A stretch of DNA of 64,000 bases from Papaver somniferum (taxonomy: Eukaryota > Streptophyta > Magnoliopsida > Ranunculales > Papaveraceae), in contig NC_039365.1 of NCBI RefSeq assembly GCF_003573695.1, positions 129,791,466 through 129,855,465 of the forward strand, read 5' to 3'. How positions within the stretch are numbered: the first letter of the stretch is position 1; each line of letters starts with the position of its first letter. The notes beneath the pieces were generated by a model. That model was not told the origin of the DNA. It saw only the letters and a list, made by a program, of their open reading frames with translations, and made no database searches. This document shows positions 1 through 64,000 of the stretch, in pieces. The position numbers and the translations under genes were made by a program.

Positions 1-5
1 CATAG

Positions 6-437
6 CAAGTTACTCTCTATGATCTTGGAAGAATGTTTCATAGGAACAATGAACATCCCAATGACTATGTGAAACGATTTAGAGTTCAGGCCCTGGACTA
101 TCATGATCCAAACGTCACGGAGCAACAACTTGTAGACTTATGTATCAACGGCATGATCCCGTTCTATAGAGCTTTGTTGGAAAATCTTCGTTTCCATACC
201 TTCTCAGAGCTTCATAAAGCGGCGAAGAGATCGGAAACTACTGCACCCGCTTTACTGAAAATAACAACAGCTACAAAGGCTGAAGAACCGCGAGACGCTC
301 GAGGTAGCAGACGTCTGATCAACAAGCAGTACAACCTTCCAGCCTTCCACAAACGTTGTGGCAGAAGGGAGCAAACGGAAATCCGAACCGCCCGGAAAAC
401 ACATCTCAGCTCCTTCGAAAGCACAAAGGAAGGATAA
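6..437 (+). pseudogene. Element A gag fragment (retrotransposon gag, N-terminal part missing)
   Basis: The frame is open from 6 after an in-frame TAG at 3-5. It shows the retrotransposon-gag pattern: a leucine and arginine start, then YVKRFR followed by a region with LxxxCINGMIP and LENLRFHTFSEL helices. This is the capsid-like segment of gypsy gag, which packages the element RNA in the cytoplasm. The true gag continues in another frame from about position 350 (see next entry), so a frameshift lies near 340-358. The N-terminus is outside the window. The frame decay and stop show that this copy is dead. Confidence 0.75.
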
Positions 438-1263
438 GCAAGATACACAAGCCTCTGACCAATGCAAAAGAGTTCCTGATCAAGAAGCACCTGACTTTTC
501 CCTTTCCATTGAAGAAGTGATCGAACTCCTGGATGTTTAGATCCAAGATGGTGCTATCAAGTTGCCATATGTCAAGAAAGAACCAACTGAAGAAGACATA
601 GAAAGTCCTCGTTACTGCCGCTTCCACAGGTTCGTCAATCCTCCCACAAGTGACTGCAGAGTCTTAAAGCGCATATTCAGGGAAAAGGTTGAATTTGGAG
701 AGCTTAACTTGGGAACTGAAGGAGTACACAGAGATCTTCTCCCAGTCAGGACTTTCTCCATCTCTGAAAAACCAGTTAAAGAAGCTGTCCAGTCATTGAT
801 CGAGCATGTCTGCGAATTACTCTACCTGTCGAAGGCGCAGAGGGGAGACATGTTCATGGATCTGAACCACATAATGTCTGGGAAACGTATACCGATTCCA
901 GAAGTACCTCCTGAACCTCCATCCATTGACAAGGAAATGTATGACTGGGGACTGCTCACCAGAGTGCATATTAAAGGAAATGAATTCAAGAGTGCATTTG
1001 TTAATATTGGCACTGCCGTCAACATCATTCCTTGGAAAACTCTTAGATCCGCTGGCATTACTCGACAAGAAGCTACTCATGCTCCCATGGAAATTAGGGA
1101 TCACGAAGGGACTTCTAGAGACGCATATGGCTATATCCTCAAGGTCAAAGAAAGTTCAGTCTGCACTGAGACCAAGTTTTATATAATCCGGGAAGATTCA
1201 GGATACGACATGATCCTTGGACGAACTTGGATTCATGCTGGAAAGATGGCTCTAATGCCTTAA
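358..1263 (+). pseudogene. Element A gag C-terminus and retropepsin-like protease, decayed
   Basis: The frame runs 358-1263 with one in-frame stop at 538-540. After the stop, numbering from the ATG at 562, residues 19-32 form a CxxH...C motif like the gag zinc motif of plant gypsy elements. The expected second histidine is proline 27, so the metal site is broken. Residues 131-233 look like an aspartic protease. The active-site loop at 146-151 has Asn148 where the catalytic Asp is expected, and the downstream ILGR motif is at 218-221. The frame stops right after this domain. The homology is from motif reading, not a search. A mutated catalytic residue means no protease activity is expected. 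Confidence 0.72.
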
Positions 1264-1326
1264 ACACACTTTATTGTTGAAGAAGACTCTGACTCGGAAG
1301 AAATTGAGGATGCCCGACCATTTGAG

Positions 1327-1539
1327 CATCTGGAAGAAGTTAAAGCTCTGATGGAACTTACACAGAAACCTGGAGAAAGCGCACACTCTTTCATCAAAAG
1401 GTTTTGTACTCAGGAAAGTCTGATCCCCCTTCGTGCACCTATATTGCCAATGTTTAATCATGTTGCCCTGGTCCGGGGACTTCTTCCCACTGACAACTTA
1501 GATGTTGCAAAGTGTTATGAGTGGATAGCCTCGCCATGA
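1327..1539 (+). pseudogene. Gag-like remnant after the protease
   Basis: The frame contains an ATG at 1351. Residues resembling KPGESAHSFIKRF followed by a VRGLLP segment recall the gag pattern of a proline-glycine-glutamate turn then KRF. Finding gag-like sequence 3' of protease, where RT should be, suggests internal recombination or a second element fragment. The stretch to 1760 is degenerate; short reading frames only. The similarity is weak and could be coincidence. Confidence 0.35.
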
Positions 1540-1760
1540 CAATATTACACCAAGTGGTTGAATACGGAGTTTCTTCAAACTAAGCATTCTATCAAAAGAT
1601 TTATTGTTGAAGACATGGCTACGCATGACAGAAAGTACGCTGGATACTCCCTGAGTGTCCATATGTGTCGTATCCATGGAATTTCATCACACGAGGAATT
1701 CTGAATCAGCAGAAGATATTAAAGGCGCGGACGACCAAGCCTAACAAATTCAAGGAATGA

Positions 1761-1934
1761 GATTTAGTTCTTAAGGCAACTAAGCGTGATCTCCATTCTG
1801 CAAGGAGCTCCAATTGGGAAGGACCTTTCATGGTTGCAAAATCCATAACTGGAGGCTACTACAAACTGATTAACACATATGGCAGGACCATGCCAGTGAT
1901 CCATGAGAATTGGCTTAAGGAGTTTGACGCCTAA
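1761..1934 (+). pseudogene. Integrase C-terminal tail remnant, element A
   Basis: The frame starting at 1761 reads to a TAA at 1932-1934. It has the common end of gypsy pol: an SSNWEGPF block, then GGYYKL, a GRTMP block and a final HENWLKEF. This segment is the chromodomain-free integrase C-terminus that contacts DNA. Catalytic parts are absent, so it is a relic. It marks the 3' end of the sense coding region; the antisense PMD gene follows after about 290 bp. Confidence 0.72.
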
Positions 1935-2225
1935 AATTATTGGGCGTTTGAGGTACTGGGCGTTTGACCATTCACGACGTCTGGGATTTGGCATTTAGGA
2001 TTTTCTTTCATTGTATTTCTATTTCTCCAAAAAGTTTGGAATACTTGCATTCAGTATTTTAATTCAGCAATTTATCAAGGTTCAGTTCATTTTTGCTTAA
2101 ATAAAATCTCTATCCAAAATAAAATCCTCAATCATCTACCAAACCAGAACCAATCAATATCAAAACCAAAGTAAAACCTCACATCTCTCAGAAGTTCAGA
2201 AATTCAAGAGATTATGGAAAGGAAA

Positions 2226-2973
2226 TCAAAGAAAATCAGCAAAGAAAGATTTTCGCTCATCTGCATCCTTCAAGACTTGCAAGGCCGCCTTCTCCATGTT
2301 CAGCTCTTCAGTCAGCTTAGCTATCTTGTCTTCTTTCTCCATCACAGGATCATTAGGGAAAGGGTATGTTATTCTCACACGAATTCTTGATAGCATCTAT
2401 TTTCTTACGAAGCCACTTGACGTTGAAGCCAAGTCTTTCAGAATTCTCCAAGTTGAACTCCCAATCAAAGAGTACATCTGGAGTCACAGTATTTCTGGCC
2501 CTAGCGCATATATCACTTATAACACGCAAGATGACACTTAATTGCATTGTTAAAGCATAAGCGCATCCAGGGTCTCTGGTAACAATGATGTGACCAAACT
2601 TCCTCCATATCTTCTCGTACAAGCCTGCATATCCAATAGGAACGCTGAATCCACCAACTAGTTCATGATATGGGAGAGATGCATCAAATGGAGGATCGAA
2701 ATCCACTCCCGCACTGGGATATTCATGCACCACTATACGGTTCTCAATTACTGGAGCAACTTCTATGGTCATGGCAACAGTTTCTTCAGCCTCCTCTACT
2801 TGTGGCTCGGTTTCTTCTACTAATGGAGTAGCAACAATCGACGTTTCCATAACTTCAGTGACAACCCTCTCATGGACTTGAAGTGCAGGGATGGTTGTAT
2901 CTTCATCGATAACTCCCGGACTGCTCGCGTTATCATTATTGATTTCAGTATCCTCAACTTCGGTATTTGGTAC
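2226..2973 (-). pseudogene. PMD gene of element A, last coding exon (C-terminal helix and coiled coil)
   Basis: The exon follows a TAG acceptor (AG at 2974-2975) and opens in phase 0. The open part to 2353 includes a GGFSVP...LYEKIW block, which is shared with the copy in I (FSVP...LYTRIW). A +1 frameshift near 2360 is needed to reach the C-terminal coiled coil of alternating Lys, Glu and Leu, ending with TGA at 2226-2228. The same coiled coil ends the copy in I. The function of this tail is unknown; I infer oligomerisation. Confidence 0.68.
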
Positions 2974-3627
2974 CTAATACGAAGATTGCATGAGGTTAGA
3001 GCAATCTAGATATGGAAACCAAATGGTATCATAAACTACAACATACAAGCAGTACAACATCATCAAAGTTCATCATTATGCACTCAAGGCGCGGACAAAT
3101 AGTGTGAAAGTCATAAAAACACGTTTTGCGGCAAGCTCATCTGAAGAGATTTTACTCTTCCATGTACAATATGACGAACTGGGAGCAAACTACAAGGAAT
3201 CTTAGGATGAGTTATATACCATTCTCTTCGTATGGATGTTCTCTAACACATATCAAAATTTCATAGCAACCCGATAAGCGGTCAAGGAGATATGGTCAAA
3301 ACATTGGGCAACATACAGTCTGAAAAAGTTCTGAAAGTCTCCTGGAAGTTTACTGTTTCGCCTTTTTCAGGCCCTAAACATGCTCAAAACTTAAAAATAT
3401 TCTATAAAAAGCGTGGAAATTTTCCGGGATTGAAGATACATATGCAGACCGTGAAAATCCGACTTCAGATGAAAACTTTATGGCATTTTTGCTAAAAGAC
3501 TGAGTTCTGAATTTTCTGGCGACGTATTTCAGCAAAATTTTTCGTATATGCACATAGATTCTCGTTCACTCAGTCATAAATCAATAATTTCATGTTTCTA
3601 TGGATAAAATGCAAGGGAAATACTTAC

Positions 3628-3786
3628 TTGTGTGGTCTCTGAAACGTTCAAAGGATCGGAATTGCCCGTGTCAACATCAGGAGTCTCATTACTTCCATTC
3701 GGTTTTGAACCTTGGGAATTTCCTTTATCTCTATCCTCCGAGGATGAACGAGTATCAACACTCTCCACTTCCATGGCATCATCTAC
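3628..3786 (-). pseudogene. PMD gene of element A, coding exon 3 (acidic, serine-rich)
   Basis: The exon has 53 codons between a CAG acceptor (3787-3789) and a GTAAGTA donor (3621-3627). It reads without a stop and is rich in Ser, Asp and Glu, like the serine-acidic stretch in the copy in I. It is probably a disordered linker between the PMD and the C-terminal coiled-coil region. No enzymatic motif is seen. Confidence 0.65.
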
Positions 3787-3858
3787 CTGGACATATTTTC
3801 AAACAATTATCATTTTACCTACGAAGCATCATATTTGGCTATGTGGAAGAGTACTCAC

Positions 3859-3894
3859 ATCATTCTTTTCTTCGACACTCAAGTCAGAAACCGT
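3859..3894 (-). pseudogene. PMD gene of element A, coding exon 2 (36 nt)
   Basis: The acceptor is CAG at 3895-3897 and the donor is GTGAGTAC at 3851-3858. The exon encodes 12 residues in phase 0, rich in acidic side chains. It was accepted because both flanking exons keep the same phase and because the copy in I has an uninterrupted acidic stretch in the corresponding place. An acceptor 4 nt upstream would put a stop in frame. Confidence 0.6.
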
Positions 3895-4235
3895 CTGCCT
3901 AGCAGCAGAGAATTAAAGACCATCAATACTTGATGGAGCAAAGTTCTGTAACCATATAAAAAAATTTGGTTTACGATCCTAGTGATACGGATAGGAAAAA
4001 GTCACGGCGAAAAAGTATTGACAACTCACCAAGGAAACAACTTGGGACTTTATGGTGTTAGGAAAAAACTTACAATTCTTGTTCCTGACTTCTCCACCGT
4101 GAATGACTGTTTCTGCTTCGGAGAAGTTTACTTCGATTCGAGGTCTCACAGCACGACCGTCCTGCAAAATAAAATTGATGCGACAATCAAAAGCAGTTAT
4201 TTTAATCTTATGGAGAATATGCAAAAGATACATAC

Positions 4236-5884
4236 TGGTGAACATCCTGGAGATGCCTTTCGCTTATCACCGCCAGAGATATGTTTCAATCTTGGTCGAG
4301 AAGAAACCGTATCAGCAGAAGGAGGCTCTTTCACTAAAGGTTGGCCAACCATTACAAAATCGTGTAAACACTGAAGCTGTAGATCCCAGAAATCTATGTA
4401 AACTGGAGTTACATATGTAATTCGTTCAGAACAAGGAAACCAGTAAGAACCTCCTTCCACACGTGTGCGATCTAAACAGGTCTTAAGTTGTTCCACTGAT
4501 GGTTTCCTTCTTCGAAAAGTTGGAACGCATTGATCCATACCCATCTGACGAGTTGCTCTATCGATGTTGTATTCCTCTACTGAAAAGTCTCCATATATTG
4601 CTGATATCAAGTGACCTGGAGTACAACTAAACATGAAGGATGTTTCGCCATCGTTCAAGTCAACACCATATTTCAAAGTCATACTTTCTTCAGTATTGAA
4701 AGTTTTCAACTGAGAAACATAAGAAGGAATTAGCACCCAGGGGCGGAAATTAAACTCAGATTCATTGTCTAACACATCGATGAGACGTGTCTTGGATTGA
4801 GGTTGCTTTGTAGACCAATGCATAATCCTGGCATTATCCTTCTCAGGAAAAATACGACGAGAATCAGCAGCGTTCATCCCTTGCAAGATATTACGAGGAA
4901 TAGGTGCATAATTCTTGAAGCGCTCCCACATCAAGGTCTGGAGAAACATCGTATTGGCGTAGCATTGAATCTTCATAAAGTCATTCGAAACGCTGGAGTC
5001 TATAACCAAGGAGTCCAGGTTAGAGTACAAAGAACCCAAGAATAGACTACCTATGGGAAGTTGTTCACATTGAGCCATTTTAATGGCAAAAGGGATTACA
5101 AATGGCTTTAGAAAAGTTCCGATGTCCTCAAACACGTCCCTGGACAGCCATAAACACAATAAAGCAGCAATAGATAACATACTCTCAGGTTCGCCAAAAG
5201 GGGTATCTCGTGGCCACCAGTGTGTTAACCAGTGGGCGTAACAACCTTTGCCAGACGCCTTATTAATTCTCTCCATCTCCACTGTCAAGATGTTAGAAAC
5301 TGCTGTCTCCTCTGTTGAACGCTCTCCAGGGAAGTTACCCGTGATTGGGAGATGCAACAAAGCAACTACATCCTCCAAAGTAATAGTAAAATCTTCCCAT
5401 CTTCATATGAAGGTATGAGTTGGAATGCACCAGCGAGAAAGTAGAGCTACAATACCTTGCGCATCATGGAAAAGGAACAAATCTCCAGATGCTTGGATAG
5501 CCCTGGTTACCTGTGCTCTATCCAACATGGCTCTAACACGAGGAAATTCCATCATATGTCTCGCCCACCCAGAGAATTTTTCTAAAGGACGTCGAGAAAG
5601 CTTGAATTCTATAATCGACGCAAGAAAAAGTCCTCATTCAAGAAAAAATCGAATAGCTGCTCGAGGAGTCACTAATTTCTTCTGAACAACCTCTCTGGGA
5701 TTTATCAAAAGGCGAAATGCTGGAGATTGAAGACGTTTTTCAGTTCCCTGCTGAACCGCGAAAATGCATCATCTGTATTTGGAACGTTTTTGAGCCCAGG
5801 AGTTTCTTCTTCTTCTTCACCAACAAAAGTCTCATCCATACATGTTTCGTCTCTGGAGGCATCATTTTCCTGGGAGTCAGACAT
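4236..5884 (-). pseudogene. PMD gene of element A, coding exon 1 (mobile domain)
   Basis: The start at 5884 is chosen because it is preceded directly by an acceptor-like AAAG and matches the start of the copy in I. The first 57 codons are acidic and end at a stop near 5714; related sequence resumes in other frames up to 5406. An in-frame stop lies at 5403-5405, then an open frame continues through the mobile domain to the donor after 4236. Conserved blocks shared with I are LPITGN, LWLSRD, LGSLY and NIDRA. The exon length (about 549 codons before decay) fits a full PMD. Confidence 0.75.
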
Positions 5885-6884
5885 CTTTGCGAAGTAGCTA
5901 TAATGTGCGCAAACATTATTTCAGAATATTGTCATACAAGACGTAAACTTCGACAATATGATGGAGCTATACAATCTGACGACAAAATATTCATGCAGGT
6001 ATCTACAAAAATGGTAATCCTTAACTCTCACCTCTTTACAATTCCAATAACAGTGATTGTGATATAAGAGTTAGCACTCCGAAATTAGTTCGTTCTTTGA
6101 ACCTGCAATATCGAACAAAACCTTATCATTTGAAAATTGAAACCCGGTTTTTCATAAAATCATAAACATAATTTTCATAGTATGATTCACAACTGAGCTA
6201 TGAAACTTACACTAAGACAATATTTCACCATAAATAAATTTTCTAATTTCAAGGGTTACTCAAAACCCATGTCTTGATTTTACGAAACAATGACTAACGT
6301 GAATGATTCACGTAAAATTTTCAAAACTTTTATTTACTCACGTACATAAATATATGGCATTATATTATTATATGTCACGGTTTCACATATATAAAAAAAA
6401 AATCTCTTTTCCTTCGTACGAGCATTTTTATTTGAAACGAAGGTTTATTCGGTCTTGTGAAAGGTTCATATCTTTTAAGATAAAGTTTTGATTTCCATGA
6501 AAGCTCATAAACAAAATTTTATCACTGGACACAGGTCTATTTCAAAATAAAAATCTCTCTCAAGTTAGGGATTATTGCTAGTCTCTTGAACTAATGATCG
6601 AACGAACATACGTTTAATAAAATAAGGGTTTTGTACAAAACTCACACTTAATATATGCACATATATATAATTTTAGCATGAACAACTCATGGAGGGATCA
6701 TCAAACTTCCGGAGAAAAAAAATTGACGCACCTGATGGCACCGGCCGGAAACTGGTCGGACAGTTATCGGACGGCGGCGGCTCCGGCGAACTTCTGGCGA
6801 TTCTTCCCGCTGTTGACGTGAGAGAGATGAAGAAGAAAAGGTGGTGGTCGGTCTAGGTGAAATAAAAAAAAAACATATTAATTC

Positions 6885-6892
6885 CTTTTATA
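6885..6892 (-). promoter_or_regulatory. TATA box of the antisense PMD gene (element A)
   Basis: On the minus strand this reads TATAAAAG, about 150 nt before the end of the inferred 5'-UTR exon. The exon contains a GC-rich CGGCGGCGGCTCC-like segment and ends at a CAG/GTGCG donor at 6732/6731. Position and order match the cassette in element I. No expression evidence is available from sequence. Confidence 0.5.
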
Positions 6893-7183
6893 TCAAAATT
6901 TTATTTCCAAAAACCTAATTTCACAAGGATTTCCTTATTGGGCCCGGCTGGTGAGTCCTAACCGACCAAGGTTCCACCATAAAGTCAGCGATTCTGCACC
7001 AATTTATGCTCATTAGACGATGCTCTATCATGCCATTGAGATTTTCATTCAATTTACGGTTTGCTCATTCAATCGAAAATCCGGTAACGTCTTATCTTAC
7101 GACTAAGTTCAATTACTTATTTTGTTTGTAACTGGAAAATCACCATTCAATGCTGAATTAGGAACATGACTGTCCCTCACTAA

Positions 7184-7196
7184 GCATGGGACTTAA
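7184..7196 (+). promoter_or_regulatory. Polypurine tract of element A
   Basis: The purine-rich GCATGGGACTTAA directly abuts the 3' LTR start. Element I has nearly the same tract (AGCAGGGGACTTAA) at its own 3' LTR, which supports the same family. It would prime plus-strand DNA synthesis. Confidence 0.65.
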
Positions 7197-7522
7197 TGTA
7201 GATGGTGGATTTTCGACAAGGGTTAAAATCGTAAAACCATAATTGTACATGCTCCTGATCCAGCAATCAGATGAGTATTGAGGCTTATGTCTCTCATTGA
7301 AGCATGAAAGCTCATGCCACAAAATATCTGACTGAGAATACTGTCTTTCAGAGTATATGTAGATGTGTAGTCTCTCAGCTGAGGCAACGACACATCTCAT
7401 AAATACTGAGCAATTTCAGTAATTACTTCTATATAGAATCGAAATATTGGACGGCTCCTAGACAGCTTGTCTGCTAGTATAGAGCAATAACGTCTTCAGG
7501 ATGCAACAAGGTTTTCCCTGAC

Positions 7523-7531
7523 TATATAAAG
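7523..7531 (+). promoter_or_regulatory. Promoter TATA box in the LTR of element A
   Basis: TATATAAAG lies about 330 nt into the LTR and is conserved in the inverted LTR of F (minus strand, 32025-32034). This is a likely U3 promoter for the genomic RNA. Confidence 0.5.
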
Positions 7532-7899
7532 GAAATATGACATTTCAACAAGCTCATATCTCTCAATTCTCAAATAATTAATGCTCCTAGATAGCATGCC
7601 TGCTAGTATAGAGTCGTCAATTAATTATCTCTAATCGTTAACTGAATATTCAGCAATATTCTACGATTCTTCGTAATATTTCGTCACTTCAATTTGTGGT
7701 TCTTCCCAGCAGAATTCCACGGGTTAGTGATAAATATTTAACGTGCGGGCATCTGAGCCGCTATCGAGTAAACCCCGACCAAAATGGTGCAAGTGTACTC
7801 AGCAATAATGCACAAACAAGCACCCGAATGCACGAAGGAACGATGAACCTATGCAAAATAGGAAGAATATAATAAGTAATAAAATATTAATTGAGGCGC

Positions 7900-8470
7900 C
7901 AGGGGACTGGGCCCACTGGCCGGTCGTGTCATAGCTAGTCCCACGCCCAATTTTATATTTTATCATATTTTTACTATTTTCCTTGATCTCATGAAAATCT
8001 CTTCATTTGAACAAATATCCTTCGTTTCATGAAAACTCCTTAAATTCATGAAGTTTCCCTCAAGTCATGAAAAATAATATAAAATTAGGAAAAATCGTGG
8101 GACCCGGCCCTAGCCGGTCCCACACGCCCCTTATTTTATTATTATTATTTTTTATGTTTCCCTCATCTCATGGAAACTCCTTGATTTCAACAAATTCCTT
8201 GGTTTCAACAAACTCCTTGGTTTCAACAAATTAGGGAAAGTTCCTTGGGACTGGGATCCTTGGCCATAGCCGGTCTCACACTTCATGACTCCCTATTTTA
8301 TTATTATTATTTCCATAATCTCATGGAAATTCCCTAACCTCATGAAATTCCTCATTTTCATGGTATTTCCTTCACATCAGGAAAAATATATAAAATTCGG
8401 AAAGGTGCTGCGGGACCGAGCTTGCTAGCTGGACGGCCATGCCCTAGCCGTGGCCGGTCCCACACCTTGC
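7900..8470 (+). repeat. Minisatellite in the LTR of element A, about 4 units of 150-190 bp
   Basis: Each unit has a GC-rich core with GGCC and GGTCCCAC (near 7905, 8095, 8240 and 8405), followed by an AT-rich tail with TTTTATTATTATT and several ATGAAATTCC-like steps. In F the same core appears about five times. Unit number varies between copies, as expected for an unstable tandem array. Confidence 0.6.
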
Positions 8471-10148
8471 AATCTCCTATTTTATTAATTATATTTCATC
8501 ATCTCATGAAGATTCCCCAGTTTCAGCAAAACCCAGAACCCTTCATATTTTCTCAAAGTGTTGCTCAAACGCGCATCAGAAAATATCGAAACTCTCAGGA
8601 CTGAGACATGGACATTATGATGACACGGACATGTCTCCTTGACCGACCAAGGCCGGCCCTAGGGATTGCAAATAGCCGGTCCCACATGTTTAATAATTTT
8701 GACCTAATTTGCTCAATTGCTCATATTAGGTCCAAACTCTTCTCAGACAACTGGGAGTTTTCCCAAACGACCATCAGCTGGTCCCACGACCACCAAGAGC
8801 CGATCCCATGACTCCTTGGTCGGTCCCTCATCTCTCCATAATCAGGTTTTACTATCTAACGCTCACACGAGCATTATTCTAATAAATGATTAAACCAGCA
8901 TTTAATCATCCTTTCGCCAACTGGTCTTCAGGAGACTTTGGTATATTTTCTCATTTGAACATCTGGGCGTTACATGGTCGACTCGTCATCCCATGTAGCC
9001 GGTCCCTCCTTCACTTTATGGTTGATTTTCAATAAATCATCGATTGATCAAAAATTAGGGTTTCGTATCCAGAGCTCTGCAAAACATAATTATGAGCAGA
9101 TTCAAATACTAATAATTTTGTGATGATCCCATGATCAACACTTTTATTATCATGCTCGGCCTAGATGCCAGTGTATTAAATTAATATTTTATCTTATGTG
9201 GTCCCGACACCAACAATTCATCAGACGAGCAACACTTGCTCATACGAGAAATATTTGCTCAGACTAAGGAATATTGGTTCAACTATCAATATTCAACAAT
9301 TCAGCAACATTTTCTCACCTTAAGTTATCAACATTTATTCCACAATGTAATGTTGTCTCAGCAGACATGTTCAATTCATGAGTCTCAGAACATTTGCAAA
9401 TCACGTTCGAATCAACAATACAAGGACTCATCGTCCCATAAAGTCAGCAACTGACTCCACAATCACGAGATGTCAATCGTGTCACATGGGGGATATTACC
9501 TAAGGTTTTGTTCTGGCGGTCTACGACACGTGTGTTCATGCACAGACGAGAATTTGAGCAAGTCATGCAATCAGTTGGAGGAGTTAGCAAAGTAGTGGAT
9601 GGGAAATCAACCAAGTATCTGCGCGATGAACAACTGTTTTTGACACGACTTCCCACTTCCCTACTCTTTGAATTCAGCAACTGTCACACTTCATGGGATC
9701 AAGGTGTTTACAATTCCAGCAATATAAAAGTCCTCTGAATCATGATTGAAGGAGAAGAGAATTTCTCGACAAGTTCATACAGACAATCTTTCATCTACAC
9801 GAACTCATTGTCTGAGCAATCACTCTCAACTGAGTAAATTCAATCATTCAGAACTTTCTTACGCAGAATACACAACACACCTACAATATCGATCACCATT
9901 GATCTCACACATTTCTCAGCTTCCCTCCTATAGATCGACCCATCCTCTCTTGTGACCGAATTGACTCTGGAACGGCTATTGTCTTGATTTAGGCCGGAGT
10001 CTTACAGATTGATCTCTTGAACTTAAAACACTCCCTTCTTGCTGTGCATCTGTGTGAGGTTGAGCATTTGCTCGATTCAAGGAGTCTCCTCCGCACAGTC
10101 ATCTCCTCGATTCCGCAAAAACTAGCAAATCGTTTTTCCCCATCTCCA

Positions 10149-10810
10149 AGAAGATATGATAATAATTAGTTAATGTGATAGACTAATTATAGAAGTTTTC
10201 TATGTGAGTTTTCGGAAATATGGTTTGGCATTTAAGTGGAAACAGGAAAACTGAAATTATGTACTTTAATGTGAATATTATGAGAATATTTTCGGTTTTG
10301 GAATTTCCTTGTTGTCCAAACAACCTTGGTGTATAAATACTTGAGTTTGTATTTCTTGCAAACTATCCTAAGAGCCAGAAAAACTTCATTCTTCTAGTTT
10401 CTGGTGGATCCGTCTATTCGGAGAGAAAAGCACCCTAGGCGAAATCTCTTACGACCGCTCGTTTAAATACTTTTGTGGTATCAAGAGATCTACGAGTACC
10501 GTTGGTGGGAAACTAGATAATTGCATTGTTATTTTAGTTTTCGCTTATTTATTTGATTGACTAACGGTTGTTGTAACTTTGATTGCACCTAGTTTGTTTA
10601 TTCTTGAGAACCTTCTCTTCTGATATAAGCTTACTCAAACTAGATCAAAGTATTGATTGGATCTTAAAAACCATCTTCGGGTCTACATACATCTTGTGAT
10701 AATCCATTGTTAACAGACTCCGTTTTGTGGATGATTGATCACAAGAGGATTCAAGTGGTATTGTGCAGGTTATTGAAGTCAATAGAAGATTTAAAGATGA
10801 AGACGAATTA
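10149..10810 (+). repeat. LTR T, left fragment (outermost target)
   Basis: The sequence begins in the middle of an LTR of the D/B type and aligns with D from about 20638 onward. It contains a TATAAATA box (10332-10339) and the shared GGGAAACTAGA and AACGGTTGTTG blocks. It is interrupted at 10810 by B, with aatta as the left target duplication. The alignment resumes at 62419 with aattc, and together the two pieces match the family consensus around CCTTGATCGGCTGG. The start of T lies upstream of the window, cut off by A. Confidence 0.72.
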
Positions 10811-13431
10811 TGAAAAGACGAGGGTACCCAAATACACCACAATCTTTTTTTTTCAACCTATAAGTCCTCTTACCCAAAGTGATCGTCTATGGACAAAGTC
10901 GAGACAATACAACAAATCGGTATTCACACTTTGTGTGATTGTCTATGGATACGAGATCGAGACAATACGACTACCAAAGTGTGATACTTGATAATAGGTT
11001 CGGACTTAACCAAACTCTGTAGGATCATTATCAAGTATAACAGAGTTAAAGTTTGTGTATTTTACTTTTAATTACAATAAACAATTATAATTGCGGAAAT
11101 ATAAAACTAAAAGACACAGCAAGATTTTGCTAACAAGGAAAACTGCAAGTGCATAAAAACCCTGGGACCTAGTCCAGAATTGAATACTATTAGAATAAAG
11201 CTGCTATACAAAATTTAAACCAACTTCGTATAGTTGAGACCAAGCAACTACCCCTATTGAACTTAGTTTCCTCAGTATCCCTGCGCTTCCGACTTCGAAG
11301 GTCACATACTGGTACAATTTCATTGGATCGTATTCCAAACAGTAAAGGTACAACAAATCTGTTTGGTAACAACTCTATTGATTATTTCAAGATAAAGATA
11401 TCTCAAGTCATACGCAAAGGCTCTTCCGTTTAATCCAATAAACTCCTTTGCCTGGTTAGATAAATATATCCAATAACTACAAAATTAGTTAAGTTTAGAT
11501 TCGCACTCAATCAAAATAAATCTCAAAGAGATATAATGAGAATGTCGATCTCACGCAACTAATCAATCGAGTAAATCTGATTATAGGTGGATCCCAGCCG
11601 ATCAAGGTTTATGTACACACAAAGATATAAGAACTAGTAAGAAATCTTCTTTGTATTCAAATCTTCAATAAACACCTGCACAATACCACTTGAATATCTT
11701 GTGATCAATCACACACAGAATGGACTCTGTTAACAATGGATTATCAAAGATGTCTTTAGATCTACAAACAGTTCTAAAGATCCCGTCGATACTTTGAGAT
11801 AGTTTGAGTGAATCTTATATCAGAAGAGAAGATTCTCAAGCATAAACAAACAAAGTGCAGTCAAAGTTTTAACAACCGTTAGTCAATCAAATCGATCGGA
11901 AACTAATAACACTGCAATTGTCGAGTTTTCCAGCAACGGTACTCGTAGACCTTCTTGATCCCACAAAAGTATTTAAACGAGCGGTCGTAAGAGATTTCAC
12001 CTAATAGGATACTTTCCTCTCTGAATAGATGGATCCACCAGAACAACAAGAATTGACGTTTGTCTGACTCTTAGGATAGTTTGTTAGAAATGCAAACTTA
12101 GGTATTTATAGACCAAGGAATTTCCAAAACCAAAAATATTCTCAAGATATGCAATGAATAGCAAAATTCGGTTTTCCTAATTCCAATAAATGCTTGTCCA
12201 AAATTTCTGAAATCTCACAATAGAAAATCTACAATTAGTAATTGCACATTACTAATTTTTATTCTCTAGAGATATGCATTTAATTGCTGGTAATTAAAAC
12301 ATATAAAACCAAAAAATTTAATTAAAAGATTCTCAATTTATTTCGGCACAGGATCAACTAAGGAATATCTTTGAACAATAAATGATAAGAGTTACTGTAC
12401 GTGTTCAAAGTATGTTGACATCTTTTCACTGTAAATCCTTATTCATAATTACACGGATTTACATTCTTGGAATCAGTTATACCACGCTTCCAAACAAGTT
12501 TAGAATTGGTTGACCTGTATTCCAAGATAACTATGTGATTGATCAAATATCAAATCACATACATGGGTCAATCGGTTCTACCAATCACTATGATCCGTTA
12601 TACCTCAATATGGAAATACTTGTGATCGGTCACACAAGTTACCAGGAACGGTTACATCAGTTACCATGACCAATTGCCATATTCCCATGGTATTTCTTGT
12701 GATCGGTCACACCAGTTACCAGGATTGGTTACACCAATTACCAGGACCGGTTACCAATTACAAGGATCGATTACACAACACTCTGTGATAGGTCACACTA
12801 ATTACTAGGCTCAGTCACACCAATTATAAATATCGATCATACCATCTCATGGTGATTACTTAGGATCGGTTACACCAATTTAATAAAAACTAGTCATACC
12901 AAATCATTAGTCAGGTATTGTGATTAGTTATACCAAGATACATAACATAGTTACGATCGGTTCTACTATCTCACACATATTGGTAATCCAAAGATTTGCA
13001 ATGAATAGTCGTACCAATAAGCCTAATGAATTCCCTTTCGATTCATAAAACAAGTTCATGAATGTACTTCCTTTAAAAGAATGTAAAACATTGTTTCCTA
13101 TGATGAAATCTTCACCATAACCTATTCACATAATCATAACAGTATATACAAGATTATGTCGATGTCATATCTACGAAGTTCAAAAGATAAGCGTTATACT
13201 TCATAGTCTAATTCCCTAATACTATGATCATACAAATATGACCATGTCACATCACTAGAGTATTATACAATATGTACAGTATATACAGCTTCGCTGTTAT
13301 GTTTTCAATATAGCATGACTTGAAAGATACGTTGGGAATGAAACAGTTCAAGTCAATATTACTAACCTCAAGAGGAAGGATGATGTCGTGTTGTAGTTCG
13401 CTTTTTATTCACATTCTTCAGGTCTTCGGAG
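10811..13431 (-). repeat. 3' LTR of element B, with its first about 165 bp deleted
   Basis: It aligns with the 5' LTR (59610-62418) from the TGAAAAGACG end through to 13431. The segment equivalent to 62254-62418, including the TGTTAGAG start, is missing. At 13432 the sequence passes straight into internal sequence containing an AAATTGACA-like tract. A TATAAATA lies on the minus strand at 12103-12110. Many GGTTACACC and GATCGGTCAC-like short repeats lie at 12560-12960. Confidence 0.75.
12590..12960 (-). repeat. Short degenerate repeats GGTNACACCA / GATCGGTT in the LTR of element B
   Basis: The stretch carries about ten imperfect 20-30 bp steps of the type GATCGGT-ACACC-AATTACC. The 5' LTR has the same block at 61400-61750, and the solo LTR D has a related one at 20060-20340 (GGGAACCGATCCTA). 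It is internal to the LTR U3 region and probably an upstream regulatory or recombination-prone block. Confidence 0.55.
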
Positions 13432-15384
13432 TGTCAATTTTAGTGACAAAACTCTTATTACATATGGATAAACAAATTACATAAGAATTCATTTTACATA
13501 CACTTGATTCCAAGTTTCAACAGCACAATAACCTGCATATATTCAATCAATAAATGACGTTGTTGACATTTGAATAACAAAATCTTTTACTCCCCCTAAA
13601 GGTAAGAGCTCTCTATTACTTAACTTACATCTTTGGTATTCCTCTTTTTGTAGTCAGAATACTACAACAACAATATGATATGTTTCTCCCCCTTAGTCAA
13701 TGCTTTACTTTTTCGTCAAATATAACGTTTAAGCATAATTTTCCTTTCATTAGTGATTGCAAATCACGTGTTTATTCCATATATTTCTCCCCCTTTTTGT
13801 CACAAAATGACAAAGGTTCGAGCAAATAAAGGACAAAACGAAAGAATCTTACAAATATAAAAGACTTGTAAACAACCTATAAGAGTTAAGCACGAAGGTT
13901 TCACATACCACTTTAAATAACCAATATTAAAACCAAAACTACAAGTAATTTAGTTTTAATATATTATCAAGAAAACAATTACCCGAAGCAATTTTCCCTA
14001 ATAGTTTAACAATTTTATTAAGAAACTTAATTCCCTTGTTAAACCGATTGTGTATGGGCAATTACTTATTTCGATAAGACCAAAATAAAGATCAGAATTA
14101 ACTTTATTTCTCTCATCAGGCTCTAATTATTCAGACAATAACTAGATCTTTCCCTTTAGACAAGACAAGCACTAGTTCATTTAACTAGTTTTTCTTGTCA
14201 GGGCATTCGATTAGACTTGAATAACTGAATCCTTCAATTTGATAAGTCTAACTAAGATCATAATTAACTTAGTTTCTCTTATCTGAAATCGATTTGGACT
14301 AAACAAATAATACTGTATTTTGTTAAGCCATAAACAATACATAAAAACCAAATAAATTGACTTTCACAAATATTTTCTTAAACGGAAGCAATTGAAACAA
14401 ACATATACATTACAACACCGTAATTGGACCGAATTTCTTTAAGCGAAAACACTTGATACCCAACAATAAAGAAGATACCAAACAATAAGCCAAATAAATT
14501 GACACAGTTTTTCTTAACGGGAAACAATTGAATCATACACACACATACATCAATACACAATAATGGAACATATTAATTGTACCGAAATTTTGTTAAGAAA
14601 AAGCAAAATATATGCAATAACAGGCTTTTCTTAAACAGGAAAACGATTAACTGACAAATTCGTTACCTCAGATTCCACAGCCTCTTCTCCCCATAAAGAT
14701 ATATCATTAAGCGCAAGTTCAAATAAGAACTCTCCCCCAGTGTGTTGTCATCCTCCCGCAAGAACAAAAGAACAACAACAAGAGCAACATTTACCAGAGA
14801 AAGGTTGAAACGGTTTTAACTAATGCTTCCAATAACAAAAGTTGAAACCCGAAACACATATGTTATGTTAAACACTACTCATGTAAACATAAATTGATTC
14901 AACATATTGTGACTTTTCACATATGAGTTTCAATCGGAACACCTTATGATCCTTTAATAAATCCTACCAGCATGGGATAGAACTTAATCCATCTAAATCA
15001 AAAATCCACACAAACCATAAGGGTCACATCATATGAGATCGAATATTAAGGTTAATTAAAACCGAAATGAGACATCCCATAAACCGAACACACATAGCAA
15101 AAATATAAGCATTCATTCACAGGCTATGTAATCGGTAACTATCACAAGAAAAATTATAAAGAAATAATTTTATTCATAAATAGTGATAGTTTTTATTCAA
15201 AAATAGACCTTATACAATAATTGAAGCAAATTAAAACATTGATGTCTATTTTTCCTTTAAATAAGAATCTTTAACTCTCTTAGAGTTTCTTGGTTTGCTT
15301 TGGAGTCAGATCAGGAGATCTCACAATATTCCATGCCAATCATCTTCGATGATCACTAATCTTGATTCAAGACTCATAACATTG
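13432..15384 (-). other. Noncoding 3' part of element B, no gene seen
   Basis: The stretch is AT-rich with many short TAATTAACTTA-like steps on the minus strand. It holds a GTCATTTTGTGACAAAAAGGG block at about 13787-13810, typical of the region before the copia 3' LTR. No frame longer than 60 codons is conserved with C or E. RT and integrase motifs were looked for and not seen. Confidence 0.55.
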
Positions 15385-15636
15385 TTATTGACTTCCTTTA
15401 CTTCCTTTCGGAAATTTCCATGTTCCTTGCTTCACCAAAATTAGATCTAATTTTAGTGAAAGATTATTGAGAAGATTATCATTAAGGGAGGAAATCTCGT
15501 CATTAGGAACATCTTGATGAAGTTCTGGAGTTGAGTCTGAATCACCATCCGAAGATTCAAGACAAAGTTTCTTGTTATGAAACAATATAGTCCAGACCTT
15601 TTCAACTTTGTGAGAGTTGCAGCTAGAGGTAGACAT
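15385..15636 (-). CDS. Small second ORF of element B (unknown)
   Basis: The 83-codon frame follows gag after about 350 nt. The start is M at 15636. It has an acidic middle (SSDGDSDSTPELHQDVPND) then a Leu/Asn/Ser helix with LNNLSLKLDLILVKQ. In C and E a different small ORF occupies the same place, between gag and the long noncoding tail. No family is recognised. It could be a remnant of a gag-pol linker. Intactness is not a strong argument at this length. Confidence 0.4.
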   Translation of the reverse strand: MSTSSCNSHKVEKVWTILFHNKKLCLESSDGDSDSTPELHQDVPNDEISSLNDNLLNNLSLKLDLILVKQGTWKFPKGSKGSQ

Positions 15637-15986
15637 TCTGTCCGATCTCTATAAAATGAAATGTAAAACCTATCCTCTTATAAACAAGGGAAGTTTTTCT
15701 CACAATCTTTGAGAATATTATTTCATTTATTTTCCTTAACCGAAAATCTATTTGGAAATATTATTATTAAAATATTTACATACATATCCTTCCTGTTTAT
15801 TTTTGAAGATAAATAATAAGGATTCAAGTTTATGATAACCAAGTTAGGTTATCAATTTTCGGTTGTTGAATTTTCTTCCCTTAGAAATTTCAACATTCTT
15901 ACAGGTTTGAGAGTCTTTTACTTTTGAACTGTTAAGTTCTTTTCTCAAATCTGAGACAAGATCTTGGTATCTAAAAATCACATTAT

Positions 15987-16760
15987 TCAATTTCCCAAGT
16001 CGATTCTATGAGGTGATTTTTGATTTAGACTTAGATCTTGGTTTTTTGGATCGACAAGGTTTCTCTCTCTGTGAGACACTATAGGGCATTGTTTTTGATA
16101 GTTCCCCCATCGTCTGCATCGAAAACAAGGTCCAGAAGTATTCTGATTACAACCCGGTTTGATAGGTTTATTCAACCTTTTCTTGTTATCACTTTTTGAT
16201 ATATTCACATCAAGAGTTGATTTACATGAACAACCAAGTTTATTCCTCAATTTCGAATTCTCTACTTTTAACTTTCTGATTTCATCTTGACAACAGTTGA
16301 TGTCATGGATAAGTTTAGATACTTGTTCTTTCTCGGAACATGGAGAGAGTTCGATTTTCATAAGATGCTTGTTAAGTTTTTCTTTATCATTTAGATATCT
16401 TAGTCTGATTTGATCAAGCGATGATTTTATTCCTTTGATTTCAGATTCAAAAGTCTGAATTCTTTTATCTTCACAAAGAAATTCTTGTTGAAAAACTTTA
16501 GAAGTGAACTCTTCTTGAGTATCTATTGTTGAAAATATTTCTGATTCATATACTTCTGCAATGGTTGCAACATGGTCTATCATACAGTCTTGATTATCCT
16601 CATCAGGAGAATAATCAAGAGAAGCGGTGTATGCATTTCTATTCCATCGAATATCCTTAGTTGGTCAGTCTGGAGAAATATGACCAAAGCCTTGACATTT
16701 GTAGCATTGAGGAATAATATCATCGTCATCCCATGTATCTTCAGACTTTGGGGTAGAAAT
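15987..16760 (-). pseudogene. Gag C-terminal half of element B (two zinc knuckles and coiled coil)
   Basis: From 16760 the frame has an acidic stretch, then zinc knuckle 1 (CYKCQGFGH), whose last cysteine codon is a stop. The frame then continues from M at 16583 with a long coiled coil (Glu, Lys and Leu rich, about 100 residues), and knuckle 2 (CFRCRRWGN...QC), in which the histidine is replaced by asparagine. It ends at 15987. Two spaced knuckles are also seen in C and E. It is cut at its 5' side by C at 16763. Gag would form the particle and bind RNA in the cytoplasm. Confidence 0.7.
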
Positions 16761-17387
16761 ATTGTTAGAGAACTGCTCGGTCGAACTCGCATGCGTTGTT
16801 ATCTCAAGCATATTTGTCAAATTTATTCTAGACTAAGTATAGCTAAGTCTCGGTTTAGGACAATTTAGTGTAGTTGAGCTCCAGACTCCATGGTGATCAT
16901 CTTACGAATATGAAGAACTACTCAGGAACCAGTGGAACTTCATCCGACTAAAAGGTATGTGGATACTTGAACTTATCTATCACTCAAAAGTCTATCTCTC
17001 TATCTCCTACTCTTGAGACAAAGTCGTATAAGTATGATAGTTTTCATACGTACACATTTGCTATTTGGAGCCGAGTTTACTCGCCTATCTTTTTCTCGAA
17101 ATACGTGTTGGTAAGCTTTCGCTTTAACCACTTTTCATATTTATCCGTGACGAAAGTCATGATGACGTTTCAATATTGAAAATAGCTTTGATGACGATAG
17201 TCGTGAAAAACGATAGTTATAACATTATAGAAGAATGTTTCAATGATTGAAATGTAGAGTTGAGATTATGTAACCAACTATGTATATAAGCATATATAGT
17301 GTGTTCGCACATTAATGTATAAATCCATGTGCCGGAAACCAAGTGTGTGCAGTTGTGCATGCGATATTGGTGAAGGAGACAGGTTGG

Positions 17388-17578
17388 GTACGCGTACCCG
17401 TACGCATACTGGCGGAAGTTTTCCAACCGAAAATTTCTGCTGGAGTTTGTAGTTTACAAACCGGAAAACCAGTCACCTTAGGTACGCGTACTCACGGAAG
17501 TTTTCGAACCGAAAATTTCTGCTGAGTTTCCAAACTCAAATCCGGTAGCTAAGGTACACGTACCCGTACGCGTACCCA
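17388..17578 (+). repeat. Three short repeats with TACGCGTAC palindromes in the LTR of C
   Basis: Palindromes GTACGCGTAC (near 17390, 17481 and 17568) alternate with copies of GGAAGTTTTC, GAACCGAAAATTTCTGCTG and TTTCCAAACTC. In the related LTR of E the corresponding places hold TTCGCGAAC and TCCGCGAAC. They are likely protein-binding or recombination-sensitive palindromes in U3. Confidence 0.6.
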
Positions 17579-18041
17579 AGCTGGTTATTTCTCAAATCGG
17601 AAGTTCATGAACTTAAAACAATAAATCAATAAGGAATGCAATCTTTGCAAACCGTGGCTATATTGTTCATGAATTGATTCAAGTGAATCAAATCGATTTT
17701 GTTTCAATTGTGTATATGTATAAATACCTAAGCAATTGAACAACTCTATCAACTAGTTCTTATGATTCATTTGAACTGGTTATGAGAAAGATGAATATGG
17801 TTGATATGAGAGAATTCATGTGGCTAACCTCGGTTAACCATTTGTGAACCAACCAAGTGTACACGTTTAGGTACGGTTACTCAAACCTAAATGAAACACA
17901 TTTCATTTGTTTATGACAAGCTACGTTTTGATCTAACAGTTGAAAGATATTAGCTTGGAGAAATCAGGTTTTTCATCTAACGGTGAATATTGAATGCTTT
18001 GTTGCCAAGGTAACTTAGATTACAAACCCTGATTTGAAAAC

Positions 18042-18050
18042 TATATAAAG
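18042..18050 (+). promoter_or_regulatory. TATA box in the 5' LTR of C
   Basis: TATATAAAG precedes the region of LTR ends that is shared with E and with the 3' LTR fragment. It lies at the expected place for transcription of the genomic RNA and about 1.1 kb before the primer site. Confidence 0.55.
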
Positions 18051-19190
18051 GAGACATCTAGCATCTGGAAAAACTAATCCCGACACCTCCTGGGTGATAC
18101 TAGTTAGTTTGCTAGAGTCGATTCTCCTTTAACCTTAGGTTTCTTCCCGAGACCCTGTAGGTTAACGACTGAAAGACTCATTGGGATTGTGAAGCCAGAC
18201 AAAACTACTTCTCTTGTAGTTGAGCGATCTTATCTTGCCATTTTCTATCGTACGAGTTCAATTGAATAACTGAATTGAGATTATATCTCCGATAGGGCAA
18301 GATAAAAAGAAATCACAAACATCTTCGTATCATCGTTTGTGATTCCAAAATATCTTGTTTCGCTACCGTACGTTTAAGATTTTTGTGAGGTGATTGACAA
18401 TTCTAGGCTATTCTTCGGGAATATAAGTCCGGTTTATCGATTGGTTCATGTTCACCTTGATTTATCAAAAGACGGAACAAAACTTTTAGGTCTATCTGTG
18501 GGAGACAGATTTACCTATCATAGACTTTTATGTGTGATACATATTTGTTTATTAAAGTGTTCGACTTTGGGTCGTAGCAACTCTTGGTTGTGGGTGAGAT
18601 CATCTAAGGGAATCAAGTGTGTAGTATCCTGCTGGGATCAGAGACGTAAGGAGCGCAACTATACCTTAAAATCAGTGTGATATTGATTAGGGTTCAACTA
18701 TAGTCCAGACCGAAGTTAGTTTATAGTAGGCTAGTATCTGTAACGGCTTAATACAGTGTGGTGTTCAATCTAGACTAGGTCCCGTGGTTTTTCTGCATTT
18801 GCGGTTTCCTCATTAACAAAATTTCTGGTGTCTTTGTTATTTCTATTCCGCATTATATTTTGTTATATAATTGAAATATCACAGGTTGTGCGTTAAGATC
18901 AATCAATTAGAATATCCAACCTTTGGTTTTTGATTTAAATTGATTGACACTTGGATATTGGTCTTTGGTACCATCCAAGTTATTATCCTTGTATTTGATA
19001 AAGACTCGCAGATTTCTATTTGCTTGAGTAAAGATCAACTGAAGTGAGAGAGATATTTACTCCTCGATATACTTTTCTCTAGATTGAGTCTGACCGTCTA
19101 GTTGATTCTCTAGAAAGTATATTGGAGTTAGTCCATACATATTTCTAATCGAAATATTGGGTGTGGTTGTTGTACCCCCGCCTTTTCAAT

Positions 19191-19202
19191 TAGTATCAGA
19201 GC
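19191..19202 (+). promoter_or_regulatory. Primer-binding site of C (initiator Met tRNA type)
   Basis: The site reads TAGTATCAGAGC, directly after the LTR. The canonical copia site is TGGTATCAGAGC, so the first G is changed. E has TGGTATCTGAGC at 24357-24368 and B has the perfect site on the minus strand. Confidence 0.7.
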
Positions 19203-19254
19203 AGGCAAACACGTTTAAGACCTTAAAAGTCTGTGTTTGTAGCGATCTGACTCT

Positions 19255-19321
19255 ATGGACAGAGGTGATATCTCTATTAACGTACTACCAGTCTTCGATG
19301 GCTCAAACTACTTATGGTGGA
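19255..19321 (+). pseudogene. Element C gag, 5' part (before D)
   Basis: The start ATG (19255) follows the primer site by about 50 nt. The frame reads into the NVLPVFDGSNYLWW-type gag start and breaks at 19321 inside the YLWW codons by insertion of D. The gtgga duplication (19317-19321 and 36189-36193) restores the frame exactly at 36194. It belongs with 36194-37634. Confidence 0.75.
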
Positions 19322-20815
19322 TGTTAGAGAATTACTCGGTTGAACCCACCAAGCGTTGGTATGTCAAGTTTGGTTGTCATATTTTAGTGAATCAAAACTC
19401 ATGTTAAGAGTCGCTTGATTATGTACTAGAGTCAACTTCTTATAGGTTAGCTTGAAAGTATTAGGATATGAGACATTACAAGTATTGCGAAGTCTTGAAG
19501 ATGTGAAGAAGCAAGGAGCTACAACGACAACAATCATCCTTCCACTTGAGGCTAGTGATATTTGACTTGAATTATTTCATTCCCTAACGTATCTTTCAAG
19601 TCGTGCATATTGAAAACATAACTGCGAAGCATATTTGAACTCTAGATAGACATAGTATTAAGGAATACAATACGAGGTTTATTGCTTAACCATTAAACTT
19701 TGCAGATAAGACATCGCCATAATCATTTGAATGCTATTGTGATTATGTATGGGTATGAGGTGAGGATTTCATCCTAGGGAACAATGTTTACATGTGTTTT
19801 AAGGAAGTAAGTTCATAAACTTGTTTGTGAACTAAAAAGGAAATCGTCAGGTGTTATTGGTTTTGTTATTCATTACATATCTTATGAACAACCAATATGT
19901 GTGATTGATATAACCGCTCACAACTTGTTTGTGTTCTTGGAAGTACTATTCACAAAGGCCTGACTTATGTATTGGTATGACTTTTATTAGTGAAACCGAT
20001 TTTAAGTAATCACTTGAGATGGTATGATCAGGTTTTTGTTTTGTCTGACCAAACATGGGAGAGGGGAACCGATCCTAGTAAGAGTTGCATTACATCACAA
20101 GGGGAACCGATCCTTGTATGGGGTGCAGCAAGGTTTATAGCAGAAAGGGGAACCGATCCTATGGACATGTCCATGGCATTTTTAGGCAAAGGGGAACTGA
20201 TCCTATGGATATGTGCAACACATATAAGTTAGATACCATATATATGTGGGAAACCGATCTTAGTACCTAGTCAAACGAATTTTGGAAAGCTAGTGTGACT
20301 ATGCACAATACTCACATGGAGGTAGAACCGAAACTTGTTTTGGTTGAACCGTTAAACCCATGATTGTGATTGAATGTTGGTTTGATCAATCACATAGTTC
20401 TTGAAAGTCATACGAACCAATTCTAAACTTGTTTGGAAGTGTGGAAAATCGTTTTCAAGGTTGTAAGTGTGAAAGAGAACTTACAAATTAAGGATGTCGA
20501 CATACTTTGAACACGTGTTGTGAATGTTTATTTCTTTAATTGTTCAAAGATATTCCTTAACATCTAAGGGAAGAGAATCCCAGGATAGAAACATAAATAA
20601 GTTAAGAATCTTTTAACTAAGGTTATTAATTTCATTTTGTAGGGAAATATGAGAATTAGTAATGTGCATTTACTAATTAGATTTTCCGAGAGATTTCGAT
20701 CATTATTTTTGGACAGAGCATTTCCAGGAATTATGAAAACCGAATTTGTGCTTTAATGAATATCTTGAGAATATTTTCAGTTTTGGAAATTCCTTGGTGT
20801 CCAAACTTCCTTGTC

Positions 20816-20823
20816 TATAAATA
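20816..20823 (+). promoter_or_regulatory. TATA box of solo LTR D
   Basis: TATAAATA lies in the same place as in T (10332-10339) and B (minus strand 12103-12110 and 60917-60924). It is followed by a sequence with CTCTTACG/GCCGCTC, shared by all family copies, which is typical of the transcription start neighbourhood. Confidence 0.5.
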
Positions 20824-21986
20824 CTTGAAGTTTGCCTTTCTAGCAAACTAATCCTTCGTGACAGCAAACTTCTTCGGTTGTGTTGTTACTGGTGTAGCCG
20901 CCTATTCGGAGAGGAGAGTAACCTAATTAGGCGAAATCTCTTACGGCCGCTCAGTTTAAAGTCTTCTTTGGAATTGATAAGCTCTAGTGTATACCGTTGG
21001 TGGGAAACTAGAAGATTTCATTGTTATTTCAGTTTTCGATTATTGATTTGTTTGACTAACGGTTGTTGAATCTTTGTTTGCACCTAGTTTGTTTATTCTT
21101 GAGAACCTTTTCTTCTGATATAAGGCCCACTCAAACTAGATCAAAGATCAACGTTTCTACAGATCCAAGTCTTTCTAGATCCGTAAGATAGATTCATTGA
21201 TTTGCCATTGTTAACAGACTCCGTTCTGTGAGACAAATCAATAAGGAATCAAGTTTGTTTTTGCAGGTTGTTACTTTGAAGATTAAATCGAAGATTGAAG
21301 ACTTTGAAGATTTGAAGACTTTTGTTCTTGTGTTTTGATTTTTGGTGTAACTTTCTGTGACTTGATTTTCGGGGATCAAAGAGGTTGTTTATTTTCAATA
21401 AACATAATCCTTTTTAAGATCAACAAGTAGTTTGTGGTTCTATCATAAACCTTTTAATCAAGACTGATTATTTCGGTGATCATTTTCTTGTTTGATCTTG
21501 TAATAGAGGAACTTCGGATCTGGTAACAGGTCTTAAAAATTGGAGAATCCTTAACTACGCTTATATCATATATTTCGGTATTGTGATTAAAAAGTGATTT
21601 TTGTTACCAAACATTTTATCCTTTACTGTTTGGAATACGATCCAAAGGAATCATGTCTTGAGAGATTGAACCATTAAGAAGATGGATTATATTTAAGTCC
21701 TAAATAGAATGCATGTTCTGATAGGATATCTAATATCAAATATCTATTGAGAACTTCGGTTCTGCTAGATATTATCAAAACAAATATCTATAGAGAACTT
21801 CGGTTCTGCTAGATATTGTCAAAACAAGAATACTGCTGAAGCTGAGTAACTAGGATTTAAGTTTACTTAGTAGTGTCTACACGAAATTGCAGGTTTACTT
21901 TTTGTAGCGTCTTAATTCATTAAGTATTCAAATATGGACTAGGTCCAGGGGTGTGCTTTACTTTATTTCCGCATTATAATTGTTTT

Positions 21987-24354
21987 TGTTAGAGCATTGC
22001 TCGGTCGAACTCGCATGCGTTGCTATCACAAGCATGTTTGTCAATGTTAGTGATCAAAACTATAAGTCTTGATTTCTAGTCTACTATAGCTAAGGTCTCG
22101 GACTAGGATAGAAAGTATAGTTGAGCTCAAGAACTCCAAGACAATCATCATACAAGACGAAGTTGTACTCAAGGAACCGGTGGATATTCATCGACTAAAA
22201 GGTATGTGGAGACTTGAACTTATCTATCACTCAAAAGTCTATTTATCTCCTATCTTAAGACAAAAGTCGTTTTGCTATATAGACTTAGATTATACACATT
22301 TGCTATTTCGAGCCGAGTTTATCTCGCCTATCTATTTTTCGAAATATGTGTTAGTAAACTTTCACTTTAACCAAGTTATCTTTACCTAGTGACGAAAGTC
22401 ATGACAAGTTTCAATCACTTTGAAAATTGCTTACTTTGACGAAAAATAGTTTGTGAATAACAACTATAGAATATCAACGTCCTCTAAGAATGTTTAATGA
22501 TTGAAATGACAGTTTAGATTATATAACCATTGGAGGATATAAGCATTGTTGTGGAAACACATATATGTCTAAGTCCTTATTCTTTGAATCTAAGTTTGCG
22601 AACTTTGTTGATCAAGAGAACCGGAGTAGTGGCGTGAGCCGAGTCCGCGAACTGGCAGAAGTTCTCGACCCGGGAATTTCTGCTGGAGTTTGTGAACTCC
22701 ATCCGGGAACTTAAGTTCGCGAACCCAGTCTGCGAACTTGAGTAGGTTATATCTAAAAACGATGTTTGTGAACTTATTCTTATATAAACTAAGGAATGCA
22801 AATTGCAAACCGTGGCTATACAGTTCATGAACCGATTCAAGTGAATCGAATCGTTTTTGCTTCAATTATGTCTTGTGTAGTTACATAAGATTTCCTAGCA
22901 ATTGAACAAATCTCTAACTAGTTCATTTGAGTCACTTGAACTAGTTATGGTGAAGAAGAATATGGTTGATATGAGAGTGATCATATGGCTAACAATTTGG
23001 TTTACTATTGTTGAACCAGCAAATGTACAAGTTTGGGTACGGTTACACAAACCTAAAACGTGCGTTTCATTTGTGTGTAACAAGCTAGTTTTCGATCTAA
23101 CGGTTGAAAGATATTAGCTTGAATCTAAATCAGTTTTTCATCTAACGGTAAATATTGAATGCTTTGTTACTAAGCTAACATTGATTGCAAACCCTGATTT
23201 GAAAGACTATATAAGGGAGAACTCTAGCAACTGGGAAACCTAATCCCCACACCTTCTGTGTGATACTAGTTGTGCTAAGCTAGAGTCGATTCTCCTTTAA
23301 CCTTTGGTTTTCTTCTTCTAAAACCAGGTTAAAAACTTAAAGACTTCATTGGGATTGTGAAGCCAGACCGATACTAATTTTCTTGTAGTTGTGTGATCTG
23401 ATCTTGTTGTTTCCATCGTACGAGTACAATTGTAATAATTGGCTTGAGATTGATATCTCCGATAGGCAAGATATAAAAGAAATCACAAACACTTCGTCTC
23501 ATCGTTTGTGATTCCGCAATATCTTTTCTCGCTGCGTCGATTAAGATTATTGTGAGGTGATTGATAATACTTGGTTGTTCTTCGGGAATATAAGTCCGGG
23601 TTATCAATTGGTTCATGTTCACCTTGATTTATCAAAAGACGGAACGAAACTCGTAGGTATATTCGTGGGAGAAGGATTTATCTATTACTATATACTTTTC
23701 TGTGTGATACATATTTGTTTATTAAAGTCTTCGAATTGGGGTCGTAGCAACTCTTAGTTTTGGGTGAGATCAACTAAGGGAATCAAGTACGTAGAATCCT
23801 GCTGGGATCAGAGACGTATGAGCATAATTGTACCTTGGACCAGTGTGAGATTGGTTGGGGTTCAACTACAGTCCAGACCGAAGTTAATTTGGAGTAGGCT
23901 AGTGTCTGTGGCGGCTTAATACAGTGTGTGTTCAATATGGACTAGGTCCCAGGGTTTTTCTGCATTTGCGGTTTCCTCGTTAACAAAATTCTGGTGTCTG
24001 TGTTATTTCTTTTCCGCATTATATTTTTTTATATAATTGAAATATCACAGGTTGTGCGTTGTTCAATCAATTAGAATATCTGACCTTTTGGTTGTTGATT
24101 TAAATTGATTGACACTTGGATATTGGTCTTCGGTACCATCCAAGTTATCTCTCTAGTATTTGATAAAGACTCGCAGATTTCTATTTGCTTGAGTATATGT
24201 CAAATCGAGAGATTGAGATATAAACTCTTTGATATACTTTTTATCTAGATTGAGTCTGACTGTCTAGTTGATTCTCTAGAAAGTATATTGAAGTTTGTCC
24301 ATACAGATTGCTAAGAGAAATATTGGGTGTGGTTGTTGTACCCCCGCTTTTTCA
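21987..24354 (+). repeat. 5' LTR of element E (2.37 kb)
   Basis: It begins TGTTAGAGCATTGCTCGG and ends GCTTTTTCA. A TATATAAG box is at 23208-23215. It differs from the LTR of C in the palindrome block (22630-22740), where TTCGCGAAC-like steps replace TACGCGTAC. Other segments (23360-24350) match closely. Comparison with its own 3' LTR remnant could date the insertion. Confidence 0.8.
23208..23215 (+). promoter_or_regulatory. TATA box in the 5' LTR of E
   Basis: TATATAAG lies at the place equivalent to 18042-18050 in C. The spacing to the downstream CTAGCAAC block is the same. Confidence 0.5.
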
Positions 24355-24356
24355 AT

Positions 24357-24368
24357 TGGTATCTGAGC
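24357..24368 (+). promoter_or_regulatory. Primer-binding site of E
   Basis: TGGTATCTGAGC, one mismatch from the initiator-Met type, directly 3' of the LTR. Confidence 0.72.
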
Positions 24369-24420
24369 AGGCAAACACATTTAATACCTTACAAGTCTGT
24401 GTTTGTAGCGATCTGACTCT

Positions 24421-25977
24421 ATGAACAGAGGTGTTATCTCAATTAACGTACCACCAGTCTTCGATGGCTCTAATTACTTATGGTGGAAAGTTTCTATGCG
24501 AGCTTTTCTTCAAGCACGTGATTTTCAATCATGGGTATATGTTGTTAATGGCTACAATGCTCCCGTCGTGGCAGTTGGAGATGTAAACGTTCCCAAGGAT
24601 ATTGGTGAATACACCCTTGTTGAGATAAATGCTGCAAAGCAAAATTCCGATGGTTTGAATGCCATTATACATGCCATTACCCCAAATCTTCAGCACCATG
24701 TGTCAAATTGCACCAAGTCTATAGAAGCTTGGGATATCTTAGAAACCGTATTTGAAGGAAATACCAACGAAAAGGAAGCTAGGCTTCAAAACCTTAATTC
24801 CGATTGGGAAAACCTTCGTATGTAATATGAAGAAACATTTGATGAGTTTAATCACAAAGTGTCTGAAATTGTTAATGCATCCTTTGCATTGGGTAAGACT
24901 ATTCCTGAAAAGGACATTTTGATGAAAATTCTCAGATCGCTTCCATCTAGATACGATTCTAAGAAGCATGCCATCGTTGAGGGAAATAACCTTGATAATC
25001 TCTCCAGAAATACGCTGGTTGGGAAGCTTAAGATCTTTGATCACGAACATTCATCCAAAACTAAGGATGTTGCGTTCAAAGCACAAAAGGACACTAAATT
25101 ACTTGATAAGAGTAAAAAAGTGTATATCTCTGAAGATGATCACTCTGAGATCGATTCATCAGATGAAGATCTTGACAAGTCAGTCTCCATGATCACAAGA
25201 CAGTTTAGGGATCTTCTGTTGAAGAGAAGTAAACTGTTCTCCAGAGATAAGCCTAAAACATCAGTTAAACCTCATAATCGTATTCCTCCTAAAAACAGGG
25301 AAACATATGAAACTGATGACGAGGATATGCCTCAGTGCTTTAAGTGTAAGGGATTTGGTCATTTTGCAAACAAGTGCCCAAATCGTAGAAAATACACCGA
25401 GAACAAAGGTCTTGCTGCAACTCTTGATGAAATGTCTGACAACGATGATTCTAATGAAGACGAGAAATCAAGTGTTGCACTTCTTGGTGAAAATATTGAT
25501 TTTGATAACTGTAACAATACATACATCAATCTCGATATTCTTTTAGAAGAAAACCCAACTAATCTAGAAGAAAAAATTGACCCATTTCTTGGCAACTCTG
25601 TTTGTTATGTTGTAGGTTCCACCATGTGTCTAGTTGCGTGCACATCTCAGAAGCCTGACTTTTATCCTAGTTTGACGTGCTCGTATTGTTCTCTAAAGGG
25701 TCATTAACATTCAAGGTGTTACAAGTACAAACACCAATTGAGGCACGTCAACAAACTTCAACGAAGAGAAAATCAATTAGCAAATAAGCTTAAACTTGCT
25801 CAGAAGACCGCTGAGGTATGTAGGATTTTATCTTCTTCTAAGAAGTTAGTTTCCAAGGATAAACCAAGACCATTAGAGAAGAAAGTATGGTCAAATCGGT
25901 TTGATAGACAGAGGTCTGTGGATTCCTATCAAGTGGAAAATGGTGGACAATTTGTTGTTCACCGCAACGCAACTTGA
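24421..25977 (+). pseudogene. Gag of element E (one frame, two stops)
   Basis: The frame runs from ATG 24421 to TGA 25975-25977 with in-frame stops at 24823-24825 and 25705-25707. Without them it would be about 518 codons. Domains: an N-terminal gag fold (residues 1-140) with a YLWWK block, capsid-like helices to about 220, an acidic linker, knuckle 1 at residues 306-319 (CFKC...GH...C intact), a second acidic linker, and knuckle 2 at residues 420-433 (C-x2-C-x4-H-x4-C; the stop is right after the H). The C-terminus has a coiled coil. No protease follows. The copy in C has frameshifts instead. The product would be a cytoplasmic particle protein that packages its own RNA. Confidence 0.82.
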
Positions 25978-26283
25978 GTCTTGAAAATCTTGTCTCATGT
26001 GCCTGTTCAAAAGAGACAATGATTTTGTACCTCTCAGGCTTTAGGAAAAGTTTTTTTTCTTTTCTTAGTTTTTGTCCTTCCCTATCTATCAACAAAGGAA
26101 GGTTATTATCGATAATTCTACTCTTTATAGGGTTATGAGTTAGACGTGTACGAACCTGTTTAAAGGTTTCGAAACCCTACATTCCTTTTTCCTTCCTCAA
26201 AACCTCTTTTTATCTCAAGACTACTTGTTGAGTTCAATTTGTGATTTCCTCTCACAAACCCATACGTTAAGGATACTCCAAGC

Positions 26284-26478
26284 ATGATGTCTTCTGATGG
26301 AAAAGATGTTAATATGATTGTTAAGTCATCAATCATGAAGGAAAAACAGAAATCTTCGTTAGCTCCGACGTTGAAAATAAAAATAAGGAATGTGAGGAAG
26401 CCAAGAGTCGTTCCTTCAAACTCTCAGAAGTTTTCTGATGTTCTTGAAGTATTGAAGGAGATCCGAAAGGAGATTTAA
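26284..26478 (+). pseudogene. Small second ORF of element E (unknown, conserved in C)
   Basis: This 64-codon frame starts with MMSSDGKD and is basic in the middle (KIKIRNVRKPR). It matches C at 38016-38246 along its length (SSDGKD, IVK, SNSQKFSDVLE, RKE) but ends early at a stop where C continues for several more codons. It lies about 300 nt after gag. No known family. It could be a nuclear-entry or RNA-binding peptide, or an out-of-phase tail of gag. I infer coding from conservation across two copies only. Confidence 0.5.
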
Positions 26479-27885
26479 AAAATAAAGGCTTTTGTGTTTT
26501 AGACTCATGAGATTCAGAAGGCCCTGGTGTAGATGGGGGAAAACGATTTGCTGGTTTTTACGGAATTAAAGATGACCGTGCGGGGGAGACTCGTTGAACC
26601 AAGCAAATGCTCAACCTCACACAGATGCACTGCAAGAAGGGAGTGCTTTAAGTTCGAGAGATCAATCTGTAAGACTCCGTCCTAAACCAAGAAAATGGTC
26701 GTTCCAGAGTCAATTCGGTCACAAGAGAGGATGGGTCGATCTGTAGGAGGGAAGCTGAAAAATGTGTGAGATCAATGATGATCAAAGATTGTAGGTGTGT
26801 TGGGTATTTTGCGTGAAGAAATAAAATAAATTCTGATTGATTGAATTTGCTCTGTTGAGAGTAATTGCTCAGACGTTGAGTTGTTAATCTCGTGTTGTCT
26901 GCTTGACGAGAGATTGTCTTTTTAGACGTTGTCCGTTCAATCATAATTCAGAGATTTATTTATATTGCCAGAATTGTAAACACCTTGATCCCATGAAGTG
27001 TGGAAGTTGCTGGAGTCGAAGAGTGGGGAAGTGGGAAATCGTGTCAAAACCAGTTGCTCATCGTACAGAGACTTGGTTAATTTCCCACCCACTACTTTGA
27101 TAACTCCTCCACTGATTACACGACTTGCTCACATTCTCGTTGTGTGTATGAACACACGTGCCTTAGACCGCCAGACCAAAACCCTAGTTAATATCCCCCC
27201 ATGTGGCACGATTGATGTCTCGTGATTGTGGACTCAGTTGCTGACTTTATGGGATGATGAGTCCTTGTATTGTTGAGTTGAACGTGATTTGCAAATGTTC
27301 TGAGACTCATGAATTGAACATGCCTGCTGAGACAAAAGTATATTGTCGAATAAATGTTGATAACTTAAGGTGAGCAAATGTTGCTGAATTGTTGAATATT
27401 GATAGTTGAACCAATATTGCTCGTATGAGCAAATGTTGCTCATCTGATGAATTGTTGGTGTCAGGACCAGATAAAATAAAATATTAATTTAATATACTGG
27501 CAGCTAGGCCGAGCATAATAATAAAAGTGTTGATCACGTGATCATCATAAAATTATTAGTATTTGAATATGCTCAGAATTACGTTTTTGCAGAGCTCTGG
27601 ATTCGAAACCCTAATTTTTGATCAATCGATGATTTATTGAAAATCAACCACAGAGTGAAGGAGGGACCGGCTACATGGGATGACGAGTCGACCATGTAAC
27701 GCCCAGATGCTCAAATGAGAAAAATACCAAAGTTTCCTGAAGACCAGTTGGTGAAAGGATGATTAAATGCTGGTTTAATCATTTATTAAAATAATGCTCG
27801 TGTGAGTGTTAGGTAGTAAAACCTGATTATGGAGAGATGAGGGACCAACCAAGGGTCGTGGGACCGACTCTTGGTGATCGTGGGA

Positions 27886-30494
27886 TGATAGGTGTAGAAT
27901 ACACCCTATTTATTTTTTATTGTTTATGCTTTGTTTGTTATTTTTCTTGTGAATTATGTATTTTACGCGTGTTTTTGAGTTATTAGGTACTCTGGAATCG
28001 CACGGAGGAAAATAAGAAGAAATCACCCAATTTAAGCCAAAAGGGCATAAAGGTAATTTCTCAGCATCCGATAGTGGCAGTCGAGCCAAGGATAAGAGGC
28101 AACTCTCTTTTGAAGAAGTATTATAAGACAACCAGTAAAGGTTAGGGGGCTGCTAGCTGGGTATCCCTTATCAAGGTGACCGGGCATCGAATATAACCTA
28201 CTTCTATAACCCTAGATCGAGAATTTATTTCTCAATCATTCCCATTTCCATTTGCCTGAAAGTGAGAAAAGAAGCAGCGCAGCTGCTGCCATTATTTCCG
28301 AGAGAGGAAATCAAAGTACAGAAAGAAGAACGAGTAGCGGTTGTTGTCGTTGATCTGGATTGAGGATATGGCAAGCTTGAGGTTAGAACTGTGATGATTT
28401 GAAGTTGGATTTCGAAGTTCAGAGACAGAATCAAAGGGTTTGGTGAATTTCTGATGAACTGAAGAGGAAAATTGATGGTGGAACTGGTTAGGGTTTGATG
28501 TTGAATAGAGAGAAGAGATGAAACCGCTCATGTTAAACCTAGAAATTGAGATTGAATCTGGGAAATAATGGGTTGAAATTGGTAGAAGTTGGAGGTCGAA
28601 TTGACATATGGGTTCGAGTGAAGAAGAAGATGTTGCTGTCTATCTCAGAGATGAGAGTATTGTTGTTGTTCGAATCAGGGACGAAGGTGGATTAATTGAT
28701 GGCTCTAATGGCTGTTGTGGAATCGAAAAAGGGTTTGTTGTTGCCCTTGAATTGAAGTTAGATGAATGGATTCAAATGTTGTTGCTGCTGTTCAATTGGA
28801 GCTGAGATGGATGAATTTGGAAATTAAAGTGTGTTGATGTTGAATGATGAGATAGGAGATGGGTTCGATCTGATTTACAGTATCGAGGTTCTGCTGAAAT
28901 GGGTATGGATTCTGGTGAGCTGAAATTGCAGGGAAGGGTATGAGGTAGAGCTGAAGGACAAGGTGTTGTGCAATGGAGTTGCATATGCTTGAATGAATGC
29001 TTGACAGTTTAGATGAATGTTAGGATACAGGCCATGCAGGAACTGAAGAAAAGTGAGGCCTGAATTCAGCCGAGAATAGCCAGAAAATAAACGGAACTCT
29101 GTCGGATTTTTATACCGACGAGTTAACTCAGCGAGTCCGTTAACCGATCCAAACTTGTAATTCAGACCAGTAAGCTCAGTAAGACTGACTGAGAAGCTGA
29201 TTCAAGATGGATGACTCCTCCTCCCCTTGACTTGTTGACTGACGGTTGACCAGTCTGACTGTTAACTTTAACTGCACTGTAACGGAATATTCTGTTATCA
29301 GAGATGAATATATCAGCGACCGGCAGGGATATTTCTGGCCGATTTCCGGTGATCCTAAGAACTATTCTGGCGACCCAAAATTATTGCTTTTTGTGTGGAT
29401 TCTTCTCATGGGTGTGAAGACTTAGACTTGGAATTAGATGAAGAATTTGGCTCGAATTTGGAAGGAGAAGGTGGAAGAATTTTACAAAGACTTGAACTTG
29501 AAAGAAGACTTACAAAGGAAAAGGGATTCTATTTCTAAGAGGATTGCAAGCAAATTAAAGCCTATAAATAGAGAAGTTCTCTACTTTTCACTATACACTT
29601 TTACACCTCTACACACACAACACTTGTGTTTTTGCTTGCTTTGAAAATTCTTATTTTAATTAGTTGTGTGAACAATTATTTGTGTGAATTTCAAAAACAT
29701 GAGTAGCTAATTTTCTTATTGATTGAGGATGAATTCCTAGTTCTTAACATGTTTTGAGTTTTTGTTTTAAACCTACTTTGATGTTTTTCACATGATTATC
29801 GTTTGTTTTTACTAATAGGAATGTTTATACATTCATGGTTGATTGATAGATTGTTTAGGTGGAAAACTAAATTGATTTGTTAATTGATCTAAAGCTAGTT
29901 AAAGTTAGGGGATAAGTAATCGTTTCTTGACTCTTTACACAAGTAGCAAACACGAGACCTTGCGGAGGGATTCTGTGGAGCAATTGTGTGTGAAAACAAC
30001 GTTAGCAAGTAGACCTTTAGCTAAGAGTCTAACTACTAATATCAACCTAATAAATTCATAAATCTTAATGCGTTTAACTAAATTACATCTTGAGTGAGAT
30101 ACTACTAGGTGGTTTGGTGAATAGAATCTGGTAGTCGAGAACTTCCGTATCCGGTGATACTAGAGATTTAAGGGTTTAGCACTGAGCTAGCTGCTTTACC
30201 TACGGTTGGTGATAATCTGTGACTAATTTTCCCTAAAAGAACAAAACTTGAATCATTGTTTTGCAACGAAGAAGGATTCCTTGATCTAATCTCTCTTATT
30301 GATTTCAACTTAAACTTTTAATTTCTTTATTTACTTTCTTTTGTTTTTAAAATCTAAAACCAATCCCACCTTTTTGTGACAACTAAACAACTAAAACCTC
30401 TTTCTCCTCGTGGGAACGAACTTGAATACACTATATTACTTGTTAATTAGGTGGAAAAATATTAATTAATTTTTTGTGGTTACGACACGCAACA
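27886..30494 (+). mobile_element. Solo LTR G (2.6 kb) in the LTR of F
   Basis: It starts TGATAGGTG and ends ACGCAACA, with tggga duplicated at 27881-27885 and 30495-30499. F's sequence is continuous across the insertion when compared with A near 8780-8800. Terminal and 3' features (TTCTCCTCGTGGGAACGAAC and ATGAGTAGCTAA) are shared with H's LTR, so it is the same lineage but diverged. ORFs within it (for example 28608-28805) are not conserved. No internal region, so solo. Confidence 0.8.
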
Positions 30495-30817
30495 TGGGAC
30501 CAGCTGATGGTCGTTTGAGCAAACTCCAAGTCGTTTGAGAAGAGTTTGGACCCAATATGACCAATTGAGCAAATTAGGTCAAAATTGCTAAAACATGTGG
30601 GACCGTATATTTGCAAGCCCATAGGGACATCCTTGGTTGGTCAAGGAGACATGCTCGTGTCACCATAATGTCAGTGTCTCAGTCCTGAGAGTTTTGATGT
30701 TTTCTGATGCACGTTTGAGCAACATTTTGAGAAAATATGAAGGATTCAAGGTTTTGCTGAAACTGGGGAATCTTCATGAGATGGTGAAAATAATTAATAC
30801 AAATAGAGGCTTGTAAG

Positions 30818-31640
30818 GTGTGGGACCGGCCACGGCTAAAGCATGGCCGGCCAGCTAGCAAGCTCGGTCCCGCAGCACCTTTCCCTAATTTTATGTAATT
30901 TTCTGTATTTTCCTGATATGAGGGAAATACCATGAAACTGAGGAATTTCATGAGGTTAAGGAATTTGCATGAGATTATGGAAATAATAACAATAAAATTG
31001 GGAGTCATGAAGTGTGGGACCGGCTATGGCCAAGGCATGGCCGGCCAGCTCATGGGCACGGTCCCATGTCACTTTTCCTAATTTTATAATATTTTCATGA
31101 TTTTAGGGAAATATCATGAATCAAGGAGTTTGTTGAAACTAGGGAATTTCCTTGAAGTGAAGGACTTTCCATGAGATGAGGGAAACAAATAATATTAAAA
31201 TAATGAGACAAGGGTGTGTGGGACTGGTCATGGCTAGGGCATGGCCGGCCGACCATTGAGCCCGGTCCCGTGAGCTTTTCCCTAATTTTATGTAATTTTC
31301 ATGAGTTGAGGGAAATATCATGAAATCAGGGAATTTTCATGGGATGAGGGAAATAATAATAAAATAATAAGGAATCATGAGGTGTGGGACCGGCCACGGC
31401 TAGGGCATGGCCGGCCGGTTAGTAGGCCCGGTCCCATGACACTTTTTCTAATTTTTATTATTTCTTTGATACGAGGAAACACCATGAAACTGAGGAGTTT
31501 CCTTGAGACGAAGGAGATTTACTCAAATGAAGGGATTTTCATGAGATTAGGGAAAAATAACAAAATATGATAAAATATAGAATTGGGCGTGGGAATGGCC
31601 ACGGCATGACTGGCCGGCCGGTGGGCTCAGTCCCCTAGCG
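30818..31640 (-). repeat. Minisatellite in the LTR of F, about 5 units
   Basis: GC-rich cores with GTGGGACCGGCCA and GCATGGCCGGCC are near 30820, 31012, 31213, 31380 and 31590, spaced about 170-210 bp with AT-rich tails. A carries about four of these. Confidence 0.6.
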
Positions 31641-33308
31641 CCTTTGCTAATATTTTTTTATTATTATTTTTCTTCCTATTTTGCATAGGTTCATCGTTCC
31701 TTCGTGTTTTGGAATGCTCGTTTGTGCATTCAGGTGCTCGTTTGTGCATTATTGCTGAGTACACTTGCATCATTTTGGTCGGGGCTTACTCGATAGCGGC
31801 TCAGATGCCCGTTCGTTGGATAATTATCACTAACCCATGGGATTCTGGTGGGAAGAACCATGAATTGAAGTGACGAAATATTATGAAGAATCGTAGAATA
31901 TTTCTGAATAATCAGTTAATGATTAGAAATAATTAATTGATGGCTCTATACTAGCAGGCATGCTATCTAGGAGGATTAATTATTTGAGGATTGAGAGATA
32001 TAAGCTTTCTGAAGCGCCATATTTCTTTTATATAGTCAGGGAAAACATTGTTGCATCCTGAAGACGTTATTGCTCTATACTAGCAGGAGAGCTGTCTAGG
32101 AGCCGTCCAATCGTTCGATTCTATATAGAAGTAATTACTGAAATTGCTCAGTATTTATGAGATATGCCGTTGCCTCAGCTGAGAGACTGCACAGCCACAT
32201 ATGCTCTGAGAGACAGTATTCTTAGTCAGAGGTTCTTTTGGCACGAGCTTTCATGCTTTCGACGAGAGACATGAGTCTCAATACTCATCTGATTGATGGA
32301 TCAGAAGTATGTATAATTATGGTTTTACGATTTTAGCCTTTGTCGAAAATCCACCATCTACATTAAGTCTCCTTCTTAGTGAGGGACAGTCATGTTCCTC
32401 AGTCAGCACTAGATGGTGATTTTCGCGTTATAAACGAAATAAGTAATCGAACTTAGTCGTAAAATAAGATGTTACTGGATTTTTGATTGCGCGAGCGAAC
32501 CACAGCTTGAACGAAGATCCCAGTGGCATGATAGATCATCGTCTAATGAGCATAAATTGGTGTAGCACCGCTGATTTGGTGATGGGACCTTGGTCGATTT
32601 AGGATTCACGGGTCCGGGCCCATGAAAAGAAATCCTTGTCTTAGGAAGAGACGCTCGTTTGTTCGTTAGTTTAAGGAACAAACAAAATAGACCTGAGTCT
32701 AATGATATAAAATTTTGTCTATGAGCTTTCACGAACACCGAAATTTTATTTTTTAAATATGTGAGATTTCACAAAGTGGAATAAACTCTCGTTTCAAAGG
32801 TGGATGCACGTACGAGAGAAGTTTGTTTTTTTTGAATAGACGTGCGTTTGTTAGTAATAAAATTTTCTTTATGAGCTTTCATGAAAATTTTTTTATCTTC
32901 GAGCTTTCAGAAATCTTTGAAAATATACTCTCGCTTCAAAGACAGATGCTCGTGCGAGGGAGCAAAAATATATAGATATATTTTTCAAATTTATGTGAGT
33001 TTCACGTTAAATATTTATATATTTTGTAAAATCATGTTTTGATCTTGAACAACTGTTGAAAGTAGACCATTATACATGGTGAAATAATGTTTGTATGTGA
33101 GTTTTCACAATTGTAGAATGTCTAGTTTTTGAAAAACCAGTGGATGTTAAAATTCACGTGGGTTGTTCACGGTTTTATGAAAATCAAGTCATGATTTTGA
33201 ATAATGAATTTTGCTCGTCTTTGCAGGTTTGAGGGAACGAGCAAGTTTTCGAAATTCTGACGTTATAATCACTACATCTAGTGAAATTGTAAATAGGTAA
33301 GAGTTGGA

Positions 33309-33680
33309 TTGTTACCATTTCGTTACGCGTTTGTTATTGGTATATCCATGACTCCATGTCTTTCGCCTCAGATAGTGGTGACTTCTGGCTACAACCACTC
33401 TTCTGTCCCTTCCGGGAAACGCTCCAGAAATATCAAGTCAAAGATGAAGACTTCTGCAGATGTTCATGCCGAGGTGAATCAACCTTTCAGAGACGCTGGA
33501 AAGCTGATGCATTGTATGTATCTCGATCATCTGGGAGTCTTCCGCGGTGGAATCAACGCTTTCTTAGCCTTAGCGGATGCAGAAGAGAAGCAGGGACGAG
33601 ATGAGTTATCACTGAAAAGGAAAGCTGAAGACGAAAGGATTGCAGCTTATCAGCAAAATGTCGCCGGCTTCAGCAAATGA
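33309..33680 (+). CDS. Short ORF in the antisense cargo slot of F (unknown)
   Basis: The frame of 123 codons is antisense to F. It lies where A has the PMD gene: after a promoter and 5'-UTR-like segment (32700-33300) and before sequence that matches A's long intron (33740 onward). A possible acceptor (TCGCCTCAG) at 33362-33370 leads into SGYNHSS. A C-terminal Ala/Glu/Lys helix (LADAEEKQGRDE, KRKAEDERIAAYQQ) may be a coiled coil. No PMD motif is seen and no family is recognised. The start at 33309 is uncertain. Confidence 0.4.
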   Translation: MLPFRYAFVIGISMTPCLSPQIVVTSGYNHSSVPSGKRSRNIKSKMKTSADVHAEVNQPFRDAGKLMHCMYLDHLGVFRGGINAFLALADAEEKQGRDELSLKRKAEDERIAAYQQNVAGFSK

Positions 33681-34002
33681 GACTAGCGGCTGAAGATGAA
33701 GTCTGATCTCGCACGGAAGGCATAGCTTCTGATTCAGATGTAGATGAATGAAGAATTTCGTCATAATTCGTCATCAGAAAATTCAGAAGTCGGGTCTTCA
33801 TTGAAAATGTTGTAGAATCTTCGTCCGATGTCGTATTTTCGTGATCTACCCATGTTTCTTTATCCTCAGAAAATTTCCAAGCTTTAGCAAATAATATTTT
33901 CGGCTTTTGAGCACGTTTAAGGGCCGAAATTGACGAAACAGTAAACTTCCAGGAGGTTCTCAGAAAATTTCCAGCTGTCATGTAGTCCAAAGTTTTGGCC
34001 AC
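33670..34002 (-). other. Sense-strand ORF in F matching an intron of A's PMD gene
   Basis: The 110-codon frame (M at 34002) and the frame 3292-3495 in A start alike (M-x-KTL) and share SWKFTVS, AQ..KI and adjoining residues. In A the same DNA is inside the intron between exons 3 and 4 of the antisense PMD gene. It may be a conserved noncoding segment read by chance. The similarity can be seen directly in the bases. Confidence 0.35.
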
Positions 34003-35211
34003 ATCTTTTTGCTCGTTTCTCCAATTTTTGTGAATTTTGTATTTGTTGTAGAGGACATCAATACGAAGAGAATGGTATATGACTCATCCCTAGATTCTTC
34101 ACCAATTTCTCCCAGCTTTCTACTTTGTGCGGGACAGTGTAAAATCATCTTAGACAAGCTTGTTGTAAAACACTCATGTTGTGTCTTTAGACCATTCGCT
34201 TGTGTATTGAACGGCTGGTGAAGGATTTTAAAGTTATTGAGTCATTTGAGATCAGGAACCCTTGATTGATACATGATCATGGTGATTGGAATGCTATCTT
34301 GCTTCTGTCAGTCGTAGAAACATCACTTCTGAAACCCTGGTCACGGGACCATAACTGAGGTTGCTCTCAAGAGGGTATAATGTAATGACCATGGTTGCAT
34401 GTCCTGGTGGTAGAGTTACTTTTATGATGAATGATTGGCACATGAGAGTCTGGTGCCACGGGTCTTGGACTGTGAAACTGGTCATCATGATCAGTGGACC
34501 GTCAGTCCCCAGTATTTTGTTAAATCTCTCCTTTTCGTTTTCTCTTCTTCTGGCAGGACTTGGATAGAGGACCCAGATAGAAAAATTGATGTGAAGACCT
34601 AGGTGGTCGAAGTTGAAGGTACCTTGATGAAGGACTTAGTGGAAATAACCGGTGGACATCGATCGACTGTGGATGTTATGAATCCCGTCTAAGAATTGAT
34701 GCTTGCTTGTTGTATGCTCTGGAAACTGTAGGAACCTCATATGGTGTCGGAATTCGGTGCTTGACCCCAACTTTTGAAGCTAAGAGACTGAGTTATCATG
34801 TGAGGAAATAATCACTCAATTTGGAGTTGTATAGGTCATCCAACGAAGCATGCACATTTGTAATTTGTAATCCCGTACAAATTTTTCAGATTTCGTAGAC
34901 CTGAAGGTAAAAGACCATATATTTCAGCTCGTATATCCGATTGATGCACGCTTTTGGTATGTTGTAGAAGAGACATAGAAGAACATCTTTCTTTCAGGAA
35001 GAATTGTCCCATTCCTCACCCATTGGTACGTTTTTGTAAACCCATGGCCTGAAGTTTGTTGTATCTCCTTTGTAGAGGCGATGAGAACATCTTGTAGAAG
35101 ACTTTGGATTGTGTCCGTCTGTCGTGCAAGCTTTGGGAATACGTTCATGTTAACATGTTTTCATATCTACACATCTTGATATGAATCATTAGACTTTTCT
35201 ATTTTAAACAG

Positions 35212-35851
35212 ATTTGTTTATTAAAGTCTCCGACTTTGGCTCGTAGAAACTCTTAGTTGTGGGTGAGATCAGCTAAGGGAATCAAGTATGTAGCATCCTG
35301 ATGGGATCAGAGACGTAGGAGCATAACTGTACCTTGGATCAGTGTGAGATTGGTTGTGGTTCAACTACAGTCCAGACCGAAGTTAATTTGGAGTAGGATA
35401 GTGTCTGTAGCGGCTTAATACAATGTGTGTTCAATTTGGACCAGGTCCCGGCGTTTTTCTGCATTTGCGGTTTCCTCGTTAACAAAACTCGTGTCTGTGT
35501 TATTTCTTTTCCGCATTATATTTTGTTATATAATTGAAATATCACAGGTTGTGCGTTGTTCAATCAATTAGAATATCCGACCTTTTGGTTGTTGATTTAA
35601 ATGGATTGACACTTGGATATTGGTATTTGGTACCATCCAAGTTATCTCTCTAGTATTTGATAAAGACTCACAGATTTCTATTTGCTTGAGTATATATCAA
35701 ATCGAGAGATTGAGATATAAACTCTTTGATATACTTTTTATCTAGATTGAGTCTGATTGTCTAGTTGATTCTTTAGAAAGTATATTGGAGTTTGTCCATA
35801 CAGATTGCTAAGCTAAATATTGGGTGTGGTTGTTATACCCCCGTTTTTTCA
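35212..35851 (+). repeat. 3' LTR of element E, last 640 bp only
   Basis: It matches 23717-24354 and ends CGTTTTTTCA, followed by gtttt, which is the right duplication. The first 1.7 kb of the LTR is gone. Junction with F at about 35211 has no clear duplication, consistent with a deletion. Confidence 0.78.
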
Positions 35852-36193
35852 GTTTTTATATTATAATTAAAGTAATTACACTTGTACGTCAACTAGGCAC
35901 TTGATATTTATGTTATAAGGTTTTCGGTTATCAAGTGAACATGTTGTTGTACTATTCTATCGATTTCATATCGATAGAAGATCACACAAAGTGTCTTGGA
36001 TTTCTCCACTTGTCTGATATAATTATTCACGTGTTAGGCCAGTCCGGATTAACCCTATTTCAAGTGGACACTGTGTTGAAATATTCCTTGAGTGATTGTT
36101 GCTCCAAGAGGTTTATACATGGTAGAGATTGAATAGGTTGTGATTAAACGAAAAGATTGTGGTGTATTTGGGTACCCTCTCCTTTTCAGTGGA

Positions 36194-37634
36194 AAATTGC
36201 TATGCGAGCTTTTATTCAAGCACGTGATTTTCAATCATGGGTATATGTTGTTAATGGCTATGATGCTCCCGTTGTTGCAGTAGGTAACGTTAATGTTCCA
36301 AAAAATATTGGCGAATACGATGCTGCTGAGATACTTGCTGCAAAGCAAAACTCTGACGGTTTGAATGCCATTACCCCAAATGTCCATCACCATGTGTCAA
36401 ATTGCACTAGGTCTAAAGATGCGTGGGATTTCTTAGACATCGTATTCAAAGGTAATACCAGTGAAAAGGAAGCTAGGCTTCAAAACCTTAATTCCGATTG
36501 GGAAAACCTTCGTATGGCAGATGAAGATTCATTTGATGAGTTTAATCACGAAGTGCCTGAAATTGTTAATGCATCTTTTGCATTGGGTAAGACTATTCCT
36601 GAAAAGGACATTGTGATGAAAATTCTCAGATCGCTGCCATCTAGATACGACTCTAAGAAGCATGCCATCGTTGAGGGAAATAACCTGGATAATTTTTCCA
36701 AAAATATGTTGGTTGGGAAGCTTAAGATCTTTGATCACGAACACTCATCTAAATCCAAGGATGTTGCGTTCAAAGCACTAAAAGACACAAAATTACTTGA
36801 TAAAAGTAAAAATTTGTATATCTCTGAAGATGATCTCTGAGACAGATTCATCAGATGAATATCTTGAAAAATCATTCTCGATGATCACAAGACAGTTTAG
36901 AGATATTATGTTGAAGAGAAGTAAACGGTTCTCTAGAGATAAGCCGAAAGCATCAGTCAAACCTCATAATCGTATTCCTCCTAAAAACAGGGATACAGAT
37001 GAAACTAATGACGAGGATATGCCTCAGTGCTTTAAGTGTAAGGGTTTTGGCCATTTTGCAAACGAATGCCCAAATCGCAGAAAATACACTGGGAACAAGG
37101 GTCTTTCTGTGACACTTGATGAGATGTCTGACAATTATGATTCTGATCAAGACAAGAAATCAAGGTTGCTCTTCTATGTGAAAATATTGATTTTGATAAT
37201 TGTATCAATATATACATCAATCTTGATAATCTTTTAGAAACCCAATCAATATGGAAGAATCAATTGAACCTTCTTTTGGAAACTCTATGTTTAATGTTTC
37301 GGGATCTACATTGTGCCTAGCAGCTTGCATTTCACAAGCGTCTGAATCATCTTATGTGTTGACATGCTCCTATTGTTCTCTCAAGGGTCATGAACTTTCA
37401 AAAAAATTCAAGTACAAACACAAGATGAGATACGTCAACAAGCTTCAACGAAGAGCAGATCGTCTAGCTACCAATCTTAAATTAGCAGAGAAAACAGCTG
37501 AGGTATGTAAGATCTTATCTTCATCGAAGAAATTAGTTTCCAAGGATAGATTTAGACCATTAGAAAAGAAAACATGGTCTAAACATAAGGAAAGGCAGGG
37601 TTCCATGAATTCCGACCAAAAAGGTCATGGTTGA
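36194..37634 (+). pseudogene. Element C gag, main part (after D)
   Basis: It continues gag from 19321 with AAATTGCTATGCG. Two frameshifts are visible against E: a 2-nt loss at about 36834 (frame ends 36840) and a 1-nt loss near 37165 (frame ends 37237). It then runs from about 37251 to TGA at 37632-37634. Knuckle 1 is at 37028 onward (CFKCKGFGH...C intact). Knuckle 2 (CSYCSLKGH) lacks its final Cys, replaced by Phe. The C-terminal coiled coil has KLQRRADRLATNLKLAEK. No pol follows. Confidence 0.78.
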
Positions 37635-38015
37635 CAAATTGTTGTTCACTACAACACAACTTGTCTCATGTCATGGTTGATTGTGTTGTCATGTGTATCT
37701 TGTCTCATGTGCATGTTCAAAAGAGACAATATCCTGCACACCTCAGGCTTTAAATAAATAGTTTTGTTTTTAGATTTGTGTTGTTTGGTTTTTGGAATTC
37801 CTCAATGTCACTGTTGATATTGGAAAGACCGATTTGCCAAAAGAAGAGGGTAATTATCGACACTTCTACTCTTTATAGGGTTGTGAGTTGAACATGTACG
37901 AACCTGTTTAAGGTTTCAAAACCCTACATTCCTTTTTCCTTCTCTGATATTATTTATATCTTAAGACTGCTTCTTGAGGTTTGATTGTGAACTCCTCTCA
38001 GAAAACCGTGCTTTC

Positions 38016-38246
38016 ATGGATACTCCAAGCACCATGTCTTCTGATGGGAAAGATATCAATATGATTGTTAAGCCATCAATCACCAAGGAAAAAGAGAAAT
38101 CTCCCTTGTCTCCAACTTTAAAAAGAAAAATAAGGAATATGAGGAAGCCAAGAGCAGTTCCTTCTAATTCTCAGAAGTTTTCTGATGTTCTTGAAGAGTT
38201 GAAGCTGGCAAGAAAGGAGATTCAACAAATAAGGGCTTGTATTTAA
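38016..38246 (+). CDS. Small second ORF of element C (unknown, conserved in E)
   Basis: The 76-codon frame starts at ATG 38016; a later ATG at 38034 aligns with the start in E. It is basic in the middle (KRKIRNMRKPR) and ends with a Glu/Lys/Ile helix. About 80 percent of aligned residues match E by eye. It lies 380 nt after gag, before the noncoding tail. It may be expressed from a spliced RNA. The function is unknown; RNA or chromatin binding is a guess from charge. Confidence 0.5.
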   Translation: MDTPSTMSSDGKDINMIVKPSITKEKEKSPLSPTLKRKIRNMRKPRAVPSNSQKFSDVLEELKLARKEIQQIRACI

Positions 38247-39784
38247 GATCGTTAGAAATTCAGAAGGCCCTGGTTCGACATCATCAGCCAAGACGGTTTA
38301 TTGGCATTGACTCCTTACTTCATGAACCATATGTACCAATGGCTGTTGACGACAAGGAGTTCAGGGACGATAAGGAATTTTTCAAAGATCTTAATGTCTA
38401 GTAAATCTTCGGATAATAATTTTATTTTCTTATTTTGTTTAGAAGAATAACTAGGGTTTGGAATAGCCATTATTGTGAGTACACTATGTCCAACGTTTTC
38501 ATCTTCTTATTTTTAGATTTATTTATTTAAATTCTAAAGTTGGTTTGGAAGATGATTTTTGCAGTATTGATCTTTATGATTTTATATATTGCAATATGTT
38601 ATGGGATATGTGTGTTTGCGTCCGTGAACTATTATTGTCCCATACAATGTCAAAAGTTATCTTGTTTATATGTCGATATGCAAATATTGATACAGGATCG
38701 ATGAACTTCTTGGCATAAAAAAAGTTAAGCATTATGTCATTTATTGATGGAAGATAGGTTAAAATATTTTGTTTACGAGGATTATGTCTATTTTATGTCA
38801 TTATGCAAATAGTGATGGAAAATAGAATGAATCCTTGTATATTCCGCAGTATTGATCTTTCCCTGATCCATATTTTATGTGTATACTGTGCGACTCCATA
38901 AGTCTTCTTGTGTGAGCATTTCCAACTAAACTAATCATAGATTTGTTTGTGATTTATTTGGTTGTGTATTCCGATTAAATTAATCGTGGGTTCTTTTGTA
39001 GTTAGTTTAATTGAGAATTTTTGGATAACAAAATCATTTTGTGGTTTTTGGTGTCCAAAGAAATCCTACTTTTCTCGTAAAAGTAAGGCCACTCTTGTTG
39101 TTCTTTCGGGAATGACATCAAATGGGGGAGGGTTCTTTTGAACTTGCGCTTAATTTCCATATCTTTGTGGGGAGTGCGGCTATGTAATTTTTAGGGGTTA
39201 TCTTGTATCTTTATGAACTCCTTTATGAATGCATTTAGCCTCGGCTATATGATTGCATTTAAACAAGTTGATATGTACTTTTCTTTGGTCTTGAGCATCT
39301 CCGTGGAAATTTCATTAGGATCCCACTAGTTTTCATACCTTTGCCAATTTTATTGACAAAAAGGAGGAGAATTAATGTGTAGTTCGTACCACAAATACAT
39401 ATGGTTTCGGATCATTATGTAAGAGGGAGTGGTTTTCATGTTGAGATGAAAGTATTGACTAAGGGGGAGTGATATATATCACCATATAATTGTTGCCGAA
39501 GTTGTGATATAAGAACTTTGATACTGTGTAATAATACTATGACACTGTATAAGAATAATCGAGAGCTTTTGTTTTCTCATAGTTATGGCTACGGAACTTC
39601 AACAACTATGATGCAGAATTGGACATCTATGGAATCATGGGATTACTTGGAAAAGACGAAGTTTTCGAGTAATGTTGAATCACCAAGGAGATCAAGCATG
39701 TGGACGAGAAGCTACAAAGTTTTATTTATTTTGTAATCCATATGTATTGATAGTTTTGCCACTAAAATTGACAAAGGGATAGAT
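38247..39784 (+). other. Noncoding 3' tail of element C with polypurine tract
   Basis: No conserved ORF is seen. It contains copia-like motifs before the 3' LTR: TTGACAAAAAGGAGGAGAATT (39352-39373), GACTAAGGGGGAGTGAT (39456-39472) and finally GACAAAGGGATAGAT (39770-39784) abutting the LTR. RT and integrase are absent over 1.5 kb. Confidence 0.6.
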
Positions 39785-40623
39785 TATTAGAGCACTGCTC
39801 GGTCGAACTCGCATGTGTTGCTATGTCAAGCATGTTTGTCAAATTTAGTTGTCAAAACTATATGTCTTGATTTCTAGACTACTTATAGCTGAGTCTCGGT
39901 TTAGGACAGTTTATTGTAGTTGAGCTCCAGACTCCATGGCGATCATCTTACGAAGACGAAGAACTACTCAAGGAACCAGTGGAACTTCATCCGACTAAAA
40001 GGTATGTGGAGACTTGAACTTATCTATCACTCAAAAGTATATCTCTCTATCTCCTACTCTTGAGTCAAAGTCGTATAAGTTCGATAGTTTTCATACATAC
40101 ACATTTGCTATTTCGAGCCGAGTTTACTCGCCTATCTTTTTATCGAAATACGTGTTGGTAAGCTTTCGCTTTAACCACTTTTCATCTTTATCCGTGACGA
40201 AAGTCATGATGACGTTTCAATCTTGAAAATAGCTTTGATGACGATAGTCGTGAATAACGATTGTTATAACATTATAGAAGAATGTTTCAATGATTGAAAT
40301 ATAGAGTTGAGATTATGTAACCAACTATGGATATAAGCATATATAGTGTGTTCGCACATTAGTGTATAAATCCATGTGCCCGAAACCAAGTGTGTGCACC
40401 TGTGCATGCGATATTGGTGAAGGAGACAGGTTGGGTATGCGTACCCGTACGCGTACTGGCGGAAGTTTTCAAACCGAAAATTTCTGCTGGAGTTTGTAGT
40501 TTACAAACCGGAAAACCAGTCACCTTAGGTACGCGTACACATGGAAGTTTTCGAACCGAAAATTTCTGATGAGTTTCCAAACTCAAATCCGGTAGCTAAG
40601 ATACACGTACACGTACGCGTACC
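39785..40623 (+). repeat. 3' LTR of element C, first 840 bp
   Basis: It matches 16763-17580. The TG start is mutated to TA. It is cut by H at 40624 just inside the CGCG palindrome repeats. The remaining 1.6 kb is not found on the far side of H, so it was deleted. The gtacc before H (40619-40623) is H's left target duplication only. Confidence 0.75.
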
Positions 40624-41972
40624 TGATAGGTGCAATATTTGCACTAGTTAGGTACTCAAATGCTTTGCTTTCTTGGTAGTTTTTGTATCATTATGCTTTG
40701 ATTTTGTTTTCTTTTGAGTTTATTAGGTGTTTGAGATCATCTTAACCAAAAGGAAGTGGAACTCATTCAAAGTCGGGATTTCTTCACACCACCTTGAAGA
40801 GGACGAAAAGACGATGGCAATGGCGAAATAATGGAGTCAATTCGACCTCGTATGAAGAAGATATGAGCATTTGAAGCAAGTCAAAGTTGCAAAAGGGTGA
40901 AAGCATAGAATTGCTATTGGCACCCTAATCATACGTTAAGGAGCAGACATGCTTCAAATGAAATTTGCACTGTCAGTCTTCTAGGACTGACAGCTTGATG
41001 AGAATTGACATGCAGTGGAGCTATTGATTGCGATAAACAGCATGGCATTGTTAAAGCTCGTAATGATGGAAAAGTGATGAAAGGTTCAATAATGAAGATT
41101 GGAAGGGTGTTGGCTCGAGATGATGTTGCTGCTGTCGGCGATGATAGTCGTGGGTTTTGAGAAGCTGCGAAAGCACCAATATCGGCAGTAATGAAGGGGA
41201 TAGAAAGTGGTGATGACGATCAGAATATGGAGTTGGCAGAGAAGCTCGAGAATAGCAGGAAGGAGTTGATTGGGTTTTGTTGAATCGATGGATAAGAAGG
41301 TCGAGGCAGTGATGAACGGAGTTGTAGTGTTGCTGCCATTATTGGCAATGGAGAATAACCGGATATGGGAGAACACCATTAATGGCATTAATGAAGATGA
41401 GAGCTCGGGTAGAGAAGATGGAGTTTATTGCGCTGTGATGAGTGATCGGAGATTTTCCTTTGCTGATGGAGTTTCTTCCATTGATGGAAGATGATATGGG
41501 TTTGTCTCGAAAGAGAGTTTGGCAGTGATGTTGGTTGTTGTAATGATGGTATCATGGAGTTGCTTCCATTATCGATGGTTGTGACTGGTGAACTGTTGAT
41601 GGTTGAACATGGAGATGAGACAAGAAGAGAGTTGTTGCTACTCGAGCTGTGACCAATTGCAGTGACGACAAGGAGTATGGTGGCAGTTCAATTATGTTGG
41701 GTGTATCGAGCTTTGCTTGAGCTGATGGAAGCAATGGAAAGAGAATTGTGATGTTGATCATCGGTGGGTGCAAAGCTGAGGTGCAGAGAAAAACTGAAGT
41801 AGAATACGAATAGGATTTACTCACGGAGGGCCTGGTATACGAGGTTACTACCGGAAAATAGAAATAAAAGGAAAAGTCAGGGAGTTTCAAAACTCACTGA
41901 GGGACAAGCCATCGAGAGAAGTCCGAAGGTAATAACAAAACTCAGGGAGAAATATTTTTCACAGAGGGTTTG
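40624..41972 (+). repeat. 5' LTR of H, part 1
   Basis: It starts TGATAGGTGCAATATTTGC and matches 56494-57830 in the 3' LTR. It stops at GAGGGTTTG, the gtttg duplication of I. An ORF here (41270-41494) is also in the 3' LTR but has no known domain. Confidence 0.8.
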
Positions 41973-42173
41973 TGTTGATGGTGGTTTTTAGCTTAGAGTC
42001 AAAATCGTAAAACTGTACATCTGACATGACGTCACTATGACCATTAGCACATTTATTGAATCAATCAGCATGCCTACGTAATAATTACCGGGGTACCCTT
42101 TTTTTTACATGGGTCATGTTCCAAGACAGAACCCTTAACACTGACTGACATCATCTATGCCAAACCCTAATTC

Positions 42174-42530
42174 TCATGCTACCGCGCCAAGGCATGCCAA
42201 CCATGCCAGCCGCACCACTGTGCCAATGGCAGACCATGCCAGCCACGTCACCGTGCCAAGGCATGCCAACCATGCCAGCCACACCACTGTGCCAATGGCA
42301 TACCATGCCAGCCACATCTCCGCACCAAGGCATGCCAAGCATGCCATCCGCACCACTTCGCCAATGGCATGCCATGCCAGCCGCACCTCTGCGCCAAGGA
42401 ATGCCAACCATGCCAGCTGCACCACTGCGCCAATGGCATGCCATGCCAGCCGCACCTCCGCGCCAAGGCATGTCAACCATGCCAGCCGCACCACATGTGC
42501 CAATGGCATGCCAACCACCTTACTGCGCCA
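42174..42530 (+). repeat. Short tandem repeats GCCAAGGCATGCC / CACCACTGTGCCAATGG
   Basis: Units of about 60-66 bp repeat GCATGCCAACCATGCCAGCC, then ACC-CTGCGCCAATGGCATGCC. The 3' LTR has the same block at 49372-49650. The GGCATGCC core is palindromic. Confidence 0.65.
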
Positions 42531-42589
42531 TACCATGCCGACTTTCCCTATGCGTCTACCAAAACGAAGGCGTGCGATGATCAACGTCC

Positions 42590-43900
42590 ACCCTTCCATC
42601 TTAGATGCAAATCTTAGCCGTCCAAGGTCGCCAAACAACGCATGGTAACCTTTGGCCCAAACCCTAGTTTTGGCCACGCCAAACCGCGCCAAGGCATGCC
42701 ATGCCACATGTGCCAATGGCATGCCAACCACCTTGCCGCGCCATACCATGCCGGCCTTCCCTATGTGGCTACCAAAACGAAGGTGTGCGATGATCAACGA
42801 CAACCCTTCCATATTAGATGCAAATCTTAGCCGTCCAAGGTCTCCAAACAACGCATGGTAACTTTTGGCCCAACGCTAAAACCCTAGTTTGGCCGCGCCT
42901 AAACCACTCCAAGGCATGCCGACCACGCCACATGTGCCAATGGCATGCCACGCCATCCACCTTGTCGCGCTTAAGCCATGCCATGCCGGCCTTCCCTTCA
43001 CGGCTGGCAAAACGAAGGCATACGACAATCAATGGCCACCCTTCCATCTTAGATGCAAATCTCAGCCGTCCAAGGTCACCAACCAATCCATGCTAACCTT
43101 TGGCCCAACGCCAAAACCCTAGTTTGGTCGCGCCTAAACCACGCCAAGGCATGCCGACCATGACAAATGTGCCAATGGCATGCCATGCCATCCACCTTAA
43201 GCCATGCCATGTCGGCCTTCCCTATGCGGTTACCAAAAAAAAGGCTTGCGACGATCAACGACCATCCTTCCATCTAAGATGCAAATCTTAGCCGTCCAAA
43301 GTCGCCAACCAACGCATGGTAACCTTTGGCCCAAAACCCTAGTTTTGGTCACGCCCAAACCGTGCCAAGGCATGTCGGCCATGCCACATGTGCCAATCGC
43401 ATGCCAGCCACCATGCCGGCCTTCCCTATGCGGTTACCAAAACAAAGGCTGGCGACGATCAACGACCATCCTTCCATCTGAGATGCAAATCTTAGCCGTC
43501 CAAGGTCGCCAACCAACGCATGGTAACCTTTGGCCCAACGCCAAAACCTTTGTTTTGGCCATGCCCAAACTGCGCGAAGGCATGCCAACCACTTTGTCGC
43601 GCCATACCATGCCGGACTTCCCTATGCGGCTACCAAAAAAAGGCTTACGAAGATCAACGACCACTTTTTCATCTAAGATGCAGATCTTAGCCGTCCAAGG
43701 TTACCAGCTAACGCATGACAACCTTTGGTCCAACGCCAAGCCCTAGTTTGGTCGCGTCCAAACAAAGCCAAAAATCTAACTTTTGGCCGCGCCTAAACTA
43801 GGCCATATTAAAGCCGTACCGGCCATGCCACTGGCTACCAAATGAAGGGTTGCAATAATCAACGGCTACCCTTCCTCTCAAGATGCAAAATCTCGACCCT
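42590..43900 (+). repeat. Tandem array of 7 units of about 200-235 bp in the 5' LTR of I
   Basis: Each unit starts with AGATGCAAATCTTAGCCGTCC, continues with AACGCATGGTAACCTTTGG, then AAACCCTAGTTTGG and CGCCAAGGCATGCC. Starts are near 42601, 42813, 43047, 43277, 43481, 43676 and 43880. The 3' LTR holds seven at 49722, 49911, 50120, 50357, 50573, 50796 and 51018. AAACCCTA is the telobox motif and is in most units. Confidence 0.7.
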
Positions 43901-44570
43901 CGAAGGTCACCACCGAGCCGGCAAGTCTCCCAAGCTCAACTTGCCGAACAGCAACATGCTACATGTTTTTCACGAAAACACTCGAGACATCAACACATGT
44001 CACAAACTGGGGGATGATCACTGGGTATTGGTTTGGCGGTTTACAACGTGCGGCGTACACTACGCCCGTTATAAGACAGTGTCATAAGGATGAGGCGGTT
44101 ATTAAATACAGGGAGTAATGGTGAAACGCTTTCTTTTATGGAACATCAATTCCAGGCTAACCGGTTACCACCTCCTTCCATTTACTCATCCGTTTTCCAT
44201 TTCTTACGAGACCAGAGTACGTTTCACTTCGACTTGTATAGATAGGTCTTACCTATTTCCACCGAACAACAAGTTCATGTCAGGAAGATACAAGTTGATA
44301 CAAGTCGTGAAACAACTACTCTTCCAGAATCAGTTATTCTGGTCTCAACACTCTCTTCGCTTCCCTTCCAAAAACCAACCCTTCTCCTTCACTTTGTGAC
44401 CGAAGCAAGTCTGGAACGACCATTTCTTGGTTTAGGCCAGATTTGCACAGATTTATCTCTCGAATCTAATGTAATCCCTTGCAGTACGTTGTTTAGGGTT
44501 TAAACTTGTTTCTCAACCACGCACCCGAAATTACCAAAATCAGCAGAAATCGTTTTCACTCTCAAACAAT

Positions 44571-44587
44571 TGGCGACCACAGTGGGA
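44571..44587 (+). promoter_or_regulatory. Primer-binding site of I
   Basis: TGGCGACCACAGTGGGA, two bases after the LTR, starting TGG as tRNA primer sites do. The exact tRNA cannot be named without a tRNA comparison; an Arg-type match is common in this kind of element. Confidence 0.6.
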
Positions 44588-45234
44588 GGTTGATCTTTCA
44601 GTCACGATGTCAATTTTCAATCCTCGATCTCATACCTCGACCCAGACGTTAGAACAGTAAAATTAAATGATCCGTTCAGGAATCGACGACTCAGCTACTA
44701 GGCGGCTCGATTACCAGTAGTGACACGGCAAGGGACGACTGGGGACTTCCAAGGGGTTAGAAGCAAAAAATCCGCCCAGGGATCGGCAACACGATAAGGA
44801 ACGACTAGGGACTTTCCATAGTCACGGCGATGTTTCCCATAAAACTCGGTCTTACATCCGGGAGATTCCTTTTTCACCAAAAGATCCAAAAACCGAGTAA
44901 GTCATGCCTAGACAAAATACGTGGTTTACTACTTCAGGTTTTCACGGGAATGATGAAACCAATTGCCATGTTATGTTTCATCTCATGCTCTCTGTCGACA
45001 AGCAATTCTCACGATTCAGTGTCTTTCCTGGGATGTTTGCACCATTCGCAATCGTAACCAAAAAGCATCGTTATTCTAAAAGCAGTTCATTCCAAATAAT
45101 AATCCAAAACCCTCAAGGTAACATTTGTCTGTCAAACCAGAAATCCAGGAAATCAAAACCGTAAACTAGGCGTTTCATTTGCCTTTCAAAAAAAAAAAAA
45201 ACTAAAATAAGAAGTTCAGAAGACAGAAATGCAT

Positions 45235-46167
45235 TCAAGGAAAGTTTTTCAACAATGGCTTGCTCTTCTTGGAAAAAGCCTCTTTCGTGCTTTGGAGAGC
45301 CGCCCTCTTCAACTTCAGCTTCTTGGACAACTTTTCGACTTCCGCTTTTTGCTTCTTCACCATATCCGTAGAAGGACCTTCGACTGTTTCGTCCAGCAAC
45401 TTTTCAACCTCAGAGAAACCTTCAACGAACCAAGGAACATTGAACTCGAAGTTTACACACGTGTCACGATGGAATCTCCAGCTCGAGACTACATCCTCAG
45501 AAACAGTATTACCAGTTATATTGCACATGTCGTCAATCGAAGACAAAGCTTCCCCCACACGCTTAACCAACGCAAATCGACTAGTAATTTTCTTGGTCGT
45601 GGCGATATTTTCGTAGCTTTCCCATATCCTGGTGTATAGTGTCGCGTGTTTGGCTGGCACACTAAATACCCCGATCAACACATGATCTGGATGAGGAACC
45701 AGATATGGAGGGTTGAAAGTGGCGCCCGCGACTGCATCAGCAACCGACAAGGGATTCCTAACGACAATTGCATCTGCAGCCACTGGAGTACTCTCCATTG
45801 TTTGAGTCACAACGACATTTTCATCTCGATCAAAATCCATTTCAAGGTCGCCCAGTGCGGATATCACAGTTGGAGACAAAGCTGTATCTCCGCCATTCTC
45901 CGTCTCAGAGCCATCTTCAGAAAGAAAGGAAGATTGGAAAGAAGAAAAAACATGCGGGAGACTCACTGATTCGCTTTCAGACCGACTAGAGGAAGATTCA
46001 CCACTGCTGTCGGAAGAACTACTCTCGCCATCACTGGACTCTGAACTTTCATCCTTCTCGGGTTCCCCATCACCATGGATAGGCTCAGCACCGCCACCCT
46101 CTGTCTCGAGAAACGATATTTTCTGACTACTTGCAAGTTTGGTAAAGGTGTTCACGCTGCTGAGACC
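45235..46167 (-). pseudogene. PMD gene of I, coding exon 2 (acidic stretch and coiled coil)
   Basis: The exon follows CCCAG (46168-46170) and is open for 310 codons to the TGA/TAG-type stop at 45235. The first third is rich in Glu and Ser (runs of ESSDGESSSSDSSGES), then FSVPAKHATLYTRIW, shared with A, and a Lys/Glu/Leu coiled coil to the end. This is likely a disordered then helical tail. Confidence 0.75.
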
Positions 46168-46252
46168 CTGGGAAAGATACAAAGACGGATACTTAGAAAA
46201 GAAACAAGGATATGCGCGATCCAACCAAAATCAAGAGGAAAAGCATACGTAC

Positions 46253-47928
46253 CCGCATATTAGACGAACTTAAAGTCGGTAGGATGTCGAATATGACTGG
46301 GAACCGTCTGCACGGCTTTTAGACCTTCGCTCTTTCACTTGGGGACTATCTACATTCGGGCTAACGGATTTTCGCTTGGTCGAAGAAGGATACCTTAGCA
46401 GTAGGTGCTTCGCTAAAGCCGCAGGAGAAAGCTTACTGCGACGGTTTTCTACCACATCATTCACGAATCCATGGATAACGAGAAACTCATCCTGCCAAAA
46501 TATGTTATATTTGAAGGTTGTTGATGGATTTCATTCCACAAGCGGAAAAGGGAAACTTTTACCCGACACAAGAACACTAGCATCGAGAACAGTTGGCAAC
46601 GAGTCTTCTGGAACAACTGGCTGACGAACGAGTAGGACCCCTTGGTCAAAAACCATATGCCGAGCCGCCCTATCGATATTGTAAGAAACTTCTTTGCAAG
46701 ATCCTCGAAAGAAAGACGTCACATGACCGGGCGTGCAGCTTCACATGAGCACCATATCTCCAACACTCATATCCTCTTTTTCAGAAGACAAAGACATGCT
46801 CGGAGCAGGAGCAAAGGTATTGATCTGAGTTATGAAAGCATGCACCGGAGCCCATGGACAAAAATTGACCATGTGCGAGTTGTCAAGGAATCCAACCAGG
46901 TTCGAACCAATCTTTGGGTACCTATTCGACCAGCGCAGTATCCTAGAACTACCCCAACACTCGGGAAGTACAGCCAACGGTTTTGGAGCATACCTTTCGA
47001 AGTGCTCCCACATCCACGCTTGGAGAAGGGCGGCATGAATATACGAATCCACTTTCATGTAGCCATTTGAAACGTACATGTCCGCGACCAGATGATCCAA
47101 GTGTGTGTACAGAGAACCAAGAAACAAGCCGCCAATATGGAGAACGACACCTTTTGCCAATTTTATGGCAAACTTGATAAGTTCCTGTCTTATCTCCTTC
47201 TTACCAGAGACGTCATCGAAAATATCTCTGGATAACCAAAGTGCCAAGAACGCTGCGACATGAAGTGTACTATTTTTCTGATTTGGCTCCAACTCATCAG
47301 GAAACCATTGAGAAACCCACCATACATAGAAGCACCTCGTCTCGTTTTCTTTCCGGACGAATCCTTTTGATTTCGCAACCAGAGCGGCGCGCATTTCTTC
47401 TTCATCTGCAAACAACTTGACATCGAGGTTTCCTATTACGGGAAGGTTCAACAAGACGACCACACTTTATAAAGAGATAGTCATTTCACTCCATATGCAT
47501 ATGGCCGTGCGAGTGTCTGGACACCATCTATAAATAAAAGCAACCAAGCCTGGAATATCTTTCCTAATTTGAAGCACTGCGGAAGCCGCGACAGCATCAA
47601 TAATCTGCGCCTTGGTCAAACTGGATTTTACACACTCCTGGCTCATCATGAATTGCATCCATTTCTCAAAGGGAAGCAACGGACTCACAAAGATTTTAAA
47701 GTCAATGGGAGAAGCAGAATACTCTTTCCTCTGAAGACAAAACCTTATTACACCTCCAGGTCGAACTGACCAGGCCTCTCCTTCACTTTCCGGACCAGTC
47801 AGAAGAATTGACACATACTTGGGATGATTTTTCCTAATTGTGGCGAATGTTACAAAGAAATCATCGTCTATGTTTGGATTGAAATTTCCAACATCTTTCG
47901 GTATAGTAGGACTTTTCTCAAATGACAT
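46253..47928 (-). pseudogene. PMD gene of I, coding exon 1 (mobile domain)
   Basis: It opens with ATG 47928 directly after an acceptor (GTCAG then G). Residues 1-153 precede the first stop; A has the matching segment with LSRRPLEKFS. PMD blocks lie at about residues 160-420. The donor GTACGTATGC (46243-46252) gives a phase-0 junction after the frameshift is taken into account. All disruptions are single-base changes and the length is otherwise intact. Confidence 0.78.
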
Positions 47929-47929
47929 C

Positions 47930-48503
47930 CTGACGAAATTCTCTCACGCTACTTTCACCTTCGAAATAACTACAATGGAACAATATGAAGAGAAATTATT
48001 ACGGAAAGTGCATGGAAATTATTTTATCAGACACAAGAGATCCATCCTGGATGCAAACCAATTTGTTGCAAAGTCATAATGCGTATGAGTAAAGAAATGG
48101 GGACTGACAGACCTTGCATTACCACCTCATGCCAAGGTCGTACCCTGCAGCAGGAAATTTGCGCCCGGACGAGGAGGCGCTCCCCACCATGGGAACAATA
48201 CACACGGCCACACTAGGAAAAGGGAGGAAACCCTAGGAGCTAGGTTTTCACGGGAAGGGAATGATAGTTGCTAGCTCATGCATGCCTACTTTGCACAGTA
48301 ATTGAGGCGGCCAACATTACTAAGGTATTCACGCCTAAATGTTACTACAAGTTCACGCAAAGCATATTTACGGCTAAGATTCATACCAACACAAAGGAAC
48401 AATATTTTTACAAGTTCATGAAAAGGTACGCCTACAGCTAGGGTTTGCACTAACACAAGAAAACAAGAAAAACAAGTTAAAGAGGAAGTCCTGGAAGACA
48501 TAC
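47930..48503 (-). other. 5'-UTR intron of the PMD gene in I
   Basis: The donor is CCAAG/GTATGTC at 48504/48503 and the acceptor is GTCAG at 47930-47934, one base before the ATG. A has the same design (5885-6731). Introns here are opposite to the genomic RNA and so would not be spliced out of it. Confidence 0.6.
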
Positions 48504-48586
48504 CTTGGATTCGCTCGTCCGCTTTACTGTTACCACACGGCCAGAATAAAAAAATAATGTGTGAAATAAAAGGAGAGGCCGACCCC

Positions 48587-48594
48587 CTTTTATA
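48587..48594 (-). promoter_or_regulatory. TATA box of the PMD gene in I
   Basis: TATAAAAG followed by GGGGGTCGG on the minus strand, about 85 nt before the 5'-UTR intron. Position matches the cassette in A. Confidence 0.55.
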
Positions 48595-48659
48595 GGCGTG
48601 GTACTTGGGAGTTTGAATAAGGAAAGGACCTCCTATTTGAGTCAAGTAAGGAAAAGAGG

Positions 48660-48915
48660 CAATCGAGCCCGCGAAGACAAATCACCATGCCAAGCCGTCC
48701 GCGCATGCTTTGCCTCACCAAACCGCGCCATTGCCTTGGCCCCACCATGCCAGGCCGTCAGCACCATGTCTTGGCCCCACCACGCCAAGCCGTCCACATA
48801 CTTTGCCTCACCAAACCGCGCCTTGCCTTGGCCCCACCATGCCAAGCCGTCCGCGCCATGACTTGCTGCGCCAACACCAACAACTCGCCAAGCCAGGGTC
48901 ATGATGTTCCCTAAC
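48660..48915 (+). repeat. GC-rich short repeats upstream of the PMD promoter in I
   Basis: Units such as CCACCATGCCAAGCCGTCCGC and CTTTGCCTCACCAAACCGCGCC repeat three to four times. They resemble LTR repeat wording (CATGCCA). ORFs here are repeat artefacts. The stretch to 49156 has no other gene. Confidence 0.6.
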
Positions 48916-49156
48916 CCAGCCAAGGTGATACATGGCCATACTAAGACGACGATCTTCATCTTACCACTTCACGGTCTACACCACAAATAGAATCTACGCA
49001 AGGCCGCCAAACATGAGGATCATGAACTCTCCTTACCTCTCGAAAAAGGTTAGTCGGACTTTCCTGACCATCTTTTCACGACCTGTCATTTTGATTTTTG
49101 TCCTCGCTTGTCACCATCTTATGCTTACCTCGCAACAATGCTCTTATTCCGAGCTA

Positions 49157-49170
49157 AGCAGGGGACTTAA
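49157..49170 (+). promoter_or_regulatory. Polypurine tract of I
   Basis: AGCAGGGGACTTAA abuts the 3' LTR and nearly equals the tract of A. Confidence 0.7.
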
Positions 49171-51743
49171 TGTTAATGGTGGTTTTTAGCTTAGGGTCAA
49201 AATCGTAAAACTGTACATCTGACATGACATCACTATGACCATTAGCACATTTATTGAATCAATTAGCATGCCTATGTAAGAATTACCGAGGTACCCTTTT
49301 TTTTACATGGGTCATGTTCCACGGCAGAATCCTTAACATTGACTGACATCATCTATGCCAAACCCTAATTCTCATGCTACCGCGCCAAGGCATGCCAACC
49401 ATGCCATCCACACCACTGTGCCAATGGAATACCATGTCAACCACATCTCCGCGCCAAGGCATACCAACCATGCCAGCCGCACCACTGCGCCAATGGCATG
49501 CCATGCCAGCCGCACCAATGCGCCAATGGCATGCCATGCCAGCCGCACCTCCGCGCCATGCCATGCCAGCCGCACCTCCGCGCCAAGGCATGCCAACCAT
49601 GCCAGCCGCACCACATGTGCCAATGGTATGCCAACCACCTTGCTGCGCCATACCATGCCGCCCTTCCCTATGCGGCTACCAAAACGAAGGCGTGTGATGA
49701 TCAACGACGACCCTTCCATCTTAGATGCAAATCTTAGCCGTCCAAGGTCGCCAAACAACGCATGGTAACCTTTGGCCGAAACCCTAGTTTTGGCCACGCC
49801 AAACCGCGCCAAGGCATGCCATGCCACATGTGCCAATGGCATACCATGCAGGCCTTCCCTATGCGGCTACCAAAACGAAGGCGTGCGATGATCAACGACC
49901 ACCCTTCCATCTTAGATGCAAATCTTAGCCGTCCAAGGTCGCCAAACAACGCATGGTAACCTTTGTACCAACGCCAAAACCCTAGTTTGGCCGCGGCTAA
50001 ACCACGCCAAGGCATGCCGTGCCATCCACCTTTCCGCGCCTAAGCCATGCCATGCCGGCCTTCCCTTCACGGCTGCCAAAACGAAGGCGTGCGACAATCA
50101 ACGGCTACCCTTCCATCTTAGATGCAAATCTCAGCCGTCCAAGGTCACCAACCAACACATGGTAACCTTTGGCCAAACGCCAAAACCTTGTTTGGTCGCG
50201 CCTAAACCACGCCAAGGCATGCCGACCATGCCACATGTGCCAATGGCATGCCGCACCATCCACCTTGCCGCGCCTAAGCCATTCCATGCCGGCCTTCCCT
50301 ATGCGGTTACCAAAACAAAGGCTTGTGACGATCAACGGTCGTCATTCCATCTAAGATGCAAATCTTAGCCGTCCAAAGTTGCCAACCAACGCATGGTAAC
50401 CTTTGGCCCAAAACCCTAGTTTTGTTCACGCCCAAACCGCGTCAAGGCATGCCGGCCATGCCACATATGCCAATGGCATGCCAGCCACCTTTTCGCGCCA
50501 TACCATGCCGGCCTTCCCTATGCGATTACCAAAACAAAGGCTGGCGACGATCAATGGCCATCCTTCCATCTAAGATGCAAATATTAGCCGTCCAAGGTCG
50601 CCAACCAACGCATGGTAACCTTTGTCCCAATGCCAAAACCTTTGTTTTGGCAACGCCCAAACCGCGCCAAGGCATGCCAGCCATGCCACATGTGCCAATG
50701 GCATGCCAACCACCTTGCCGCGCCATACCATGCCGGCCTTCCCTATGCGGCTACCAAAACAAAGGCTTGCGAAGATCAACGGCCACTTTTCCATCTAAGA
50801 TGCAGATCTTATCCATTCAAGGTTACCAGCTAACGCATGGGAACCTTTGGCCCGACGCCAATCCCTAGTTTGGTCACGCCCAAACAAAGCCAAAACCCTA
50901 ACTTTTGGCCGTGCCTAAACTACGCCATATTAAAGCCGTACCGGCCATGCTTTCATGCCACTGGCTACCAAACGAAGGGTTGCAATAATCAACGGCTACT
51001 CTTCCTCTCAAGATGCAAAATCTCGACCGTCGAAGGTCACCACCGAGCCGGAAAATCTCTCAAGCTCAACTTGCTGAACAACAACATGCTACATGTTTTC
51101 CACGAAAACACTCGAGACATCAACACATGTCACAAACTGGGGGATGCTCATTGGGTATTGTTTTGGCGGTTTACAGCGTGCGGCGTACACTACCCTCGTT
51201 ATAAGACATTGTCATAAGGATAAGGCGGTTAGTAAAACAAGGAGTAATGGTGAAACGCTTTCTTTTATGGAACATCAATTCCAGGCGTTACCGGTTACCA
51301 CCTCCTCCCATTTACTCATCTGTTTTCCATTTTTTACGAGACCAGAGTACGTTTCACTTCGACTTGTATAGATAGGTCTTACCTATTTCCACCGAACAAC
51401 AAGTTCAGGTCAGGAGGATACAACACTCATAAAATATTTGCTAGCTTTCCATCTGTTAGCTTCCCACTTTCTGATACAAGTCGTGAAACAACTACTCTTC
51501 CATAATCAACTATTCTGGTCTCAACACTCTCTTCGCTCCCTCCCCAAAACCAACCCTTCTCCTTCACTTTGTGACCGAAGAAAGTCTGGAATGGCCATTT
51601 CTTTGTTTAGGCCGGATTTGTACAGAATGATCTCTCGAATCTAAAGTACTCCCTTGCAGTACATTGTTTAGGGTTTAAACTCGTTTCTCACCCACACACC
51701 CGAAATTACCAAAATCAGCAGAAATTGTTTTCACCCTCAAACA
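49171..51743 (+). repeat. 3' LTR of I (2.57 kb)
   Basis: It starts TGTTAATGGTGG and ends CACCCTCAAACA. It has the same repeat arrays as the 5' LTR (short repeats 49372-49650, seven long units 49722-51018). Small length differences lie in the arrays. gtttg follows. Confidence 0.84.
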
Positions 51744-51748
51744 GTTTG

Positions 51749-52921
51749 GTAACCGTGAGTTGCTGCTGGAGTTGAAAGAAAATTCACGGAGGTACTTGTG
51801 TCCGAGATCAAGATGAGTTGAACAATAGTTTGTCAGTCTTGACAAACCGACAAGCCAAAAAATTTAAACGGGCTGGACTTAAGCAATGCGTGGCCCGTTG
51901 GCTGCGACTAATTTCTATTGACGGCTAGACTTGGCCAGTGGCTTATTTAGGAGAGTTTGAAGGGAGAGTGGAAAAAAATATGATATATTTTATCATACTT
52001 TTGGAGGAGAGAAAGTGGAGAGCTAGGGTTTGGCGATTTTGGCGTTTGATCACCACGATTGAACCTAGGGTTTGCTTTCTTTTTCTTCTTATTATTTTTC
52101 ATGGGTTTTAAGAAATCCATGAGTAGCTAAATACTTCATATTGGTTAAGGATGTTGTCGGATATCATGAACATGTCACTAAATTAATATATTGGTTTTGT
52201 TATCTCATTCAAATCATTATTGTCTTGTTCTATGATTTATTATTACCACGTATGATTGTATGATTGTTTGTTTAGGAGCGCTACTAAATGAGCATGAATG
52301 CATTTCTAAAGTTAGGCCAGGGTTTTGAGGTACGTAATTGTTGATAAACCTTGTCATAAGTAGCATATTGTGATTACCAATTGTATTCAAAACCTTTGTG
52401 TGATTGCATGTAGAATCTTGACCTATGTTAAATAGTTTACTCGTAGTATTTCTATTGCATGGAGTAGTCTGATTCATAGAACTTGAGGCTCTTGGAGGAT
52501 TAAACCTAATAGCACGTTGCATTAGGTTATTCGCTGAGTAGTATTCATATATTCATCGTTATGGTATGTGATGACATAAGGAATTTGCCGGAGTATGCTC
52601 TCGATGGGGTACTTTAGGAATTTTGATAATAAATGACTGAATGAAAACATTAGTTATTAGTCGAAGTGCATGTATTATGATTGATGATGAACCCTTAACC
52701 AGTATTCCCAACTTATTGATTCTCTTTAATCATTCTTTGTTATTATTATTAGTTTAATTATTTTAGACTCAAATCAAAAATCCCCCCCCCCCAGGTTACT
52801 TAAGTTTTCAATTACGAATAACAACCCATATCTCCTTGGGGAACGAATATGTTCTTATTACTATACTATTATTTATAATTGTGAAGTGAAAGAACTTAAA
52901 TTATTTTTGTGTCGGCTGACA
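51749..52921 (+). repeat. 5' LTR of H, part 2
   Basis: It resumes at GTAACCGTGAG and matches 57831-59003 in the 3' LTR. It ends GGCTGACA before the primer site. It contains a run of 11 C at 52782-52792, where the 3' LTR has five. Confidence 0.8.
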
Positions 52922-52934
52922 ACCGGCCAAATTT

Positions 52935-52952
52935 TGGCGCTGCTGCCGGGGA
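52935..52952 (+). promoter_or_regulatory. Primer-binding site of H (tRNA-Asp type)
   Basis: TGGCGCTGCTGCCGGGGA lies 13 bases after the LTR end. The canonical plant tRNA-Asp site is TGGCGCCGTTGCCGGGGA, so two bases differ. This site is typical of Athila or Tat-like elements. Confidence 0.7.
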
Positions 52953-53040
52953 GGCATAGCGGATTGTCATTTTGTTTTTGATTTCTTATTTTTAGTTTTT
53001 TATTTTGTCATGAGAATCGTGTTTCATGTATTTATTTCTC

Positions 53041-54162
53041 ATGGATGGAGCATATTGGAACAATCGATACGGCTTCCAACCTCAACAATATGACAACTTC
53101 CAATCATTCCACGGGTATAATCAAAACCAATTTATTGGCTATGATCAATATCCTACGGAATATTTTGGTCCTTGTACGTACCAACAACCTTATGGCGGGT
53201 ATGTGTGTGAACAACCACAAGGGTTGGAGGATTCTTATGCTCATGAACAACAAGTCTCTAACTTTTTGGACAAATTTTCCAACTTACAACAAGAGGTTCA
53301 AAAATCTAAAGAGACTAGAGACGAGCAACTCCAAGAACTTCGTGAAGGTATTGCTAACTTACGAAGAGATATTGATAAATATAAGGAAGAAAGGTATGAG
53401 GAAGAACTTTGCTTTCAAAGCAATAACTATTCTAATGTTCTTGTGGTTTGTGATGAATATTTGATTGATGCTAATGTTGAAAAAGGCCAATCTTTGGGAA
53501 GTTTCGTTGATAATTGTGTAGCTTACTCAAGCATTGATCTTTATAATGATAAAGAATCTATTAAAAAGGTAGAGCTCGAGGATGATGCAATGAGTGTTCT
53601 AAAGAAATTCCTTATGGATAGAATTTCATCTGCAAAAGAGTATGTGTCGAACAACAAGGAGGAGTATGTTGAGAATGTGACCGTTATGACTAATATTGTG
53701 GAAGACCCAATTGAGCTTGCAAAGGATTGTAATGATGATGTTTACGCCGAGATTTTGGTTAAGGTAGAAACGAATGAAGAATGCTTGCAAGGTTTGATAG
53801 AGGACCACGATGTGCAAGAGGTAAATAATTCACGTAAATTCTTTAAGGATGAAGAGGATACCATAATACAAGAGTTGCAAGGTTTGTCTAACCCTTTGCC
53901 TATTAATCCTCCTCCTTTACCTCGTATTGGCTTGAATGTATGTGCTTCGAGAATATTGTTAAATGACTTTGTTTCTCGATATCTGCCACTAGAAACATTT
54001 GATTCTCATACTATGAATGTTTGCAAAGAAGAAACCATAGAAGTTCCCGATTTTTATGTTCTTTATACACTTCCAAGTGTAGAAAAGAATAAGTGTGGGG
54101 GAAACTTCTATGGGGCGATAGCTTCAGTTTTGTTTTCTTGTACTAATATGTGTGTGAAGTGA
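53041..54162 (+). CDS. Single ORF of element H, 373 aa, unknown
   Basis: An upstream ATG at 53026 gives 378 aa; 53041 (ctcATGGATGG) has the better context. The N-terminus (about 60 residues) is rich in Gln, Tyr, Asn and Phe, low-complexity and prion-like. A coiled coil follows at about residues 70-120 (SNLQQEV...LQELREG). The middle is acidic, with a VLVVCDEY block and a Pro-rich NPPPLPRIGLN segment at about 290, ending in a Cys-containing tail. No zinc knuckle, protease or polymerase motif is seen. It is intact, which is notable for a nested element. It could be a diverged gag-like or structural protein of a non-autonomous element. Confidence 0.6.
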   Translation: MDGAYWNNRYGFQPQQYDNFQSFHGYNQNQFIGYDQYPTEYFGPCTYQQPYGGYVCEQPQGLEDSYAHEQQVSNFLDKFSNLQQEVQKSKETRDEQLQELREGIANLRRDIDKYKEERYEEELCFQSNNYSNVLVVCDEYLIDANVEKGQSLGSFVDNCVAYSSIDLYNDKESIKKVELEDDAMSVLKKFLMDRISSAKEYVSNNKEEYVENVTVMTNIVEDPIELAKDCNDDVYAEILVKVETNEECLQGLIEDHDVQEVNNSRKFFKDEEDTIIQELQGLSNPLPINPPPLPRIGLNVCASRILLNDFVSRYLPLETFDSHTMNVCKEETIEVPDFYVLYTLPSVEKNKCGGNFYGAIASVLFSCTNMCVK

Positions 54163-56479
54163 GTATTTGCAAAACAGGTTACATGGAAGGATCCCCAACT
54201 TTTCAGATTATTGGTGTTTGGGGAATTTGTCTTGCAAGTCGGGCTGACGACTTTAAACTAAGCGCTTAATGGGAGGCAACCCATAGGTTTTTTTTTTTTT
54301 ATCTTAAACCCTTTTAATTTTTGTTTTTATTGTTTTCATATCATATTTGCATCCCCATGTTTAATTTCATTGAGTTCGAAATCTATTTTAGAAGAAAATC
54401 ATAACGAATACCTTTTCGTCAGAAAAATTCAGACTACATGTAGTTCAGTCCAGAGACCAGAATTGTCAGACCGTTTGTCAAAACACTGTGCCCTTTTGAA
54501 ACTTTGTAGAAAAGACGTATGCGAACAACTTTTGTGAAATGGAGTTTTTCAAAATTCCTTACCAATTTGTACATATTTTGCGTTTTATCTGTTGCTACGT
54601 CAGATTTGAGAATTTTCAGTTTTGCACATTGAGGAAAATGTGAAGTTTAAGTGTGGGAGAGCATTTTGCATATAGAGTTTTTAGCTTTTTGCCTAGGTAT
54701 TTTCAAACTTTTGTATATATTTGCATAAAAAAAAATAATAATAACAAAAAAAAAGACCTCCTACTTATAGAGATTTTAGAGTCACTAGCATACTTCTAGG
54801 TATGTTTACATAGAGAATTCTGACCGACATAACTGAACTTGGAAGTGTTAGGGAACTACGTTCGGATTTCTTACGAATTGGAGTGTTAAATAATGGATTT
54901 AATCATGCCGGTGATGCAAATGAGGAGCAGAGATAAATGCATTATTAGAGTAGCTGATCAATCATTAGTGGAGACTACCCATTTTCATATTAACCGAGGC
55001 ACCAGACCAGATTTCTTTATAAATGATTAAAGAGCTTTCTTTTGAGTGTGTGTCACCGTACATTAATTCCTGGTAGAATGGTGAGCTACCCAACCTCCCA
55101 CCAATAGAAGCACTATTTTGATCTCTTGAGTGCTAATTTTGTCAATCATGAGGGTGACGTATATAGATGAAAACCACCTTCTTGTAGTTTGATTTGCAGT
55201 TAGCACCATTCTCTCTCTCGCCAACAACAGGTCCATAGAAACATATTATCATCAACAAGCAGAGCGACATCAAAATCTACAAGGGAAGTTGAAGATGTTT
55301 AAGGTTTACAAGCAACAATTCAAGAAAGAGAAAACTTCATATCCAAGTAAAGCAACATTCAATGAGCAGATTTTTATATACATGTTGAAGACTTACACAT
55401 AATGAGCATAATTTTTATACCCAATTATGAAGACTTATTTACAAGAGCGAAGAAAATCAAAAGATGAGAGCTATTTATGATACGAAGACAATACAAGTTG
55501 TGAAGATCAAAGTGGTAAACTACTTCTTTTATGGCCATGTTAATTTTAATTTCATTATTATTTTTGTAGTTGCAATCTTTTTATCAAAAAAAAAAATGAA
55601 AAAAAAATGAAAAGTACAAAAAGATTCACATTTAGGTTGTTATTTGTTCAATAAGGTCACTAGGAAGAAAAATTTATAAGGAAGTTTCAAGCAACAAGGA
55701 AATAGAGGAAAAGAGTTAAAAATTGTTGAAGTTCTACGAAGTTCAAGAGTTTATCATCAATAGTCGAAGACTAAAGACGAAGACCAAGAAGATGAAGAAG
55801 ACGAGCTGAAGACTACGTTTCTATTGGATGTTGTGAGAGTGGTGTTATCATCATTGAAATCAGATGTGAAGGTGGTAAGTACTTTCATCCTCTATTTTTA
55901 TAATGGTTGATTTCCTTTATTAGAGATCATCAGAAATATTCTTGTTTTCCACGATTTTGTGGAGTCTCCAAAAATAATTGGAAGGTTTCCTTCCCACCAT
56001 TCAACGTGTGTAGGATTCTCTCTTCATTCCTACCTACACACATGTGAGACCCATAAAAAAAAACCGTCTTATTGAGTGCAATTATCATAAAATCCTTTTA
56101 AGTGAGGAAGAAGTCGAGGCGAAATGCTTATTGATCGCTCTCAAACACGTGTTCTCTCATTATGGTGTGGTTATTTCTCACTCAACATTTAAGAATGAAA
56201 ATATGTTCTTTGGTATTTCTAACTTCTTATTACTAGCATGCAGAAATTCTATGTCCTCATAGCTCTTTGGATGCTTGGGAAGCTGGAACTCTTTGAAGTT
56301 GGAGTAGGTTTTGTGGGTATACCTCTGGTAAGCCCTCACGAGACTATAACTCGTCCACTAGGGACACCTAGGGGTTTAAAGGCTTGTTGCATATGCTAAA
56401 TGCAACTGTGTCCTCGGCGATAGGGAGTTGTTGTACTTTAGTTTATTTTTGTGGTTTGCTCGAGGACTAGCAAAAGACA
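54163..56479 (+). other. Noncoding internal part of element H
   Basis: The stretch is AT-rich with poly-A tracts (54726-54733, 54748-54756, 55587-55600) and many short repeated words such as GAAGACGA and AAGATGAAGA. A 72-codon frame (56044-56262) has no known domain. The end holds the tract context GCTCGAGGACTAGCAAAAGACAAG typical before the 3' LTR in this kind of element. No pol. Confidence 0.55.
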
Positions 56480-56490
56480 AGTGTGGGGGA
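56480..56490 (+). promoter_or_regulatory. Polypurine tract of H
   Basis: AGTGTGGGGGA, three bases before the 3' LTR start TGATAGGTG. Confidence 0.7.
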
Positions 56491-56493
56491 ATT

Positions 56494-59003
56494 TGATAGG
56501 TGCAATATTTACACTAGTTAGGTACTCAAATGCTTTGCTTTCTTGGTAGTTTTGTATCATTATGCTTTGATTTTGTTTGCTTTTGAGTTTCTTAGGTGTT
56601 TGAGATCATCTTAACCAAAAGGAAGTGGAACTCGTTCAAAGTCAGGATTTTTTCACACCACCTTGAAGAGGACGAAAAGACGAAGGCAATGGCGAAAGAA
56701 TGGAGTCAATCCGACCTCGTATGAAGAAGATATGAGCATTTGAAGCAAGTCAAAGTTGCAAAAGGGTGAAAGCACAGAATTGCTATTGGCACCCTAATCA
56801 TACGTTAAGGGGCAGACATGCTTCAAATGAAATTTGCACTGTCAGTCTTCTAGGACTGACAGCTTGATGAGAATTGAGATGCAGTGGAGCTGTTGATTGC
56901 GATAAACAGCATGGCAGTGTTAAAGCTCGTAATGATTGAAAAGTGATGACAGGTTCGATAATGAAGATTGGAAGGGTGCTGGATCGAGATGATGTTGCTG
57001 CTGCCGGCGATGATAGTCGTGGGTTTTGAGCAGCTGCCGAAGCGCCAATATCGGCAGTAATGAAAGGGATAGAAAGTGGTGATGACGATCAGAATATGGA
57101 GTTGGCAGAGAAGCTCTAGAATATCAGGAAGGAGTTGATTGGGTTTTGTTGAATCTATGGTTAAGAAGGTCGAGGCAGTGATGAACGGAGCTGTAGTGTT
57201 GCTGCCATTATTGGCAATGGAGAAGAACCCGATATGGGAGAGCACCATTAATGGCATTAATGAAGATGAGAGCTCGGGTAGAGAAGATGGAGTTTGTTGC
57301 GCTGTGATGAGTGATCGGAGATTTTCCTTTGCTGATGGAGTTTCTACCATTGATGGAAGATGATATGGGTTTGTCTCGAAAGAGAGTTTGGCAGTGATGT
57401 TGGCTGCTGTAATGATGGTATCATGGAGTAGCTGCCATTATCGATGGCTGTGACTGGTGAACTGTTGATGGTTGAACAGGGAGACGAGAACAAGAAGAGA
57501 GTTGTTGCTACTCGAGCTGTGACCAATTGCAGTGACGACAAGGAGTCCGGTGGCAGTTCAATGGTGTTGGGTCTATCGAGCTTCGCTTGAGCTGATGGAA
57601 GCAATGGCAAGAGAATTGTGTTGTTGATTATCGATGGGTGCAAAGCTGAGGTGCAGAGAAGAACTGAAGTAGAATACGAATAGGATTTACTCACGGAGTG
57701 CCTGGTATACGAGGTTACTGCCGTAAAAGAGAAAGAAAGGGAAAAGTTAGGGAGTTTCAAAACTCACTGAGGGACAAGCCATCGAGAGAAGTCCGAGGGG
57801 AATAGAGGGAGAAATATTTTTCACGGAGGGTTTGGTAACCGTGAGTTGCTGCTGGATTTGAAAGAAAATTCACGGAGGTACTCGCGTCCGAGACCAAGAG
57901 GAGCTGAACAATAGTTTGTCAGTCTTGACAAACCGACAAGCCAAAAAGTTGAATGGGCTGGACTTAAGCAACGCGTGGCCCATTGGCTGTGACTAACTTG
58001 TATTGATGGCTAGACTTGGCCAGTGGCTTATTTAGGCGAGTTTGAAGGGAGAGTGGAAAAAAATCTGATATCTTTTATCATACTTTTGAAGGAGAGAAAG
58101 AGGAGAGAAAGGGTTTGGCGATTTTGGCGTTTGATCATCACGATTGAACCTAGGGTTTGCTTTCTTTTTTTTTCTTATTATTTTCATGGTTTTTAAAAAA
58201 TCCATGAGTAGCTAAATACTTCATATTGGTTAAGGATGTAGTCGGATATCATGAACATGTCACTAAATTAATTTATTGGCTTTGTTATCTCATTCAAATC
58301 ATTATTGTCTTATTCTACGATTTATTATCGCCACGTATGATTGTATGATTATTTTTTTAGGAGCGCTACTAAATGAGCATGAATACATTTCTAAAGCTAG
58401 GCTAGGGTTTTGAGATACATAATTGTTGATAAACCTCGTCATAAGTAACATATTGTGATTACCAATTGTATTCAAAACCTTTGTGTGATTGCATGTAGAA
58501 GCTTGACCTATGTTAAATAGTTTACTCGTAGTATTTCTATTGCATGGATTGGTCTAATTCATAGAACTTAAGGCTCTTGGAGGATTAAACCTAATAGCAC
58601 ATTACATTAGGTTGTTCGCTGAGTAGTATTCATATATTCATCATTATGGTATGTGATGACATAAGGAATTTGTCGGAGTATGCTCTCGATGGGGTACTTT
58701 AGGACTCGTGATAATGAATGATTCAGTTACAACATTAGTTATTAGTCGAAGTGCATGTATTATGATTGATGATGAACCCTTAACCAGTATTCTCAACTTA
58801 TTGACTCTCTTTAATCATTCTTTGCTATTATTATTAGTTTAATTATTTTAGACTCAAATAAAAAATTCTCCCCCAGGTTACTTAAGTTTTCAATTACGAA
58901 TAACAACCCATATCTCCTTGTGGAACGAATCTGTTCTTATTACTATACTATTGTTTATAATTGTGAAGTGAAAGAACTTAAATTATTTTTGCGTCGGCTG
59001 ACA
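56494..59003 (+). repeat. 3' LTR of H (2.5 kb)
   Basis: TGATAGGTGCAATATTTAC to GGCTGACA. It matches both parts of the 5' LTR with few changes (for example the gtttg site is uninterrupted near 57830). Right of it the sequence is foreign gag, so the original target flank was lost. Confidence 0.82.
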
Positions 59004-59050
59004 ACCGACTAAGATTCACTTAAATTATTTTGAAGTGAAATAACTTAAAG
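59004..59050. other. Deletion junction with filler at the right end of H
   Basis: Between the LTR end and B's gag, the bases at 59013-59050 (TCACTTAAATTATTTTGAAGTGAAATAACTTAAAG-like) resemble a shuffled copy of the end of the LTR (GTGAAGTGAAAGAACTTAAATTATTTTT at 58958-58990). This looks like filler copied during end joining. C's remaining 3' LTR and part of B's gag were lost here. Confidence 0.6.
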
Positions 59051-59539
59051 AAATAGTCTTTCCAAGAGAGAAGAAAGCATTTACTATCTCAGAGAGTTTA
59101 ATATGAAACTCTTCAAAGGTATCATTGTCATCCATTCGAAGGTTTTCGCAATCAGATGTGAGAGTTTGAAGTCAGCTTCCTTTTCTGATGTGTTTCCTTC
59201 GAATACGATCTGAAGATTATTCCAAGCTTCCTGTGAAGTTTGGCATGTGGATACATGATGTTGTATATCGCGGCTTACAACATGTATAATAAAATTCAAA
59301 CCATTTGAATTCTGCTTTGCAAAAGCCTTTTCTTAGCCTGAATAATCCACTAAGCGTTTAAACTCAGTTTCTGAACCTTCTATTTTCGGGTGATTATAAC
59401 CATCGACGACTAATTGCCAAGTATTAAAGTCTCGTGATTGGAGAAAACATCACATAGAAGATTTCCACCATAGATAGTTCGTTCCGTCAAATCTTGGCGG
59501 TACGTTAACTGAAATCAATTCATGTGAACTCGAGTTCAT
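59010..59539 (-). pseudogene. Gag N-terminal part of element B
   Basis: M at 59539 begins a gag start with VPPRFDGTNYLWWK. Two in-frame stops and a frameshift near 59160 interrupt it. Later text (VNAFFSLGKTI) matches the place in gag just before the missing middle. Its other half is at 15987-16760. It belongs to the same gag family as C and E, but is clearly diverged. Confidence 0.75.
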
Positions 59540-59595
59540 TTCTTATAGGTTGGATCACACAAAACACAGATTGTTAAGTCTTTTCGTGTTTGCCT

Positions 59596-59607
59596 GCTCT
59601 GATACCA
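59596..59607 (-). promoter_or_regulatory. Primer-binding site of B
   Basis: On the minus strand, TGGTATCAGAGC, the perfect initiator-Met type, two bases after the LTR end. Confidence 0.78.
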
Positions 59608-59609
59608 AA

Positions 59610-62418
59610 TGAAAAGACGAGGGTACCCAAATACACCACAATATTTTTGTTTTCAACCTATACGTCTTCTTACCGAAAGTGATCGTATATGGACAAAGTC
59701 GAGACAATACAACAAATCGCTATTCACATTTTGTGTGATTGTCTATAGATATGAGATCGAGAAAATACGACTACTAAAATGTGATACTTGATAATAGGTT
59801 CGAACTTAACCAAACTCTATAGGATCACTATCAAGTATAACGGAGTTAACGTTTGTGTATTTTACTTTTAATTATAATAAACAATTATAATTGCGGAAAT
59901 ATAAAAGTAAAAGACACAACAAGATTTTGCTAACGAGGAAAACTTCAAGTGCAGAAAAACCCTGGGACCTAGTCCAGAATTGAATAATCTCATAATTAAG
60001 CCGCTATACAAAATCTAAACCAACTCCATATAGTTGAGACCAAACAACTACCCCTAGTGAACTTAAATTCCTCAGTATCCCTGCGCTTCCGACTTCGAAG
60101 GTCGCGCGCTGTGGTACAATTCCTTTGGATCGTATTCAAATAGTAAAGGAACAACAAATTTGTTTGGTAACAACTCTATTGATTCTTTCAAGATAAAGAT
60201 ATCTCAAGTCATACGCAAAGGCTCTTCCGTTTAATCCAATAAACTCCTTTGCCTGGTTAGATCAATCTATCTAATAACTACAAAAGTAGTTAAGTTTAGA
60301 TTCGCAGTCAATCAAAATAAATCTTAAAGAGATATATTGAGAATGCCGATCTCACGCAACTAATCAATCGAATAAATCCGGTTATAGTTGGATCCCAGCC
60401 GATCAAGGTTTTTGCACACACAAAGATACGAGAACTTATAAGAAATCTTCTTCGTCTTTAAATCTTCTTTAATCTCCAATAAACACCTGCATAACACCAT
60501 TTGAATCTCTTGTGATCAGTCATACACAGAAAGGAGTATGTTAACAATGGATTATCACAAGATTTCTTTAGATCTACAAACAGTTCTAAAGATCTTGTCA
60601 ATACTTTGATCTAGTTTGAGTGAATCTTATACCAGAAGAGAAAATTCTCAAGAATAAACAAACTAGGTGCAATCAAAGTTTCAACAATTGTTAGTCAATC
60701 AGATCAATCGAAAACTAATAACACTGCAATAATCTAGTTTCCCACTAATGGTATTCGTAGAGCTTCTTGATCCCACATAAGTCTTTAAACGAGCGGTCGT
60801 AAGAGATTTCACCTAATTAGGATACTTTCCTCTCCGAATAGACGGCTCCACCAGAAACAACAAGAATTGAAGTTTGCCTGACTCTTAGGATAGTTTGCTA
60901 GAAACGCAAACTTAGGTATTTATAGACCAGGGATGTTTGGGCACCAAGGAATTTCCAAAACCGAAAATATTCTCAAGATATGCAATGAATAGCAAAATTC
61001 GGTTTTCCTAATTCCAATAAATGCTTGTCCAAAATTTCCAAAATCTCTCAATAGAAAATCTCCAATTAGTAAATGCACGTTACTAATTTTCAGTCTCTAG
61101 AGATATCCATTTAATTGCTGGTAATTAAAGCATATAAAACCAAAAACCTTAATTAAAAGATTCTCAATTTATTTCGGCACTGGGTCTCCTTGAGTACTAA
61201 GGAATATCTTTGAACAATAAATGATAAGAGTTACTCTACATGTTCAAAGTATGTTGACATCTTTTCACTGTAAATCCTTATTCATATTTACACGGATTTA
61301 CATTCTTGAAATCGGTTGTACCACACTTCCAAACAAGTTTAGAATTGGTTATTCCAAGATAACTATGTGATTGATTAAATATCAAATCACATACATGGGT
61401 TCAATCGGTTCTACCAATCACTAGGATCGGTTATACCTCAATATGGAAATACTTGTGATCGGTCACACAAGTTACTAGGACCGGTTACATCAGTTACCAG
61501 GACCAGTTACCATATTCCCATGGTATTGCTTGTGATCGGTCACACCAGTTACCAGGGTCGTTACCAGGACCGGTTACCAATTACAAGGATCGATTACACA
61601 ACACTCTGTGATCGGTCACACCAATTACTAGGATCGGTCACACCAATTACAAATATCGATCATACCATCTCATGGTGATTACTTAGGGTCGGTTACACCA
61701 ATTTAATAAAAACTAGTCATACCAAATCATAAGTCAGGTATTTTGATTAGTTATACCAAGATACATAACATAGTTATGATCGGTTCTACCATCTCACACA
61801 TATTGGTAATCCAAAGATTTGCAATGAATAGCCGTACCAATAAGCCTAATGATTTCCCTTCCGATTCATAAAACAAGTTCATGTGTACTTCCTTTAAACG
61901 AATCTAAAACATTGTTTCCTAGGATGAAATTTTCACCATAAACAATTCACATAATCATAATAGTATATACAATATTATGTCGATGTTATATCTGCAAAAT
62001 TCAAAAGATAAGCGTTATACTTCGTAGTCTAATTCCCTAATACTATGATCATACAAATATAACCATGTCACGTCACTAGAGTATTATACAATATGTACAA
62101 TATATACAGATTTGCAGTTATGTTTTCAATATAGCACAACTTGAAAGATACGTTAGGAATGAAACCGTTCAAGTCAATATTACTAACCTTAATAGGAAGG
62201 ATGATATCGTCGTTGTAGTTCGCTTTTTCTTCACATTCTTCAAGTCTTCAGAGTAATACTTGTATGTATCAACATTCCTAGACTTTCTATTCTAACCTAA
62301 ACGAAGTTGACTCTAGTATATAATCAAACGACTTTAGATGAATTTTGACACACTAAAATATGACTACCAAACTTGACATATCAATGTTTGGTGAGTTCAA
62401 CCGAGCTATGCTCTAACA
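59610..62418 (-). repeat. 5' LTR of element B (2.8 kb)
   Basis: On the minus strand it starts TGTTAGAGCATAGCTCGG and ends GTCTTTTCA. TATAAATA is at 60917-60924. It aligns with 10811-13431 over nearly its full length, and the short GGTTACACC repeats are at 61400-61750. Confidence 0.82.
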
Positions 62419-62622
62419 AATTCTTATTTGTTTTCATATCTTGTGGATTTAGTGCACAAACCTTGATCGGCTGGGGTCCAACTAAAATCGGTTTATCTCT
62501 GATAGATGTGATCTATTAATTGCGTGAGATCGACATCGCTTTATAGTTTCACTTTGAGATTTATATTGATTAATTGCGGATCTATAGTTTAATTATTTCG
62601 GTAATCAAAAGATAGATTGATC
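62419..62622 (+). repeat. LTR T, right fragment
   Basis: Begins with aattc (target duplication) and carries CAAACCTTGATCGGCTGGGG and GCGTGAGATCGACAT, matching the 3' half of the family LTR at the position where the left fragment (10149-10810) stopped. Similarity fades near 62622. Confidence 0.72.
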
Positions 62623-64000
62623 TTGGCATTATAAATAGGCCAGAGAACCTTTGCAAGTGCAAGTCTTCATGTGTAGAGGAACCGCATTGCAGTAGAGAGT
62701 GTTCTTGTTCTAGGCTTAGAATGAATAAACTTGTAAGTCCATTGGTTGGACAGGATTTTGTAGTCTTCCTCTTAAGCTAATGAAAGTGAGTTTGTTGGCT
62801 TAGATGTTTGCCTTAGTATTCTGTTGATTCGAAAATACTACCCAAATTCTGTGAAGCATAAGCATGGGATTAACCTTCTTTATAGTATGGATTGCAAGTA
62901 AAGGAAAAGAGAAAACTGAAGTAAGTATTTCGTTGCATAACTTAAATTGGATGTTTGCATAGGTGCAAACTTACAAGGCTGAAATACTAGGGTGATAAGA
63001 TATCAATGAACCAGTGTATCATCTATAATACAAAACAGCATGAGTTTTTGAGCGCCGACGGCCAAATAACATTTTTAGAGACAAATGGGTGATCCGACCA
63101 TCCCAATCTCATCCTAGCAATAGACATCCGACGATCATGGTGTCTGTAACCCTTTTCATTATGAACCTTAATTTATTGATCTTTAATTAATGGATCACAT
63201 AACTCAAGTTATTAATTAATGGATAACATAACTCAATATATTAATTAAAATATTAAATGTAGAAAGAAACAAAAAATGCTTATGCCATATATATTACGGT
63301 TACAAACATGATAGTAAGATAATTTTGGACCGGATTAAATGTAAACTGGCGATTAGGATACTTAACCTTACATTTACTCATTTTGTGTAAGATATTCAGT
63401 GAAAATTATGCATTAACTAGAGGGGGATTTTGTGTTTCCCCCTCAAAATAAATAGCTATTTTGCATTACCCCCTCTATAAATCAATAATAGGTGAAACCC
63501 TCTCTCTGTTATAACAGCCGTGACTGGCCAGTTAATTATGCACATACAATGCACGTGTGTACCATAAATAAATAATTATTTTGGAGCACCCTAAAATGCT
63601 TAAACCTCCACCACCATTTGATACCTTCGTCCCCTTTCCATCACCGACTCATTTGGTTCCCTGCAAGTGTAATCAAAATAATGCAGTAAACCAATACCAA
63701 CACCTCTTCGATTCTCCTTCATTCACTCGCATATTCTTTTCTCTCATGCAAAGCTAAACAAACAAAATTATCCCTGTTTAAAAATATCCTAAATTTTATG
63801 TAACCTAACCCTAACTTCAAAATTGATAAGAAATTGCTAGTGGACTTTTGAAATTAAAATCATGGGTTTAAGTGTATTGATGTTTTAGGTGAAGGGTTTG
63901 AAAGAAGAAAACGAATCAGACGAAGGATTTCAGTAATTTGTATTTTCAAATACGATGAAACCCTAACCTTAAAGATTATGAAAAGAATTTGGAAATTTCG
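62623..64000. other. Unrecognised right flank, no gene seen
   Basis: Contains CATTATAAATAGGCC (62627-62641), an AT-rich 31-bp tandem duplication near 63185-63240 and telomere-like CCTAACCCTAA and AAACCCTAACC words near 63807 and 63959. No ORF longer than 60 codons with known motifs. It may be the edge of host DNA upstream of a gene, or an old unknown repeat. Confidence 0.4.
63420..63444. repeat. Perfect 8-bp inverted repeat (hairpin)
   Basis: GAGGGGGA at 63420-63427 pairs with TCCCCCTC at 63437-63444 around a 9-nt loop. A CCCCCTC word follows at 63470-63476. It could be a hairpin or a chance G/C run; nearby DNA has no gene. Confidence 0.5.

What the first reader, a model, noticed from the sequence alone, without database searches (positions are those of the whole stretch)
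45235..48594. PMD gene carried antisense in a non-autonomous LTR element (I)
Element I has complete LTRs, a primer site, a polypurine tract and a gtttg duplication, yet its only recognisable cargo is a PMD gene on the opposite strand with promoter and introns. The sequence shows the structure. PMD proteins being known in both host genes and mobile DNA is established; that the element mobilises a host-type PMD gene is inference.
Basis: partly seen in the sequence, partly recalled or inferred. Interest (0 to 1): 0.82.

Follow-up and report, generated by a model that had tools for sequence, protein, structure and literature searches.

The report
Jumping element carrying only a backwards gene
In a poppy genome, one copy of a repeated jumping DNA element carries no recognisable gene for jumping itself, only a backwards "plant mobile domain" gene; the predicted shape of related proteins resembles a transposon protein known to undo silencing, which gives a testable idea of why such elements carry it.

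Summary
The element is real: LTRs 41973-44568 and 49171-51743, TSD gtttg, primer site, polypurine tract, and a paralogous empty site at 57830-57834. Its only recognisable gene is a PMD (PF10536, E 1.4e-30) on the minus strand; no gag-pol Pfam match in six frames. This copy is broken by in-frame stops.
Of the 30 best-matching PMD copies (this one included), 27 have the same LTR start 1.1-1.5 kb upstream on the opposite strand. Of six examined downstream, five are 5'LTR-PBS-leader-antisense PMD without gag-pol, like element I. The PMD lies outside the MAIN-like clade, 100/100. PMD in Gypsy elements is published (57% of Ogre elements, PMC6317226).

The parts
41968..41972 (.). target-site duplication GTTTG, left copy
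   Evidence: single copy at paralogous empty site 57830-57834
41973..44568 (+). 5' LTR of element I
   Evidence: searches used 44571 as its end
42181..43771 (+). LTR tandem arrays (33/69-bp and ~206-235-bp units) rich in the palindrome GGCATGCC
44571..44588 (+). primer-binding-site-like TGGCGACCACAGTGGGAG; identical or with one change in 5 of 6 further copies
   Evidence: tRNA partner not established
44589..45234 (+). leader without a Pfam match, 80-94% identical in the five further copies that have it
45235..47928 (-). antisense PMD gene (pseudogenised here), ATG 47928, final stop 45235-45237; PMD match at residues 112-361
45238..46167 (-). second coding exon: Ser/acidic linker plus a C-terminal region shared with the second PMD of the window (36%) and poppy protein P0027 (44%)
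46168..46252 (-). coding intron (GT...AG), 85 bp; acceptor agrees with the exon start in relative P0027
   Evidence: a strict pattern found the donor in 2 and the acceptor in 1 of 6 further copies
47970..48503 (-). 5'UTR intron of the PMD unit
   Evidence: GT 28-29, AG 27-29 of 30 copies
48586..48594 (-). TATA box TATAAAAGG of the antisense PMD unit
48683..48865 (+). 92-bp tandem repeats upstream of the PMD promoter, sharing 8-mers such as CCATGCCA with the LTR arrays
49156..49170 (+). polypurine-tract-like AAGCAGGGGACTTAA
49171..51743 (+). 3' LTR of element I
51744..51748 (.). target-site duplication GTTTG, right copy
541..1263 (+). gag-protease-like ORF of a second, related element (E2); no Pfam match, the likeness is read from the sequence by eye
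2353..5884 (-). antisense PMD gene of E2, also broken (frame change and stops)
7197..10148 (+). 3' LTR of E2 (end approximate); its start and PPT match those of element I
26528..34249 (-). relic of a third related element, inverted: 3' LTR from 32362 downwards, interrupted; internal pieces match E2's PMD unit, the PMD domain itself is missing
   Evidence: PMD1 found no third match in the window

Best explanation
Element I is one copy of a multi-copy non-autonomous LTR-retrotransposon family (Ty3/gypsy, Tat-like by its accessory gene) whose only recognisable gene is an antisense PMD with its own TATA promoter and introns. The genomic RNA is copied by gag-pol supplied in trans by a helper (inferred). 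As the PMD lies on the opposite strand, its introns and promoter are not spliced or lost in the genomic RNA and pass intact through reverse transcription (established logic, not tested here). The PMD protein most likely binds DNA and acts as a regulator of the element's own family, most probably as a VANC-like anti-silencing factor that recognises short palindromic motifs accumulated in the tandem arrays of the LTRs. This individual copy was probably intact on arrival some 3.4-4.3 million years ago and has since decayed. Confidence by step: anatomy 0.97; PMD resident in the family 0.93; helper in trans 0.85; DNA-binding regulator 0.5; anti-silencing 0.35.
Confidence: 0.5

Rival explanations
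1. Ordinary accessory ORF: the PMD is the well-known extra ORF of Ogre/Tat elements, kept as a passenger of unknown use, and element I belongs to a derivative family that lost gag-pol.
For: PMD in 57% of Ogre elements (PMC6317226, passage read); PMD the most frequent non-canonical domain among the Gypsy consensuses of PMC9289625 (passages read); non-autonomous Retand sublineages are common in Papaver (PMC12582370, passages read). The second element here keeps a gag-protease-like ORF beside its PMD.
Against: A merely dispensable passenger should decay in a family that has already shed gag and pol; instead the gene, promoter and splice sites recur across copies, omega is below 1 although with a sampling bias, and the PMD domain stays recognisable across a 37% identical split while most of the two LTRs no longer align.
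Confidence: 0.35
2. Antisense RNA rather than protein is what matters: the antisense promoter makes transcripts that pair with the genomic RNA and feed siRNA production.
For: Plant mobile domain genes are phasiRNA sources in tea, 175 PHAS loci (PMC10673657, passages read); antisense transcription of Grande gene23 from its own promoter (PMC7264820, passages read). TATA and splice sites recur here.
Against: Does not explain the kept domain order and recognisable protein in both PMD lineages.
Confidence: 0.1
3. Capture of a host PMD gene by one LTR element.
For: PMD genes exist in hosts (MAIN, MAIL1), and the gene has introns and a promoter as a host gene would.
Against: Same arrangement in 5 of 6 further copies and the same LTR start in 27 of 30; tree separates it from 21 MAIN-like proteins 100/100; a related element carries a 37% identical PMD at the same place and orientation.
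Confidence: 0.04

Closest known systems
Gypsy-borne PMD (PMD-A clades; Ogre/Tat extra ORFs)
   Same: PF10536 domain in a Ty3/gypsy-type element, multi-copy
   Different: Here the PMD is the only recognisable gene: no gag, protease, RT or integrase in element I (Pfam), and nothing between leader and PMD in 5 of 6 further copies. PMD-A reference sequences were not in hand, so clade membership was not tested directly.
Retand elements with antisense ORFs between pol and 3' LTR
   Same: Antisense gene next to the 3' LTR, tandem repeats, non-autonomous members, abundant in Papaver (PMC11963269, PMC12582370; abstract and passages read)
   Different: No Transposase_28 domain, which 97% of Retand clusters in PMC11963269 encode; no pol; tandem arrays inside the LTR.
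VANC proteins of VANDAL (MULE) elements
   Same: Predicted fold of the PMD domain; tandem-repeated short motifs in the element's noncoding DNA; accessory protein of a mobile element
   Different: DNA transposon, not LTR element; no sequence-level match found; anti-silencing shown for VANC, not tested for PMD.
LARD-type non-autonomous LTR elements (name recalled)
   Same: Long LTRs, no gag-pol, several-kb internal region
   Different: LARDs are recalled as lacking coding capacity; this family carries one recognisable gene.
MAIN/MAIL1 host PMD-C proteins
   Same: PF10536
   Different: Window PMDs split from MAIN-like proteins 100/100; MAIN and MAIL1 are host genes that support silencing.

Membership tests
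PMD domain family (PF10536) | HMM match above the curated cut-off | tested here: met
   107.1 bits against 34.9; all 18 aligned relatives match PF10536
LTR retrotransposon | two LTRs with TG..CA, PBS, PPT, TSD | tested here: met
   the tRNA that pairs with the PBS was not identified
Non-autonomous LTR element | no gag-pol in the internal region, in several copies | tested here: met
   six frames of element I, Pfam; 5 of 6 further copies, by alignment of LTR, leader and gene end; no Pfam scan of those
Ogre or Retand lineage | placement by RT/RH/INT phylogeny | not testable with these tools
   no RT, RH or INT found in element I
Retand lineage | antisense Transposase_28 (TRP28) ORF | tested here: not met
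   no PF04195 in six frames at E<=1
Host PMD-C (MAIN-like) gene | groups with MAIN-like proteins | tested here: not met
   split 100/100, 21 MAIN-like rows
PMD-A (Gypsy PMD) clade | groups with reference PMD-A sequences | not tested
   reference set is in a supplement that could not be read; association with LTRs shown instead
VANC anti-silencing proteins | VANC21 fold | tested here: met
VANC anti-silencing proteins | sequence family (DUF1985) | tested here: not met
   no DUF1985 among Pfam matches of 18 PMDs at E<=10; HMMER filters drop weak matches
VANC anti-silencing proteins | binds motifs in tandem repeats of its own element and lowers methylation | not testable with these tools
   arrays and a repeated palindrome exist; binding not measured

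The most novel reading that the evidence does not exclude
PMD proteins of plant LTR retrotransposons are structural relatives of VANC: sequence-specific DNA-binding anti-silencing factors that co-evolve with palindromic motifs in the tandem arrays of their own LTRs. A class of non-autonomous LTR elements has shed gag and pol but kept this factor as its sole gene, because only the factor must be matched to its own LTR while gag-pol can be borrowed. Host MAIN/MAIL proteins would then belong to the same fold family as a transposon's anti-silencing protein.
Probability: 0.33. Interest if true: 0.86.

Novelty: new variant of a known kind. Interest (0 to 1): 0.66.

Why it matters
The function of the plant mobile domain is stated to be unknown (PMC9289625, PMC8616336, passages read), and why transposons carry it is open; PMC8616336 suggests a counter-silencing strategy without a mechanism. 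A fold link to a DNA-bound transposon anti-silencing protein, together with a named candidate motif in the element's own LTRs, turns that into a direct binding test. A gag-pol-free family that keeps only this gene is a natural experiment: whatever PMD does, it should pay even for an element that borrows everything else. Surveys that find elements by polyprotein domains could miss such families.

Tried and rejected
Host capture: rejected and by the shared LTR context. An intron around 46531: rejected, relatives read through it. TATAAAAGG as an in-window signal: only two in 64 kb, both before PMD genes, but two or more arise in 22 of 100 shuffles; the case rests on the 30 copies instead. dN/dS falling with dS: first read as selection on the transposing lineage, then distrusted, as dN is held nearly constant by how the copies were chosen. 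In the first 395 codons no frameshift, against several LTR indels: noted, numbers too small. Sequence search of PDB with a PMD alignment gave one match, E 0.67, unrelated. Foldseek alone gave no significant match for either model. IMG/VR scans for E2's PMD protein (17 pattern stretches, none confirmed) and for the LTR signature (0 matches). Gag-protease-like ORF 541-1263: no Pfam match. Position-wise conservation of the long LTR repeat unit did not single out GGCATGCC (the typed unit does not contain that palindrome). Upstream DNA outside the 92-bp repeats shares 8-mers with the LTR arrays only weakly above shuffles (41 against 28.2, 17 of 300 as high). Whether VANC and PMD have been linked in print: searches 'VANC' + 'plant mobile domain', 'DUF1985'/'mobile domain'/accessions and a mixed one showed no paper reporting the fold link; PMC8616336 and PMC6419827 mention both, separately (passages read). 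Only open-licence papers are searched; Steinbauerova 2011 was not held and is known here only through citing papers.

Full report
What is there. Element I spans 41973-51743. The LTRs (41973-44568, 49171-51743) start TGTT and end CAAACA, are 93.4% identical over 2464 aligned columns, and are flanked by GTTTG. The insertion is clean: its flanks match a second copy of the host repeat (56494-57834 and 57830-59007, 94.5% and 93.5%), which has one GTTTG where the element sits. That host repeat is the LTR of another, Athila-like element (name recalled), whose 5' LTR is followed by TTTTGGCGCTGCTGCCGGGGAGG near 52932.

The gene. The minus strand encodes a PMD protein from ATG 47928 to the stop 45235-45237: PF10536 at E 1.4e-30, then a Ser/acidic linker and, after an 85-bp intron, a C-terminal region shared with the window's other PMD (36% over 128 residues) and with poppy protein P0027 (44%). 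No other Pfam family appears in six frames of the internal region at E<=1. This copy is broken by three in-frame stops where relatives read through (47467-47469, 46741-46743, 46531-46533) and one before the intron donor (46270-46272). From the LTR divergence an intact gene would be expected to collect 2.3-2.7 stops, so it may well have arrived intact. With K2P 0.055-0.069 and the Papaver rate of 8.1e-9 given in a methods passage of PMC12582370, arrival was 3.4-4.3 million years ago.

Which genome. The nearest named proteins are from Papaver somniferum, and contig lengths listed there (176451499, 219560757) are those of contigs of the window's own assembly, 2.715 Gb. The organism is therefore very probably opium poppy.

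A family, not an accident. A first look for PF10536 in the whole genome gave 22762 candidates, of which 109 were scored, with 149 matches; with the window's PMD, 105 of 15793 candidates were scored and all 105 matched over 394-395 residues, 83-89% identical apart from itself. First-look candidates are not confirmed genes. Of the 30 best (window copy included), 27 carry the PPT-LTR start on the opposite strand 1081-1463 bp before the ATG, and 21 (25 with the looser TATAAAW) have the TATA box at the same distance. I fetched 8 kb downstream of six of these 30, plus-strand copies chosen by me, not at random. Five of six show 5' LTR, a PBS identical or with one change, a leader of about 660 bp, and the antisense PMD, with nothing between; the sixth is truncated. 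All six were found through their PMD, so members without PMD could not show up in this sample.

Related elements in the window. The signature GGGACTTAATGTNNATGGTGGNTTTT occurs at 7188 (+), 32346 (-, one mismatch) and 49162 (+), and in none of 100 shuffles. The first belongs to E2, with a gag-protease-like ORF (541-1263; no Pfam match), an antisense PMD (37% identical to element I's) with its own TATAAAAGG at 6892, and a 3' LTR from 7197. The second is an inverted relic that keeps pieces of the PMD unit but not the PMD domain. Of the LTRs of E2 and I only the ends still align (stretches of 36-143 bases), yet PPT, LTR ends, PMD position, orientation and domain order agree. E2's make-up resembles the non-autonomous GAG-PROT 'Group I' of Papaver Retand elements (PMC12582370, passages read), but its lineage was not tested.

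Origin of the PMD. In a tree of 49 rows (2 window PMDs, 26 nearest proteins, 21 of 121 MAIN-like proteins in hand) both window PMDs fall among the near proteins, split from the MAIN-like rows with 100/100 support. The label MAIN-like is mine: 20 of the 21 come from the search with a MAINTENANCE OF MERISTEMS-like protein, one. PMC5418596 reports PMD-A1/A2 clades as exclusively Gypsy-encoded, and PMC6317226 finds PMD in 57% of Ogre elements (passages read). I had no labelled PMD-A sequence, so the clade name is inferred.

Selection. In 28 of the 30 copies (two dropped for length), maximum-likelihood omega is 0.73, better than omega 1 by 9.8 log units on the same tree. Nei-Gojobori dN/dS has a median of 0.44 over 378 pairs, against 0.85 and 0.94 in shifted frames. 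Against this: copies were chosen by protein similarity, mean dN is nearly flat (0.045-0.064) while mean dS varies (0.083-0.164), the tree is star-like, the closest quarter of pairs gives 0.83, the stop-free copies (3 of 28) 0.74-1.29, the second exon 0.56-1.26. I read this as moderate support for constraint, no more.

Mechanism proposed. LTR-driven genomic RNA is packaged and copied by a helper's gag-pol; the antisense unit is transcribed from its own TATA, spliced and translated; the PMD protein binds the LTR arrays of its own family and keeps them out of silencing. Shown: anatomy, family, recurring promoter and splice sites (the latter only slightly above the regional mean). Inferred: helper, translation, binding, anti-silencing. 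This would explain why an element without gag-pol keeps one gene: gag-pol can be shared, a factor matched to one's own LTR cannot.

Novelty. PMD in Gypsy elements, antisense accessory ORFs and non-autonomous Tat elements are known. A multi-copy LTR family with an antisense PMD as sole gene, and the PMD-VANC21 fold match, were not found in my searches, which cover open-licence papers only and of which I saw listings and passages.

Noticed in passing
40624-59007: Element I sits inside the 5' LTR of another LTR element (LTRs 40624-52925 minus the insertion, and 56494-59007) with a PBS-like TGGCGCTGCTGCCGGGGA near 52936 and an ORF at 53014-54162 without a Pfam match above cut-off.
   Followed up: partly
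541-10148: Second element with a gag-protease-like ORF, an antisense PMD broken by a frame change and stops, and a 3' LTR; no pol domain in the three plus frames of 1-6900 (Pfam, E<=1).
   Followed up: partly
26528-34249: Inverted relic of a related element; its LTR is interrupted at about 27885-30495 and its PMD domain is missing while flanking pieces of the PMD unit remain.
   Followed up: partly
24483-26528 and 36189-38274; 23691-24357 and 35190-35854: Repeated stretches of a copia-type element (80.6% and 93.3% identical), with a gag-polypeptide domain (PF14223) in the ORF 24826-25707.
   Followed up: no
10810-13432 and 59609-62254: Long direct repeat, 90.6% identical, 48.8 kb apart, with 22-bp tandem repeats; perhaps ends or copies of a further nested element.
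   Followed up: no
46744-47928: No frameshift in the first 395 codons of this dead PMD copy, although the unique parts of its LTRs differ by five indels; numbers too small to weigh.
   Followed up: partly
45238-46167 and 2356-2973: A C-terminal region (GxFSVP..LYxxIW) shared by both PMD lineages and poppy proteins P0008 and P0027 has no Pfam match at E<=1.
   Followed up: partly
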